From Dacryopinax spathularia (lineage: Eukaryota; Basidiomycota; Dacrymycetes; Dacrymycetales; Dacrymycetaceae): a stretch of DNA of 64,000 nucleotides. Both the position numbers and the translations under genes were made by a program. The notes beneath the pieces are model-generated. The model searched no databases. It was not told the origin of the DNA and was given only the letters and a program-made list of their open reading frames with translations. This document shows positions 1 through 64,000 of the stretch, one piece after another. Numbering within the stretch: the stretch's first letter is position 1; every line of letters starts with the position of its first letter. The stretch covers positions 930,001 through 994,000 of the forward strand of contig JBBPFI010000007.1 of NCBI GenBank assembly GCA_037974965.1. The letters run 5' to 3'.

Positions 1-315
1 TTTCCCGCTGGTGGTCGCCGCGCTTGTGGGGACGTTTGTCCATATCTTGTGGGTGAGGCTGCCGATTACGCTTGTTGCGCTTGGGTGGTCGGTCTGGGGT
101 ACGTTCCTTCTATCAACGCTCCTACCACTTTTTGACGAAGGCGTGTAGCGTCGGTGAACTTCCTCGACGGAACACACATAGAAGCCCAACGTATCCTCCT
201 CGCCGTCTACCCTCTCTGGTACGCATTCGCCATTTCCCACTTATCTCACAAAGAGCTGACGACGGGCTGCAGCCTCTTCTACTTTATTCTCGCATGGATG
301 ATCCTCATTCAGTAG
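1..315 (+). CDS. Yip1-family membrane protein, C-terminal part (YIPF6/Yip4-like)
   Basis: The window opens inside a coding exon read in frame 2 (bases 2-98). A 50-bp intron with donor GTACGT and acceptor TAG (99-148) joins it to the last exon, 149-315. The tail is almost entirely hydrophobic, with three likely membrane segments. The stretches WSVWASVNFLDG and AVYPLWYAFAISHLS resemble the end of Yip1/YIPF proteins, which act in ER-Golgi vesicle transport. The gene converges on the disulfide isomerase, whose stop lies about 200 bp away. The 5' part is outside the window, so the assignment rests on about 88 residues. Another polytopic Golgi protein remains possible. Confidence 0.55.
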
Positions 316-517
316 TTAGTCCTGAAAAACATCTTGTACGCTAGCTCCTTTGCGTGGGCTACGAAAAGGGCCGGAGATGATACGCATATATATCCTATTC
401 ACTGCACATTCTGCGTGTCATTTCAGCTTCCCCACGTCCCACAGAGCGCAGCTCATCCCGCAGACGAAGATCGGACTAAGCTGGCAAGATGGAAAGATGG
501 AAAAGAGGGTGAGTGGA

Positions 518-2354
518 CTAGAGCTCCGCCTTAACCTTCCCCGCCGCCTCCACAACCTTCTCACTAGCCGCCGCCGCCGCCTCGCTCACAGTACTAGCCG
601 CAGCCTTGGCGCCCTCCGACCCCTGGTTAAAGATATGTTGGGCCTCGTCTGCCGCTGCGCTCGCTTGTTCTTCGAGGAAAGCAGCGAGGATGTTCGCTTT
701 CCGCTGGATCTCGTCGAGCTTTTGGGGGGCGAGGGTCTTTTTCTGGAGGATGGAGGCGAGGCTGAAGATATATCAGCATGCATTCTCTTGGTCGCTCGAG
801 AGGTGGAGAAACAGAAGAGGGGAAGTGGATTGGACGGGAAGGGAGGGGAAGAGAGAGAAGAAAGGAAAGCAAGGTAGAGGAAGGGGAAGGAGAAGCGGAC
901 GAGGAAGGGAAAGCAAGGGAAAGACGTACCGCGCACTCTCCTTCTGCAGCCAGTCGGCGGATTCGGTCATCTTCTTCATCGCTCGCAAGTAGTAATCCCC
1001 GCTCGTCTTCTCCGCTAGCTGGAGCGCGGCCGCCGCTGCGGTCGCTTCCTTCAGGAGCGTCTCCCTGTCCGGTACGGAGGCGTAGAACTTGGCTGCGATC
1101 GTGTCGAGCGAGGGTATGCGGCCGGCCTATCCCACACTCTCATAAGTCCACTGCCATCAGAGTAGGAAGGCGCAGAGGAAGAACATACGAGATTGTTGAG
1201 CACCCCTCCCACAGACCGGAACGTCCCACACCTCTCATTCAAAAAGTCCACAAACTGCTGCTCGCCCCTCCCGCCCATATAGTCCTCCGCCACTTTCTCC
1301 GACGAGCCACGGGGGAAGAACTTGATGGTCGGGTACGAGTTGATGTTGTATCGGCTTGCGATGGGCTTGTTGGGCGCTGCGTCGGCGTCGAATTCTGCGA
1401 TTATGCAGCTGGGCTCGTTGGAGAAGTCTTGCGCTACTTTCTCGAGCGTGGGCTTGAGGTTCTTGCAGTGGCCGCTGCGCATACAACGTGTGAGCCGACG
1501 CCAGGAGAGAGCGGAGAGGAGAGGAGAGGAGACGGCAGGCGGGAGAGGAGGGACGGAGGGCCGGAGGAGGGAGAGGAAAAGGGAAAGGGAAAGGGAGAGG
1601 AGGAAAGGGACGTACCACCAAGGAGCAGTAAACGCGACCAGCACGTCCTTCGAAGGGTCCATAACGACCTCGTCAAAATCATGCGACTGGAGCATCTTCC
1701 TCGTCGGCGGAGGCGGGCCCTTAGCCTTCACACCCGACTTGGCTTCGACGCTACATATCCCCACACATCAGCTTCTACCCAGCGGTCGGCGCGACGAGTA
1801 GAAAGAGGCGTACAAGGAAATCAAAGCGTCCAGGTCTCGCTGACCTTCATACGGCTCCGGCTCCAAAGATCCAGCAGGGAACCATTTCAGCGCTGTCCAC
1901 AACCACGGCTTAGTAATCCCATTCCCTCTCATCGCTGAGAAATGGAGAGAACGTACTGGGAAACCCGGTCACCCCGAACCTTTGCCCAGCTTCTTTCCCT
2001 TCGCCGTCGGCGTCGACTTTGGCGATTATGACGCCTTTTGTGTGCGCGTAGGCGTCTGCGAGCTGTTCGTAGGTCGGGGCGAGGTTCTTGCAGTGTCCGC
2101 TACGACTCTCATCAACACGAGCTCTCCCACGTCTTGTTTGGGGTAGAAACGTACCACCACGGTGCGAAGCTGTCCACCTGGTTAGCGGGATACTGAGCGA
2201 TAGAGGGGGGAAAGAGGGGGACGTACAACTCGACCAAAGCAGGCGCGTCACGTCCAATATGCTCATCAAAGCTTGCAGAGTCCAACTCCAGCACGTTGGA
2301 CGCAAGTGCACTAGCAGCAAGGACCGCTAGGGTCGAAAGATATGACAGTCTCAT
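518..2354 (-). CDS. Protein disulfide isomerase, two thioredoxin domains plus ERp29-like C-terminal domain (ERp38 type)
   Basis: This is an ER-lumen thiol-disulfide oxidoreductase of 408 residues in eight exons: 2354-2227, 2169-2155, 2099-1957, 1892-1814, 1750-1616, 1474-1189, 1126-930 and 761-518. A hydrophobic signal peptide (residues 1-19) leads into two thioredoxin domains, each with an APWCGHC active site (Cys48/Cys51 and Cys167/Cys170). A helical region follows (about 265-400), matching the ERp29 C-terminal domain of fungal ERp38. The second exon is only 15 nt. In both domains an intron splits the first active-site Cys codon as TG|C. The protein ends KAEL, which resembles a degenerate K/HDEL retrieval signal; that reading is inferred. 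Domain order and length fit the family well. Confidence 0.92.
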
Positions 2355-2792
2355 TCTTGCGTTCTTGCGTTATCGGTAGTTCAAGCGTTTTTCAAGCGGA
2401 GCAGTCAAGGTGAGTGAAGTGAACGAAGGCAAGCAAGCAAAGTGTTTTGAGTTGGAGGATCGGTTCGTGTAAGCTCGCCAGGCTCCGCTCCGCTCTCACG
2501 TTGCTGACGAGACGCGCATATGACGGGCTACGTGTCGCCCGGAGCCTATTCCATCCTCTCGTTAACCCCGAAAGGGCTCATCTGTCGGCTGTAAGGTGTT
2601 AGAGGGTTGATAGCGTAAGGGTCCGGGATTGCTAAGAATTTGTTGTGAGTCGGGCTTGCTCATTCCTTGATCGCTTGATCAGCAGGGGTCTCGTGTCGTC
2701 ATTTTCTTGTTCGTCCTTATAACCCCCTACTCTCGCTCGGCTTTCTTTGAACAGCAAAACATAGAGGAACTTGTACTATATCCCTAGACGCT
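2355..2792. promoter_or_regulatory. Divergent promoter region, disulfide isomerase and SQT1
   Basis: The 438 bp between the two start codons must hold both promoters. TACGTGTC at 2529-2536 resembles the yeast UPRE-2 core bound by Hac1. That would suit an ER foldase gene, but a single 8-mer is weak evidence. I see no clear TATA box or repeat. Confidence 0.3.
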
Positions 2793-4251
2793 ATGGCCAG
2801 CAACCACCCCAACCCGCACGAAGAGCAGCATGCAGAGGACAAGCATGCGGAGGAGAACATCGCCGACCTCGTCGACCCCGAAGGCGCCGAGTCAGACGAA
2901 GAAGAGTACATAAACCAAGAAGACATCGAGGTGATCTACACCGACGACGAGGATATGCCGATGGACGAAGACGACGAGCCCGACGACCTCCCCGAGCCAG
3001 CAGAGAACACCAGCGTCGCCCAGTTCTCATTGCACCAGAAATCCGTCTTTGCCATCTCGATCCACCCTTCGCAGCCGCTCGCCGCGTCGGGGGGCGAAGA
3101 CGACCTAGGCTATATCTGGGACCTCACCACCGGCTCCGTCGTCACCAAGCTCTCGGGGCACGAAGATAGCGTGGTAGCGGTCGAGTGGAGCGCGGACGGG
3201 GAGATGGTCGCTACTGGCGGGATGGACGGGCGGGTGAGGATATGGAGGAGGGTCGGGAGGGAGAAATGGAGTATGTGGGAGTTTCTGACGGAGCTGCAGG
3301 GGCCGGACGAGGTGATGTGGTTGAGGTGGCATCCGAGGGGGCCTGTTCTTCTCGCAGGAGGAAATGACAGCACTGTTTGGTTGTGGCAGCGTACGCACTC
3401 TTCCTTCTCTCTTCCTTTGTTTTTCACAGGGCGTGGGATGAGGGCTGACCTGGACGGTGTGGGCAGTACCGTCGGGGAATACGATGCAAGTCTTTGCGGG
3501 CCACGAGGGCCCCGTGCACACAGGCACGTTCACCCCGGACGGGAAGAGGATCGTCACCGCCGACTCGGCCGGGACTCTCATCGCCTGGGACCCTCGCTCC
3601 CCCACACCGCAGTTCAAGCTCTCCCCCTCCGCGCATTTCCCGTTCGAGTCCGGCATCACCTCCCTGTCCGTCAACCCCGCTTGCACTCTTGCCGTTGTAG
3701 GCGGAGCTGAGGGCGCGGTAAGAGTCGTTAATCTGAGTAAGGGGGAGGTGTTGGGGGGAGTGGAGGGACATAAGGAGGGTGAAAGTGTGGAGGCGATCGA
3801 GTTTGTGGAGCTTGTGGGAGCGGGGGTGGGGGCGGCGGGGGTGGTTGTGACGGGGGCGACGGACGGGAAGGCGTGTATTTGGGATGTGGGGACTATGCGG
3901 TTGCGTGTTACGTTGGAGCATGAGGTATGTCTCCCTCTCCCTCTCCCCTTCCTCTCGCCCGCATCCTGCGCTCCTCACACCTTCTCCCGCTGCCGAACTT
4001 ATGCTAACCTTTGTCGAAATCCGTAGGACGCAGTAACATCCCTCCACTCGCACCCCTCCTCCCCCCATCTCCTCACCTCCGCCTCCGCCGACCGCACACT
4101 AAAAACATGGGACGCGCGCACCGGCCAACTCCTAAAACTGCACCAGGGGCACAGGGGGACCATCAATGCGGCTAGTGTGAGTCGGGATGGGAAGTGGGCG
4201 GCGAGTGCGGGTGATGAGGGGGTTTGTTTGGTTTGGGGGTTGGATGTTTAG
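2793..4251 (+). CDS. SQT1: WD40 ribosome-assembly chaperone Sqt1 / AAMP homologue
   Basis: The 426-residue product is encoded by exons 2793-3390, 3467-3924 and 4027-4251. An acidic N-terminus (about residues 1-75, rich in Asp and Glu) precedes WD40 repeats with typical GH...WD ends, for example LSGHEDSVVAVEW, FAGHEGPVHTGTF and LTSASADRTLKTWD. Sqt1 binds the N-terminus of nascent ribosomal protein L10 (uL16) and delivers it to 60S subunits; AAMP is the animal counterpart. The acidic head plus propeller and the length (431 residues in budding yeast) support this over other WD40 families. The start is the first ATG, just after the divergent promoter. Confidence 0.85.
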
Positions 4252-5823
4252 CGTGGGGTTCTTTTCGCTGCGGGGAGCAAGCCAGGGGTGGGGAGTGTGC
4301 GGCGGGTGGATGTGGTTGTTAGGCTCTCGTGTATGGAGGAGAATAGACTCGCAGAAGTCGGGGCCGCCATTGTGTTATTGGAGATAAGGGGGGGTGACCG
4401 TCAAACAGATCAGAAGCTCGAATATACTTGTTGTGCTATCATTTCCAATCTGCACGACCATAAAGTCCGCACACATGTATCTTAATCCCCAGGCTGGTCA
4501 GGTCTGAAAGAGCCCCGGGCGTCCCTAGGCCTCATACGACCTGGCATCTTGCCTGGTTCCAAGGAACTTGAACATCGGAATGGGCTCTAGTGTATGACCC
4601 GTGCAGCGGGCCAGAAAATCAATTCCTGCATCCACTGTGTACTTCGTTCGAGCGGCCGAGTTCACACTGTGCATGTTTTGATGCTCAGCTCTACCAGTGC
4701 TGGGTGGTCATGCAGCCTACGAAAAGTCCGCCTTGCAACATACAGACGTAGACTGCAGATGCAGGGAAGCTCCAGCTCCGCTAGAACACCACATAACACT
4801 AGACTGAAAGGTCCAACAAGTACTCTCGAGAGCTTGACAGGGTTGACGAGCCCCTTGTTTTATGGAGGGACACGTCAATCCTGGCGTACATAGGACTAAC
4901 AGGATCCGAGTTCCAGGAAGGCTGTTCATTCCCAGTAATAATGGAGGGCTTTGGACGGGTTGATATGTTGTTGAGAGTGGATGTGTGCTGGATGGGGTGA
5001 AAGGAAGCGAAGGGCCGATCTGTTCAGTATTATAGGACATCCTACCCCGCCTTTGCTTCACTTCATTCCAACGCCAAAAGAGAGGAGGTGAACGAGTTGC
5101 GAGGGGGTGCGCTGGCGAAGGATGACGTTCCCCGGAATGTCATTCGCTTCCGCTCAGAGGGAGGGGTGTGTGGCTGTGTTTCAGTTCCCGTTTCCCCGGG
5201 TGGTGTCGGCGCCGTGCATGTTGTTGAGCACGCTGTCCCGTTGCATATGCACACGGGTTTATCGCCACTGAGTTCACCTCGCGAAAGGCTTCCTGACGTT
5301 CGTTCGACTTTCTTCGCAAGGGCGACGGCTGGCTGGCGGAAGGGCAACGTGGTATTACTTACCTACCTTTGCAGGACTTCCTTCGTCTTTGGAACACTTC
5401 GCTGCCAACGTAACACGCGTCACACAAAACCACCGCTCGGGCCCTCAGCACCACCATCACCATCAGCATCAAACCACGCGTTGGGAGTTACCAGCAGCTC
5501 ATCGTTCATCCGGAGAAGAAGCCCTGATTCCTGATTCCTCCCCCTTTTCCCCTTACCGACTTGTTCTTTCCTTCGAAGCTGACCCGACAATTCGTATCCG
5601 TCGATCCGTCGCCACCTCATCTGCCCCTCTCTGCCCTCATCGTTCCCGCTCTTTCTCACCCGCTCGTCAACCAATTACCATCTCTCCACGTCACCTCCAC
5701 TCAGTCAGCATTGCATACACCCACAACCAGCGAATAGCGAGCGAGCGCACCCACACGACCCACAAGAAGGGGGGATAAGGTAATATAGCCTACAAGCCAT
5801 ACGCAGGCCGAGGCGAACGTGCC
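4252..5823. other. Intergenic region between SQT1 and the PH-domain gene
   Basis: About 1.57 kb with no convincing gene. Short open frames on both strands lack codon bias and recognisable motifs. The last several hundred bases are CT/CA-rich and probably form the promoter and 5' UTR of the large gene that starts at 5824. A possible transposon relic inside is listed separately. Confidence 0.5.
4750..4930 (+). mobile_element. Possible decayed non-LTR (LINE-like) fragment
   Basis: In the plus frames a C-x-C...E...H arrangement (CRCREAPAPLEHHITLD, from about 4754) is followed within 130 bp by WRDTSILAYIGLTG in another frame. Many fungal Tad-like LINEs end with a similar C-x-C...H cluster and a leucine-rich line ending in ATG/TG-R-F. 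The stretch is interrupted by stops and frame changes, and no poly-A or flanking duplication is obvious. A chance resemblance is quite possible. Confidence 0.18.
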
Positions 5824-8800
5824 ATGTCCGGCTGGTCAACACGCAACGACGGGTTCGTAGGCCCCGCTCAACTCCAACGACTCCCACCACCTCCAACAAG
5901 AGACTTCCGTCGTCCGCCCGAGCTGCCACCCGCACAACCACACCATTCCGCCACCGCATCCCTCTCATCTTCCGCCACGTCGCCAGGCTCGGGAGGAGCA
6001 GGAGCAGGGGGAAGGCCGCAGGCGAAAGCGAGGAATTCGTTCTTTGCGGCGTTTAGGAATATTGGGAACGTGAACCCGCCTATTGAGCCTAGGCCGAGGA
6101 GGTCGAGCGAGGCGAGTCAAGGAGCAGGAGCAGGAGGGAGGGAGATCTCGTCCCCTCAACGCCTACAACCCCGACATCAAGGCAGCTTGCCACCGAGCGT
6201 ATCGGCGCCGGCGCTGCATCACGGACAGCCGCAGCGACAACCTCTACCGCAGCAACAACAGCAGAGAGGCGCATACGGCCAAATGCCCCCGCAGCCGAGG
6301 AGCACGATGGAACGTACCGTCTCCTCTTCCCGCCAAGCCTCAGGAGCACTAAGCGACCACGGGCACGGCAGTGCCGGTACGACGACTTCTCCCAATCTGG
6401 GCAGTATAGCTGCCGGCGGACAGCCAGGAGGAGGAGGGGGAGGACATATGGCCGCAGGCGGGATCAGCCCAGGGGGGACGATAACAGCGGGGAGTTTTGC
6501 AGCTATGAGACATGAGGATCGGAGGAGGGCTAGTATGGTCGACCTTCCTCTGCCCGCTGGAGAGCGGGAAGGAGGAGGGGGAGGGGAGAGGTTGCCGACT
6601 GTGCAGGAATCCCCTCGCAGGCCCGCTGTGGGGGAGTTCCAGCAGCAGCAAGCGTCGCCGAACCGGGCGTCGCAGTATCAGCAGCCTCCGCAGCAGCAGT
6701 CGCCAAATCGTGCATCTCAGTATCAGCAGCCTCCACCCCCTCAGCAACAACAGCAGCAGCAAGTGCAACAACAACGCACCCCCGAACGGGGCTCCCTAGA
6801 CGTCTCCACCTCGAGCAGCAGCGCCCACTTCACCCCCACCCCGCCCTCGGGCGGTCCCCTCTCCACGCTCCACCCCGAACTGCGTAGCGGCATCCAGCTC
6901 TCCATCGCCCACGCACACAAGATCTATTTCTCTGGCCCGCTTTCTCGGCGCTTGGAGCTGGAACCGAGTGGGAGGCCGCCGCATAGACAGGAAGGGTGGG
7001 TGGACGTGTGGGCTCAGCTGGGGGGGACGACGTTGAGCGTGTGGGAGATGAGGGCGATTGAGGAGGCTAGTAAGAGGGGGGAGGAGGTGCCGCCGAGTTA
7101 TATAAATGTTACTGATGCTGTGCGTCCTCCCCCACCTCCCTACCCATAACCGAACACCTGATGACCGCATATATGCGCATATAACAGTTCATCGGCGTCC
7201 TAGGCAGCATCGAGATCCCCGCCACGGGCACCCAACCAGCCAGCAAACGCACAAACATCCTCACGCTCAACACGGCCGGCTCGAACTTGCTCCTGTTCAG
7301 TGCTCCGAGTGGACAGGCACTCGTTAGTTGGGCGGCGGCGCTGAGGCTCGCGACGTGGGAGAAGAGCAGGCTGGAGGAGATATATACGGGTCATTTGTTG
7401 CGGATGAGTCTGATGGCTCCCAATGGGGGTACGTCCTCGCTTCGTCTCTCACCTCCACGCTTTCTTGTGGCCGCTGGGAAGTGCATATACTCAAGTTGTG
7501 CAACCAGAATTTAAACAACCCAAAACGGCTCTTACTCGCGGAAAACTCGAAGGCTGGGTGCGCATCCGCCTCGCAGGTCAAGTAGACTGGAAACGCGTCT
7601 ACGCAATAATAACCTCCGCATACGACCCACTCCAATCTCCCAACCTCCCCGGCTCCGCAAAACCCAGCGCTCCAGCATTCGCAGCTGCTATCTCGCAACA
7701 CTCCCCAGGGCTGGGAGGGAGGCCGGAGTCGCCTACGAGCCAGAAATCGCCCAGCGTGTTGACTAAACGAAGGATGTCGGGCATCTTTAGGTCTTCTGGC
7801 GGGGGGAGCCAGAATGGCGGGCATGGCTCTGCTGGCTTGTTTGCGCACCATCATCATCATAAGCAAACTACCGTGGACGGCGTCGCCCCTCCCGTCATCG
7901 CTTTCCACGCCGCCCCTCCCCAAGGGCGCAAGCCCAAGCCACCCCTCCTCACCCTCACGCACGTGACGCAGGCCTTCGCCCTGTATCCCGAGCGGCCAGA
8001 GATGATCTCCAAGTCCAACCTATTCAAGATCGAAGCTCTCCTAGGAACAGAGATCGACCATACCGCGCCAACCGCCTCCAGCGCCGGAGGGGGAAAACAC
8101 AAGCCCAAGCAAGAAGAACGTTTCGCCGGAAAAATGGCGGGGCGCGAGGGGTGGTGCATTGTCCAGCCCGAGCTGCCCGAAGATCCAGCCGGTGGCGGAA
8201 GTGGTGGTGGTGGAAGTGGAGGAGGAGGAGGGCAGAAAGCGAGTCTGGTGATGGATATGCTCAAGTGGCTCGTGGCGATCCATGATGCGTTTGGGCTGTA
8301 TGGCCGGCCGGCGGGGTATACGTGGGACCCGAGAGATCCGACGAGTATGATGTTCTCCTACCCTGTCGGGCCGATGCGCGATGTGAGTCACTTCCGCGCT
8401 CTGTTCCTGCCTGTGTGCTTGGCTTCGCGAGGATATATGCTGACATGGTTTGTAGCACCTTTTCTTGGACCGCGAGCTTGCAGAGTCTTTAGATCCGAAC
8501 GACGACTCTACCTCCTCTGTCCGCGCCAGGCTACTCGCGATCCTGCTCGAGCGCATGCGCGGCCCGCCAACAACAGGCTCCGTCTCCGAGCACACCAACA
8601 CGATCGAGGAAGAAGAAGACGGCCAATCTGCCGAATCTGGCCCCGCACGCTCACAGGACGCGCCTTCTACTGGTGTTGGAGCTGGCGGCGCAGGAGTGCC
8701 AGAGCTCCCGCCGCTCGAGTTTGGCGGGTCGCCGTATGAGAACAGCTACCAGCTTGATTTGCAGCAGGGCGTTGGTGCGCCCCCGACAGCATACAATGGG

Positions 8801-11800
8801 GGCGTCCGGCGGTCACATAGCGTGCTTACGAAGATCACCGAGCAGAGCACAGTTCGTGGCGATAGTGGTGACGCCGATACGAGGCAGAACTCCGGCGGGG
8901 ACAACCTGGAATATGGACCTGACAGGGAGCGGTCCCTGAGCCGCAGATCGGCATTTACGGAAGACCTGAGCGAAGATGGAGAAATGGGCATGCCCCACCA
9001 CGAAGGGGACGAGTCGAACGACGATGGCGATCATACGATCCACGAGGACCACACTCTTCACGGCCCAACACAGGAAGAACAAGAAAGGGGAGGCAGTCAG
9101 CCGACGATCGTCCCCGGTGCGCCGGTCGTCCATAGCCCCGAAGCGACCCCTCAGCCAGAGGACAAGACCGTCCAGCCTCCCGCGAGTCCATATGCGGTCG
9201 CGCATGCCGAAGTGCGCGCTTCGAGCCCGTACGCGGGGAGCACGCACTCCCAGCAGCAGTCACAGAGGTCGCAGCGCTCTGGTAGTCCGTATAGTCTGCC
9301 GCCTGCTCAAAGGGCTGCTAGCCCATACGCGGTGCCGTCGATTGCTGCTGCCGCTGCTGGGAGAGCTGCAAGTCCGTATGCTGCTCCTGCTGCTCCGAGC
9401 CCGAGTGCCGCACGCCCAGCGAGCCCGTACACACTGGCCACGCCACGCATGTCCGCAACCTCGGCTCGGGCTGCTAGTCCATTCGCCGCTGCTACAACTA
9501 CGGGAGAGACGCCTTTCCAAACTGCGCCTCTCCCTCGTACACCAGGGTCGCTCACCGGTAACGGGCATCAAGAGCCGAAGGATTACGGGTTCCCCCCAAC
9601 TGCTGAGGGTCATAAGCCTAGCGAAGCTGCAGCCGCCATAGGGCAATCGATGATCTCTCCTCGCTTACAGCCTCTGCCCGCTTCCCCCGCTTCGCAACTC
9701 GGCGTGCCGCCGCAAGATCCGCGCGCTGTCAGTCCTGGGCTTGCGCCCCCCAAGCGTGTCGGCGCGACTCCACCACCTCAATCACCCAAACTGCGTGCAC
9801 CGACGCTCGAGTCACCGAAGCTTGCGCGCAGCCCGCTCGGACCGCCGCCTACGGCTCCTGCGCTCACGCCTGCTATCCTTGCTAGCCCACCGCCTGGCTC
9901 GCCTGGCTATGTGCAGCATAGGATGACACCTGATAAACTGCCTTCGCTCCAGACTACAGGGTTACGTGCTGCCGTTCTCGCTCCGGCACAGCAACAACAG
10001 GAGAAGACCCTGCCGCCGCCGCCTGAGTATAACGCACAGACACCATTTACCGATTCGCCCGTCCAGAGCGACTCGCCAGAGCTTGCTCCTGCTTCGCAGG
10101 CTCAACCTCAGGCTCAACAGCAGCAGCCGTTGTTGACGCTCTCTGCGCTGGGACCTTTACCTGCTCCGCCTGAACTGCGCCATTCATACTCTTACCAATC
10201 TTCCCTGCCCGGGACAGGCCGGACCTCACCGGCATCTCAATATCCCCCAACTGAAGCCGGGGTGACCCCCGCCGCAGTCGAAGAGCCTCCCTCACAAGGT
10301 TCGTACGACAAGCCCGTACCTCCGCCTTTCCGTCGTCAGCAAACGCCGATCGCGTTTGATCGACTGTCCCCTACCTCGGCATCAAGGGCGGCACCCTCAG
10401 GGACCATGACGACGAGTGGCGGTGCTGTGAATGAGAATATTGGAGGGAGGCAAAATGGGTCGCAGCTCGGGAGGAAACCGTCAGGCGCGCGCGCGTTGCC
10501 CGTTCGACAGCAGACAGCGAGCAGTCGTAGTACGTCGACGTCGCCCATCCCCCCTCATCCTCAGCTGCCGCAGGCTACTACCCCTCAACCATCGTCTACT
10601 CTTCCTAAGGTCGAGGAGCACGGTCCAGCGTCACCCCAGCCAGCACGGACTGAGCAGCAACCGCCAGCTCAGCAGCCACAGGAGGCTCTACCTGCACCTG
10701 CGCCAGCTCCGCAAGTCCAGGCAACTGCGGAGTCAATGGCCCGCCCACTCCCAGCACCCCGTCGACAGTCGACTCGCGATAGCTTCGGTGACCTGGGTGA
10801 CGATGCACTCGCTGCACTCAGTTATATGCAGCTTGATGGGTCGGTGGGCCAGCGGCCGGCACCTCCATCCGGGTCACCCGTGCAACAGCGGCAACCCCAG
10901 CCGCAGACCCCACCCCGGCAGCCGACCTCCTCCTCCGCCTCGCCTCGCTCACCACCTCCTCCTCAGTCACCGCCTAAGGATGAACAGGTCGTCTTCCCGA
11001 GCTCGTTCGCCACGTCCAGGCAGGCTGCTGAGCGGAAGGCGAAAGCGCAAGAACAGCAGCAGCGAAGGGATGAGGCTGTCCATAAGCCGGGCAGGCCGAG
11101 CGTGGGACAGAGATTGCAGGCTGCGGCTAAGAGGGGCACGTGGGCCAGGAGCAGCGACGAGGAAGAGGAGGAAGAGGATGACGACGACGAGGGCTCTGAC
11201 GAGGAGGTCGTGCCTCGCGGTCGGCAGACATCGGCTCGTCCGCCGAGGGACATCTCCCTTCCTCCGAACCAGATACATGCGCCTTTACCTCAACCTGTCA
11301 ACACTCCCTCGCATCGGTTCGAGATCGAAGCTCCATCTCCGCCACAGCAGGCAAGGATGAACATGCTCCCTCCTGATCAAGGTGTGAGACAGTCGTCTTA
11401 CAGCTTGGCGTCTGGCGTAGCTCCTCGCGGAGTTTCGCCAGGCCGTGCTATGGGTATGGGCGCACCTCCTTCGCTTGGTCAGGACGTGCAGGTTGACCAA
11501 GGACAATATGTGACAGGTGGACCATACGACCCGCAGCAACAGCAAGCGCAAGCTCGGATGCGAGGCTCTGGCTATCCATTCCCACCAGTGGACGAACCTC
11601 GGCCGCAATCCCAGCCCCGCTCGCGTGAACGCTACGATAGTCAAGAACGGCCTGCACCGATGAGCCTGCCCAACCGGCAGTCCGTCTGGACGGCCAACCT
11701 CGAGCGGGATGACGCTATGCCTATGGTCGCGCCTAACACTGGTAACAGGAATACGTTCATTTCCCTCGAGCCGAATGAGACGATGACGAAAGCGTTCACG

Positions 11801-12979
11801 CCCCATGGCTTGCTGCAGGCTGGGATCCAGGAGAAGCACGACCGCTCTGCCAAGCGACAGGAAGAGATCGCCCGCGAGACGGGTGCCTCACTCATCAACG
11901 TTCCATCAAAGCCTCCCCCTCCGCAGACCGGACTTCTCGGCGCCATTACCGCTCACGAAAGAGAACGGAACCGCGAAGGTGGTATGGGCGCAACGCTCAC
12001 GGAACGGGAGCGGGAGAAGCGCATGGCAGAAGAACGCCAAAGGCGGCTCGACGAATACCAGCGCCAGCAACTTGACCAAGCCGAACACATGGGTCAAGGA
12101 GGCCAGTACGACATGTACGGCAACCCTACCGGATTTGCAGGGTTCAATCCGATGGCTGGCCAGCCTGGCATGCTTCATCCGATGATGACCGGTATGGGTG
12201 GCATGGGCGGAATGATGCCCAATCCTATGATGATGTCCACATACGGCATGAACCCGATGATGTTCGGCGGTATGGGCGGCATGATGCCTTTCGGTGGTTG
12301 GCCCGGGGCACCAGGTATCACCCCGCAGCAGCAGCAAATGGCCGCTCAGGCAGCGATGGAAGCGTACAATCGCACGATGGTGGCGTACTCGCAGGTCGGA
12401 AGTCAGCCGCAGTCGCCCGCTGCGTCTGAGGCTGGTGGACCGCAAAACGGTAACCCTGCCGCCAGCAACCCTGCCCTCAACAGGATGAGCACCGCCAGTC
12501 CGCCTATGATGAGCCCGAACCAATATATGGGTGGCATGGGCGGTATGGGTGGTATGGGCATGGGCGGCATGGGAATGGGGATGCCGGGTATGGGCATGAT
12601 GGGTATGATGTCGCCCCAGATGATGGGAATGATGGGCATGCCTGGCGGTATGGGCGGTATGGGCCCAATGAGCCCCATGGCAACAGGGATGGGAGGAATG
12701 GGCGGCATGGGCATGGGAGGCATGGGCAGTCCCATGGGCATGCAAGGCATGCAGAGCATGACCAACCTCTCCGCCATGAACAGCCCTCAGTTCAACGCTC
12801 AGCAGCAGACACCGCAGTCCCAGCCTCAGTCTAGCCCGGAATACCTCGCAGCGAGGAACAGATATTCAAGCTTCACCGCCTCCTCCGACCAGCCGCAGAG
12901 CCGTCCGCTCTCAGGGCAGAATACGCCTGGAACACCTGCCCGGTCACAAGGCGCGAACACGCCAAACAACCACCACTGA
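5824..12979 (+). CDS. Large PH-domain protein with low-complexity tail (Skg3/Caf120-like)
   Basis: Four exons (5824-7119, 7188-7428, 7508-8382, 8456-12979) encode 2311 residues. Residues 1-340 are Gly/Gln/Pro-rich. A PH-like region lies around 345-510, with IHAHKIYFSGPL-type strands and a helix near SWAAALRLATW. A second PH-like segment (GKLEGWVRIRLAGQVDWKRVYAI) follows around 520. This layout matches fungal Skg3/Caf120 proteins, cortical factors linked to Ccr4-Not, though those are about half this length. The long last exon is disordered: about ten SPYA-type repeats (about 1045-1150), an acidic run (about 1704-1723), an Arg/Glu-rich coiled coil (9430-9600 bp downstream of it encodes further repeats; the coil itself is at 11950-12090 bp), and a Met/Gly-rich block (2046-2086 and 2161-2235). 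The family assignment rests on the first third only. Confidence 0.7.
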
Positions 12980-13391
12980 TAACCGAATAACCAACCCCAA
13001 CCTTCCTTTTCATTCAGTCTTCTTTCCCTCTATCTTGGAAAACACGCGCTCCTCCAGCCTAATTCACCGGCGGCGCATGCGCCAGCTCATGTCAATAGGT
13101 TTTTACGACTCATGATCTCCTTTGCCTTGCTCCTGACCAAGCAATACCCAGCCCATCGTTGACACCCTTCTCCCTGCACTTCTCTTTCATTTCTCGTATC
13201 TCCTCTTTCCTGGAATCACCCGGCACACGGACGCTCTCTCGCTCTCTTCCCTTACCCATTTCTCGTCTAGGTAGTCATCTTAACTAGCGCCCAATGAAAT
13301 ACGTGGATTGAGTGATGCTCCTTAAAATACACGTGCAGGTGTCTACGCCAGTGCCCAAGGTTTCCCTTCAGACGATGGCACGCCAAAACTA
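12980..13391. other. 3' intergenic region, PH gene to COX11
   Basis: About 410 bp between two converging stop codons. It probably holds both 3' UTRs and poly-A sites. It is pyrimidine-rich and no gene is visible. Confidence 0.5.
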
Positions 13392-14504
13392 CTATGAAGT
13401 AGCCGTCTCGGACGTCTTAGTCTCATCATGCGCCTGCTTAGCGAGCTCGTAGTCCGCAAACCCAGATGCAGCCTCAACAACCTCAACAGGCGCATCAGGC
13501 ACCAACTGTCCCTTCCCCGTCCTCCGCGCTCTACATCAACCCCATCAGTCAGTCACTAGCACAGAACGGTAGTAGTGGGAGATGAACGCAACGCACTTGA
13601 AGAACGTGTATGAGAGGACGACGTCGTCGATATCCCTCATACTGGGGTCGTCCACGAAGTCCTTGTCGATGAAGAAGAAGAGGGGCATGTCTACTTCTTC
13701 CCCTGCTGCGAGCTTTTGCTCTTCGAAGCAGAAACATTCTACTTTTGCGAAGTATGGTGCGATCTGCGTTGCCGTCAGTCATGCCATCCAGGACACTAGG
13801 GTTGGGAGGAAGACGGGAGGAAGGTGCGGGGAAGGCAGAAGAGACGCACCTTAGCAGGCGTAACATTATACGTCGCGATCCCAATAATATCCTCCTTCCC
13901 CTCGTTCTTCGCCGTATAGAACGCCAGCGCGGTCTCACCCGGCAAGACATTCACATACTTCTGCTGCGGCGTAAACTTCCACGGCAGCATGTCGCTCGTA
14001 TCCGCGTTGAAGTGGACTTTGATCCTTCTGTTATTGGGTACGACGCCCAGCCGGTCGGGCGTGTACTTCGTGTTCGTCATGGGCGTGCCGGCGAACCCGG
14101 TCGCGCTGCAGAAGGCGCGGTAGAGAGGGACAGCGGCGTAGGTTATGCCGAGGGTTGCGACGATCTGCGGGGGGTCAGCCTTGGTCCGTCTGCGCGGAGG
14201 GAGATCGGAGACGTACGACAGCGGTGGTGTATAATAGCAAGCTGCGGTTCTTAGATGACTGCATCTGCCGTATTCGCTGCTGGTACAGCTCGCCATAATC
14301 TTGTGAACTTGCGAATCGCTTTTGGGCGGGTGACACCTTCAGCTTGGCTGCGGCTTGTGATGGACGAGGAAGAGGGAAGGAGCGTGCGAAGAAAGCGGTT
14401 GGTGTCTGCCGTAGGTGGGACATATGTCGTAGTCCCAGTGTCAGGCCGACGTGACCTCGTCGTCTGCAGCATTGTGCTGCTGCAAAGAGAAGCGGTCGCT
14501 GCAT
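13392..14504 (-). CDS. COX11: Cytochrome c oxidase assembly protein Cox11
   Basis: The product of 302 residues comes from exons 14504-14217, 14164-13850, 13763-13597 and 13530-13392. The N-terminus (MQRPLLF, then Arg-rich) is a typical mitochondrial presequence. A single membrane helix (SLLLYTTAVIVATLGITYAAV) precedes the intermembrane-space domain. That domain has the Cox11 signature PLYRAFCSATGFAGTP and the copper-binding motif ECFCFEEQ near the end. Cox11 delivers copper to the CuB site of Cox1. Codons upstream of 14504 are also open (back to 14642), but the start chosen here gives the best presequence. The last exon adds an acidic/Ala-rich tail. Confidence 0.95.
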
Positions 14505-14687
14505 GATGACAGAGGAGGGATGTGAGAGTGGTGGACGACTCGGACCAGTGAGAGGAAGCGTAACCAAACTGGGGCTGAGGGTGCTTCTGCATTGCCACAA
14601 ATAAGTAGGGGTCCGCTCGCCAACATTTTGCATTCCTCCCATCTATCACCTCCCTCTCCCGGCGATACCTATTCCTCTGTATACACT
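14505..14687. promoter_or_regulatory. Bidirectional promoter, COX11 and RRP8
   Basis: Only 183 bp separate the two divergent start codons, so COX11 and RRP8 must share a compact promoter. No TATA box or known operator was recognised. Confidence 0.5.
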
Positions 14688-16127
14688 ATGTCAGTGCTCT
14701 TCCCAACAGCATGGGACGGACCATCGTCTGCTCCTGTACCTTCCCCTCAGCAGGGAAAGAAACGCAAGCGCCCTAGTGGTGTCCAGAAGGAGGATGAAGT
14801 TGATTTGAAGAGCGTGGAGATCAACATCGAGAAACTGATGAAGAAGATGCAGCAGGAGGATGTGAAGGCTGCGAAGGAGAAGAAGGGGAAGGACTTGGAG
14901 AAGAAAGGGAAGGAGAAGGAGAGGAAGGAGGCAGGGAAAGAGAAGAAGGAGAAAACTGGGCATGGGGAGAAGGCGAAGGGACCGGGAGGTGCCAAGTTCG
15001 AGGGGAAGGGTCAAAAGCCACAAGGAAGCCAGAAGGCACCGAATGGACAGCTGAATGGAAAGCCGCCTCGAGCTCAGGCGCAGAAACCGCACAATAATAA
15101 GCCTGTACAAGATTCTGCGACGCGATCAAATGGCAGTCAGCCTACGAAGGGCGAACCAGGCGGAAAGAAGGACAAGCAGCATAAGCGTCGGCAGAGTGAT
15201 GCGAGCCAACACTCCGGGGCCGATGCCTCACCCACCAGGACGCGCTCCGCCGACGAAGCTCAAAGGTCCTCCGAAACCGCCCCGAAACTCTCCAAGAAAG
15301 AGAAGAAGAAACTCCGTCAATCCGAGCCCTCCGCTCCTCCCACCAATCCCAGTCCACCCGTCCCATCCGCCCCCGCCGTTGCCCACACAGGAGCGCAAGA
15401 AATGAAGCTCACCCCGCTCCAAGCGAAGATGAAAGCCTCCCTCTCCGGCGCCCGCTTCAGATGGATCAACGAACAGCTCTACACGACCTCCGCGGCCTCA
15501 GCACACGAGCTAATGCGCAGCCAACCAAACCTCTACTCAGATTATCACGCGGGCTTCTCCTCTCAGCTCGCGAGCTGGCCCACTCCGCCGCTTGAAGCCC
15601 TCACCCAGCTGTTGGTGCAGGGCTTGCCGAAACATGCGTTGATTGCTGATTTGGGCTCGGGGCCGGGGACGCTGGCTAAGAAACTGGTGCCGCAGGGGAG
15701 AAAGGTGCTCAGCTTTGATCTGAGACCGGACGAATGGGTCATCGAGGCAAACTACTGTGAGCGGATCCCGCTCCCCGGCGCTGAGGGGTTGAAGAGCGAG
15801 GGCGCTATAGTGGACGCGGCTGTGTGCTGCCTGAGCCTAATGGGTACGGACTGGGTCAAGGGCGTTCGCGAAGCCCGGCGGGTGCTGGTGAACAAGGGGC
15901 AGTTTTACGTGGCGGAGGTGACGTCGAGGTTCACGGATGTGGACGCTTTTGTCGAGGTTGTTGAGGTGGTGGGGTTTAGGTTGGTGAGGAAGGATGATAA
16001 GGATACGCATTTCTGGCTGTTTGTGTTTGAGAAGGTTGCGAGGGACGCTCTGGGGGAAGAGGAGTGGGAGGACGTGCAGGAGAGGGCGGAAGGACTGCTG
16101 AAGCCTTGCGAGTATAAGCGGCGCTAG
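14688..16127 (+). CDS. RRP8: 25S rRNA adenine-N1 methyltransferase Rrp8
   Basis: A single exon encodes 479 residues. The N-terminal half (about 20-270) is extremely Lys/Glu-rich, as expected for a nucleolar protein, and probably binds rRNA. From about residue 275 the Rrp8 domain begins with MKASLSGARFRWINEQLYT. It contains the SAM-binding loop ADLGSGPGTLA, FDLRP, the catalytic-face segment AVCCLSLMGTDW and the end VRKDDKDTHFWLFVFEK. Rrp8 makes m1A in helix 25.1 of 25S rRNA. An upstream in-frame ATG at 14592 would add 32 residues reaching into the shared promoter; I consider it less likely. Confidence 0.93.
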   Translation: MSVLFPTAWDGPSSAPVPSPQQGKKRKRPSGVQKEDEVDLKSVEINIEKLMKKMQQEDVKAAKEKKGKDLEKKGKEKERKEAGKEKKEKTGHGEKAKGPGGAKFEGKGQKPQGSQKAPNGQLNGKPPRAQAQKPHNNKPVQDSATRSNGSQPTKGEPGGKKDKQHKRRQSDASQHSGADASPTRTRSADEAQRSSETAPKLSKKEKKKLRQSEPSAPPTNPSPPVPSAPAVAHTGAQEMKLTPLQAKMKASLSGARFRWINEQLYTTSAASAHELMRSQPNLYSDYHAGFSSQLASWPTPPLEALTQLLVQGLPKHALIADLGSGPGTLAKKLVPQGRKVLSFDLRPDEWVIEANYCERIPLPGAEGLKSEGAIVDAAVCCLSLMGTDWVKGVREARRVLVNKGQFYVAEVTSRFTDVDAFVEVVEVVGFRLVRKDDKDTHFWLFVFEKVARDALGEEEWEDVQERAEGLLKPCEYKRR

Positions 16128-16241
16128 TCATTACACCCCGCCTCCCACCGTGTCTTCTGACCTAATGGTACATTTTTGGCCTGTCTACGCACAAGCCGAA
16201 GCCAAACAACAACAAAGAAGAACGTCTAAGAAAGCCGCAAA

Positions 16242-17388
16242 TCAAGGAAACCCCTCATTGACATGCCTCGGCTCCTCTCCGACATTCCTAAACCCGACCT
16301 GCTCCGGTTTCCGAGCAACAATTCGCACATAATCACACTCGAACGGATGGGCCCTCCATTCCTGCTCGACGTGGGCGATAAGGTCGTCCCACTCCTGCTC
16401 AGAGTGTATGAGGCCGAAACCTGCCCTCGCCCATCAGCTTTCCTCCTTCTCAACAATTATCCAAAGGGAACGTACCTCCTGCTTTGAGTATCGGCCCTTT
16501 CAAGCCCCTAGCAACACCCAATGCGTTCTCCCTCCACCCCTCCCCCTCCTCCTGCACAGGCCCAAAACTCGCCCGCCGTCGCTCGACCTCCACATCCTCG
16601 AACCCCGCCTCCCTGACCAAGAACGGCAACCGCTCACCACAATTAATCAACAGGTTCTTCGCCACGAACAGTCTTTCCACCAGTACTTCCAGTCGGTGGG
16701 TATACGGGATACTCGTCTCGACCGGCGCAGTATCTGGTAAATGCCAGCTCGCCCTCGCCTGATCGACCAACACGAGCCAACCACCAGGCTTGAGCACCCG
16801 ATAGAGGTTCTTCAGCGCCGCCTGCCACCCGGGCCAGTCCAAAGCAGCGAGCGTCAGCCGTTGATGTGCGAGAGCGAAGGTGTTGGACCAGGAGGGGGAA
16901 AGGTCGAGCATGCTGTGGACTGTGAATGTCGTATTCTCCGGATGGGCATGGGGGAGGAGACGGGGCTCGATGTCGAACCCCTGGATGGTAACTCCTTTCG
17001 GGACGGTGGAAGCGAGGTCGATTGCCCAGAAACCTGTTTCTCGTATTAGCACTCTTGCTCCTTTCTGCTCTCCCCGACGACCAAGTAGGGGCAAGGGGGA
17101 GAAGGGGAGAGAAGAGGAGGATGAATGCATACCAGGTCCACAAGCAGAATCCAGTACCCTATCCCCCTGCCGCAACACCACCCCCTCGGGCAGGAGCTCG
17201 CCCCCAAACAGGTCTTTCAAAAGCTCATGCTGCCTCCCCAGCCTGGTGCGCTCTTCCTCATCAGCCGGAAGAACGTATTTGGAGCCGGAGTGGGTGTGGG
17301 TCGTGTAGTACCGAGTACCGGTGCGGGAGAGGGGGGCGATTGGAGTGGTGGGGGATGTTGAGGTGGGCGAGGAGGTCGAGGGGGTCAT
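16242..17388 (-). CDS. SAM-dependent class I methyltransferase
   Basis: Exons 17388-17133, 17033-16476 and 16420-16242 give 330 residues. After a Ser/Thr/Pro-rich head and LGRQHELLKDLFGG, motif I reads VLDSACGPGFWAIDLAS. GFDIEP is the acidic ribose-binding motif and LYRVLKPGGWLVLVD the motif III region. This layout is typical of the fungal TAM/UbiE-type group that includes LaeA-like proteins. The substrate cannot be read from sequence. The gene runs tail to tail with RRP8, with stops only 114 bp apart. Confidence 0.8.
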
Positions 17389-18810
17389 CCTTTTCTTTGT
17401 CTAGCACTCGACGGTTTAGCAAACAGATAGGAGTGGGTGTTGACAGTTGTTGTTGACTAGCCAGAGGAGGGCAGGGAGGGCCTTATATCATTATTGTTCA
17501 GCTGCGTGGCGGCGGGATGGAGGAACAGGATGGCGCCGCCGTTCCTCAGTAAAGCAACACAACAGCGAGCCTGAGGTAGCCGTCCAATAGCCGTCCTCCT
17601 CGCACTCGCCAGCAAGGTGCCCGCCTCCAGAGCACCCCATCGTCCATAGCCCGCTCCGGTGGTCCACATTGGCCCTGCCGAGCGCGACATCCTCTATGCA
17701 GCGAGAGGCACGATAGCGGCCAATCATGGGAGACGAGCGGAAATGCGGAAGCGGCGCGGCGAAGTGGGCGGGCGGAGCCGTATCAGGCGAAGGAGATGTT
17801 CGGGCGGAGTGACTGCCCGGTATAGAAAGATAACGCCGGCAGCGCCGGCAACGGGGTAGGGAGGGAAACGTCGTACACAATGGAATAGTAGCCATCAACA
17901 AGCATATGGTTGGCAGACCTTATTATGCAGAGTAATGTTTTAGAGAGGGAGGTCGGCTGCAACTGCCTCCTCATAGATAGCTTGTCTGATAAATATTCAC
18001 AGCAGGTACCGTATTTGCAAGCAGGGCTGAAGTTACATATCCACGTCCATCTACAAAGGTCAGCATGCACCAAATCCCTTTCCAGTCCCCAGGAAGCCCA
18101 AGCGCAAGTCCAAGGTCAACCGATCACACTGCCCTACCTGGCTGATCAGAGGTGGGGCAAACCACCAGACCCTTCAAGACACATCCTAGCGATGCGGCAG
18201 GACGTACGATAGAGGAAACCAGCGGACAAGGTTCTCAACAACAACCAACTTCCAATAAAGCAAGCAAGCAAGCAAGCAACATCCAAAAGTAGATACGCTA
18301 CAACAAAACCCCTTCCCCTCACTCCCCTCCCCTTCCCCCCTTTCCCAACGAAACACAAACAGAACACGGACAAACAAGCCCAAACAACAGAGCATGACCA
18401 AACCCTGAAAAAACCCAGCAGGAGAAATTGGATGTGTTGCGCAGTTGTGTATGCGTGGGTATATGGCTTGTGTGCGTGGAAGGGTGAAGCAGTGCGGAGA
18501 AAGGAAGGAAGGAAGGGGGGGCAAGACAGCAGAAGATCAGGCGGGACTAGCCCGCTGAGGAAACGATATGGTGCTCTTCGGAGCGACAGGATGAGAGAGA
18601 CGAGAGATGAGAGATGAGATGAGAGACGCTGGCGAGCTTGCGCCAGACCGGGTATCCGTGCCAACGCTCCAGAGCGCCAGCAACAAGCTTCGAACAAGAT
18701 GGGAACGATCCGACCCGAGAGAAAGAGAGAGAGAGGAGAAACCAAGACGGGCCGGAGTCCGGGATCGACCGTAGCGGCCGAGGAGCAGGGATGAGATGCG
18801 AGAACGCAGG
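17389..18810. other. Intergenic region before the AA14 pair
   Basis: About 1.4 kb holding the methyltransferase promoter and the downstream region of the first AA14 gene. An (AAGC)n microsatellite lies at about 18257-18282 and GAGAT-type simple repeats near 18595-18630. No gene is supported. Confidence 0.5.
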
Positions 18811-20553
18811 TTAGTGGATTTCCTTCCCCACCCTCCTCTTCTCGTGCCCCCTCTTCGTAGTCCCCCTCTTCTTGCCGTCTCCACTCTTCTTCGCTTGACT
18901 CTTCTGGCTCTTCTTGACCTTATCCTTCTTCGCAGCACGCTTCTTCTTCTTCCCCTTTACTGCCTCTGACACTCCGCGCTTTCTCTGCGCTGGGCAGGAG
19001 CCTGAGCCTGAGCCTGAGCCGGTGCTGGGGGAGGCGGCCGTTACGTCCCCCTGAGGCTGGGGCTGGGCGGCGGCTTGCGGGTCGGGGGTTGCCGCTGAGC
19101 CTGCGGCGGCGGCGGTGGTGGTAGAGGTGGAGCTAGTCGCGACGGCTGTGGTGGTGGCATCGCCGCTAGAAGGCGCAGCGGCGGCGGCAGAAGTGCTCTG
19201 CACGTCCGCAGCTGGGGTCGGGGCGCCCGTCGAGACTGAGGTGACTGTTACGGACGCTGCGGCAGAGGAAGACGAGGAAGTGGAGGAAGTGGCGTCGGCT
19301 GTGGAGGTCGGGGCGGGCGAGCCGTCCGAGACGAAGATGTCGTTTTGCGCTCCGTCGGTGAAGCCGTATTCGCCGTTGTAGTAGGGAGGGTCGTAGTAGC
19401 CTTCGAACATCTGGAAGAGCGAGCATCAGCGAGCGCTCCCCCACCTATTTTATTGCGGTGGAAGAAGATGCGGCGCGAGGAATAAAGGCAAGAGGGGGGC
19501 AGGGAGGAGAAATGAACGCACATTGTTGCCGTCCGCCTGGAGCCAGTACAGCCCCAGCTTCGCACCTCCATTCACGCCTCCCGTGCAGTTACTCGGCACA
19601 GCAGGCGTCCCCGTCGTCGGGTCCTCCCCGCACCTCCTCGCAAGCTGCGGCGTCTGCAGCTGCTTCCCCGGCCCATCATTAAGCACCTTACACTTATACC
19701 CATTCTGGTACATCTGCATACTGCCATCATCTGGCGAGTGAATCCAGTTGAACGTGCAGATACAGTCGTCGCATGGTGGCAGGTCGGCAGGGACGTCGAA
19801 CCATTGGTAGCGGTACCAGGGGCAGGTGTAGTTCACGGTGAAGATGGTGATGTCGTTCGGGGTGACGCTGTTGATATCGGATTTATAGGCGATGCCGAAC
19901 CCGCAGCCTTTTGTGTCGGTGATGTCTTTGGTGTGCCATTCTAACGCGCATATAGTCAGCGATTGCCTCTCAAACACTCTCCCCACTCCCCACTCTACCT
20001 CAACCAGACAGAGGAAAGAGAGCAGAGTGGAGGCAGGGAAGAGAAAGCGAACGCGAACGCGAACGCACCATCACTCCCCGAATTCGGACAGGGCCAATCC
20101 CCATCCCTAATATCGCCCCCATCCGAAGAATTATAATAATCCGTCGCGCCCTTATCGCACGCCACCTGCACGAGGAACTTCCCCCCCGCAGGAAGCTCAA
20201 GGTAGTCGCCGTCGTTGGGCGGGAGAGCGATATGGTCCTGGCCGTGCATCCACCAGTCGGTGAATGTGCGGCCCATGAGGGGGACTAGGGGACGGTTGTC
20301 GTAGGCGCCGGGGTTGGCCCAGCCGGGGTGGTGGGCTGTCCAGTTGAAGCCGTCTGCGGAACGTGGTCAATTCTCCCACTCTTCAACAATAGGAGAGAGG
20401 GGGACGCACACATAGCGGAATGCCAGGCAGCTATGCAACATCACCCATATCAGCATCTCCGCCGGTACAGGGAACGAAAAAGGAGGACGCACCAAGATGC
20501 GCCGCCGCCGGCACCGCCGCAAAAGTCACAGCAGCCAAAGCAGAGAACAACAT
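18811..20553 (-). CDS. AA14 lytic polysaccharide monooxygenase, copy 1, with basic C-terminal tail
   Basis: A secreted copper enzyme of 461 residues in five exons: 20553-20493, 20430-20410 (21 nt), 20353-20069, 19940-19522 and 19410-18811. An 18-residue signal peptide ends just before His19, so the mature protein begins HLAAWHSAMYGFNW. This matches AA14 enzymes such as PcAA14A, which cleave xylan on cellulose. Family landmarks are PPNDGDYLELPAGG, GFGIAYKSDI, PPCDDCICTFNWIHSPDDG and YWLQADGNNMFEGYY. His125 in EWHT is probably the second copper ligand (inferred). After the catalytic domain (to about 285) come a Ser/Thr/Ala linker and a Lys/Arg-rich tail of about 60 residues. The tail is not a recognised binding module. 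Confidence 0.9.
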
Positions 20554-22232
20554 TCTTGCTATTCTTTCCTTCAGTCAGTCAAGTCTGTATTCAAGCCTTG
20601 CAGCGTTTGTTGTCTGAGTTCTTTTGTATAGAGTCAAGTTCGGTCGTGCAAGCACTTCCTCGAACGGGTAAAGAGTGTAGCAGTTAAAAAGAGGGTGATA
20701 TGAGCCGGGTTGGCTTGTGTGGGTCTTAGCTATAAGCTAGAGCGAGAGCGAGAGCGAGCGAGCGGGGACAGAGCGGCAAGAGTGCGGAGACGAGGATGTG
20801 GGCAGGAGAAGGGAAGGAGGGAGCAAGGCCAAGGCCAGTGAGCGGACGTGAGGAAGGGGGAGAAAGAAGAGAGGGGGGTGAGGGATGAGCGATGAGGCGA
20901 CGCGCCTGTCAGGAATGGGGGATGGTTTGTAGAAAAGGCACGGAAGGAACGCCAGGCCGTGGGAGGCGGTTTGTGCGACGGTTGTATGGCGTTACACGCG
21001 GTGCATACACCCACCCACTCCCCGGCAGGCCGGAGTGAAGGGCCAGCATGGCTCCTCTTTTCCGGGGCATGCACTTCTGCTCGTTGCCTTGACGCGTCTC
21101 CATCCCTTCCTCGCCTTCTCTTCTCCCGCGGTAACGAGCGCCACAAGACAGAATACATTCCGATCGTGATTGATCCCGCTAATACGGGTGCGCGTCACTA
21201 GGGACTGGAATGTGATACCCCCCGTCCGGCGCGGTCGTCATGATGAGCGATTTTGCAGTGGAATGGGTGATGGTGGGTGATGATCATCGGCAGGTATATA
21301 TGTTAGCTACGAAACTTCGATCCACTCCTCTGTGCATCGTCCCACTCCACTCCACTCCACTCTCTGCTACCGTACTAGTACTCATATCCTCTCATAGGGA
21401 GAGAGCCCTATTTTTCATCCCTGCAGCACCTCCGCCTTCGTAGAAGGACGCGTCACACGAACCTCCGCGTTCTGTGCAGAATTCGAAGCTGCAAGAAGCC
21501 TCACTCACTCGTTCTGTCGTCCGGGAGGGTCGGGAATATCGGGTTCTTGCCCCGCGTCGTTTGAAGGGGTCAACGAAGGGAGAGGGATTACGACATGCCG
21601 CCTCGAGCAGACAACAACAAACACATTATAAACTCCGGACCAGTGCAGTAACTAGTTACAAGTACAAAATAGTTAACTTCTGTTGATTTTTGTATCGCGA
21701 TGCAGCAAGGGAAAGTCAGCCGAGCGACTTTTGACCACCCCCAAAATATATGGGAGTGGTCGGCATCGTGATCATGAGAACCCCCCCCAATCGGCGACGA
21801 TTATCCCTTACAACAAACTGTATGTGCGGCTATTAACTGCCGCATACTGTATGTGTGTGGGTTCGACAGGAGGCGCCAAGAGCTACCCTTACAGAAGCTG
21901 ATCTATAATCCTATCCTCGGTTTCCTGTTTCGTTGAGTTGGGTTAGTAATGGGTAACTAGCGTGTGGTGCGATGATAAGTTGGAGGATGAAGGATACAGT
22001 GCATTGAGGGCTATGTACGATGGTCGTTGTACAACCCCACACAGGACCTGAAAATGCGAGAATGTGGTGCAGCCAGTACACACACAAAGACCAAAGAAGA
22101 AATGAAGATTTCAATCCCTCCCCGCGGAGGGGAACGACTCGCGCTCCCACCTCAGCATGCTTTTCCATAAGTACTGCTGGCAAATGATGCCCGCTAGCCA
22201 CCAGGGCCAGCCGCCCACGAGTCGGACTCCGT
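20554..22232. other. Intergenic region between the AA14 copies
   Basis: About 1.68 kb containing the promoter of copy 1 and the 3' region of copy 2. Simple repeats occur: (GAGAGC)n near 20735-20762 and (CCACT)n at about 21336-21358. No gene is supported, and the part around 21600-22100 is relatively AT-rich. Confidence 0.5.
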
Positions 22233-23892
22233 TCAGAGCATCCCCCCAACCCTGCGCTTAGTCCTATGTCGCCTCCTCCCCTCCACCACCGCACCCCTCC
22301 TAGCCTCCTCCGCAAGTCCAGCAAGCTTCGCTGCCTTCCTCCTCTTCCTCTTCCGATCCTTCTTCGCTTTCCGTCTGGCCTTTTTCTCAGCTTGGAGGGC
22401 GCGTTTGCGCGCTGCTTGGGCTGCGCATGTATCGGCTGTGCTGGCCGTTAAGGGGGTTGGGACTGGTGCGGAGGTTGGGGCGGGGGAGGAGGACGGGCTG
22501 GAGGAGGACGATGATGAGGCGACAGAGGCGGAGGGTGACGCGGATGTGGAGATGGATGTGGATGCGGACGCTGTCGTGCTGGTGGACGATGAGGCGGTGG
22601 CTGAGCTCGTGCTGGTGGGTGAGGTGACGGCTTCGGGCGTAGCAGCAAGCCCAACACCAATGGACACTTCTACGGAGGCTTGCACACCGGCCGCCGCCGT
22701 CGGGGTGGTCGTCGCGCTACCAGCGGACGTAACGCTCGCCGAAGTTGACGTGGATGCCGTAACAACCGAAGTTGAACTCGACGTCGGGGCCGTGTCGCCA
22801 GAGACGAATATATCCGTCTGCGCGCCATCCATGAACCCATACAAGGCATTATACAACGGCGGATGATAGTAGTCTTCAAACATCTACGTACGACCAAGTC
22901 AGTTCTCCTTACGCGACCGCAATGGCCAGAATCAGAACCGGGACGCACGTTATTCCCCTCCGCCTGGAGCCAGTACATCGGCTGCTTCGCGCCTCCGTTC
23001 ACACCCCCAGTACAGTTGGACGCGTTCGCCGGTCGGTTGAGGTACGGGTCCGGCCCGCACCTCCTCGCTACCTGCGGGGTCTGCAATTGCTTGCTCGGCC
23101 CATCGTTGAGCACCTTGCACTTATACCCGTTCTGGTACATCTGCTGCGCGCCATCATCGGGTGAATGAAACCAGTTGAACATGCAGATACAGTCGTCGCA
23201 GGGCGGCAGGTCGGCGGGGACGTCGAAGTACTGCGCGCGGTACCACGGGCACGTGTAGTTGACGGTGAAGATCGTGAAGTCTGTAGGCTGGACAGCGTTG
23301 ATGTCGGATTTATAAGCGATCGCGAACGCGCAGCCCATCGTGTCGTTGATGTTTCTCGTGTGGAATTCTGCCATGCAAACGCATCAGCTCTCGCAGTCTC
23401 GCAGCAGGCAACGCAGAGGCGGAGGACGCACGATCCGGCCCAGAACCGGGACACGGCCAATCCCCCTGCCTAAAATCCGCATTCCCACTCGTCTCCCAAT
23501 AATCCGTCGCGCTCTTATCGCACGCCATCTGCACCTCGAACTTGCCCCCTGCTGGCAATTCCAGGAAGTCGCCCGGGTTGGGAGGCATGGCGATGTGGTC
23601 CGGGCCGTGCATCCACCATTCGCTGAAGGGGCGCTCGATGAGGGGCGCGACGGGTCGGTTGTCGTACCCGGCGCTGTAGTCGTGTGTGAGAGACCAGTTG
23701 AAGCCGACTGCAGAAAGTACACGTCAGGTGGAGAGGATTGCGAGAGGACGTAGGCGCATACACATGGAGGGATGCCATGCCGCTGTACTACGTTAGCCTT
23801 GCGCTCCAGCCCGGACCACGAAACGACTCACCCAAATGGGCAGCAGCAGGCCGCATAGCGAACAGCGCGACAACCAAGCCAACACAAAGCAT
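22233..23892 (-). CDS. AA14 lytic polysaccharide monooxygenase, copy 2, with basic C-terminal tail
   Basis: The 475-residue product uses exons 23892-23832, 23782-23762 (21 nt), 23707-23432, 23367-22949 and 22883-22233. Exons 1, 2 and 4 have exactly the same lengths as in copy 1, so the two are tandem duplicates. The signal peptide again has 18 residues and releases an N-terminal His (HLAAWHPSMFGFNW). Conserved landmarks include PPNPGDFLELPAGG, AFAIAYKSDI, PPCDDCICMFNW and YWLQAEGNNMFEDYY. His122 in FHT is the likely second copper ligand. The Ser/Thr linker is longer than in copy 1. The tail is rich in Lys and Arg (about 65 residues) but diverged, which suggests charge rather than exact sequence is kept. 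Confidence 0.9.
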
Positions 23893-24941
23893 CTTCGTCT
23901 CTCTCTCAGAAAGCTCAAAGAGAGTCGTATATACAAACAAACACGCGTAAAACGCGTAAAAAGCGAGTGTAGGCTGAAAGGATCGGTATTGCCGGATTGG
24001 CAGTCTTGAGCGAGTATGGCCTTTACGCAACGAGGGAAAGGGGGAGGGAGAGTCAAGCCAGTGACTCTTTCGTTGTTGGGGCGGCGATAGTGGCCTCAAG
24101 CAGAGGAAAGGGAGGAGAACAGATCACAGACAAAGACAAAAGAGGGAAGGGAGAGAGAGAGGAGCAGGACAACGGCCAGCTGAGCGGCCCAGGCAAGCTG
24201 ATGAAAAGGCACGGCCTAGCGGCCATCAGACCGGCCATGACTCTGACGGCCTGCTGTCAAATAATTTGGTGGTGTTGCAGGCGCCTGACGACGGCTAGTC
24301 TTGTGCCTCCCTCGCGACGTCAGCGCTAAGAAGGCATAACTAAGGGGAGAGACAATAACGAGGGTTTTGTTTGTAGGGTTCATTTGATTGCAATTGCTTG
24401 CTGTCCACCGTCACATTGGAATGTGATACCGCTCGTCCACCGCGTAGTCGTTCCCAAATGCACACAGTTGCGGCTGCTGCAGATGATTCAAGGTGGGGTG
24501 TTTAGACTACTGGCCGGCAAGGGAGGGAGAACGCGCATTTAGTCTCGCAAGTCACCGCGTTGAAGTGCGAAATTGTCGCGGATGGAGGGCGACGCATTCT
24601 CACGCTGTCACCCCTGCCGCTCGCTTGTGCCTCGCCGCCGCCGCTTGATCGCCGCTGGAAATACACTAAGAAGCAGAATCGCATCGAATTCGTATACACG
24701 CAAACAGAATACAGTGAACAGGTAGAAGTACTCATACAACACTAGCCCAAGGGCTCAGATACAAAAGGCTCTGAAAAAGAGGGAAACGTCATCAGCACAT
24801 CACAGCACGGAAAGTCCACCCCCAGGCAGGTATCAGAAACGGGCGTATAAAACGAGGGTATCCACACCAGAAGCATTACTCTCTTACTCTTCCAAGCTCC
24901 CGCCCTACCTCTCTCAGCGGGCATCGAAGGCGACGCGCGAA
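23893..24941. other. Intergenic region, AA14 copy 2 to TPR gene
   Basis: About 1.05 kb with the promoter of AA14 copy 2 and the 3' end of the TPR gene. No coding region, RNA gene or repeat was recognised. Confidence 0.45.
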
Positions 24942-26966
24942 TCAGCCAACTCGCTCAACCCGATACCGCTCCCAGCTCGGATACGCAAACGACTCTTCCT
25001 TTTTCGTATCGGGCATCACCAAGCTCACCGGGACAGTAAGGATCGTGAGCTTCGTATGGTCAAATTCGTCCAGCTCGAACGGCACATCTGGGCCTGTCTT
25101 CGCTGGTGCCGCGGGCAGGGGGCGAGTATGGATGGCCGAAGCGGAAGTAGAAGCGTGTGCGCACGAGCCTGAGCAGCCGGGGCAGTACACTCCCTCCGCT
25201 TGCGCATGCGCGGCGGAACGTCGCTCGAGTACGGGGAGGAGGGCGTCGAGCGCTTCTTGCGCCTCGCGATTGTTCGGCTGTACACTGAGGAGTGTACGCA
25301 AGTCCCTCGCGGCGCCCTGAGGCTTGCCTTGCATCCTACGCGCTTTCGCGCGTCGCCAGAGAGCCTTGATCCCCATTGGGTGCTGCCGTAGTGAATGCGT
25401 GCAGAGGCGTTCTGCCGCAGCCCAGTCGCCGAGCTGGAGATAGGCTTGCGCGGCGTTCAGTTTGTAGTGCGGGATCTCGGGCTCGATGCTGTCCGCCGCG
25501 AGGTAGTACTCGATTGCGATAGCATATTTGCCGAGTTTGTATGCGGTGTTGCCCTGCCCATTATGCGTCAGCCACCGGTTTAAGAAAAAGGAGAGGGAGA
25601 CTAACCAGCTCCTTCTCCCGCTCAGCTTTCAGATACCGCCACTCCATCTGCTCGCCCATCGTCATCTGCTCCTCCCAGTCTTCGCTATCCTCCATCCCAC
25701 CCAGATCGAGGCTCTTCTCCCACATATCCTCCTCATCTTTCGTCCCCCAGCCATGTACGCCCCCACCTCGCCCGTCCCATTCCTTCTCTTTCCCTTTCTC
25801 TCTTCTTGGTGGATCCCCGCACTCCGTCCCGTCCGCATGCACGTGCGTGTGGCCGATGGCAGCCCGGTCCTTCGACGCTGCTTTTGCTAACGCTTTCTCC
25901 CGCTGAGCTTCGTCCTCCCTCACGGTCCTCTCGCACACCTCGCCCAAATGTTCCGTGCTGCACCCACAATCGCACCAGTTCCTCAGCTTCTGCTTGAGCA
26001 CCACCCCATACCCCCTCGGATCGAACTCCCGCACAACGCTCCATAGCGTATCCACCATCCTCTCATACCCCAGAGCGGCCTTCTCCTCCCACCCCATCCA
26101 CGGAGGGGAGATCTCCTGCACTGTCAAGGTGCTCAAATACGCCAGATCCTCGTTCTCCAGTGGAGAAAGCACAGATCGCAGTCGATCGATCAACGCTTTG
26201 GGCGTGTACTTGCCCTTAAACGCAGGCGGAGCAAAAGCAGGCGCGGGCTGATAGTTGAGGGACTTGACATACGCCTGCAGAGCCGAAAGGTGCGGTAGCA
26301 AGCGATACGATTGCAATCCATGATCTCCCGAAGGACATATATGCACGTCGTTGCTCAGCGCCTGAGGACAATGAGCAATATCACAACCCGTCCGGCCGAG
26401 GGACGCACAAAATGCCTCAGACTCGTATAGCTCCACTCTAGGCTGCGCGGGGCGACTCTCTCGCCCGCTTGCCTGAGATCCATAGCCACCACACCTCGGA
26501 GAAAGTCCTTCACTGACTCATCACGCGCGTGTACTGCGCACCACCCCGGGCTTCCGGCGGTGAGGATCATACGCTCCATTATCTTCGGCAGGTACTTCCG
26601 GGCGACATTATCGATATGCACCGAGAACAGTCGTGCAATATCTTGCTCATACCGCAGTAACAGGAGGTGAGCGATGAGCGCCTCCAGCTCCGGCGTGCTC
26701 GTAGTAGGACTCCTCGGAACAGAAGGCGGCAAACTCCAAACAGGCAGCGGACGCGCCCTCTTCCCTTGTCTACGTTTCTTGCGAACCAGAGTATTAGGAG
26801 CAGAGGGGAGAGCAGCCATGTAAGGCACAGCTACGGGCATTACAGAGTCTCTGCCTGCCAGTAAAGTCGATGTATGCGCCTGTGTTGGCGGCGAGCGAGT
26901 GCTGGTGGTCGTCGTTGTGTGGGAGTGCGTGGAGCGATGATGGGCTGATGGGCCGGATTGCCGCAT
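24942..26966 (-). CDS. TPR-repeat protein of unknown function
   Basis: Three exons (26966-26409, 26361-25606, 25553-24942) give 641 residues, or 599 if translation starts at the second ATG, 26840. The N-terminal two thirds match no family I know. They include a cysteine cluster (NWCDCGCSTEHLGEVC) and HTHVHADGTEC. From about residue 440 there are TPR-like helices (GNTAYKLGKYAIAIEYYLAA, AAQAYLQLGDWAAAERLC, ALWRRAKARRMQGKPQGAA), as in Hsp70/Hsp90 co-chaperones and FKBP/TTC4 proteins. A second short cysteine motif (YCPGCSGSC) follows. A chaperone adaptor role is inferred from the TPR type only. Confidence 0.65.
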
Positions 26967-27121
26967 CCTCTCCTGCGGAGAGGACGCTCAGGAATCCGGG
27001 CAAATGTTCTGGATCTGCACAGATCCAGAACAGGGTCTGTAAAGCTGTGCCGATTTCATTCTCAGCTTTGCTCCCATTTGCATCCGGGCCTCCGCGTCGA
27101 GGGCTGCAGGACCCTGGTCCT
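26967..27121. repeat. Cluster of three perfect palindromes at the left edge of the island
   Basis: Three unrelated inverted repeats lie within 155 bp just upstream of the TPR gene. The first has arms CCTCTC/GAGAGG around a 5-nt centre (about 26967-26983). The second has 12-bp arms GTTCTGGATCTG and CAGATCCAGAAC around CA (27006-27031). The third is AGGACC-CT-GGTCCT (27108-27121). They could be operator sites for the TPR gene or a boundary of the accessory region that starts here. Confidence 0.5.
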
Positions 27122-27274
27122 ATTCAGTGAGAGTGCGCGCGGGTGACAATGGCATTGTATTAGTTAGTAAATAGAGATAGTAATGAACAAAAGTTTGTTA
27201 GAAAACTAAACAAGCTACCAAAAAACAAACCAACAAAACTGGAACAAGCAGGGAGCCAAGTCGCGCTCAGCCAA

Positions 27275-29501
27275 TTAGATATCACCCTCTACCTTGAGGT
27301 GGGCAATCGCCCTCCCTTTCCCTTTTCTGTCTCCCCCTCCTCCCCTCGCACCCCTCCCCCCAACACCTTTCACTTTCCCGTCCACTGCACACTCAGCGTC
27401 CCCCCGTCCCCCTTTGGAACCCCCTTGCAACTCTCCCAGTTGACGCCTCGCCTTCTCGTTCTTCTCGACCTCTCGTGCCTCCCTGCGAAAGTCCGCCCAC
27501 TTCCTCTCCGGGTTCACACGGTATACCGCGTTCAGCTCCTCCAACCCCGGCTTATGAAGTAGGCTCGTATGCTCCCAGTACGTCTTGTAGACCGCTGGCA
27601 TGCCGTAGTGCTCTTCGAAGGCAGCTTCAAGGGCGGCTATACCCCGACCGGCACCCCGTCCCTTCGACGAAGAGATCTTTGTATGGCCACGAACAATGTC
27701 GCCGTAGCTCCTATTGCCTGGCCATTTCCCATCCATTGTGTGCTTCTTGGGCCAGCTGAGCTTCGCCATGGGTGGAGACAAGGGCGAGGAAGGTGCTTGA
27801 CCAGCCTGCGACAGAGAATACGATGGCGGGGACGATGTGAGATCCCACGTCTCGATTTCCACCTTAGGAACACGACTAGCGGGAGGATCCGGGGATCCCG
27901 TGAGGTCGAGGTCAGTGAAGGGCGAGGGCCATCGTCCCTCACCCTCTACCTCCACTTTCGCCATGCACCCATCCTGCCAGTCATCCTCCACGTATCCCTT
28001 CAGGGCCCGCTTGTTGATCACTAACCAAGGTGACATGTCACGTAGCGGCTCTGTGGCTTGCTCCGAAGCCCGCGACCTCTTGACAACAGACTGTTTCGGA
28101 GATTCGAGAGTGGGTGACATTGACCTGGGCCGTTTCGCGCCCCGCCGATCATCCTTCACCACAAACGGCACCACCTTCCGCATCTCCTCCTCCATCTGCT
28201 CGCTCACTCCCACATCAGGCAGCCGAGCCAGCAAGCGTTCTCCCTTGTGGATCAAGCGAACCGTCTCCCGCCCGTACAAGTCCCAGCGGCCTTCGTCCGC
28301 ATTGAACAGACGAAGGAAGCGCACTTCCTCCCCCAACGCGGCCTTCACATGGCTGGGCCAATCGTCCACCCGAGTGGAAAGACCGGAGGATGTGGCCAGT
28401 GCCAGGAGATTCGGGAAAACCTCAGGAGCCCTCTCCGTCTATGTCCGATGGATGTCAGTAAGTGTCTGCGGACTTCGCATGTAACAGACGCACCCCAGCA
28501 AAAACCACCAGTGTGAACATCCGTTGAATCTGCTCCTCCCGCTCCCGAATCTGCTCTGCCTCAGCCAATTGACGGGCGTGGCCCTCTGCCCAAGTAGGCT
28601 TCATCGCTCGGTAAGCCCCACGTCGTTCGACTGAGCCACCCATGGCCCTACGCTTGCTTGGGCTGGCGGTCGCTTGCCTGGCAGACCCGGTCGCCTTTGG
28701 AACAACCTCAAACCCATCCCCTTCCCCTTGAGCGTCCCCAGCGGGAACCTCATCACCTCCCGGTGCAGTTTGGGCCCCCACAACCTCCATCTCCTCATCC
28801 TCATGCCGTCCCGCTTCCCCTTCACTCTCCCCCCAACCCGGCTCCTCGTGAGCTCCACTCCCTCCTTCCCCTCCTTGCTGGACAACAAGCCCGGGTGTTC
28901 CTCCACGGGCTGGTCGAGGTTCTCCATGCACATCACAACCCGCAATCAACCCGTGGTGTTGAGCAATCGGTAGGCTGGTGCAGCAGGCCTTACACCATTG
29001 CTTCTGGCATGAGCGATGGGCTCGATGCCCGCAAGCGCCGCAACGGGCTTGCGCACGCTGGTGGGGCTTCTTGGGCGTCGCACTCCCCACACTCGGTGTA
29101 CCGGGAGGAAAGTCAGGTTGAACATCTCGAAAGTCGTGCCTCAATGTGCGGATGTCGTCTGCATGCAGCTGTTCACTGTGCCAAGTGATGACGGGGTGCG
29201 TGCTTTGGTGGGAGTTGACGGAGGACGAGGGGTGGTGGCCGAAGCACTGTAACGAAGTCAGCCCAGGACATGACCCCCTATGACAAGGGCCGCATACCCT
29301 AGAGAACAGGCGACCATAATTTGCTGGCTCCTGGTTTTGGCGGTTCATGCAAACCAGAACCTGGTTCCGTTTGCCGCACTTCCGACATGGCTGCTTAGCG
29401 GCAGGGGAGGCCTTGGACTGCCCCGTGGACTTGCTGCGCTCATTGTAGAGGTGGACAACATCCCTCACCGCGTAGGGTGCCCTCAGGACGCTCCCGACCA
29501 T
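27275..29501 (-). CDS. GRF-like zinc-finger protein of the island
   Basis: Exons 29501-29298, 29246-28494 and 28438-27275 encode 706 residues. The first intron is 51 nt, in frame and stop-free, so it could be retained. Splicing joins CRKCGKRNQVLVC...NYGRLFSR to CFGHH, which restores a pattern like the GRF zinc finger (C-x2-CG...N-x-GR-x-F-x-x-C). A second cysteine-rich cluster at about 137-172 (CGACGHRAH, CKACCTSLP, CDVHG) resembles clusters in basidiomycete transposon-borne proteins. The rest is acidic or basic low complexity plus a conserved-looking helical part (ALEAAFEEHYGMPAVYKTYW). Function is unknown; nucleic-acid binding is inferred from the zinc-finger pattern. Confidence 0.6.
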
Positions 29502-29709
29502 GATCAGGGCGGTGGTCGTCGTGTAGCCGCTAAAGGGGGTGGGGGTGGGGAGAGGCCCTCTTGAATATTGCTCGACCGGTTTTTTCACTGGGGCCCTATC
29601 ATCGTCAGCCGATCATTTACCTTAAAAGGAAATTATGGTTGCTGGCCGATCCACATAACCCTCACGGGTTGCTAACCACGTCAGCGGCTTGGGCACAACG
29701 GGGTGGACA

Positions 29710-32633
29710 TTACGAATCTATGCTACATACTTCAGCTACGGAATCCACAGAAATACGTCGTGGTCGCGGTCGCAGAGCCGTCCGAGCAGCCCGAGCCTCA
29801 GCGTCCGGATCCAGCGGCAGCGAGCAAGCGTGGGCATACATCCACTTCCTGAACCGCTTGACTTGGGCCGGCTGGAGGGAGGACGCGTCCTTGCCCTTCA
29901 GGATAGCCAGCGCGTGCAGAATCACCCAGGCACCGCAGTCGATGCTGTTGCCCTGAAGCACAACCTGGTCAACCGTCAGCGACACGCATACAACAGAGCA
30001 GGTCAACTTGCCTGAACGCGAGACACTTCCCAGCCAGCAAAATCAGTCTCCCACGCTAAGCCATGTTCTATTTTGGCCACGGTCTGAGCCGCGCGTATGA
30101 TACGAATAACCTGCTGTGCACTATGTCAATCCTAGACAAGGTAGGGATTGCTCAGCACATACCCACGCCACCTGAGGCCAGTTTCTCCACATCAAGGAAT
30201 CGTACACCCAAATCGTCTTGTGCAGGAAATTCACACGAACTAAGGTGAAGTGTCCGTCGGACAACACAGGGAACAGCATGTGGCCATGTTCCCAGCACGC
30301 CACGGATCGCCTTGCCTCTTCCCGCTCCACGTCGCCAGAGGGGAAACAATTGTTGGCGAAGAAGCTGTTGCGGTACCATGTCTTGAAATCCTTGTGGGCA
30401 GAGGGTCGATAGGCCCAATCGTCGATGACTGGCTTCGGGACTGGCTTCGGGAACGTTGTGTAAGCCCTGGTCAGCATCACGATGGCTACCGGGGCTTGAG
30501 GCACAACGGGTTCTTCGACGGGCCAGCCAGCGCAGCTCAACTGCAAGATGTCATCCACGACGAAGTTGGTGAGCATCTTGTCAGTGTGGAACAGGCGGAC
30601 GATAGTCCCTCCTGGGACGGACACAACCCCCCGAATGCCTCGGAACAGCCGGTCAATGCTGGAGCCATTTTGGCGACAGTGCTTAATCGAGGGAGGGGAC
30701 CAGTCATCATAACGAGAGGGCGGCTGACCAGTGGGTGAGCAACAGCAAGGATCACACTAGAGGGCTAGCTTACCACAATAATATCGACGTTGGCAACCTT
30801 GCAACCCATCTGCATGAGTCGCGTCGCAAATGGATGCGGTCGAACGACTGGCAGGGACGGCGGTGGGTGAAAGACCGCGTCGTCTAACGCGAACTTGGCC
30901 AGGGTGGGGTCGGCGAGGACAGGATCGTCCATAGGGTCGTATGCGCCCCGATCCTGGCGGATGACTTCACCCACCGAAGGAAGGCTGTCCACGCTTGCCT
31001 GCCGTTGGAAGGGAGCGGCCGGATGGGACGCAACTACAGGCGACCCTGGTGAAGCAGCGGTGGCCGGGCTGAACGGCGTGAGAGGAGGATGGGTGTACAC
31101 ATCCTCCTCCACGATCATCACCTCATCCTCATCCTCTGAGGGTAATCCCTCGGCGGTGTCATCCTGGGGTGGTTGTCCCTCTGGGGTCCACCGCCCCGCC
31201 GGAGTGGAGGATGAGTCCCCTCGGCGACTGGGCGAACCAGAAGCTATGACGGGTTCCCTCGGCGTACAAACCACCCTGGCCGGCTCAGGACAGGCCTCCT
31301 CGGGGACCTGCGGGGGAGACAGTGGAGGATGGGAGGGCCGCGGGGAATAGCGCGGTGAGCGCGACGTGTCCTCACGACGATCACCTTGCCGTAGGTCACG
31401 TCGAGGGGCTCCGTGGGACGAGCCATGACGCGATCGGCTGAGTCGCGACGAGCGGCGGTCACCATCATAGCCATAGCTGGGCGCGGAGGTCGCATAACTG
31501 CGACTGAATTGGCTGCTGGTCGGGCTGGACGATCGGCGACTCCTGTAACGACGACTTACAGGAGACGGGCTACGATAACGACCTGGACGAGGGGACCAGT
31601 GTTGGGCGCGCCGGAGGTAAGGTGAGGGGGATCGGCGTCGCGTGGAGACGGGTGGTGGAGTCCGCCTCCCACGGTCAGGGAAGGCACGGGGTCGGGCAGC
31701 AGCATACTCTCGAGGTTGGACGGGAGGTGACCTTTCTCGTCGAACATGCGCTGACCCTGATGGGGCGGAGGGTGCGGGTGCAGCGGCAGGCGCGGGGACA
31801 GCGGCAGGCGCGGGGACAGGGGCGAGGGCCGCGGCTCCCATCTCCATCATGCGCTCGGGGAGGAGATGGACGACAGTGGGGTACCGAGCAAAGCAGGCGG
31901 CCCAGCCGGGTGCTATGGTCCAGGCAGCAGCGGGGCGCCCAACGAGCCATTCCACCATTCCCGAGGGAATGAATGGAGGCCACACGAAGTTGGGCAGGTC
32001 ATGCCGTGACGACGCTGAGAGGGTGATGAAGCAGCCGTCACCAGCATCCCAATCGTCGGGGTGCGGGAAAAAGCGCCATAGGGACATCTGCAAACCGTCC
32101 TCCCAGTTACGCACCACCTGCCGGCGCTCGTGGGTGAGCCAATTGAGCGAGGGATGGAGCGCGATGGTGCGGGTGCACTCAGCAAAGGCTTGTTGGTACT
32201 TTGTGAGTTCCTGCAACGCGAACTCCCGACGCGCTAGGTGCAGCCCGAGCTGTTCCATGGCTCTTGGCCGGTCAGACATCGCCGGGTCGCCCGTAATGAA
32301 GGAAAGACCTATAAAATATGATAAGTGGCCAATCGTACAAGCACGGGTCAGAGATCGCTCACCATCTTGAAACAGCTTTTCCCGGCAATACAGTTGCCAG
32401 CAGATGAGGACCTCCTGCCTCTCGTAGCAGGTGAGTGTGCGGTCCAGGATGTCGTTATAAAATTGCTGGCGGCGATGGCGACGATCAGTCGAGCGGCTCT
32501 TCTCCCCGAGGTGCGCGGGCACCCAAATCGGCGGCAGTCCGACCTCGAGCAGTCGGCTCGGAAGGTCTTTCGACAGGGGGAACTGCTTGTTACCGGCGAG
32601 GTTGATGCCTGGAGCAATGCGAGCCTCAGGCAT
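29710..32633 (-). CDS. Large protein with C-terminal Ulp1-like (C48) cysteine protease domain
   Basis: Five exons (32633-32363, 32308-30774, 30723-30163, 30113-30012, 29964-29710) join in phase into 907 residues. The fourth intron uses a GC donor (GCAAGT). The middle is an Arg/Ser/Pro-rich stretch (about 330-480). The C-terminal domain shows the Ulp1 order: His760 in SDGHFTLV, Asp777 in VYDSL, Gln827 and Cys833 in LQGNSIDCGAW. Ulp1-family enzymes cleave SUMO or similar tags. Copies associated with fungal and animal mobile elements are common, but their substrates are mostly unknown. The ATG lies 24 bp from a palindrome array that must include its promoter. All four catalytic positions are present, so the enzyme may be active. 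Confidence 0.75.
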
Positions 32634-32656
32634 GACGATGTGGACGGGGTGGGGCG

Positions 32657-33156
32657 CAAGTACCGAGAGCGGTGGCTTGCGCAGATGGAGAGGGGTGGGA
32701 GGAGATGAGCACAAGTACCGAGCACGGTGGCTTGCGCAGATGGAGAGGGGTGGGAGGAGATGAGCACAAGTACCGAGCACGGTGGCTTGCGCAGAAGGAA
32801 GGGGAGTCAAACGGATGGATGGGTCCAAGTACCGAGAGCGGTGGCTTGTCCCTGCCTAACGTGTAGGCACAATTGGAGGTAAGGTTGCGGCACCGTGAGC
32901 GGTAACCGTAACGTCGCTGGGAGCAGGAGGAGGAGGAGACAAGTACCGAGCGCGGTGACCTGTTCCTAGAAGGGATGAATCAAGTACCGAGCACGGTGAC
33001 TTGTCTGGCCAGAAGGGGGAGGAGCAAGTACCGAGTACGGTGACTTGTTTGTCGCAGTAAGCCCGCTTGTGGGCCCTCGAGACGGAGAGGTGGAGCTTCA
33101 GCGCCGACTTGCGCGCAAGTCGATTCCTACACCTGCTGTACCTTGGACAAAGGTAC
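32657..33156. repeat. Palindrome array 1 (eight CCG-N4-CGG boxes) upstream of the Ulp1-like gene
   Basis: Boxes begin at 32657, 32712, 32767, 32826, about 32888, 32940, 32981 and 33025. Most are 23 bp: arm CAAGTA, core CCG-N4-CGG, then arm TGGCTTG or TGACTTG. The first three are spaced exactly 55 bp apart as a tandem repeat. Beyond them lie a perfect 18-bp palindrome CGACTTGCGCGCAAGTCG (33105-33122) and the palindrome GTACCTTGGACAAAGGTAC (33138-33156). Bases 32829-33115 are about 90% identical to array 2. The core is the everted zinc-cluster geometry known for Leu3. Transposase binding sites are the alternative. Confidence 0.85.
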
Positions 33157-33618
33157 TTGCAAGGCGAGGAGGGGAGGGGAGGTTATATGGTCCGGCAGAG
33201 GTGGTGAGAGGAGGAGGAGGAGGGGCTGGGGCTGGTAGACGAGGAGGAGGTGGTCGAGGAGGTGATGGTGGTGAGGTGGTGGTGGGAGGTCGACGACGAG
33301 AGGCAAGAAGACGACGAGGAGGCAGAGTAGTTTGCTTCCGCTTGTTTAGGGTCTCATCGGGACTATTCAATTCACGTGCTTCATCGACAGGGTCCATTCC
33401 AGCCGGCGCATAATGTAGTATTTAATTATAATTAAATTACCATTGTAATTGTATTATAATAATGCATCTGTCGGTGCAGGGGACGGGGCTGGGGGGGGGG
33501 GGACGGAAACAGGCCAGGGTGATTTACCAATTTGACGATGCACATGCACGGCGCAAGATGGACATATGCTCCATTATCTCATGTACTGACTACAGGTTCA
33601 GTGCGGTATTCACTTGGC
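33157..33618. other. Spacer with AT-rich palindrome and G-run
   Basis: A GGA/GGT-rich stretch (33175-33320) is followed by an abrupt AT-rich segment at about 33411-33465. This contains the perfect 16-bp palindrome TTTAATTATAATTAAA (33421-33436). A run of twelve or more G follows near 33490-33502. A minus-strand ATG at 33397 opens a Pro/Arg-rich frame into array 1; it could be an upstream exon of the Ulp1-like gene but has no supporting motif. Confidence 0.4.
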
Positions 33619-35280
33619 CTAATCGTCCTCGGGCAATCCACCGATGCTCTTCTCGACGAGCTGGACCTTCTGCTTCAAGTCCTGCATCGTCTTCTTTTGC
33701 TCCCTGGTCAGCCCAACCGCGTCCTCCAGCCAAAGCCCGATGTCGTTTTTGAGGATGCTCGTCTCCAGCTGCGCGGTGTTCCGGACGGGCTGCCTTTGCA
33801 CACGTATGATGCCTTCTTCAAGCAGCACCACAGCGCGGTCAAAGTCTGGCTTCAAGACAGCCTTCAGGCCGGTGTGGATGGAGAGACTGAATGTCAGCAC
33901 CATGTGCCAATCGTCGGGTCCAATGACAAGCGCAGGACAGTCACTCGTGCGCACGAGCACGTACTCCAGCTCCCGAAGCTCCTTGATGACGTTCGCGTGC
34001 CACAGATGCGCGCGAGCTTCCTTGTCGTCTGGTAAGAGGTGGGCGCGGTTGTGGGCGTTGTCCGGCGCAAAGATCCACAGCTTGTAGGGGCCAACACCTG
34101 GCATATCGGCATGGACGGTGGCAAACCGACTCCCATAGCCATCGCGGTGCCAGCCGCTGACGGTCCCACCTGGGCACACGATGGTGTTACCGTACAGCTC
34201 GTTCTTCTTGCCTCTCTTCCATTCACGCGGTCGCCGAAATTGGCATTGGAGCATGCCTGCATCCGACGGAGGGATCTCGAATGCGGCGACCTGCGGAATG
34301 GGTGAGCCTCCCTGACGGCCCATCCCGTGGATGATCAAGCTCTGGAGAATCTCGGGGACCGAAAGGCCGTATTGTTCGCCCGTCTCCGGTTCATTGACGG
34401 CCAGCTCGCGTGTGGGGCCCATCTCCATGAGATCGGCGACGACCAGCGCCAATCCCGGTTGTCCTGGGGACTTGCTGGCAAGGAAGTCACCAACCGGGTT
34501 CGTCGTCTTCGGCTTGATCTCGGCCGGATACGCCATTAGGGCCTGGAGGATCGCATTGCCTTGATGGGCGCTGGTCCCCTCATCGCCGAACTTCTGCCTC
34601 CACTGGCGCGCCAGCTCCACAAGCCAGCCGTTGCCCATGGCACGCGCATATTCTTCAACCCCGCCCCGCTCACCGGACGGGGTCACCTCGAGGCCAGCGC
34701 TCTGTGTCGTGGGCCGGGTGCCATTGCCTGCTACAGGATCAGCATAGGCCCATGGCTGAGCGATCAGCTGGGCGCACCTTGAGCGCTCCTCTTCGGCCTC
34801 GACCCGGCTCCCACATCGTCATCCTCCGCCCTTTCCATCTTCCTTTTCCTCTCCTGCGCCTTATGGAAGGCGGCACTGGTGATCCACCGAAACCGGTCGT
34901 TGGTCGCCAAAATGCGCAGGTCGCGAGATGGGTGCTTCTCCCTGCTGGTCCCATGCCAGATCCCTGCAGACTTCCGCCAGCCATCACGGTCTTTGATCCA
35001 CAGGTCGGGATGGCGATAACTGAAGCAGAGATCGCCCTCCTCCCCCATTCCCCGAGGAGGGCTATTGCCGACCGGCCTGTTGTCCTTGGGTGTGTACACT
35101 CGGTACGAGTAGTCGCTTTGGAGCCAAACAACTTCCATGTGGACTGGGCAATCCTCAAGTGAGCTTCTGCACGTAATGACTTCTCTCAAACATAACTTAC
35201 ATTGCGTGCTTCCCATCTTCTCGAACCACAATGTTGATCCTGGGAGATGGTGGTAGCGGAGAGGAAGACGCGTCGAGCAT
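33619..35280 (-). CDS. JmjC/cupin-like putative Fe(II)/2-oxoglutarate dioxygenase
   Basis: Exons 35280-35201, 35166-34778 and 34727-33619 encode 525 residues. The C-terminal half has a JmjC-like layout: GGTVSGWHRDGYG (His350, Asp352) gives the H-x-D metal motif. LWIFAPDNAH follows where JmjC proteins have the K-x-W strand, and IGPDDWHMVLTFS (His431) supplies the distal His, preceded by a glycine-proline turn. A short Lys-rich linker (about 125-150) looks like a nuclear signal. JmjC enzymes hydroxylate or demethylate proteins, often histones. The facial triad is present, but the 2-oxoglutarate-binding Lys/Arg is not certain, so activity and substrate are unknown. A basic leucine-rich coil ends the protein. 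Confidence 0.6.
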
Positions 35281-35301
35281 GCACCCTGACCGAGGACCCT
35301 A

Positions 35302-35443
35302 TGTCAGGACGTTGTCAGCATGGAGTCAGTCAGCTGGACCCTTTGTCAGGTTTGTGTCAGTTTTGTGTCAGTTTTGTGTCAGGTTTGTGTCATGACGGAG
35401 TCAGTACTCTGCTGGGTCCCACCTCACCTAAACCTAGGTGAGG
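35302..35443. promoter_or_regulatory. TGTCAG repeats and a hairpin upstream of the JmjC-like gene
   Basis: Just upstream of the start codon, about eight copies of GTCAG occur in 110 bp, several as a roughly 11-bp tandem unit TTTGTGTCAGT (35341-35392). A perfect inver­ted repeat follows: CCTCACCTA (35422-35430), loop AACC, TAGGTGAGG (35435-35443). The position suggests promoter elements or transcription-factor sites. This promoter has none of the CCG-N4-CGG boxes seen at three neighbours. Confidence 0.5.
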
Positions 35444-35609
35444 ATCATCTTCCCTTGACAACAGACTACTCCTGCTAAGCAGCATTAGTGCCATCGCCAG
35501 GAGATATTGAGGGTGTAACCTCACAGACAGCCGTGCATGGAGACAGGGAAAGTAAGACCCAATGTTTACCAAGGAGAAACCTCAGTTACAATAGAAATTG
35601 AGTGTAAAA

Positions 35610-35915
35610 TTAGACCACCCTCTCCCCCTCCCGCTCCCCAGCCCTCACACCAGCCGCCTCCCGCAACTCTCTCCACTTTTGCTGGATGGCAATCAGGCGC
35701 TCCAGCACGTTCTCCAGTGCGAGCAGGCCGACTCCGATGATGGCGATTATCTCGTTGGCCTGGCCTATGAGTGACTTCAGGCGATCGAACGAAGGGGTCA
35801 TCCCCCAGATGAGCTGCTATAAGGTGAGGAAGGCAGTAGAAAATGCGGACAGACTCACCTTGATCAAGGCCCAAGTACCCTGGAACCCGCTGGCGAACGT
35901 GCCCCAGATCTGCAT
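35610..35915 (-). CDS. Small hydrophobic hypothetical protein
   Basis: Two exons (35915-35859, 35816-35610) join in phase across a 42-bp GTGAGT...TAG intron into 87 residues. The middle, NEIIAIIGVGLLALENVLERL, is hydrophobic enough for one membrane segment or an amphipathic coil. The end is Arg/Glu-rich. The reading frame is open further upstream without an ATG, so extra 5' exons are possible. No family recognised. Confidence 0.35.
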
Positions 35916-36451
35916 GGTGGTGGCGGGCGTGCTGGAGGAGAGAGGGAGGCCGAGCGAGGGATAAGTGCGAATGCTCGGGACGGGTAGCAGACCCAATCGG
36001 TCTCGAAGTGTAATGCAACGATTTGCTAAGACTGCTGCCACGCCCGCTAATGCCGTTGCCGCTGTTGTTGTCGCTCGTTCCGTAGAGGTTGGAAAGTCGT
36101 AGATGGGACCACCGTTCGCATGGGCAGCCTAGGAGTATGAAAGCAAATTTCAATGTAATTTATCGCACGGTCTAGAGTACGGCAACAGAACAATGAACAC
36201 CTTGACGAATTAGCGTTCTGGGACCTGTTCGAAGCTTTTATCAGCGGCTGTAATATACAGAAACGGAAAAATGACGGTCATATTAGATCAAGTAAATGAC
36301 GCATGGAAAACCGTATAATGCGGTTCTCTCGCCAACCACGAATAAATCATATATGAAGTCCGCGCAACGAAGAACGTACCACCAACCTTTGGCCCGTCGC
36401 CACTGCCCCCCGAGCAGACTGCGAGTATATCGATCGGGTTTGCCTGCACGG
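35916..36451. other. Spacer between the small gene and COX18
   Basis: About 535 bp including the upstream region of the small gene and the 3' end of COX18. Several frames are open for short stretches, but none shows a motif. Around 36150-36300 it is AT-richer than its surroundings. Confidence 0.35.
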
Positions 36452-37669
36452 CTACCGGTCTCCAGTTGTTTTACCTTGCACAGGCGGAGCATCTCTTTGC
36501 GTTTGTGATGAACCACGCGCAGCGCTCCCAGCGTTTAGCCCGGCGGCTCGCTGAAGCTCACGCCGGATAGGATAAAGACTCGCCGATGGGACCACCGGTC
36601 GCATCTGCTGCTGTCTCTCATTTGCGTTCTTGCCCTCGTTCTTCAGCTCCACCGCTTTGCGCCGATCAATGGTCGCAAATGTCAGACGTTCGATGAATGT
36701 GTAGGACGCAGATGTGAGCCAATACAACACCACAGCCTGGCCCAGTTTTAGCCGTTGTCTGCGCATTCTGTAATCGCACACGTACGCCAGGCATGTTCAA
36801 CGCTATCGGAATTGTGGCAATAGCAAGACACCGGAGGGAGAACTCCAGCACAGATCGTCGCTTAGCCCAGAGGAGCGATAACAGAGATCCTGACTGACCA
36901 GCGTTGGTCGAGTTTCGCGGGTCTTGCCTATTAATCTCGATATTTGCCATAGTCATCAAACCAACGGCGATGGGCATGAGACTGGAGCTATCGGTACTGG
37001 CCAGGCTTCCGAGCGTGAGGAAGGTCTCTGTTGCGATAGGGCTTGACGGCGTTGCTGCTGCTCGAAGCATTAAGGATGCGGTGACGAATAGCGGGACGTT
37101 GGCCATCGCCGGTAGTATGGTGGTTAGCCATGGATAGGCTTGGTGCTTCGCGGCTATCTCCCTATATTTTGCTCGTATCTGGGGCTATCTCAGTTGCGCT
37201 GTACTTCATACGAGTCTGATCGTGTCACGTACTTCGTTTAGGAGTTCCCGGTTGCCATCTTCCCTGCTTTTCTCCCCTCTGGCGACCGCTTTCATGAAAT
37301 TTTCCCTCAGCAGCAAGGCTTCCTTCGAGAACTCCGGCTGAACAAGCTCTTGCAATCTTCGTGACCTCCGCCGCGCCTTGTCGTACTCGTCAATGGGTTG
37401 ATAAGAGACCATAGCTGCAAACGTACCCAGATCGCGAAGGGGAGCGTGACGGTAGTCCTTGCAAGGAGAGTGCCGACGATGATGGTGGTGGCATACGGGG
37501 GCCAACCCTCCGGGATTGGCAGGGCGTTGGCTACATGCACAAATCCATCCGCAAGAGGCTGGATAATCGGTGGGATACTGTCGAAAAAGTGCCTTCGAGG
37601 CGTCGCTGGGCGGTGGGGTCGGCTGAGGGTCAGAGCCGCTCGAGTTGCTCGTCGAGTGAGGATGAACAT
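36452..37669 (-). CDS. COX18: Mitochondrial inner-membrane insertase of the Oxa1 family, Cox18/Oxa2-like
   Basis: Exons 37669-37427, 37376-37233, 37178-36786 and 36736-36452 give 354 residues, intact through all four. The N-terminus (MFILTRRATRAALTLSRPHR) is a mitochondrial presequence. RRHFFDSIPPIIQPLADGF begins the YidC/Oxa1/Cox18 core. Membrane segments follow at TTIIVGTLLARTTVTLPFAIW, ANVPLFVTASLM, CLAIATIPIALNMPG and AVVLYWLTSASYTFIE, the order seen in the family. Cox18 exports the Cox2 C-terminal tail. All three donors are GTACGT, the host pattern, unlike the surrounding island genes. The acceptor of intron 1 appears to be AAG. Palindrome array 2 starts 62 bp upstream of the ATG. Confidence 0.85.
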
Positions 37670-37730
37670 TGCGGCCCACGGCCCGGATTGCGTCCTGCTG
37701 GTGGTAGCCGAAGACGAGGAAAAACGGGCA

Positions 37731-38101
37731 CAAGTACCGAGAGCGGTGGCTTGTCCCTGCCTAAGGTGTAGGCGCGATTGGGGGTAAGGTTGCGGCACCG
37801 TGAGCGGTAACCGTAACGTCGCTAGAAGCGAGAGGAGGGGGAGACAAGTACCGAGCGCGGTGACTTGTTCCTAGGAGGGATGAAGCCAAGTACCGAGCAC
37901 GGTGACTTGTCTGGCCAGGAGGGGGGTGGGAAGCAAGTACCGAGTACGGTGACTTGTTTGTCGAAGTTAAGCCCGCTTGTGGGCCCTCGAGACGAAGAGA
38001 TGGAGCTTGAGCGCCGACTTGCGCGCAGCGAATCCTCTAGTAATCAAGGCACCGCGATCGGCCACCTTGCTTATCACCTGCCGTACCTTGGACAAAGGTA
38101 C
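37731..38101. repeat. Palindrome array 2 (six CCG-N4-CGG boxes) upstream of COX18
   Basis: Boxes begin at 37731, about 37792, 37845, 37887, 37934 and 38045. The first five match boxes 4-8 of array 1 in order, and the DNA between them is about 90% identical too. The 18-bp palindrome of array 1 is present in degenerate form near 38015-38030. The accessory palindrome GTACCTTGGACAAAGGTAC lies at 38083-38101. Orientation toward the adjacent gene is the same as in array 1. The array fills the region where the COX18 promoter should lie. Confidence 0.85.
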
Positions 38102-38364
38102 CTGCAGGAGGAGGAGGAAGGGAGGGGGCGACGGCGAGCAGGGTGTGATAGACGTTGAGGAGCAGCAGCTTGAGTGAGTGGACCCTGACGCCTCAGCGGC
38201 ATACAGGCAAAGTCACGTGAAAAATGCGGATGCAAACGGAATCAAATCTCCTTGAAGGAGGCGCTCCTCGTCGTCTTTTCGTTCAAGCTCATCGTCTCCT
38301 CCCCCCATCCGCCGTCGTCCTGACCCCCCCGTCCCCGTCCCCGTCCCCCAACCTCCCCTCACAA

Positions 38365-38800
38365 GTACCTTTGCCCAAGGTACGGTGAGGGCGCGAGAGG
38401 TGGCCGTTCCCGGCGCTTCGAGCGATTGAGAATTCGACGCGCAAGTCGGCGCTCAAGTGACATACCCTCTCCTCTGAACCACCCGCCGTCGCCAGGCCGC
38501 CGAAGACCAAGCTTCAGTCACCGTGCACGGTACTGACTCAAGACCAACCCCCATAGGCCCTACGAGCAAGCCACCGTTCTCGGTACTTGCTCGTTTGACC
38601 CCCTTTCATCGCCGGACAAGCCACCGCTCTCGGTACTTGCCCCTGGCCCGATATCTTTCTCTGGCGAGTGGCCACCGTCCACGGTACCACTGAGCCACAT
38701 TCCACCCTTCCGAGCCGACGTGGAAGCCACCGTACTCGGTACTTGCACGCCGTTCGCCGTCATCCTCCAGCGAGTGGCCACCGTCCACGGTACCACTCGC
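38365..38800. repeat. Palindrome array 3, inverted (six CCG-N4-CGG boxes) upstream of the 683-residue gene
   Basis: This array runs in the opposite direction to arrays 1 and 2, as does its gene. The accessory palindrome comes first (38365-38383), then a CGCGCAAGTCG stretch near 38438-38450. Boxes follow at 38515, 38567, 38617, 38667, 38724 and 38770. Each has the CCG-N4-CGG core, but outer arms vary: CAAGC/ACTTG, AGTGG/CCACT, and in the last box GCGAGTGG/CCACTCGC (38770-38800). Only the palindromes are shared with the other arrays; the spacer DNA has diverged. The last box ends 99 bp before the start codon. Confidence 0.8.
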
Positions 38801-38899
38801 CTCGAATACCCTGCCGGTCTTAACGATTGGGTTGGGGCCGATCTCCACCCTTCCTCCCTTCCCACAACCACACCACTGTCTCTGGCACGTCGCCGCGCG

Positions 38900-41051
38900 A
38901 TGCCCTTCGCATCAGCCCTCACTGGACTGCGCCTGCCGGCCAAACGGGACCGTCAAAGCACAGACAGACTAGCCGTCCGTCGACCCGAAGAGTGGGAGCA
39001 GGGTGAGCCGCTTCCCCTCCTGTATGACCTGTACTGAGCTAGGCCGCAGAATACCTACAGATGAGCGAGTCTGTCCGCACCGTGGTGGATCGCCTGGAGC
39101 GACAGCTGGAACGAGAGGGTTAGTTCTTGGGTTGCCCGTGTGTCTTGTTCAGTGCTCAACATCTTGACTAGCGAATGCGATTGGCTGGAATACCGGAGAC
39201 ACCGTGGAAGCACGCCTAGGGGCTGCTGCACCTCGGCCCGCAATCAACCACGAGCCCACCTTGCTCGTGGGGCGCAAGGATGGCTACCGTGGCGGGTTGC
39301 TGTCGGTGGAACACATCCCACTTCGACGATTTGACGTGCTTCCTCGACAGCCCATCTACGCCGCCGCGGATGCCCGGCGCGTGGAGGAGCTCTGTGCGGC
39401 CATCCAGGGCCGTAGTGGGCATGCGCAGGACATCCCTTGGCAACACCGCTTCCGTGACAACGAGCTCCGAGCTCGGTCACCCCTCGATTGGACCGTATAT
39501 GTGCAGGTTTACGACCCCGCGTACCCCCATCGACCCTATTGCGAAGGTCCGCCCGACAATCCCCTCAGCGCGAAGATCCTGTGGGTCCTCCTCGTGCGAG
39601 AGGCGTTCTCCGAGAGAGGTGGAAATGGGGACGACGCCCATTTAGGCCTGGTCCATCCTCGCTGGGTTGCACACCTCCGGGCATTCACCGAGCACCTACT
39701 CTTTGTTGCGGAGGAACGGCTGAAGATCGCTCCCGATCACGCCCTTCGCCTGCGATATCGTCACCTTCGCGCGCACTGGTGCGCCATCTTCGACTGGGAC
39801 ATCTTCTTGATCCCTTTGGATTACCACGAGGCCGAACGGCTCTGGTTGTACTATCAGTGCAAGGCGCGCGACTTGCTCGGCATCGTGAACTACGTCGATT
39901 CTGCGTTTCTGCGCCAGTACCCCTTCTCATCGACGAACCGGCCATGGACGAGGAACTTCGTGGGCGTGCTCGATACTGATTTGCCTGCCGCTGTGCGTAG
40001 CCAGCTCATGCGAGACGGCGTACCTGTTTTGCGAGTGCATACATTGCCGGGCGCCCGTCCTAGGGACGAGTGCTTGACCGATGTGTGGGTGCAAGAAGAA
40101 CTTCGGAAACTGGTTGCAGCAGCCGGGGATCCGCAGACCGCGCACGCGCTTCGGTGCGACCAGATCCGCCGACCGGATGCCCTCGACGAGAGGAAGCTGA
40201 AGAACCAGGCCCGACCCGGCAAGCAGCAACGGGAGAGACTGAAGAAACTGCAGAAGCGTAAGGAGGCGGAGGTTGCACTGGACCAACGCCATCTGCTCAG
40301 CACAGAAATGCGCGATCGTCAAAAGAAGCGGAAGTCGGTCGCGGATGCGGAGGCGCTGTATACACGGAGCAGCGCATTCCCACATCCTCGGGCCTGGGAC
40401 CCCCGAAAGGGATATACTGAGGCGGCTCAGGAGGAGGCCCAGTGGCATGATTATCCAGGATATATGCCTGGAGCGGAGAACATCCGCCTGCCGTTGGTCC
40501 TGGGTCCTGGAACTACATCGGAGAGCATGGCCGGCCAGCGTCCTTCGGCGAATCCACTACCAACGCCGTTCACCCTCGCCCATCCAGGGTTCCGTGACCG
40601 TATCCCGGAGCCCTTCCGCTCCTATGCCATTGCGCAGGAGGGCCAAGGAGCTCGTGGGCCGGCGCCTCCTATGCCGCATCGACTTCAGCCTGCAGCCGAC
40701 GCTGCGAGCAAGAATTTGGCACCACCGTTGTCCAGCGACAGCTTGACCGACTGGTCTACATATGAACCGTGGCTGCCTGGACCTCCCTTGGAAGAGACCG
40801 AGGCGAAGGACGAGGGGCTGAGAAGTGGGGGGACAACTGTGGGCGGAACTCCGCTGGCATCTACAGAGTCGGTTGAGTCGACTGCACCCGCTGGTGTGGA
40901 GGTCCCACTCCAGGTTGAGGCAGCGGCGGCAGCGCCTCCGGTAGAGAAGAAGAAGCCGATCCCGCTGAAGGAGTGGCTTGCAGCCAAGCGAGCAAAGGTG
41001 GCAGCTATGGGACTGGCAACAGAGCAGCGGTCAGGGGAGGGAAGCGGGTGA
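38900..41051 (+). CDS. Island protein of 683 residues, unknown function
   Basis: Exons 38900-39002, 39050-39118 and 39172-41051 join in phase. A central globular part (about 100-330) is rich in Trp, Tyr, His and Arg, with stretches such as RAHWCAIFDWDIFLIPLDYHEAERLWLYYQC and a short Lys/Arg-rich coil at about 370-430 that could be a nuclear signal. The C-terminus is Pro/Ala-rich and ends near KEWLAAKRAKVAAMG. I recognise no catalytic motif. The gene converges on the KDZ transposase gene, with 156 bp between the stops, and carries palindrome array 3 as its promoter. That suggests it belongs to the same element system. Confidence 0.65.
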
Positions 41052-41207
41052 TGGGGCGGAGGGTTCGCCCTGTGTAGGACCACAGGAATACTTTCATATT
41101 ACATTACTGAACCAAGGGCGGGGTTGTTCTGTCACTTTCCCACTGTACTGTATTCATGTCTTCCCGCCTTTATGTGATATAGTAGTTATCCTTAGAGTGA
41201 GCTAATA

Positions 41208-43472
41208 CTAAAAAGTCGCAGCAGGCCTATTCTGCGGCATTGCTCCACGTCGTCGAAGATCTTTCACCGTTAACTCGTTTCGCGCCTTGATCACTTCATC
41301 AAGAAAGAAATCGAACCGAATGGCGGACATCTCGCGTACTTGACCTTGGTACTTCCGCAGCCAGGCATTAACTTGTTCGCACACGGATGAATTGAAGACC
41401 CAGCGCTGTTGCTCATGGTCGTAGAGCTCGGGGTATGCCGCAGGATTGCAGTGCGTGCTGCAGAAGACATCCTCCTTGCTATGTTTCGATTTGAAGTGGA
41501 AGACGTCCACTAACAGCCGCGTCTCTGCGAAGTGGGCTTCTTCTGGCCTGTCTGCAAGGTAACGCCGGAAGGAGCAGTTGTTGTCGAAGAACAACACCTC
41601 GGGCATGGACTCTACGGAGGGGAAGACGTCCATGAGGAATTGCTGTTACCATGGGTGAGTCAACCGATCGCCCGATGGATTGGAGCGCGCTTACGGCCAC
41701 TGATGATAGGGATTCGGCGCCAAAGAAGGTGCGGCGCCCGATAATGATGCCGCAGGGACGCACCACGAGCTGTTCATTGTGAGTTCGGTGTCTGCCAAAA
41801 TGTGCGCGCAGCTTGGTCTGCTTGGACGGGATGGCAGGAGGTGGCTTGCGGGTTGATTTGCTGTTGGACAGCGCTGCCGTGGTGGGCCCATCTTCCTGCA
41901 TGGGCTCGGCTCCTTCCTGACGTGGGATGTCCAGATTGCCTAGAAGAGCCTGGGCATGCTCGAGATCTTCCATCTCCCCCTCTTCGGCATCGAGCAGGTC
42001 GCCATCCTCCAGGGTGTTAGTGGTCCCCTGTGGTGCAAGCAGTCCCTCCCCTCCTCGAAGATAGGCGAGCTTGCACCTCTGCGTTAGTAGGCCGAAGGAC
42101 TTCCCCGCTGAGCGATAAGCTTCCTCCCGTGCCATATGTGCTGGCTGATCGCATGTCTGACCGTTTGCCCGCACAGGTTGACCACAGCCGTGCACCACAC
42201 AGACGGCGTTCAAATTGGCGTGCTCCATGCAGAAACGAGCCTTGGTGTGGGGCAGAGTAGACGTACAGTTGTGAACGCCACAACAGGGCCGGCCTATCGC
42301 CACACCATCGGTGACAGCGCAAGTCATGACGACTGTATGGTGAGTCAGTACGTCCTCTGATTATGCGAGTATGTGTCTGACAGGTTTGCCCGCCTTCCGT
42401 CTTGATTTTCATGCACTCATTGCATGTGTGTGCCCAATATGGTTGCCCATTGCGTGCCATATACGCGTTGCGCTCTTGCATCGCATGCTTGAGCCGTTCG
42501 GCCTGGTTCAAGGCATGGTGAGGAAGGCGAAGTTGGGTTCCCTGTTCGCTGTGATGCAGCAGGAGGGCGTACAAGTCGAAGAGGTTGGAGACCCATCGAG
42601 GATCGAGGGCTCTCGGTTGATAGGGGCCAGATATCGTGGTGGGGGGGGCGGCGAGGGCTTCGTTGTACATCTCTGCGATTGCCAAAGCAGAAGAACTAGG
42701 GAGCATTAGCTGGCAGGAGAGGGGGAAACTAGATACGCACTGAGCATGGACTGTTTGCGAGCGGAAGAGCCGGCAGAGTCGACCTTCAAAGAGTGCATGC
42801 GGCTCAGCTTGAATTACTTGGGGTTGCCCGAGATAGTAGATTCGGGTTTTAAGGCCAGGCTCTTGTTGGATGCGGTAGAAGTTGAGGTGATACGTGGTCG
42901 CGCACTCCCTACAGCGAAGGGATACCACTACTACGGGGGCAATGCCGTTGTGAAGGGTGTAGAGCGTGGCAAAGTACTGAGAGCGGAAGGTGAGGCGAGC
43001 TCGTTGGTTGGTAGCCGTGTAGTAGGAGCAGGCATCCCACATGCAGAGGCGGGTGGGGGGATACAGTGTTTCGAAGCCTGGCGTTCGGGTGAGCTTTATC
43101 TTACTGATTGAGTGGAGACTGACCCAAGTTATAAGCTTGTCCGTGGCGTGCCAGGTGGTGGAGGACGTCGCAAGTGGGCGGGGTCATCGTGGTTGGAGAT
43201 CTCGAGCGGACCCAAGCGACGTGCTTCAAGGCCGCCCACAGCACCCCAACCTGCTCAGTCGTGAGCTCCAATGACGCTGCAAGGAATGCGGAGACCGTGT
43301 TTGGCAAAGCCTGTGGTGGATCGAGGGTGGGGCCAGTGGTAATTTGCTGCCAAGCGATTCGAGTTTGCAAGTGGCGTATAAGAGCGAGAAAGTCGAGTAT
43401 CTGGGCAACAGTAATTTGTTGTAGGTAGACACGCAAATTGAAGAGAGTTTGGAGGAGTAAAAGAATAAACAT
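41208..43472 (-). CDS. KDZ-type transposase with CxC5- and CxC6-like cysteine clusters
   Basis: Exons 43472-43124, 43077-42741, 42695-42382, 42332-41695 and 41642-41208 join in phase into 690 residues with no break. The CxC5-like region includes YPPTRLCMWDAC, LRCRECATTYHLNFY and a later CNECMK. The CxC6-like region is CAVTDGVAIGRPCCGVHNC through RFCMEH and CVVHGCGQP. The C-terminal part has the KDZ signature MPEVLFFDNNC, VDVFHFKSKH, FCSTHCNPAAYPEL and FNSSVCEQVNAWL; its Asp and Glu are candidate catalytic acids (inferred). KDZ (Kyakuja-Dileera-Zisupton) are DNA transposons common in basidiomycetes. Two introns use GTCAG-type donors. The gene looks whole, so the element may be young. Confidence 0.85.
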
Positions 43473-44987
43473 ATTGACAATATGGGTGGGGCGGGGATAT
43501 GTTGAAGGTGATGGGGCTATTTGTCGTACAGTCACGTTCAGGGACAATAATATCAATGAACATGGTCCCTCGTGCTTCTGCCGACCCTGCCGCGAGAGGC
43601 TCTGCTGGAAGTATAAAGGGAGCAAAATGGAATTAAATTTGGTCTCGGTCTGTGCACTGCCACACAGAGTACAGAACATTTGCCCGGAAATCTGTATGTA
43701 CTGCCTGCGGAAGGGGGGCACTGCCTCATGGACCCCTGCAGCGTGGGCGCGTCGCGCGACTCGGGGGCTTGGTGGGCACCATGTCAACATTGCAATGTTA
43801 CCGCGACGGTACTCCCTGCCCCTCCATCCTTCGGACAATGAACCTCGTGCCCCGTGCGGAGATACGACTGATGACGTGGCAACTGCCCCGTGTCGACGCC
43901 TCACCCTTTTGTGCCGACTGCCGTTTTGTGCTGCCCTCTTCTTCAGTTACCCGTGGCACACCCCTGTGACGAGAGGGGTTGTCTCGTCACCCTTTACGGT
44001 GAAATGGAGTGAAAAAGGCGGGGTAGGATGTCTTACTACTCTCTACACACAAAGCACTTTGTGTGCCTGAAGTGACCGACACCCTGCTTCGTTGGAGGTA
44101 GTTGCAAAGGGAGCCGAGAAGGTACGTTTTCTTTCCACGCCTAGCCATCGGCAAAGTGGGGACTAACGTACCAAAGGTTCTCGGTTTGCGATCATCATAT
44201 CATGGCTCGCTGGACCGCCAACAATCCTTTGCATTCCGATGGGCGCTCGATCCTTCCTTGCCCAGCGGACGGCGACGGCTGCAGCCCATAATCTGCTATT
44301 TGAGCACTGGCAGATCAGCCTCACGACCCACCTTGATTGAGCAACTTATCATAATCCCTCCTTCACAACCCGCCCAGAACCAGCTCCCCAATCCGAGCAG
44401 CCACATCAGGTGCCCACACAGAGCGCATAAGCATGACGAGCCAGTCTTCCCAGAAAGCCGAAGTCTTCCATTTTGGTCTTCCATTCCGTCCCATCATTTC
44501 GGTAGCGGCTTGATTGCCTGTCTGCAAACAGGCAGTCAAGCTTCTCCCTTGAAGCTTCTAAAGCCGACTGTCTTTGGCCAGTGGAGGGCGGGCCGGAGCA
44601 GATCTAGAGCTGACATTCTATTCTGCCATGCTGCATGATTGGACGCACACGGCTGAAGGAGGTTTGGTTTGAATTGCATGGGAGAGAGTAGGAGGAAGGC
44701 TGCTTTGAGATACAGAACGCCCTGCGGGCATGTAACTTAATACTGTACCATGGGGAATCCTGGTGTGCTCCTCTGCCTCGCTCGAATGGTAGAGCAAGCC
44801 AGTAAAATGCATACGCCTAACGCAGGGGTTGACTATCTAGATACGGGCATAGATAGGTGCAGCAGCGCAACGCTTCGCGAGATACTGTCCGGGTTATCCA
44901 TCCAGCCGACCGTGCAGCATCAGCATGCCTGCTCAGTACGGGCCGTAGTACATGCCCTCCCAGTGACTCCGATCATCCGATCACATC
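43473..44987. other. Right flank of the island with several hairpins
   Basis: About 1.5 kb without a supported gene. Perfect inverted repeats occur at 43966-43974/43982-43990 (GTGACGAGA and TCTCGTCAC, 7-nt loop) and 44046-44054/44057-44065 (CACACAAAG and CTTTGTGTG around CA). A near-perfect pair lies at 44509-44521/44528-44540 (13-bp arms, one mismatch). One of the first two may mark the end of the KDZ element. Confidence 0.5.
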
Positions 44988-46125
44988 CTAACCAGCCTTC
45001 GTCTCCACTCCACTCCTGAACCACCCCATCCATCCACCGCCGCCCATGCTCGACCCAACAGCCGTATTACTCCCAGCCCTTGCGCTCGACTCAGAGAACC
45101 ACGGTGCACCCCTCACACCTCCCCTCCCCGCCCCTAGCTCCTCTCTCTCCCAGACTTCGTCGTCCATATACCTCTCCACTGCTCTCTCCTCGTTCCCTCC
45201 TCCTCCTTCTCCCTCTCTCCCTTTCCCGCCTTTCCCGCCCTTGCCTGATCCCCCCTCGTGTTCTAGGAGAAGTGAACGTAGAGAACGCACATCCTCATCT
45301 TCCAGCCCCACATAAGCCCGAGCAACATCAACGTCCACTTCCTTCGTCACGATCTGAAACCGCTTTATAGCTCGCTCGCGCTTCCTTTCCTCCGACTCGG
45401 GCGAAGGAGGGCGACATGGCTGCGCGGGTGCGGCGGAAGGGGGGAGGATGAGGTACGTCCGCGTGTGGAGGAGATGGGGTGTCGTGCGGAGTGTGGAGGG
45501 GGGGAGGTTGTTTAGTCTGCAGAGGGCGTGGCCCTGCGTAGGAGGATTATTAGCATAAGGGATTAGGGGGCAGAGGGAGGGACGGAGGGGGACGTACGTC
45601 GACTTTGTATTTCATCGAGAGGCCAAGGAGGGTGTCGGTCGGTTTGATGAGGTGACGGTAGGGGACGTGCACTGTACTCTGCGGCTCGACCTGGGAATCG
45701 GGTGCCTCCTCTGGTTGTGAGGAGGCGTCGAGCGGGCCGCGCTTCGCTGAAGTCGGTCCTTCCACTTCAAGGCCTGGACTAATCGGTGGCACCGCTGTAC
45801 CATCATCCTCCCCACCCTTATCCTCCTTCCCCGCCTCTTCCTGCTCACTGCCCTCATCTTCCTCCTCATCACCCCCAACAACCCAAACCTCCTCCTCCCT
45901 CCCCCACCCTTCCCCCCTCACCGCCCCCACACCCCCCAAACACCCCAAGCAAGGATCATACCCCCTCAACCTGGGATTCCTGCCCAAACAAGTCTCGCAT
46001 ATCGGGCGGCCGCAGCAGGGCGTGAAATATGGTTTGGGTTTGTTCCCTGTTGAGGTTGAGGAGCGGGGGCGGGAGGGGAGGAGGGAGGATGCGCAGGTGC
46101 TGCAGAGGGCTGGGGAGGTGGACAT
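44988..46125 (-). CDS. LysM-domain protein with N-terminal cysteine-rich motif
   Basis: Exons 46125-45598 and 45533-44988 give 357 residues. The N-terminus has a zinc-binding-like pattern (CSTCAS, CCGRPICETC, CLGC). An acidic Glu/Asp-rich linker follows. The intron splits a LysM domain: HLIKPTDTLLGLSMKYKVD before it and GHALCRLNNLPP...RTYLILPP after it. With no signal peptide, this is probably one of the intracellular LysM proteins of fungi rather than a secreted chitin-binding effector. The C-terminus is Gly/Glu-rich. Function is unknown. Confidence 0.75.
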
Positions 46126-46684
46126 GTCGCCGAGTTCTGCGCTGCGCTCTAGTAGAAACGTGCGAAGTGGTACAGTACAGTACAGTGCGTAGTATACAGA
46201 AAGATACAGAGAGGAGAGCAAGCGTTGAGGAGTCAGCGATGAACGATCATCGCCCTCCCGCAGCATCAACGATCGACCGTCCGATCTCTACGATCACGGC
46301 ACAGCCCCCGCTTCCCCTTTCTCCGTTTCTCCGCTTCTCCGGCCGAAGGAGAAGGACCCTTACGTCCCCTCCTCCTTCCGTGGTCCACGTCGTCAAAAGT
46401 CGATCCCTATGATGCGCGAAATTTCCTGAGGTCACTCCGTTGAATGCTGGCACGAAGGGATGAGCGGCCCGAGATGCCGCTCACCGCCGGGTTGGGGAGT
46501 CCGGACTGCCAATGTGTTCTGAATGGCTGGGCAGGATGGGCACGATCGTCCACTTCTGCCGTCCTTCGTTGTTCTTTCTCGTCAACATGAGCTCACCATC
46601 CCCATCTACCCTTAACTTCCCGTCGCTCTGCTACCCTTAAACCCCTCTCTCTACTTGGAAGCTGAGGACTCCCAGGTCGATACG
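46126..46684. promoter_or_regulatory. Divergent promoter region, LysM and BTB genes
   Basis: The 559 bp between the two start codons is pyrimidine-rich toward the BTB side. A GTACA direct repeat lies near 46170-46185. No known operator was identified. Confidence 0.35.
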
Positions 46685-47617
46685 ATGACCTCCCCCCACA
46701 CCCGCACCCGCACCCGTCCCCAATCCCAATCCCAATCGCCCAAGATCCCCCCCTTCCTGAGACAAGCATCGGCAGATGTCGTCCTCCTCTCCTCTGACAA
46801 ACCGGCCGTCGAGCTGCGTGTTCATAGGCGGATATTGGTCGAGGCTAGCGAGCTCTTCCGGACGATGTTCGACCTCCCTCAGCCTGCGCCTGCACTTCCC
46901 ACCACGAATGGCTCTACCGGCGGGGCGAGAGTCGACTCGGCGGGGCAAGGGGAGGCAGAGCTGCCAAGGATCGAGATGCAAGAACCCTCCTCCGTTCTAA
47001 TCCCCCTCCTGACCCTCCTCTACCCCGTCCCCCCTCCCTTCTTCCCCACACTCGAGCTCCTCCCAGGGCTATTGCGCGCTTCTCATAAATACGACCTCCC
47101 CCTCCCCCTCTCCCACCTCCGCTCGACGCTCACTGAGCCGCGTTTCCTCCACTCCGACCCTCTAGCCGTCTACGCTCTAGCGTGCCAGTTCGACCTCCAC
47201 GAAGAAGCGCGCCTCGCCAGCCGGTACACTCTAAAGGTCGAACTGATGTCCCTTCTCCTCCCCCTCCCGGACAAACTAGGCCAAATGCTCGCCGTCGACC
47301 TAGTCCAGCTCGTCGCACTCCGAGTGGCTAGGGCCGAACAAGCAAAACACATCATCAAGTCCCCCTCAGCCTTCAGCACCCTGCGGTGTTCATGCGGCCA
47401 CCTCCCGCCCTGGGTTCAGGAGTGGAGGAGAAGAGCGTGTGCGGAGCTGGATCGGTTTCCGGTGGGGGAGACGGTGTTCGGGAGCGGGTTTTTGGGAGAT
47501 GTGTTGGGTTGCTGTGCTGCTGGGGTGGGGTGTGGGAAGTGTGCGGCGGCGGGGTGGGATAGGGAGGAGTGGGAGAGGTTGCGGGCGGAGGTGGATGGGC
47601 TGCCGGATACGATCTAA
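46685..47617 (+). CDS. BTB/POZ-domain protein
   Basis: A single exon encodes 310 residues from the first ATG. After a Thr/Arg/Gln/Ser-rich head, the BTB core reads ADVVLLSSDKPAVELRVHRRILVEASELFRTMFDLPQ and continues with a leucine-rich part (SSVLIPLLTLLYP, LLRASHKYDLP). BTB domains mediate dimerisation or binding to Cullin-3. There is no kelch, MATH or zinc-finger partner domain. The C-terminus has a small cysteine group (LRCSCGH, CCAAGVGCGKC). Many fungi have expanded families of such stand-alone BTB proteins of unknown role. Confidence 0.8.
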   Translation: MTSPHTRTRTRPQSQSQSPKIPPFLRQASADVVLLSSDKPAVELRVHRRILVEASELFRTMFDLPQPAPALPTTNGSTGGARVDSAGQGEAELPRIEMQEPSSVLIPLLTLLYPVPPPFFPTLELLPGLLRASHKYDLPLPLSHLRSTLTEPRFLHSDPLAVYALACQFDLHEEARLASRYTLKVELMSLLLPLPDKLGQMLAVDLVQLVALRVARAEQAKHIIKSPSAFSTLRCSCGHLPPWVQEWRRRACAELDRFPVGETVFGSGFLGDVLGCCAAGVGCGKCAAAGWDREEWERLRAEVDGLPDTI

Positions 47618-48219
47618 CACCCCCCTGAGCTGCCCGGCATTGTCTGTTTGTTTGTCTGTTTTCGTGGGGGTGGGAGATGCTTTCGTGGATTTTCTCTGGG
47701 CTTTTCTTGGGCTTGGCTGGACTTTGTCTGCACGGACTTTACTTCTGGACTTTGCTTGATGTTTCTCGGACCGGCCTTTCGATCTCTTGGTTGCCTGTGT
47801 ATCTTGCTGGCCTACATTACCCGTCAATCCATCCGGCTGGGCGACCTCACTCTGGTCTCTGAGAGCAGATGTTCTTCATATTCTATGGCAACACTCTGCA
47901 GCTCGCTCGTTGACTTCAGTTGGTTGGGAGTCAACAAGCACCTCCGGTCTCGGGACATGTCTCTAGTAATGACAGCGCATGTATTTGCTGGATCGCTGCC
48001 TTCTCAGAACAATACGACCTTCCCAACGAACCCAACGTATTCCTCCTAAGGCATGCAACACCCAAGACTTCCTCCTCCACACCGCATGCTGGCAGAACCC
48101 GGCCAACTTCCTGATCATACGTCCTCTACTTCGTCGTGCCTTTTCCCAGCCTCCAAAAGGTCTATAAATGGCGCATCACTCCCCTCCCCCCGCAGGGCAA
48201 GAGCCAACCAGCACCCGCG
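47618..48219. other. Spacer between the BTB and esterase genes
   Basis: About 600 bp. A T/G-rich stretch downstream of the BTB stop is probably its 3' UTR, and the last 150 bp should hold the esterase promoter. TATAAATGG at about 48163-48171, some 50 bp before the ATG, is a possible TATA box. Confidence 0.4.
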
Positions 48220-50190
48220 ATGTTGGTCCTCCCAGCTCTCCGCTTGCTCATTCTGACGGCTCAGCTGCCCCTAGTGGCCGCTGTTGATCCTCTCGTCGAT
48301 CTGGGGTATAGTTCCTACCGCGGCACCGCACGCTCGACGGGTATCACGGAATGGCTCGGTATCCGGTACGCCGCCCCTCCGCTCGGCGACCTGCGCTGGA
48401 GAGCGCCTCAAGCTCCTCTCCCCACCAACGGGACCATCGAAGCCAACATCGTCTGTTCCTCCCTCCCCTTCCCTGCTCTTCCAGCTGAGATGCTGACACG
48501 GGGGGTAGCACGGCCCCATCTGCCTCCCCACCCCCGGCTCGTCCACCTCCTCCCTCCCAACATCAGAAGACTGCCTCTTCCTCGAAGTCTACGCCCCCTC
48601 CCTCGCCCGCACCACATCAAAGCTCCCCGTCTACCTCTTCATCCAAGGAGGGGGGTTCAACGTCCTCTCCAGCGCGAACTACAACGCCACCTCGCTCATC
48701 CAAGCTGGGGAAATGGACATGGTTGTGGTGACGTTCAATTACCGGGTTGGGCTGTATGGGTTTTTGGCGAGTAGGGAGGTGCAGGAGGGGGGGGAGACGA
48801 ATGTGGGGTTGTTGGATCAGAGGATGGTTATGCAGTGGGTGCAGGAGTATATCTGTCTTGTACGCATTCTCTTCCTCTGCTCTTCTCGGCTCTTCTGCCT
48901 GGTTTGCCTTTGGCGTTCACTGATGTAGTGTTGACGATGGTGATGGCAGTTCGGCGGCGACCCCGGCCATGTAACTCTCGGCGGCGACAGCGCCGGCTCA
49001 GCCTCCATCCTCCTGCACATGATGGCCCCCTCCTCCCTCTCCCCAAACTCCTCCAACCAAACCCAAACCCAAACCCAGCCGCTCTTCCACGCCGCCCTAG
49101 CCGAATCCGCCACCATGGGCAACATGCTCACCATCCCCCAATCTCAATACCAATACGACGCCCTCACACTCCGCGCCAACTGCTCCTCACCTGGCGGGGG
49201 GGACTCGCTGGCTTGCTTGAGGGGAAAGACGGCGGAGGAGCTGCAGGGTGTTAATGTTAATGTGCCGTATCCCAACTTGGGGCAAGGGGCGAGCGCGCCG
49301 ATATATATGTATCAGCCGACGATCGATGGGTCGTTCATTCCGGACTACACATATAAGCTTTTGCAAGAGGGGAAGTTTGTCAGGATTCCCGCTATCTTCG
49401 GGTACGTTGTCCATCCAGGCCTCGTACGGGAGCGGGGGCTGATGAGCTGATGGGCGGGCAGAGACGACACGAACGGAGGAACGATCTTCACCCCCCGGAA
49501 CACGTCGACCTACGCAGAGATGGATCAATTCATGCTCGATCAATGGAATGCCCTTACACCCTACCAGTTAGAAACGATGAACCTCCTCTATCCGCCCGCG
49601 GAGGTGTATCCGGATACGGGCACCCTGTGGCGGACAGTGAGCAATGCGTATGGGGAGATGCGGTTGATGTGCCCTAGCTTGGCGATAGGGAGCGCGCTGA
49701 GTGTGTATAACGAGGGGAGCAGTTGGGTGTATCGGTACGTCCGTTCCTCCCTCTCCTTCTCCCTTCCCCCAGGGCCTTGAGAGGAAAGGGGACAAGGCTG
49801 AGAGATGTGGACAGGTACAACGTCATGGACCCCGCTCAGATGGCCTCCGGCCTCGGAGTCCCGCACACCATCGAGCTCCTCGCCGTCTGGGGCCCCTCCA
49901 ACTCCTACTGGGCGCCATACAACGCCGGCCCCTCACCAACATCCTACAACCCCGGAGGGATAAACAGCGGGATCATCCCCGTAATCCAAGGGTACTGGAC
50001 GAGTTTCATCCGCTCTTATGATCCTAATTTGTTGAGGCTGCCAGGGACGCCGGAGTGGGGGCAATGGACGGTCTGGGGGAAGGAGAGGTTGGTGCTGCAG
50101 ACTAATGCGACTGGGATGGAGGTTGTTGATCCGGGGTTGCAGGCGAGGTGTGCGTGGTTGGAGGCTATTGGGATTATGGCACAGCAGTAG
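48220..50190 (+). CDS. Secreted type-B carboxylesterase/lipase
   Basis: Five exons (48220-48450, 48509-48859, 48950-49401, 49462-49734, 49815-50190) encode 560 residues. A signal peptide (about 1-21) is followed by type-B esterase landmarks: GIRYAAPPLGDLRWRAP, EDCLFLEVYAP, the oxyanion loop FIQGGGFN, FNYRVGLYGFLAS and the nucleophile elbow LGGDSAGSAS. DDTNGGTIF is the region of the catalytic acid and GVPHTIELLAVWG carries the likely catalytic His. This is an alpha/beta hydrolase acting on carboxylic esters outside the cell; the substrate cannot be told. A degenerate copy lies beyond the RasGAP gene. The first intron has a weak donor, GTCTGT. Confidence 0.88.
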
Positions 50191-51333
50191 CAGGTAATCT
50201 CAGACAGCGCAAGAACGTAGTAGTGCCGGGTGTTGTCATTGTTCGGGAACAGGATCGAGGATGATACGACTGGTGAGGTTGCTTGACGGCGAAACAAGCA
50301 GTCTCAGCGACACGTAAAAAACGATCAGGATCAGAACAACCTCGCTCGGTCGAGCAGCACACAGCCAACGGGAATTCAGCAAGTCCAACCAGGCACAGTC
50401 CCAGTCCAAAACGTATCATCCGTGCCTGACACCACCGTCAAAACACAGCACATCAGCCGTCTGTGGAGTATGCTGGCAGAGACCGTAAGGCAGAGAGAGA
50501 GATAGCCCATCAGTAGGGTTGAGCAAGGTTCGTTGCGGGCGTGAACGCCGAGCTTGAGGTGAAACAGCTCGGGCTGGATCGAAATCTGACCGCCGCGATG
50601 GGTATCCCGATAGCGCGTTGTTTTGGCAGAACACAGGATGCATGGGTGTAACCTAGTCACTGTTAGGCTGTAGCCATGATTCAAAAGAAGTCGAAGCGAG
50701 AAGGTGGTCGTCTGAGGAAGTGGAAGGTGGGAGGAGAACAAAAAGGCTGTCACTGTGCGCGACGGCGCGATGGTTCCCAAGGCGACGCGTGCGAGTCCTC
50801 GGGAGTAAATGGTTTGGGAAGATGTTCCTGAAAAGGAAAAGGGGACTGCTTGAATTCGGGTCCGTGTCATGCGACGTACAGTACGGGTCGTCGCACTCCG
50901 AACCGCCCTCAGACAGAGCTTCACCCCTCCGTTCGGTCTCATCGCCCATCCCAGACAGCCGGTGCACTCGACTCTCGTCTGTGTCGACCAGCACCCTGTC
51001 CTTGGCTGTGAACCGCCCTCTGCTTCCGTACCACATTCTTCAGCTCTGTTCCCCTTCTCGTCCTCCTGGTCGGTGCGTACTCGGGACGATCATACTACCA
51101 AGAACGACCAGAACATCTCCCGGACAGGTCGTCCTTCTCCAGCTTTCCGCTCTCTTGGGATAACGACCGCGCACCGTTAAACGCGACCCACCGCGGCTGT
51201 CCCAGGCAGAGCTCACAGGTGGTCACAGGTCACAGCCGTTGAAGTGCGCTGGGCCTGAGCACCGCGTCGTCGTCTCCCTCTTTCCCTCCTTCCCTCCTTC
51301 TCTCTTCCCCGATACCACTCCACTCCTTCAGTC
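50191..51333. other. Spacer between the esterase and RasGAP genes
   Basis: About 1.14 kb. A minus-strand frame open from 50942 to 50376 has no recognisable motif and is probably chance. The last 300 bp are CT-rich and likely form the RasGAP promoter and leader. Confidence 0.45.
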
Positions 51334-54062
51334 ATGTCCTCATCCTACTCCAACGGTGTGGCCTCGCCAGTCGGCGGGCCACTCGGAAGACGAATGACAG
51401 GCAAGAACGCGAACCGCTATAGCGTGAGCGCGATGTACAGCATGGCCGCCGAGCAGGACACAGAGCTAGAGGACGATCTGGCGCGAGGTATGCCTTATCC
51501 TTCTCCCACTGCCTTGTGTGTGCGGGACTGACGGGCGGCGGGCAGCTCAGAAACGGCTGCGAGAGCTTAAGAGCCGGATATCGGCCGTGTCGAAGAAGAA
51601 CTTTGTGCTGGAACGGGATGTGCGGTATTTGGACCAGAGGATCTCGTTGCTTATCCAGAATAAGATGGCGCTGGAAGAGGTGAGCCCTCCTCTCATCACA
51701 CCTCATGACTCTTGCTAACGAGCCGTGCAGCGGAGAGATATCGAAGGTCGGCTTGACGATGTCGAAGAAGAAGACGGCCACTACCCTGATGAACGAAAGC
51801 TGACTGTGCGTCCCCCATCTGGTCTGAGTCAGAAAGGACGGTATATGCTAATATGTTTTCAGCTATACTCCAACCTGTTCTTCCTGTTACAACACGAACC
51901 ACGACATATTGCCCTTCTTTGCCGCCTTATCTCCCTCAGCCAAGTTGACGCCCTGCTACAAACTGTAATGTTCACGCTGTACGGAAACCAGTATGAGAGC
52001 CGAGAGGAACATCTCCTGCTCACCATGTTCCAAGTGCGCACTACTCCCTCCCATTGCTGTGGACATAATAGCTGACAACCGTGCGCGCAGGTTGTACTCT
52101 CCCACCAATTCGACACCTCCACAGACTTCGGCAACCTCCTCCGTGCCAACACGCCCGTTTCACGAATGATGACGACCTACACCCGACGCGGTCCCGGCCA
52201 AAGTTACCTCAAGAGCGTCCTCGCCGACCGGATCAACAGCCTGATCGAGCACCGCGACCTGAACCTGGAGATCAACCCCGTCAAAGTGTACGAGCAGATG
52301 GTCTCCCAGTTCGAGGAGGAGAATAATGGCGAGTTGCCGGAGGGGATGGCGAAGGTCGTCACGCCTGAAGAGGCGGCGGAGAATGCGGATGTTCAGGCGA
52401 TCATAGCGCCCCGGCTGACGATGTTGATGGAGATTGCGAACAGTTTCCTGCATACTATCATTGACAGCCTTGAGACGGTGCCGTACGGTATCCGGTGGAT
52501 CTGCAAACAGATCAAGAGCTTGTCCAAGGTGCGCCCACTTGCCCACTTTTCGCAGTGTCCAATGCTGATCATGGATACAGCGACGATTCCCCGAAGCGTC
52601 CGATACCGCCATCTGCTCCCTCATCGGCGGCTTCTTCTTCCTGCGATTCATAAACCCCGCCATCGTGACCCCCCAATCCTACATGCTAGTCGACGCGACG
52701 CCCGCCAAGCACCCGCGGCGAACGCTCACGCTCATCGCGAAGATGCTGCAGAACCTGGCGAACAAGCCGTCCTACGCTAAGGAACAGTATATGATCACGC
52801 TGAACCCGTTTGTGGAGAATAACAAGACGCGGATCAACCAGTTCCTTAATAACTTGTGTGAGGTTAGCGATTTCTACGACACATTGGAGGTATGTGGCAG
52901 TTAGCGCCTACTTTCGGACCTGTTCCGATGACACGCGTCTGCGCAGATGGATCAGTACATGGCCTTGTCGAAAAAGGACCTGAGGATCAACATCACCATC
53001 AACGAGATGTACAACACGCACGCCCTTCTCTCGCAGCACCTGGACCAAATGGCCCCGAGCGAAAAAGCGCACCTGCGTATCCTGCTCGAAGACCTCGGCC
53101 CCGCACCCGAACAAGTCTCGCGCAAAGAGAACCGCACGATGGAGCTCCCGCTCTTCAGCAGATGGGAAGTGCCCATCCAGGACCTTACGACCGCGTTTGC
53201 AGGGGAGGGGAACGTGACGCATAGCGATATCCTGTATATGGAAGCTAAGTCGATCTTCGTTAACCTTATCAGGTCTATCCCGGGGTCGAACGACAAGCTC
53301 CCTATCGACCTGGAAGCACTTGCGGAGCGAGCAGCGACGACAAAGGATGCCGCGCTGGTCCGGAAGGGCATCAAGGTGAAGGAGATGCTTCGCGAGCTCG
53401 TGGAAGCTCGCATTCTGGACCGGTCGGACGGGTACAGGCTGATGCAGGAAGAGGTCGCTGCTGAACTCGTGCATCTCGGCAACCTGAGGGACAAGGTGTT
53501 ACTGGAGACCCGCTCGCTCGACGCGGTCTACAGGAACATCTCGGACCATAACGACTACCTCAAGTCCCAGCTGGAGCAATACAAAGCCTACCTTCAAAAC
53601 GTGCGCAAGTCCTCAGGGAACGACAAGTCCTCCACCGGCGTCGGGGTAATAACCGTCGGCGGGAAGGAGAAGAAGCCCGCAAAGGCGACCGTGCAAGGTC
53701 CATATCGGTTCACCCATGCGCAGCTGGAGAAAGAAGGCATTATCGTCGAGAGCAATGTCCCCGAGGCGAGGAGGCCGAATATCTACTTTAACATTACGAG
53801 CCCCTCCCCGGGCGCGTTCATAATCGCGCTGCATTATAAGGGGAGGGAGAAGGCGATTCTGGAGATGGATTTGAAGATTGACGATTTGCTCGAGAAGGTG
53901 CGCCTCTACCCCGCCCCCAAGTTTTCCTTTGCTTCGTGGTTACTAACCCGGGCTCGGCAGCATAAGGACGGCAAACATCTGCTCGACCTAGAGTATGTGC
54001 AGCTGAACGTACCCAAGGTCCTGGCGCTCCTGAACAAAGTCTTCACCCGGCGGAAGAACTAG
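51334..54062 (+). CDS. IQGAP-like Ras GTPase-activating protein (Gap1/Sar1 type)
   Basis: Eight exons (51334-51487, 51546-51679, 51731-51805, 51863-52033, 52091-52528, 52581-52889, 52947-53897, 53961-54062) give 777 residues, close to fission yeast Gap1. An N-terminal coiled coil (about 50-95) precedes the RasGAP domain: [32 protein letters not shown] and the signature [15 protein letters not shown]. The RasGAP C-terminal domain fills residues 540-760. It lacks the calponin-homology, IQ and WW parts of true IQGAPs. Arg196 sits where catalytic RasGAPs carry the arginine finger and mammalian IQGAP1 has Thr. The enzyme is therefore likely an active Ras inactivator, and in fungi such proteins act in mating and cAMP signalling. 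Confidence 0.93.
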
Positions 54063-54698
54063 TGCTCTCCCTCCTCCATCTGCTTATTTATGCCCGGTCC
54101 TCGATCCTTGGCCCTCCTTGGTCCTCCTTGGTCGCCCGCTCTGCGTCAGACTGTACTGCTAGCTTCTTCCTTTCCTGCTTCGTTTTCCTCTTGATTGTTC
54201 TACGCGTTATCCTCTAACCCTCTTACCCTTTACCCAGACGTTTTTATACACTAGCGCGTAACTGATGCCCCTTCCTCCGACCTTATATAATGGCCTCTTC
54301 TCCCTCCCCGTCCTCCCTTCCCTTTCTTCACGTGTTTTGAAAACCCGTTGTTTTGTTTTCTCTTCGTTCGGGTTCGGCCCTGCGTGTGCGTTGCTGTTGG
54401 TCGTTGGTCACTTCTCGCTTTGTTGTGTTGTGTTACTTGAGTATAGGTGTGCTCTGGTTTTGCAATATCATCAGTGTTTTCTGCTGTCTTCATTTGGTTC
54501 CGCAGAAGGTTGGGTTCGTGCGCGGCTCTCCTTTCATGGGAGAACCAGTAACTACGACCCTCAGTTCTGCCAGCAATGTGCAATCGACGTCATGTCAAAG
54601 TCTTCTGAAACTCTGCGGCTATATGGCTGAGATCGAGAGACTGCGAGATGGGTTGGTCTTGATCGCGCTTGGTGCCTCGTCTGATTATCATGATCCCG
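54063..54698. other. 3' region of RasGAP and leader of the esterase relic
   Basis: About 640 bp, T-rich, with no supported gene. It likely holds the RasGAP 3' UTR and the old promoter of the decayed esterase copy. Confidence 0.4.
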
Positions 54699-56116
54699 AT
54701 GTTGGCTACCAGTCGCCGTTCTCCTTGCTCTCGTGTTCTGCCTAGACCTTGTGCTGTCGACCTGCTGGTTGATGTCAGATATGGCTCTTACTGCGGTGTT
54801 GCACGTTCTTCCGGGGTGACTGAGTGACTCGATCTGTATTCGGTATGCTGCTCCGCCTTTGGCTGATTTACGATGGAGAGCTCCTCAGGCACCTGTCGTA
54901 AACCTGACTGCCGTTGAAGCTAACACAGTGAGCAAGAAATGCAGGCTGTTATTCTGAATTCTCATAGTAATATCAGCATGGCCGCTTCTGCCTCCCAACA
55001 CCCGGTACACCTCCCAACTCCACAAGCTCAGAAGACCGTCGCTTCCTGGACGTCTATGCACCAACCCACGCGACCAACTCCTCCAGGTTCCCCGTATACC
55101 TGTTCATTCCAAGGCGGCGGGTTCAACCAGAACCTCAACTATAACTACAATGGCACCGGCTAGATTCAAGCCTCGGGCATCGAAATCGTCGTTGTTGCTT
55201 TCCATCATCGGGTTGGGCTCTTCGGATTTTTGGCAAGCAAGGAAGTGGTCGATGACGGCGAAGTCAATGTGGGCTTGCTGGATCAGAGACCGGTCATGCA
55301 TTGGGTGCAGAAACACATTCATCTTGTGAGAAGTGAGGTTGTGTCTCTACTTGAATCTGTCTGAATTTGTTTTTTTTTTCAGTTTGGGGTCGATCCAGAC
55401 CATGTCGTGCTTGGTGGGGACAGCGCCGGCGGTGCTTCTATCCTGCTGCACATGATGGCGTATGGTAGCCGCGATGACGGTCTCTTCCACGTCGCAGCCA
55501 TCCAGTCCGCAACTTTCGGAAACATGCTGGACGTCGATCAGTCACAATATCAGTTCGATGACCTGGTGGTCCGTGTGGGCTGCTCAGGAACACAACGACA
55601 GACCCACTTGCATGCTTACGATTGCGAGGCTGATGTGCCCCACTTTGGTAGTCGGAAACGTCTTTTCTGTTCAAACCGACGGTGAATCTTGGTTATACCG
55701 GCTAGTACAAATTACAATCCTGAATGGTTCAGTCACGAACTCATGTTCTTCCCCAGATATAACGTGGAAGATCCTGAGCAGATGGCAGAAGGTCTCGGTG
55801 TCCCTCATATGGCTGAACTCGACGCTCTTTGGGGGCCGTATAACGTCCACGCGGGCGGATCTCCAGCTTCCTTTACCCTGGGGGCGTGAATGCCCCTACA
55901 GTCCCTGTCATACGAGGCTACTGGACGAGCTTCATTCGCTCCTTCAATCCGAATACCTACCGTGCTCCTGGATCACCGGAATGGGGGGAGTGGACCGTAT
56001 TGGGAAGAGAGAGATTGCGCTTTCAAACTAATGGAAAAGCTATGGAGATGGTCGTTATGGATTTGCAAGCCAGGTGTAATTGGCTCGCATCCATCGGCAT
56101 TGCAGCTCAGCAGTGA
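54699..56116 (+). pseudogene. Decayed carboxylesterase copy
   Basis: The sequence can be aligned with the intact esterase along most of its length: start and signal region, VDVRYGSYCGVARSSGVTE, LRWRAPQAP, GGDSAGGASILLHMM, then YNVEDPEQMAEGLGVPH and a C-terminus ending IGIAAQQ versus IGIMAQQ. A TGA replaces the Trp codon of the first exon near 54825. Further frame changes occur, for example a lost base near 55883. Roughly 160 residues of the middle, between VRVGCSG and MCPTLVVG, are missing. It retains introns, including one ending in a T-run at about 55368-55381. It therefore arose by DNA duplication, not retroposition. Its GC content is lower than that of the intact gene. Confidence 0.85.
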
Positions 56117-56503
56117 GCTTAGCATTGATTCTTGTTGCCATACTGACGTGCGAGGCAGGAGCGTCCCCAGCAACACAGGCTCCAATATCGAGTTCGGTCA
56201 AGAGGCTGCAGAGGCCGAGTTTCCGTTATCGGACGCAACGAAACAACAATTGTTGGCCGATGGCCGATGAAAAGAAAGGGAATCGACGCTGCAAGTCCAG
56301 TGAGGGTCGGACACGACAAGAAGCGGTGGATGGCGATGCATAGATAATTGATTGGCAGATTGCAATCTAATAAACGTTACAATGGTCCAATGGTGCAAAT
56401 GAATTTGGTATCCGGATGCGTGCAGGATATGTATGCAAGGTAATGACGTTGTCCACTTTCAGTCCGCTTCAATGTCTCGTCTTCGTCTTCTTCCGCCCAC
56501 GAT
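56117..56503. other. Spacer between esterase relic and UBP8
   Basis: About 390 bp of non-coding sequence, moderately AT-rich near 56345-56410. It probably contains the UBP8 3' UTR. No repeat or RNA gene was seen. Confidence 0.4.
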
Positions 56504-58688
56504 CTACGTGGGCACGGCACTCGTTTGCCTGCTGGCGTTCTCGAGCTTCACTGTGACTTTCTCTGGCTTCTCGGGGCTCTTTTCTTTAGCGCTCTTCTTC
56601 ATCGCCTTTTCGAGCTCCATACGTTTGGCTGCTTCTACGTAGCTCGGCCTGGAGTATGGCCGGTACTCGAAGTGTCGCTTGATGTAGAAGCACATGTATG
56701 CTTTCGAATCAAGCACTGCTCGCAGCGTGGTACGTATGACCCTATATCGTCCATCACACATCTGCGAATCACTGCTTCATGAAGACACGTACTTGTCGTC
56801 GTCATAACGATACCATTCCCCATCAACCCGCGCAAAGTTGGTATAATGACCCGTGTCTATCTTCCCCTCGTGGTTGACAACAGCGAACAGGTCGTACTCG
56901 TACAAGATATCTGGTCCGAACTCCTCCGGGCTAAACGATGGTCAGGATTGGCGAGGGCACGGCAACTGGTAGGCATACTCGATAGATGCGTCTGCCTTCG
57001 CCAGCGCGGCAGACGTATAGGGAGCCATGTTGATGACAGAGGGGAACCGAATAGGGGTATCTATCTTGGTGGCTGTTGCTGAGTGCTCGAATCGCTGGTG
57101 AGAGACATGGTCAAAATGCGCCTAGCAGGTAAACGCAGCGTACAGACCTTGAAATGAAATGCTAGAACTGGCGGCAGCTTGCGAAAGCTAAGCCGTTTGG
57201 TTGCGCCATTCGTCATCTTCCCGCACTCGCTGCAGTTGTACTCATGCGGAAGCTTCTCATGCCGAGTATATCTGAATGGACATCAACAACACAAGTTCAG
57301 CACTGCAACTGAGAACGTACCGCCGTAAGCAAGCCGCTAACGTATTTTCGTCCGAGGCACCCGCGCCTGGCTTCGTCTTGCCAGCCACACCCTTCAGGTC
57401 CAGGCTGATATCCAGCATCGGGTCGACCGTAGTGGTAACGTTCCCACATTCACCACACACAACCTCACTCTGCAGCTGGCCTGCAAAGGTGGAATGGATA
57501 ATGCAGTTGCAGGAGACGTTGGTAGATCCCCGTGAGCTTGCATGAATCTGGTGCAGCGCAGCTAGGTAGAATTCGTGTGCGTCCTGCTGTGCGTAGCCGG
57601 CAAGTTCCGGCGTTGTGACCCACATTGAGTGCATGAACGATGTAGGGCCGTAGGGAGTGAGCGTGTCGGTAGAGTAGAACTGCAACCATATGTCAGTCTG
57701 GATGAAGCTGTGCGAGCACAGGGCGTACTTCGGCAAACAGCTTGTCCATCTCGCAGCATATACACGTTTTTGTGTTCTTGCAGAGCCGCGTCGGGTGCTT
57801 GTCACTCAGAAAATAATTTCGCAGTACGGGGTTGTGAATGAACGTTTGCAGGATCACGCTCATGTAGCATGACGCTCCCAAATTTAGAAGACCTCGACGC
57901 CCTACATGGCGACCATCAGCATACTTCCGCCACATCAGGAGTCGGCGGAACGCACCGCGTCCAACGACAGGCCTGAACCCGGACAACTGCTCCGCATACT
58001 CCTCCCCCGTCCACGGCCGAAAATGTTGTCGCTCAATCCTGCTGTCTTGTGCCGCTAACATCCAGAAATGAGCAATGGTGTCTTTCCAAAAATGACAAGC
58101 AGATTGCTTACTCTGGAAAGGCGTGCGCTTCTCCTCCACCGCCAGCAATGCACGCTCGAAGCGCTCGTCCATCTCCTTGCTGTAGATGAAGTCGTTGCAG
58201 TGCCGGCAGAAGATCATGCCGGATTTTGCATCGATTGCTGAGGTGGGGGATTGGTCAGCAAAGCGGTAGGACGCTCCTATGGTCGGAGTAACGCACCGAA
58301 AGAATGGCCGCTTTTGTCCAGGTGGGCTTTCATGTGCCCATCGTCCCAACCAGCGACGAACGGGCAGTCGAGGCAGAGCATTGGTCGATGCAGCGGCGAG
58401 GCGCAAGTCCCACATGCGGGTGCTGGTAGCTAGGCCCAGCGTCAGCATCTTGCAAGCGCAAAATGAGTAAACAGACCGCACCTTGCGCTTCTTTTTTGGG
58501 GGAGGACAGTCCATCCCTGCGTAATGTGACCCCAGGAGAGCTGCTGTCCTCTCTTTTTCCGTATATCGAGCCCGCGCCTCCTCCGACCCACAAGCAGCGA
58601 CAAAGTGCTCGCACCCCGCGCCGGTTGCCTCCTTGTTGTCTCCCTGATGCCCACCGTCGCCATCAGTGAGCACCGCCGCGTCCGCCAT
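56504..58688 (-). CDS. UBP8: SAGA-type deubiquitinase Ubp8 (USP22/51 family)
   Basis: Ten exons give 574 residues: 58688-58482, 58429-58297, 58237-58112, 58054-57956, 57901-57729, 57679-57321, 57271-57148, 57094-56967, 56930-56793 and 56741-56504. A PKKKRK run near residue 64 looks like a nuclear signal. The ZnF-UBP domain follows: CGTCASPLHRPMLCLDC, GHMKAHLDKSGHSF, CRHCNDFIYS. The USP core has the Cys box GLLNLGASCYMSVILQT (Cys200), FLSDKHP, ECGNVTTTVDP and ECGKMTNGATKR zinc knuckles, and the His box HEGKIDTGHYTNFARVDGEWYRYDDDK in two pieces. Ubp8 removes ubiquitin from histone H2B within SAGA. A Lys/Glu-rich tail extends past the usual end. Intron 4 is 54 nt and stop-free in frame. Confidence 0.92.
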
Positions 58689-58964
58689 GCTGGCTGTTGA
58701 ACCTTCCTTCCGCTCCTATCCAATGGTCGCCTAGATGGTAGAGAGAAAAAGAGAGGAGGAGGCGCTCCTGTTGGTGTGTATATAAGGGGAGTTGCCGGGA
58801 ATGTGAATGGCCAACTTTAGGTCTCTCCGTCGCACTCACGCGAGCTCAGGGACTGCCGCACTCGGGTGATGAGCATCATCGCCTTTGCCGCGGCGTGCGA
58901 ATCGCGCGCGAGATCGGGCGGCGAAACTACCCACCTCCACATCTTGTGGCCCGTGCACTAGAGC
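58689..58964. promoter_or_regulatory. Divergent promoter, UBP8 and HIT gene
   Basis: The 276 bp between divergent start codons contains TATATAAG at about 58779-58786, oriented toward the HIT gene, and an AG-rich tract beside it. GAGGCGCTCCTG at 58759-58770 contains a short inverted repeat. Confidence 0.4.
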
Positions 58965-59732
58965 ATGTCCTTTCTTAGAAGGTGGTTTCCGAGTTGGTTT
59001 GGAAGGCAGGATAGAGATGAGGAAGCTGCCCAAGTCGGGCAGGTCAGCTTGCCCCCGACATTCGTGAAGGGATGCGTGTTCTGCGATGTACGGAGAGAGA
59101 AAGGATTCGACATAATACAGCAGGTCAGTATTGTTAAAAATGCGGGTTGATTTCTCTATATCTGCATGCTAATGCATATCAAGACAGACAACCTAATTGT
59201 ATTCCGAGATCGCGCCCCGGCGGCTAAGGAGCATCTCCTGGTGATACCAAGACATCATCTAGGTAAGCTTTTTGTAGTCTCAACTGCGAGCGAGAGGGGC
59301 AAACCCAACATCCGCAGCGAGCGTTAGAGCCTTGAGAAGGGGGGATATCTTACTAGGTCCGCTCATCCTCGGTCTGAAGATAGCCCTGCTGACTGAGCCC
59401 TCGCAGTCCGATCATTGCAAGACGCAGGGACAGCAGCGCTGACCAAGCTGGGCTTCACCGCAGGAGAGCAAAGGTATATTTCGATCTAAATCAACCAGCT
59501 TCATTTTCAGGCTAACCCTTTGCTCAGATTCGGCTTCCATATCGCGCCGTTCAACTCCATAAACCACCTGCACCTACACGCTTTCGGCTTACCCTTCCGC
59601 AGCACGCTGCATTCCTGGTTCTACCACGCTGCTTACCGACCGGGGGGGAAAGGCTTCAGCTGGTTCGTCGAAGTCGGGCAGGTGTACGAGATCCTTGAGA
59701 AGGGAGGGAGAGTGAAGGTGTTGCCTTGTTAG
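58965..59732 (+). CDS. HIT-family hydrolase (HINT3/aprataxin-like branch)
   Basis: Exons 58965-59123, 59184-59262, 59357-59371, 59407-59473 and 59528-59732 give 174 residues; the third exon is only 15 nt. CVFCDVRREKGFDIIQQ and DRAPAAKEHLLVIPRHHL are the HIT N-terminal strands, and INHLHLHAFGLPF carries the histidine triad. HIT proteins hydrolyse nucleotide phosphoramidates or AMP conjugates. The first intron appears to end in AAG, because the nearby CAG would bring an immediate stop. An N-terminal SFLRRWFPSWFG segment could be a targeting helix. The donors here (GTCAGT, GTAAGC, GTCTGA, GTATAT) are unlike those of most host genes. Confidence 0.82.
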
Positions 59733-60742
59733 AGTCTTCAGATACTCGAGTTTCCCGCTTTCGCTGCTTAGGACCTGGAGGGCCGCGTTTGGCCGAAATA
59801 CGTAGAGCGATTTGGGGGACGGATGGTCGAGAAGATTGCAGAATTGCGATTCTTGTACGCTTGTTCCAAGTAGAATAGAGTTATTTTGGGAAGATCACAG
59901 CCCGTGTAGAAGTAAGAAGCGGCTTTCGTCGTAGGAACGAACTTGCACAGAGACCAGGTCAAGAATCGCAACTTCCGCCATGTCGCCGATTCAGAGTTCC
60001 TCGTTCGTAGGTAGTAGCCAAGCAAGTTTACAGAAAACTATTAAGACCGAACAATCATAATGGAGGTCTCGACATCATCAGAGCAGCAGGAATATTGAAA
60101 GCAGAAGAAGCGGACTTTGCCGGGTTCTCATCAGCCGTTTAAAGACCCTGTTCCTGGGAAGGGCAGAAGCAAGCGGATACAAAGGGACTGTATGAAAAAG
60201 CCCAGCCCCAAAGCGGGGTCGGCGAACTCTTCGGAAATGACCGTTCGCCACAGATATATTGTCCGCACAGTTGCAACTCGATGGTTATTGCTGATATCTG
60301 AGCCTGTGGCTAGCGTATAATGGAGCAGCGCGATGCACGGACGCGTAGAAGTTGACCGTCGACCGCTGGACGCGTTACGTGAAGGTGGCTGGCCAGCGCT
60401 TCGCGCATCGAAGTCCCGCGTCGAGCGCGTTTGTACGGAAGCATCTCTCCGACTTTGGGCTTGGCACATCACGGCAAAGGTCTGGACCCATCGCGTGCAG
60501 AAAGACGCGCTGCCCCTCGTTTTCCCCCCTGGGTCTCGTTGTTCATCCGCTCACCTCCCTCTCCTCATCGTCCACCCTCCTCCTCCCCTGGTGTCCGCTT
60601 TCTGTCGATTTCTGCAGTCTGCTCTCTCACCGCATTACAGCCCATCACAAGGCTGTAATAGTCTATAGGCTATCCTTGCCTACCTCCTCTCATTCCCTGC
60701 CTACCTTCTCACGGTCTTTTCTCCGCCTCAAATCGATCAACA
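59733..60742. other. Spacer between HIT and barwin-like genes
   Basis: About 1 kb. The final 200 bp are CT-rich and typical of a promoter and leader for a highly expressed secreted protein. No gene or repeat was recognised. Confidence 0.4.
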
Positions 60743-61595
60743 ATGCTCTCGACTCTCTTGCTCCTTGCTCCTCTTGCTCTCGCTAGCGGCCACGACAATG
60801 TCATGCGGAGGCACCAGCACAAGGCTCGTCTTCCGTCTGACGAGGTCGACCTTGTGAAGAAGGACAGCTTCACTGGCCGTGCAACCTTCTTCGATGTCGG
60901 GTGCGTAAACATCGTCTTCCGCTCTCGTATGCATTCTTATATTTTGCTGCAGCCTCGGCGCTTGCGGGCAATACAACGTTGCGAGTGACTACATGGTCGC
61001 TCTCAACACCCCTCAATACGGCTACGGCTCCCCCGGTCCCGAATGCTTCAAGATGATAACCATTCAGTACAACGGCATCACCGCTCAAGCACAAATCATG
61101 GATGAGTGCCCCTCGTGCAACTGGGGTGACCTCGACATGTCCCGCGGCCTGTTCGACCACTTTGCGTCGGAGGACCTGGGCCAGTTCCAGATGACCTGGT
61201 GGTACAACGATGACGCACCGTCTCAACCAACCACCACCAGCACCCCGCCACCGCCTCCGACAACCACTTGGCAACCGCCGACCACGACCTCCCAGCCTCC
61301 TACGACGACGTCTACGTCGACCACACCCACGAGCACCTCAACGTCGAGCACTCCTACGTCAACCTCAACCAGCAGCACGACCTCGTCTGCAACCAGCTCG
61401 GTCACCTCCACCGCCAGCGCAAGCGGCTCGGGTTCCGCCTTCGTTTCTCTCATCGGCAACCCTACAACCGTCACTGCCGACCCATCAGCCACCGGCGGCC
61501 CCGGCATCTCCATCACCGTCAACAACGAGCAGGACATCAACCAGCTCATCGTCGCTCTGGGGAACATCATCGCCAAGGCCCCAGGCAGCGCATGA
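60743..61595 (+). CDS. Secreted double-psi beta-barrel protein (RlpA/barwin-like, expansin-related)
   Basis: Exons 60743-60900 and 60953-61595 encode 266 residues. A signal peptide (about 1-15) and short propeptide precede the barrel: GRATFFDVGLGACGQYN, then DYMVALNTPQYG, ITAQAQIMDECPSCNWGDLDMSRGLFDHFA and FQMTWWY. The Asp of MDEC and the Cys pairs are typical of fungal papain-inhibitor and barwin-like proteins. A Thr/Ser/Pro-rich linker (about 150-225), likely O-glycosylated, leads to a short C-terminal part. Such proteins are linked to cell-wall remodelling or to plant and fungal interactions; a catalytic role is not established for the family. Confidence 0.85.
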
Positions 61596-62261
61596 TGGTC
61601 TACCTCCTCGCTTCGCTGACGACGCCGGGAAAGCCGCCAGCGCTGTATATATCCGCATTTTGCATCAACTCTCTTGGTCCTTACGCACTCATTACCTTAC
61701 TCACGCACACCAATGCTTCACAACCCGCATCTTCCGCTTACTTTGCTTCATGCATCTAACGACCCCAGCGCTGCCCTTCCTTTCATTCCAGCAGCCGCCT
61801 TACTTGCCTTCATTCCGGAAGATGCCCCCCACTTCTAGCCGTGTTTTACCCTTCACACGCACCAGGGCAGGAGGACGACACAGTGCCGGGCGCTAGGATA
61901 TCAGAGTGCCTTCCTTTCCTGATTTTTACTTTTTGGATGAAACGATCGATTGATTGATTGTACTGCCTGCTTTTGGCGGTGATTTTTGTACATGTCTTTT
62001 TGGAAGAGAAATTAGACTTCTTGAACAGTATACTTGTGGTGATCGTATACTGCAGCCTTCGATGCGGGTCAAACACGAAGCTGATAAACTATATTTATCC
62101 CCTGGCTTGGCCACAATACCAGACGCTTCCCCTTCCATGATCTCATGTTGTTTTTCGAGCCTCTTGAGGACGTTTGAGGTCGGCCAGACGCAGGCCCAAC
62201 CAACGTAAACAATGGAGCGGAAGCAAAAAAGTTCAAGGGTCAAAAGACTTTTTATTGTCTG
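61596..62261. other. 3' region of the barwin-like gene
   Basis: About 665 bp with the 3' UTR and the stretch downstream of the tRNA gene, including GATTGATTGATTG at about 61945-61957. No gene is supported. Confidence 0.45.
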
Positions 62262-62331
62262 TTTCCAGCGTGAATCGAACACGCGCCTTCTCGGCCACAA
62301 CGAGATGCCCCACCGCTAGGCCATGGAAACG
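62262..62331 (-). tRNA. tRNA-His (anticodon GTG)
   Basis: The 70-nt sequence folds into a full cloverleaf. The 7-bp acceptor stem is GTTTCCA/TGGAAAC. The D arm is GCC/GGC with AGCGGT in its loop. The anticodon stem is TCTCG/CGAGA with loop TTGTGGC (anticodon GTG). The T stem is GCGTG/CACGC with TTCGATT. The anticodon arm matches fungal tRNA-His. There is no intron. A TTTT run just past the gene (about 62243-62246) can end Pol III transcription. Confidence 0.93.
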
Positions 62332-62805
62332 ACGATACCTCCCCTCCCTTTTCTAGCTATATAGCCCGTAAATTTCGCACATGAACTGTCATTGGCCTCG
62401 TCATCACCCATCCGATCCTCCCATTTCTGGAAATGGTTCCTCCGTATCCACCGACCCCGCCGACAATGATATCCCTCTCCCACCTCATTCCCCCGATCCC
62501 AACCGCACTCTTGGCCCAGCGCTGTTATCTTGAGCTAAGGGTAGCATCCTTGCGTCAACGCCCCTCAGGGTCTTGGACGCCACCACCATGAAACTCCACG
62601 ATAAGGAGGGTCGGTGTGGTGGACCGGATAGACAGCGTGCATGGGTTTGGTGGCGGTTAGAAGGGGCTATAAGGGGTGTATCGTTCTTGCTGTACAACAT
62701 CCACTCCCTCCCTTCTCCCTCACGGTCGTCTGCTGCTTGGAATAAACAGTACATACAAAACAAACATTTTTGAACAAGCAAGAAGGAGATTGTATCGATA
62801 CTATC
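62332..62805. promoter_or_regulatory. Region upstream of the urate oxidase gene
   Basis: This 474-bp stretch separates the divergent tRNA and uricase genes. It should contain the uricase promoter. GATAAGG at about 62600-62606 is a GATA-factor motif, which would fit nitrogen regulation of purine breakdown, but one site is weak evidence. Confidence 0.35.
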
Positions 62806-64000
62806 ATGGCTGTTGAACTCACTGCTGCGCGCTACGGGAAGGACAAGGTCCGCATCTTCCGCGTCGTTCGTTCGGCCAAGGGGGACTCGCAGGCCTGGCA
62901 CGACGTGGTGGAGTATAATGTGAAGGCTCTGCTGGAGGGTGATATCGCTACGAGCTACACGCAGGCGGACAATGGGGTTGTTGTGGCTACGGATTCGAGT
63001 GCGTATTGTTTGCTGCTTGAGTGCGGAAGAGATGTGGCTCATCTTCGGTTATAGTCAAGAACACCTGCAATGGTATGCGGTCGCTCTGTTAAGATGGTCT
63101 TCTCTGTGCAAGTAATGACTGTGCTATCAGTGTTTGCCAAAACGTCACCGCACGTACTGCATCCGGAGCTGTTCGCGCTTGACCTTGGGCTGCACTTCGT
63201 CAAGACCTATCCTCACATTCACAAGGCCTTCATCGACATTGAGCAGCTGAAGTGGACACGTATCACCGTCAGCAAGGAGGGGAAGCCGCACCGGCACTCT
63301 TTCGTACGGGATGGGGAGGAGAAACGGCTGACTTCCGTCGAGGTGGGATAATATTGCAGCGAAAAGTGATGTCAGGATTTCTGCTTACATCTGCGGTATT
63401 CTTTCAGGTCGACGCTACGAAAGGCAAGGATGCGGTGAGCGCAAAGGTTACTTCGGGGCTGGCGGGTTTGTTGGGTGCGTACCCCGCGTCATTCCCACGC
63501 AGCTGGCAGACATGTGAATGCTGATCCCTATCTTTATCTTTGGTACAACAGTTCTCAAGAGCGGCGGATCAGCATTCGAAGGCTTTATCCGGGATGAGTG
63601 GACGACGCTTGCCGGTGAGCAGCATTTTCAGAAGACCAGTCGTCAAGGATATTCCCCTGACCTTCTGACGCAGAGGTCAATGACCGGATCCTCTCAACGG
63701 AAGTCGATCTGTCCTACACCTTCGCGATGCCCACGGTTCCCCTCACTGCGGAGGGTATTGCCGCGCTTCAGGAGAAGGTGGGGTTCGATAAGGCTGCCGA
63801 GAGCGCGAAGCAGATCACGCTTGACGTGTTCGCGACGGATGAGTCTGCGTCTGTCCAGGTGAGCGCGAATTTATATGGATTACGGACCGGAAAAGCCGTT
63901 TTCCTAACACGTGTGTAGGCTACTATATTCAAGATGTGTAGCGAGATCATCAGCGCGAACCCAACGGTCGAAACAGTTTCGTACAAGCTACCGAACAAGC
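62806..64000 (+). CDS. Urate oxidase (uricase), partial
   Basis: Exons 62806-62998, 63055-63072 (18 nt), 63131-63342, 63408-63474, 63552-63614, 63674-63858 and 63919 onward join in phase; the gene continues past the window. The start is LTAARYGKDKVRIFRVVR. The active-site segment VVATDSIKNTCNVFAK is split by the 18-nt exon. The fingerprint LKSGGSAFEGFIRDEWTTL and ILSTEVDLSYTF confirm the family. Uricase oxidises urate to 5-hydroxyisourate in peroxisomes; the C-terminal targeting signal is outside the window. About 270 of some 300 residues are visible. Confidence 0.95.

Follow-up and report, generated by a model that had tools for sequence, protein, structure and literature searches.

Transposons of the fungal KDZ (Kyakuja-Dileera-Zisupton) group duplicate 8 bp of target DNA and are known to carry cargo genes, dioxygenases for example, according to the available parts of two reports (PMC12730594, PMC12810828). 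CCG-N4-CGG is given as the consensus of Leu3/LeuB in the accessible text of PMC6221358, and the loops of Rnt1, the yeast RNase III, are of the form A/UGNN with an invariant G (PMC13183374, likewise available in part). The control of genes in multi-gene fungal transposons, and the way in which captured host genes are equipped, are poorly known. In the 64-kb stretch of DNA analysed here (the window), apparently part of a fungal chromosome, we located 19 hairpin-forming boxes in three arrays, termed L, M and R:

32654 to 33050, plus strand: array L, eight boxes of 29 nt each, starting at 32654, 32709, 32764, 32823, 32884, 32937, 32978 and 33022
37728 to 37959, plus strand: array M, five boxes (37728, 37789, 37842, 37884, 37931), a copy of L boxes 4 to 8
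38511 to 38799, minus strand: array R, six boxes (38511, 38564, 38614, 38665, 38720, 38771), a mirror image of L/M

The three arrays and "about 20" palindromes of the earlier note are thus borne out, as is the excess of CCG-N4-CGG over random expectation (48 sites in the window against 28.9, sd 5.8). The excess is carried by the array boxes; the other 29 sites are at chance level. Strand is uniform within each array, R being oriented opposite to L and M, and in R the inner arms are altered in three boxes. The pattern ACCG-[AT]G-N-[AG]-CGGT occurs in the window at precisely the 19 box sites, one of which reads in both orientations to give 20 strand matches; 20 first-order Markov resamplings averaged 0.1. 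A covariance model made from the boxes recovered all 19 at 33–51 bits between 28 and 46 kb with filters off (next match E 0.18) and 17 of 19 across the whole window with default filters (next match E 0.7). No further hairpin box was found in the rest of the window. A stretch at about 38043–38071 in M resembles a decayed box; it is absent from the covariance-model matches and was left out of the count. Because L4–L8 are near-copies of the M boxes and L2 is like L3, the 19 boxes represent about 12 independent lineages.

Each box is an asymmetric, oriented hairpin. The outer stem comprises 7 bp of variable sequence; inside it sits a T·G (or C·A) step, followed by a single bulged purine on the 3′ side. 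The top of the box consists of ACCG/CGGT, which does not vary, and a loop of the form (A/T)G-N-(A/G) throughout, with A (14) or T (5) at position 1, G at position 2 in all 19 boxes and A (11) or G (8) at position 4. The bulge is kept in 19/19 boxes, the T-G step in 17/19, and a 17-bp core, GTACCG-WGNR-CGGTGRC, is present in 17/19. The CCG-N4-CGG core described earlier as invariant is indeed found in every box, but its four central bases are not free (WGNR, with a fixed G). Nor are the boxes plain palindromes, as they had been described, their halves being offset by one base.

The arms were examined in a shuffle test of five measures. Paired cells amounted to 92.5% of 228 (79.4 when shuffled) and 33 cells were altered on both sides (9.8 when shuffled), values as high being seen in 0/500 shuffles in both cases. 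Two of the five measures were unexceptional: pairs altered on both sides (6 against 4.8, 111/500) and further pair types (17 against 14.2, 39/500). Arms were also exchanged between 12 or 13 of the 19 boxes, leaving out the L copies of M boxes and L3 and, in the set of 12, one of R4/R6; the 12-lineage test was computed for all 19 too. Outer pairs 5–7 form in 30/36 cells with a box's own arms and in 19.8 with exchanged arms (12 lineages, permutation p < 5e-5); for CAAG-type boxes only, the values are 23/27 and 17.0 (p 0.0002). The arm of another box fits better in 2/12 lineages over these outer pairs and in 3/12 over the whole arm. The covariation noted earlier therefore stands, the own partner fitting better on average, while the accompanying statement that these are not simple tandem repeats holds in part: L1–L3 are a plain tandem repeat with a period of 55 bp. 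Pairing past the 12-bp bulged stem is at chance level (43/95 against 37.1, p 0.07). With L and M as training set, a model that includes pairing gave each of the six R boxes, which it had not seen, a higher score than a sequence-only model did; the gain is partly generic, since R1 and R4 matched over the core alone and an unrelated site at 38990 gains too. Arms that tend to change together so that each box still folds point to a shape-dependent control signal of a mobile element, not an ordinary switch site. Such arrays would provide a directly testable signal by which sequence recognition and shape recognition can be told apart.

Each array opens a module of 0.4–0.5 kb, 20–100 nt ahead of an inferred start codon. 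The modules and the genes beside them are as follows:

37726 to 38137, plus strand: module M
38332 to 38799, minus strand: module R, upstream of gene 3
33097 to 33115 in L (plus strand), 38007 to 38025 in M and 38438 to 38456 in R (minus strand): second conserved motif, TTSAGCGCCGACTTGCGCG
33138 to 33156 in L (plus strand), 38083 to 38101 in M and 38365 to 38383 in R (minus strand): third conserved motif, the palindrome GTACCTT-GGRCA-AAGGTAC
29710 to 32633, minus strand: gene 1 with Ulp1-like (C48) protease exons, inferred ATG at 32633, 20 nt from box L1
36452 to 37669, minus strand: COX18/Oxa1-like gene, ATG at 37669, 58 nt from box M1
38900 to 41051, plus strand: gene 3, inferred ATG at 38900, 100 nt from box R6
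41208 to 43472, minus strand: KDZ-type transposase gene with CxC5 and CxC6 cysteine clusters, ATG at 43472 by eye

The order of parts (boxes, second motif, palindrome) is common to the three modules, a G/A-rich tract follows the palindrome, and all three have one polarity relative to the adjacent gene. Over 297 aligned columns the likeness of L and M is 92%, and it stops at the module limits. Within this block substitutions affect 2/142 hairpin sites against 16/150 other sites (Fisher p 0.0010); a wider cut gives 4/145 against 25/211 (p 0.0015). M and R form an imperfect inverted repeat of ~300 bp (37845–38137 and 38332–38639), its halves about 200 bp apart. Judged by this comparison of sequences, L and M are recent copies and R is older; L and M suggest the copying of a promoter module to a cargo gene. 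In the 300 bp upstream of the three genes the pyrimidine fraction of the gene strand is 0.61–0.67, compared with 0.42–0.61 at 13 other ORF starts.

The C48 protease match (2e-6) was obtained with exons spliced by eye. The introns of the COX18-like gene, also placed by eye, are about 41–52 nt long, and the 60KD_IMP match of its protein is below cut-off. Gene 3 matched no Pfam family. In the transposase, CxC5 (3.1e-23) and CxC6 (1.3e-23) were matched, and the KDZ domain itself fell below cut-off (E 0.047); the start of this gene is without a box array of its own. Structure predictions for ORFs of 399 and 627 aa were uninformative (mean pLDDT 41 and 40).

All three arrays are enclosed by a candidate mobile element:

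26980 to 43703: candidate complete KDZ element, 16,724 bp
26972 to 26979 (left, plus strand) and 43704 to 43711 (right): exact 8-bp direct repeat CCTGCGGA, in register with the inverted pair

The element ends form an imperfect inverted pair (25 of the first 36 bases, 17 in a row), and the transposase ATG lies 231 bp inside the right end. The window contains 46,473 pairs of positions at least 3 kb apart that share an exact 8-bp direct repeat; of these, the ends at 26980/43703 score highest as an inverted pair (25/36; next 21). In 12 Markov controls covering the ranges tested, the best ends scored 17–22, so the observed value is only 3 above, and the assignment rests on one copy of the element. 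An inverted match at 26995/43688 (45 nt at 71%) is among the 25 longest of 54 pairs. We consider 26980–43703 to be probably a KDZ transposon, ends included. Because all three arrays are inside it, at 4.9–5.7 kb or more from its ends, they are internal modules and not transposon ends; a reading as terminal modules was dropped once the duplication in register placed them inside. A 41-nt inverted match at 5033/43997 (85%), which also encloses the KDZ gene, was rejected as an element end, having no flanking direct repeat. The suggested link of the boxes to start codons and KDZ genes is supported.

No other copy of a module was found in the viral and genome contig collections searched. The box pattern had no match among the viral contigs, where three protein queries matched 1, 3 and 2 stretches, none confirmed. 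In the genome contigs 14 bacterial records had one site each against about 30 expected for 17 fixed bases, which we attribute to chance; they contain 11 weak box-model matches up to E 1 (best 0.002).

We put at a little under even the chance that the arrays are the functional portion of a repeated promoter or regulatory module within the 16.7-kb KDZ transposon. An element-encoded protein or a host factor would bind many boxes jointly, and the bound boxes would control gene 1/Ulp1, gene 3 and the captured COX18-like gene. On this reading the module of the COX18-like cargo gene would be a duplicate of that of gene 1, copied from L to M or in the opposite direction. The part recognised would be the fixed box top, the variable arms needing only to fold back.

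It is rather unlikely, in our estimate, that transcription running away from the genes yields a divergent non-coding RNA of the purine-rich strand, with (A/U)GNR stem-loops that an Rnt1-like RNase III or some other RNA-binding protein recognises. The loop composition, with U for T, is that of the A/UGNN loops of Rnt1 (PMC13183374, accessible part), the arms covary around a fixed bulge and the spacers are 63–78% purine on the hairpin strand. The box model also scores at most 12 bits on the other strand. For L and R, the two arrays folded, the hairpin strands gave better folds than shuffled sequences (z −3.1 and −4.7), but so did the opposite strands (z −6.6 and −3.8). Folding energies are contradictory in the choice of strand: RNA energies prefer the hairpin strand in 13/19 boxes (mean −12.1 against −10.8) whereas DNA energies prefer the other (sense better in 6/19), and G-T 5 against A-C 2 does not decide. 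The purine skew is also compatible with CT-rich fungal promoters. Rnt1 cuts 14/16 nt from the loop, past the 12-bp stems here, and its targets are RNA, not arrays in transposon promoters. A search of Rfam at gathering level gave a single tRNA and nothing else. We similarly regard as doubtful the broader proposal that a large KDZ transposon controls its own genes and a captured mitochondrial-type gene via covarying-stem hairpins (bulged purine, (A/U)GNR loop) acting as single strands, in divergent nascent RNA or displaced DNA, and recognised by a protein that is RNase III-like or encoded by the element. A literature search, largely without full texts, found no account of such hairpin arrays. 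Should the boxes work as RNA, they would connect the promoters of transposons with processing by RNase III.

Control of the three adjacent genes by a host sequence-specific regulator, a Leu3-like zinc-cluster factor or other dimer to which the arms are incidental, appears distinctly unlikely. The earlier note was right that the everted CCG triplets have Leu3 geometry, CCG-N4-CGG being the Leu3/LeuB consensus (PMC6221358, in the part available), and the shared 17-bp core and the single polarity of arrays near three inferred ATGs fit such a regulator. A plain dimer site of this type would not need arms complementary within each box, and spacer conservation, a bulge and fold-back arms go unmentioned for Leu3/LeuB sites in the accessible text. 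The half-sites are one base out of register, and 11 spacings show no helical phasing (best R 0.32). Translation of the window in six frames gave no match to a simple Zn2Cys6 pattern. These observations do not support a dimeric zinc-cluster site as the explanation of the arms. Bare CCG-N4-CGG sites outside the arrays are at chance level only, and every array is inside the candidate transposon.

We think it very unlikely that a nested mobile or duplicating module is present, either M-R as a fold-back-like non-autonomous element of about 1.1 kb or a module that itself moves. The M and R inverted repeat and the L–M likeness ending at module limits would suit it, and Galileo and Foldback have inverted repeats with internal repetition (PMC3573991, seen in part). 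No exact direct repeat of at least 6 bp flanks M-R, although 149/300 random placements had one, and the sequence inside the repeats is not common to L and M-R. Direct-repeat matches based on L are G-rich and without their own control. Least probable of all is a neutral origin of the palindromes, in which a short repeat was amplified in tandem while template switching at fold-backs preserved the symmetry of its arms: the L1–L3 tandem is as expected, but the bulge and T-G step should then have been lost through template switching as well, and hairpin sites are spared between L and M relative to other sites.

The preferred reading, internal promoter modules of a KDZ transposon, can be set beside known elements. 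Hermes (hAT) has subterminal and Galileo internal arrays of oriented short repeats, some of them quasi-palindromes, bound by transposase or proposed to be (PMC10368747, PMC3573991); these are located at element ends, unlike the deeply internal arrays here, and covarying hairpin units go unmentioned in the available parts of both sources. The CxC clusters, KDZ-type transposase and 8-bp duplication resemble those of fungal KDZ elements (PMC12730594, PMC12810828), whose accessible text does not mention hairpin-box promoter arrays. KDZ duplications are 7–8 bp, or 4–8 bp in Cryptococcus; that of the candidate is an exact 8 bp. Terminal inverted repeats are present in Zisupton and Cryptococcus KDZ (139–241 bp in the latter) and absent in Kyakuja. 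The candidate differs from known KDZ elements in its length, its COX18-like cargo gene and its far shorter, imperfect inverted ends. In maize MuDR, as far as the accessible part of PMC3440606 describes it, repeated modules likewise serve as promoters of the element's own genes; there the modules are the element ends, whereas here they are internal.

Aligned on a single strand (plus for arrays L and M, minus for R), all 19 boxes have the same layout: a 7-nt outer arm, T (C in two boxes), ACCG, WGNR, CGGT, G (A in two boxes), a purine and a second 7-nt outer arm. The invariant alignment columns are G13, ACCG (15-18), G20, CGGT (23-26) and C29. One purine on the 3′ side of the hairpin is unpaired; it may be the first or the second after CGGT. 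The CCG-N4-CGG motif of the earlier note is located at the centre of the box, but the palindrome it described is a 29-nt asymmetric hairpin with a bulged purine on its 3′ side. The numbers of boxes in the arrays are unequal, and the box spacings (41-61 bp) differ between arrays.

32654-33050, plus strand: array L, 8 boxes
37728-37959, plus strand: array M, 5 boxes
38511-38799, minus strand: array R, 6 boxes

CCG-N4-CGG occurs 48 times in the window, compared with 28.9 (sd 5.8) expected from shuffles; 19 of these sites form the three arrays and the remaining 29 are at chance level. The longer pattern ACCG-[AT]G-N-[AG]-CGGT is confined to the 19 array sites; 20 resampled windows contain it 0.1 times on average. 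A covariance model built from the boxes recovered 19/19 within 28-46 kb with filters off (next best E 0.18) and 17/19 in the full 64 kb with default filters (next best E 0.7); neither search located further convincing boxes. The papers listed by a literature search on the box letters look unrelated.

On the hairpin structure 92.5% of 228 cells are paired, against 79.4% after shuffling, and both sides are changed in 33 cells against 9.8; neither value was reached in 500 shuffles. Pairing fell to 26-40% when the 3′ side was displaced by 1-3 columns. Two other covariation measures were unexceptional, being matched by 111 and 39 of 500 shuffles. Kinship among boxes inflates pairing counts, and a second test was therefore restricted to 12 lineages. 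At outer pairs 5-7, beyond CAAG/CTTG, 30/36 cells are paired versus 19.8 with exchanged arms (p<5e-5); the nine CAAG-type boxes alone give 23/27 versus 17.0 (p 0.0002). In 10/12 lineages no arm of another box fits better than the lineage's own at these pairs, and in 9/12 this holds over the whole arm. Covarying arms include GCGAGTGG/CCACTCGC in R6, partly common to R4, GTTGCGG/CCGTAAC in L5 and its copy M2, and TCAG/CTGA in R1. Pairing beyond 12 bp of stem is at chance level. A base-paired model trained on L and M only scored all six unseen R boxes higher than a sequence-only model (50.1/36.1, 38.9/31.2, 28.1/25.2, 23.4/17.6, 20.7/10.7 and 16.3/11.1 bits), a gain that is partly generic, since R1 and R4 align over the core only and an unrelated site likewise gains bits.

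Template switching could have made the arms symmetric, but the same process ought to have eliminated the bulge and the T-G step, both of which are retained. A dimeric factor with fixed half-sites, such as one of the Leu3 zinc-cluster type to which the earlier note pointed (Leu3/LeuB consensus CCG-N4-CGG; PMC6221358), accounts for the 17-bp core and leaves the covarying arms unexplained; helical phasing of the boxes is absent and no Zn2Cys6 pattern occurs in six frames of the window. The boxes may instead be RNA stem-loops, a rival reading resting on the loop, which fits A/UGNN with its invariant G, the signature of Rnt1 substrates (excerpt of PMC13183374). The stems are, however, short for an Rnt1-like substrate, and the arrays would have to be transcribed. 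The loop letters, the T-A/T-G alternative at the bulge and RNA energies (13/19 boxes) favour the purine-rich strand, whereas DNA energies favour the opposite strand (purine-rich better in just 6/19). For L and R, the arrays folded, each of the two strands folds better than shuffles. The boxes may work as RNA, as single-stranded DNA or as a DNA duplex.

The boxes belong to a larger module. Its parts follow one order in all three copies: boxes, TTSAGCGCCGACTTGCGCG, the palindrome GTACCTT-GGRCA-AAGGTAC and a G/A-rich tract. Modules L and M close with GGAGG-type tracts and module R with a run of five or six G blocks that resembles a G-quadruplex (38324-38358, minus strand). L and M are 92% identical over 297 columns and, judged by sequence, are recent copies; substitutions in this block fall at 2/142 hairpin sites versus 16/150 other sites (p 0.0010). 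M and R have opposite orientations: together they make an imperfect inverted repeat whose arms, each about 300 bp long, are separated by 200 bp.

All three arrays lie within a candidate element, 26980-43703. An exact 8-bp direct repeat, CCTGCGGA, borders its inverted ends in register. These ends match at 25/36, the highest value among the 46,473 position pairs of the window that share an identical 8-bp repeat in direct orientation (next 21; the top values of the 12 Markov controls were 17-22). The enclosed CxC5 (3e-23) and CxC6 (1e-23) cluster gene, with an inferred ATG 231 bp inside the right end, has a weak KDZ match (0.047). KDZ duplications are 7-8 bp in an excerpt of PMC12730594, in which the sole passage with "palindrom" concerns captured-gene ends. 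In Cryptococcus, KDZ elements have 4-8-bp duplications and inverted repeats of 139-241 bp (excerpt of PMC12810828); the ends here are much shorter. The interval is probably, though not certainly, one 16.7-kb KDZ element, as a single copy was examined. Its left end is a few bases upstream of an ATG of minus-strand ORF 26355-26987, so the insertion may have occurred immediately in front of a host gene. An inverted 41-nt match (5033-5073/43997-44035, 85%) has its right copy just outside the candidate element. Elsewhere in the window are a direct duplication (19516-20364/22943-23718, 73-78% identity) and diverged direct repeats (48280-50151/54753-56077, 66-76%), probably paralogous genes, the first covering a carboxylesterase match.

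Each array lies next to a gene. Gene starts and introns were placed by eye, and the start codons were confirmed as ATG. Short introns and KDZ genes would fit a basidiomycete.

ATG 32633, minus strand: gene 1, 20 nt from L1, running into Ulp1-like C48 exons (C48 2e-6 when spliced by eye)
ATG 37669, minus strand: COX18/Oxa1-like gene, 58 nt from M1 (60KD_IMP 6e-6, under the cut-off)
ATG 38900, plus strand: gene 3, 100 nt from R6, no Pfam family

On the gene strand, pyrimidines make up 0.61-0.67 of the 300 bp upstream of these genes (versus 0.42-0.61 at the first ATGs of 13 other ORFs), a bias found in many fungal promoters. Also in the candidate element, ORF 33619-34818 (minus strand; upstream exon perhaps within 34764-35303) has by eye an HxD...H pattern like that of JmjC/2-oxoglutarate dioxygenases; it gave no Pfam match and an unusable structure model. 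Such a gene would recall the capture of TET/JBP by KDZ elements. Just upstream of its inferred start an 11-bp unit, TGTCAGGTTTG, occurs in 4.5 copies (35344-35392), a further array near a start codon.

With element ends at 26980 and 43703 the arrays are internal, and their reading as subterminal repeats is excluded. The reading that fits best is that they are modules of the element acting as promoters or regulatory regions. One module would serve gene 1, one gene 3 and a recent copy the COX18-like gene, itself then probably cargo. The repeats of MuDR contain the promoters of its genes (excerpt of PMC3440606), and Hermes and Galileo carry partly similar repeat arrays (excerpts of PMC10368747 and PMC3573991). 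All three are analogues in part only, because their repeats are terminal whereas those described here are internal.
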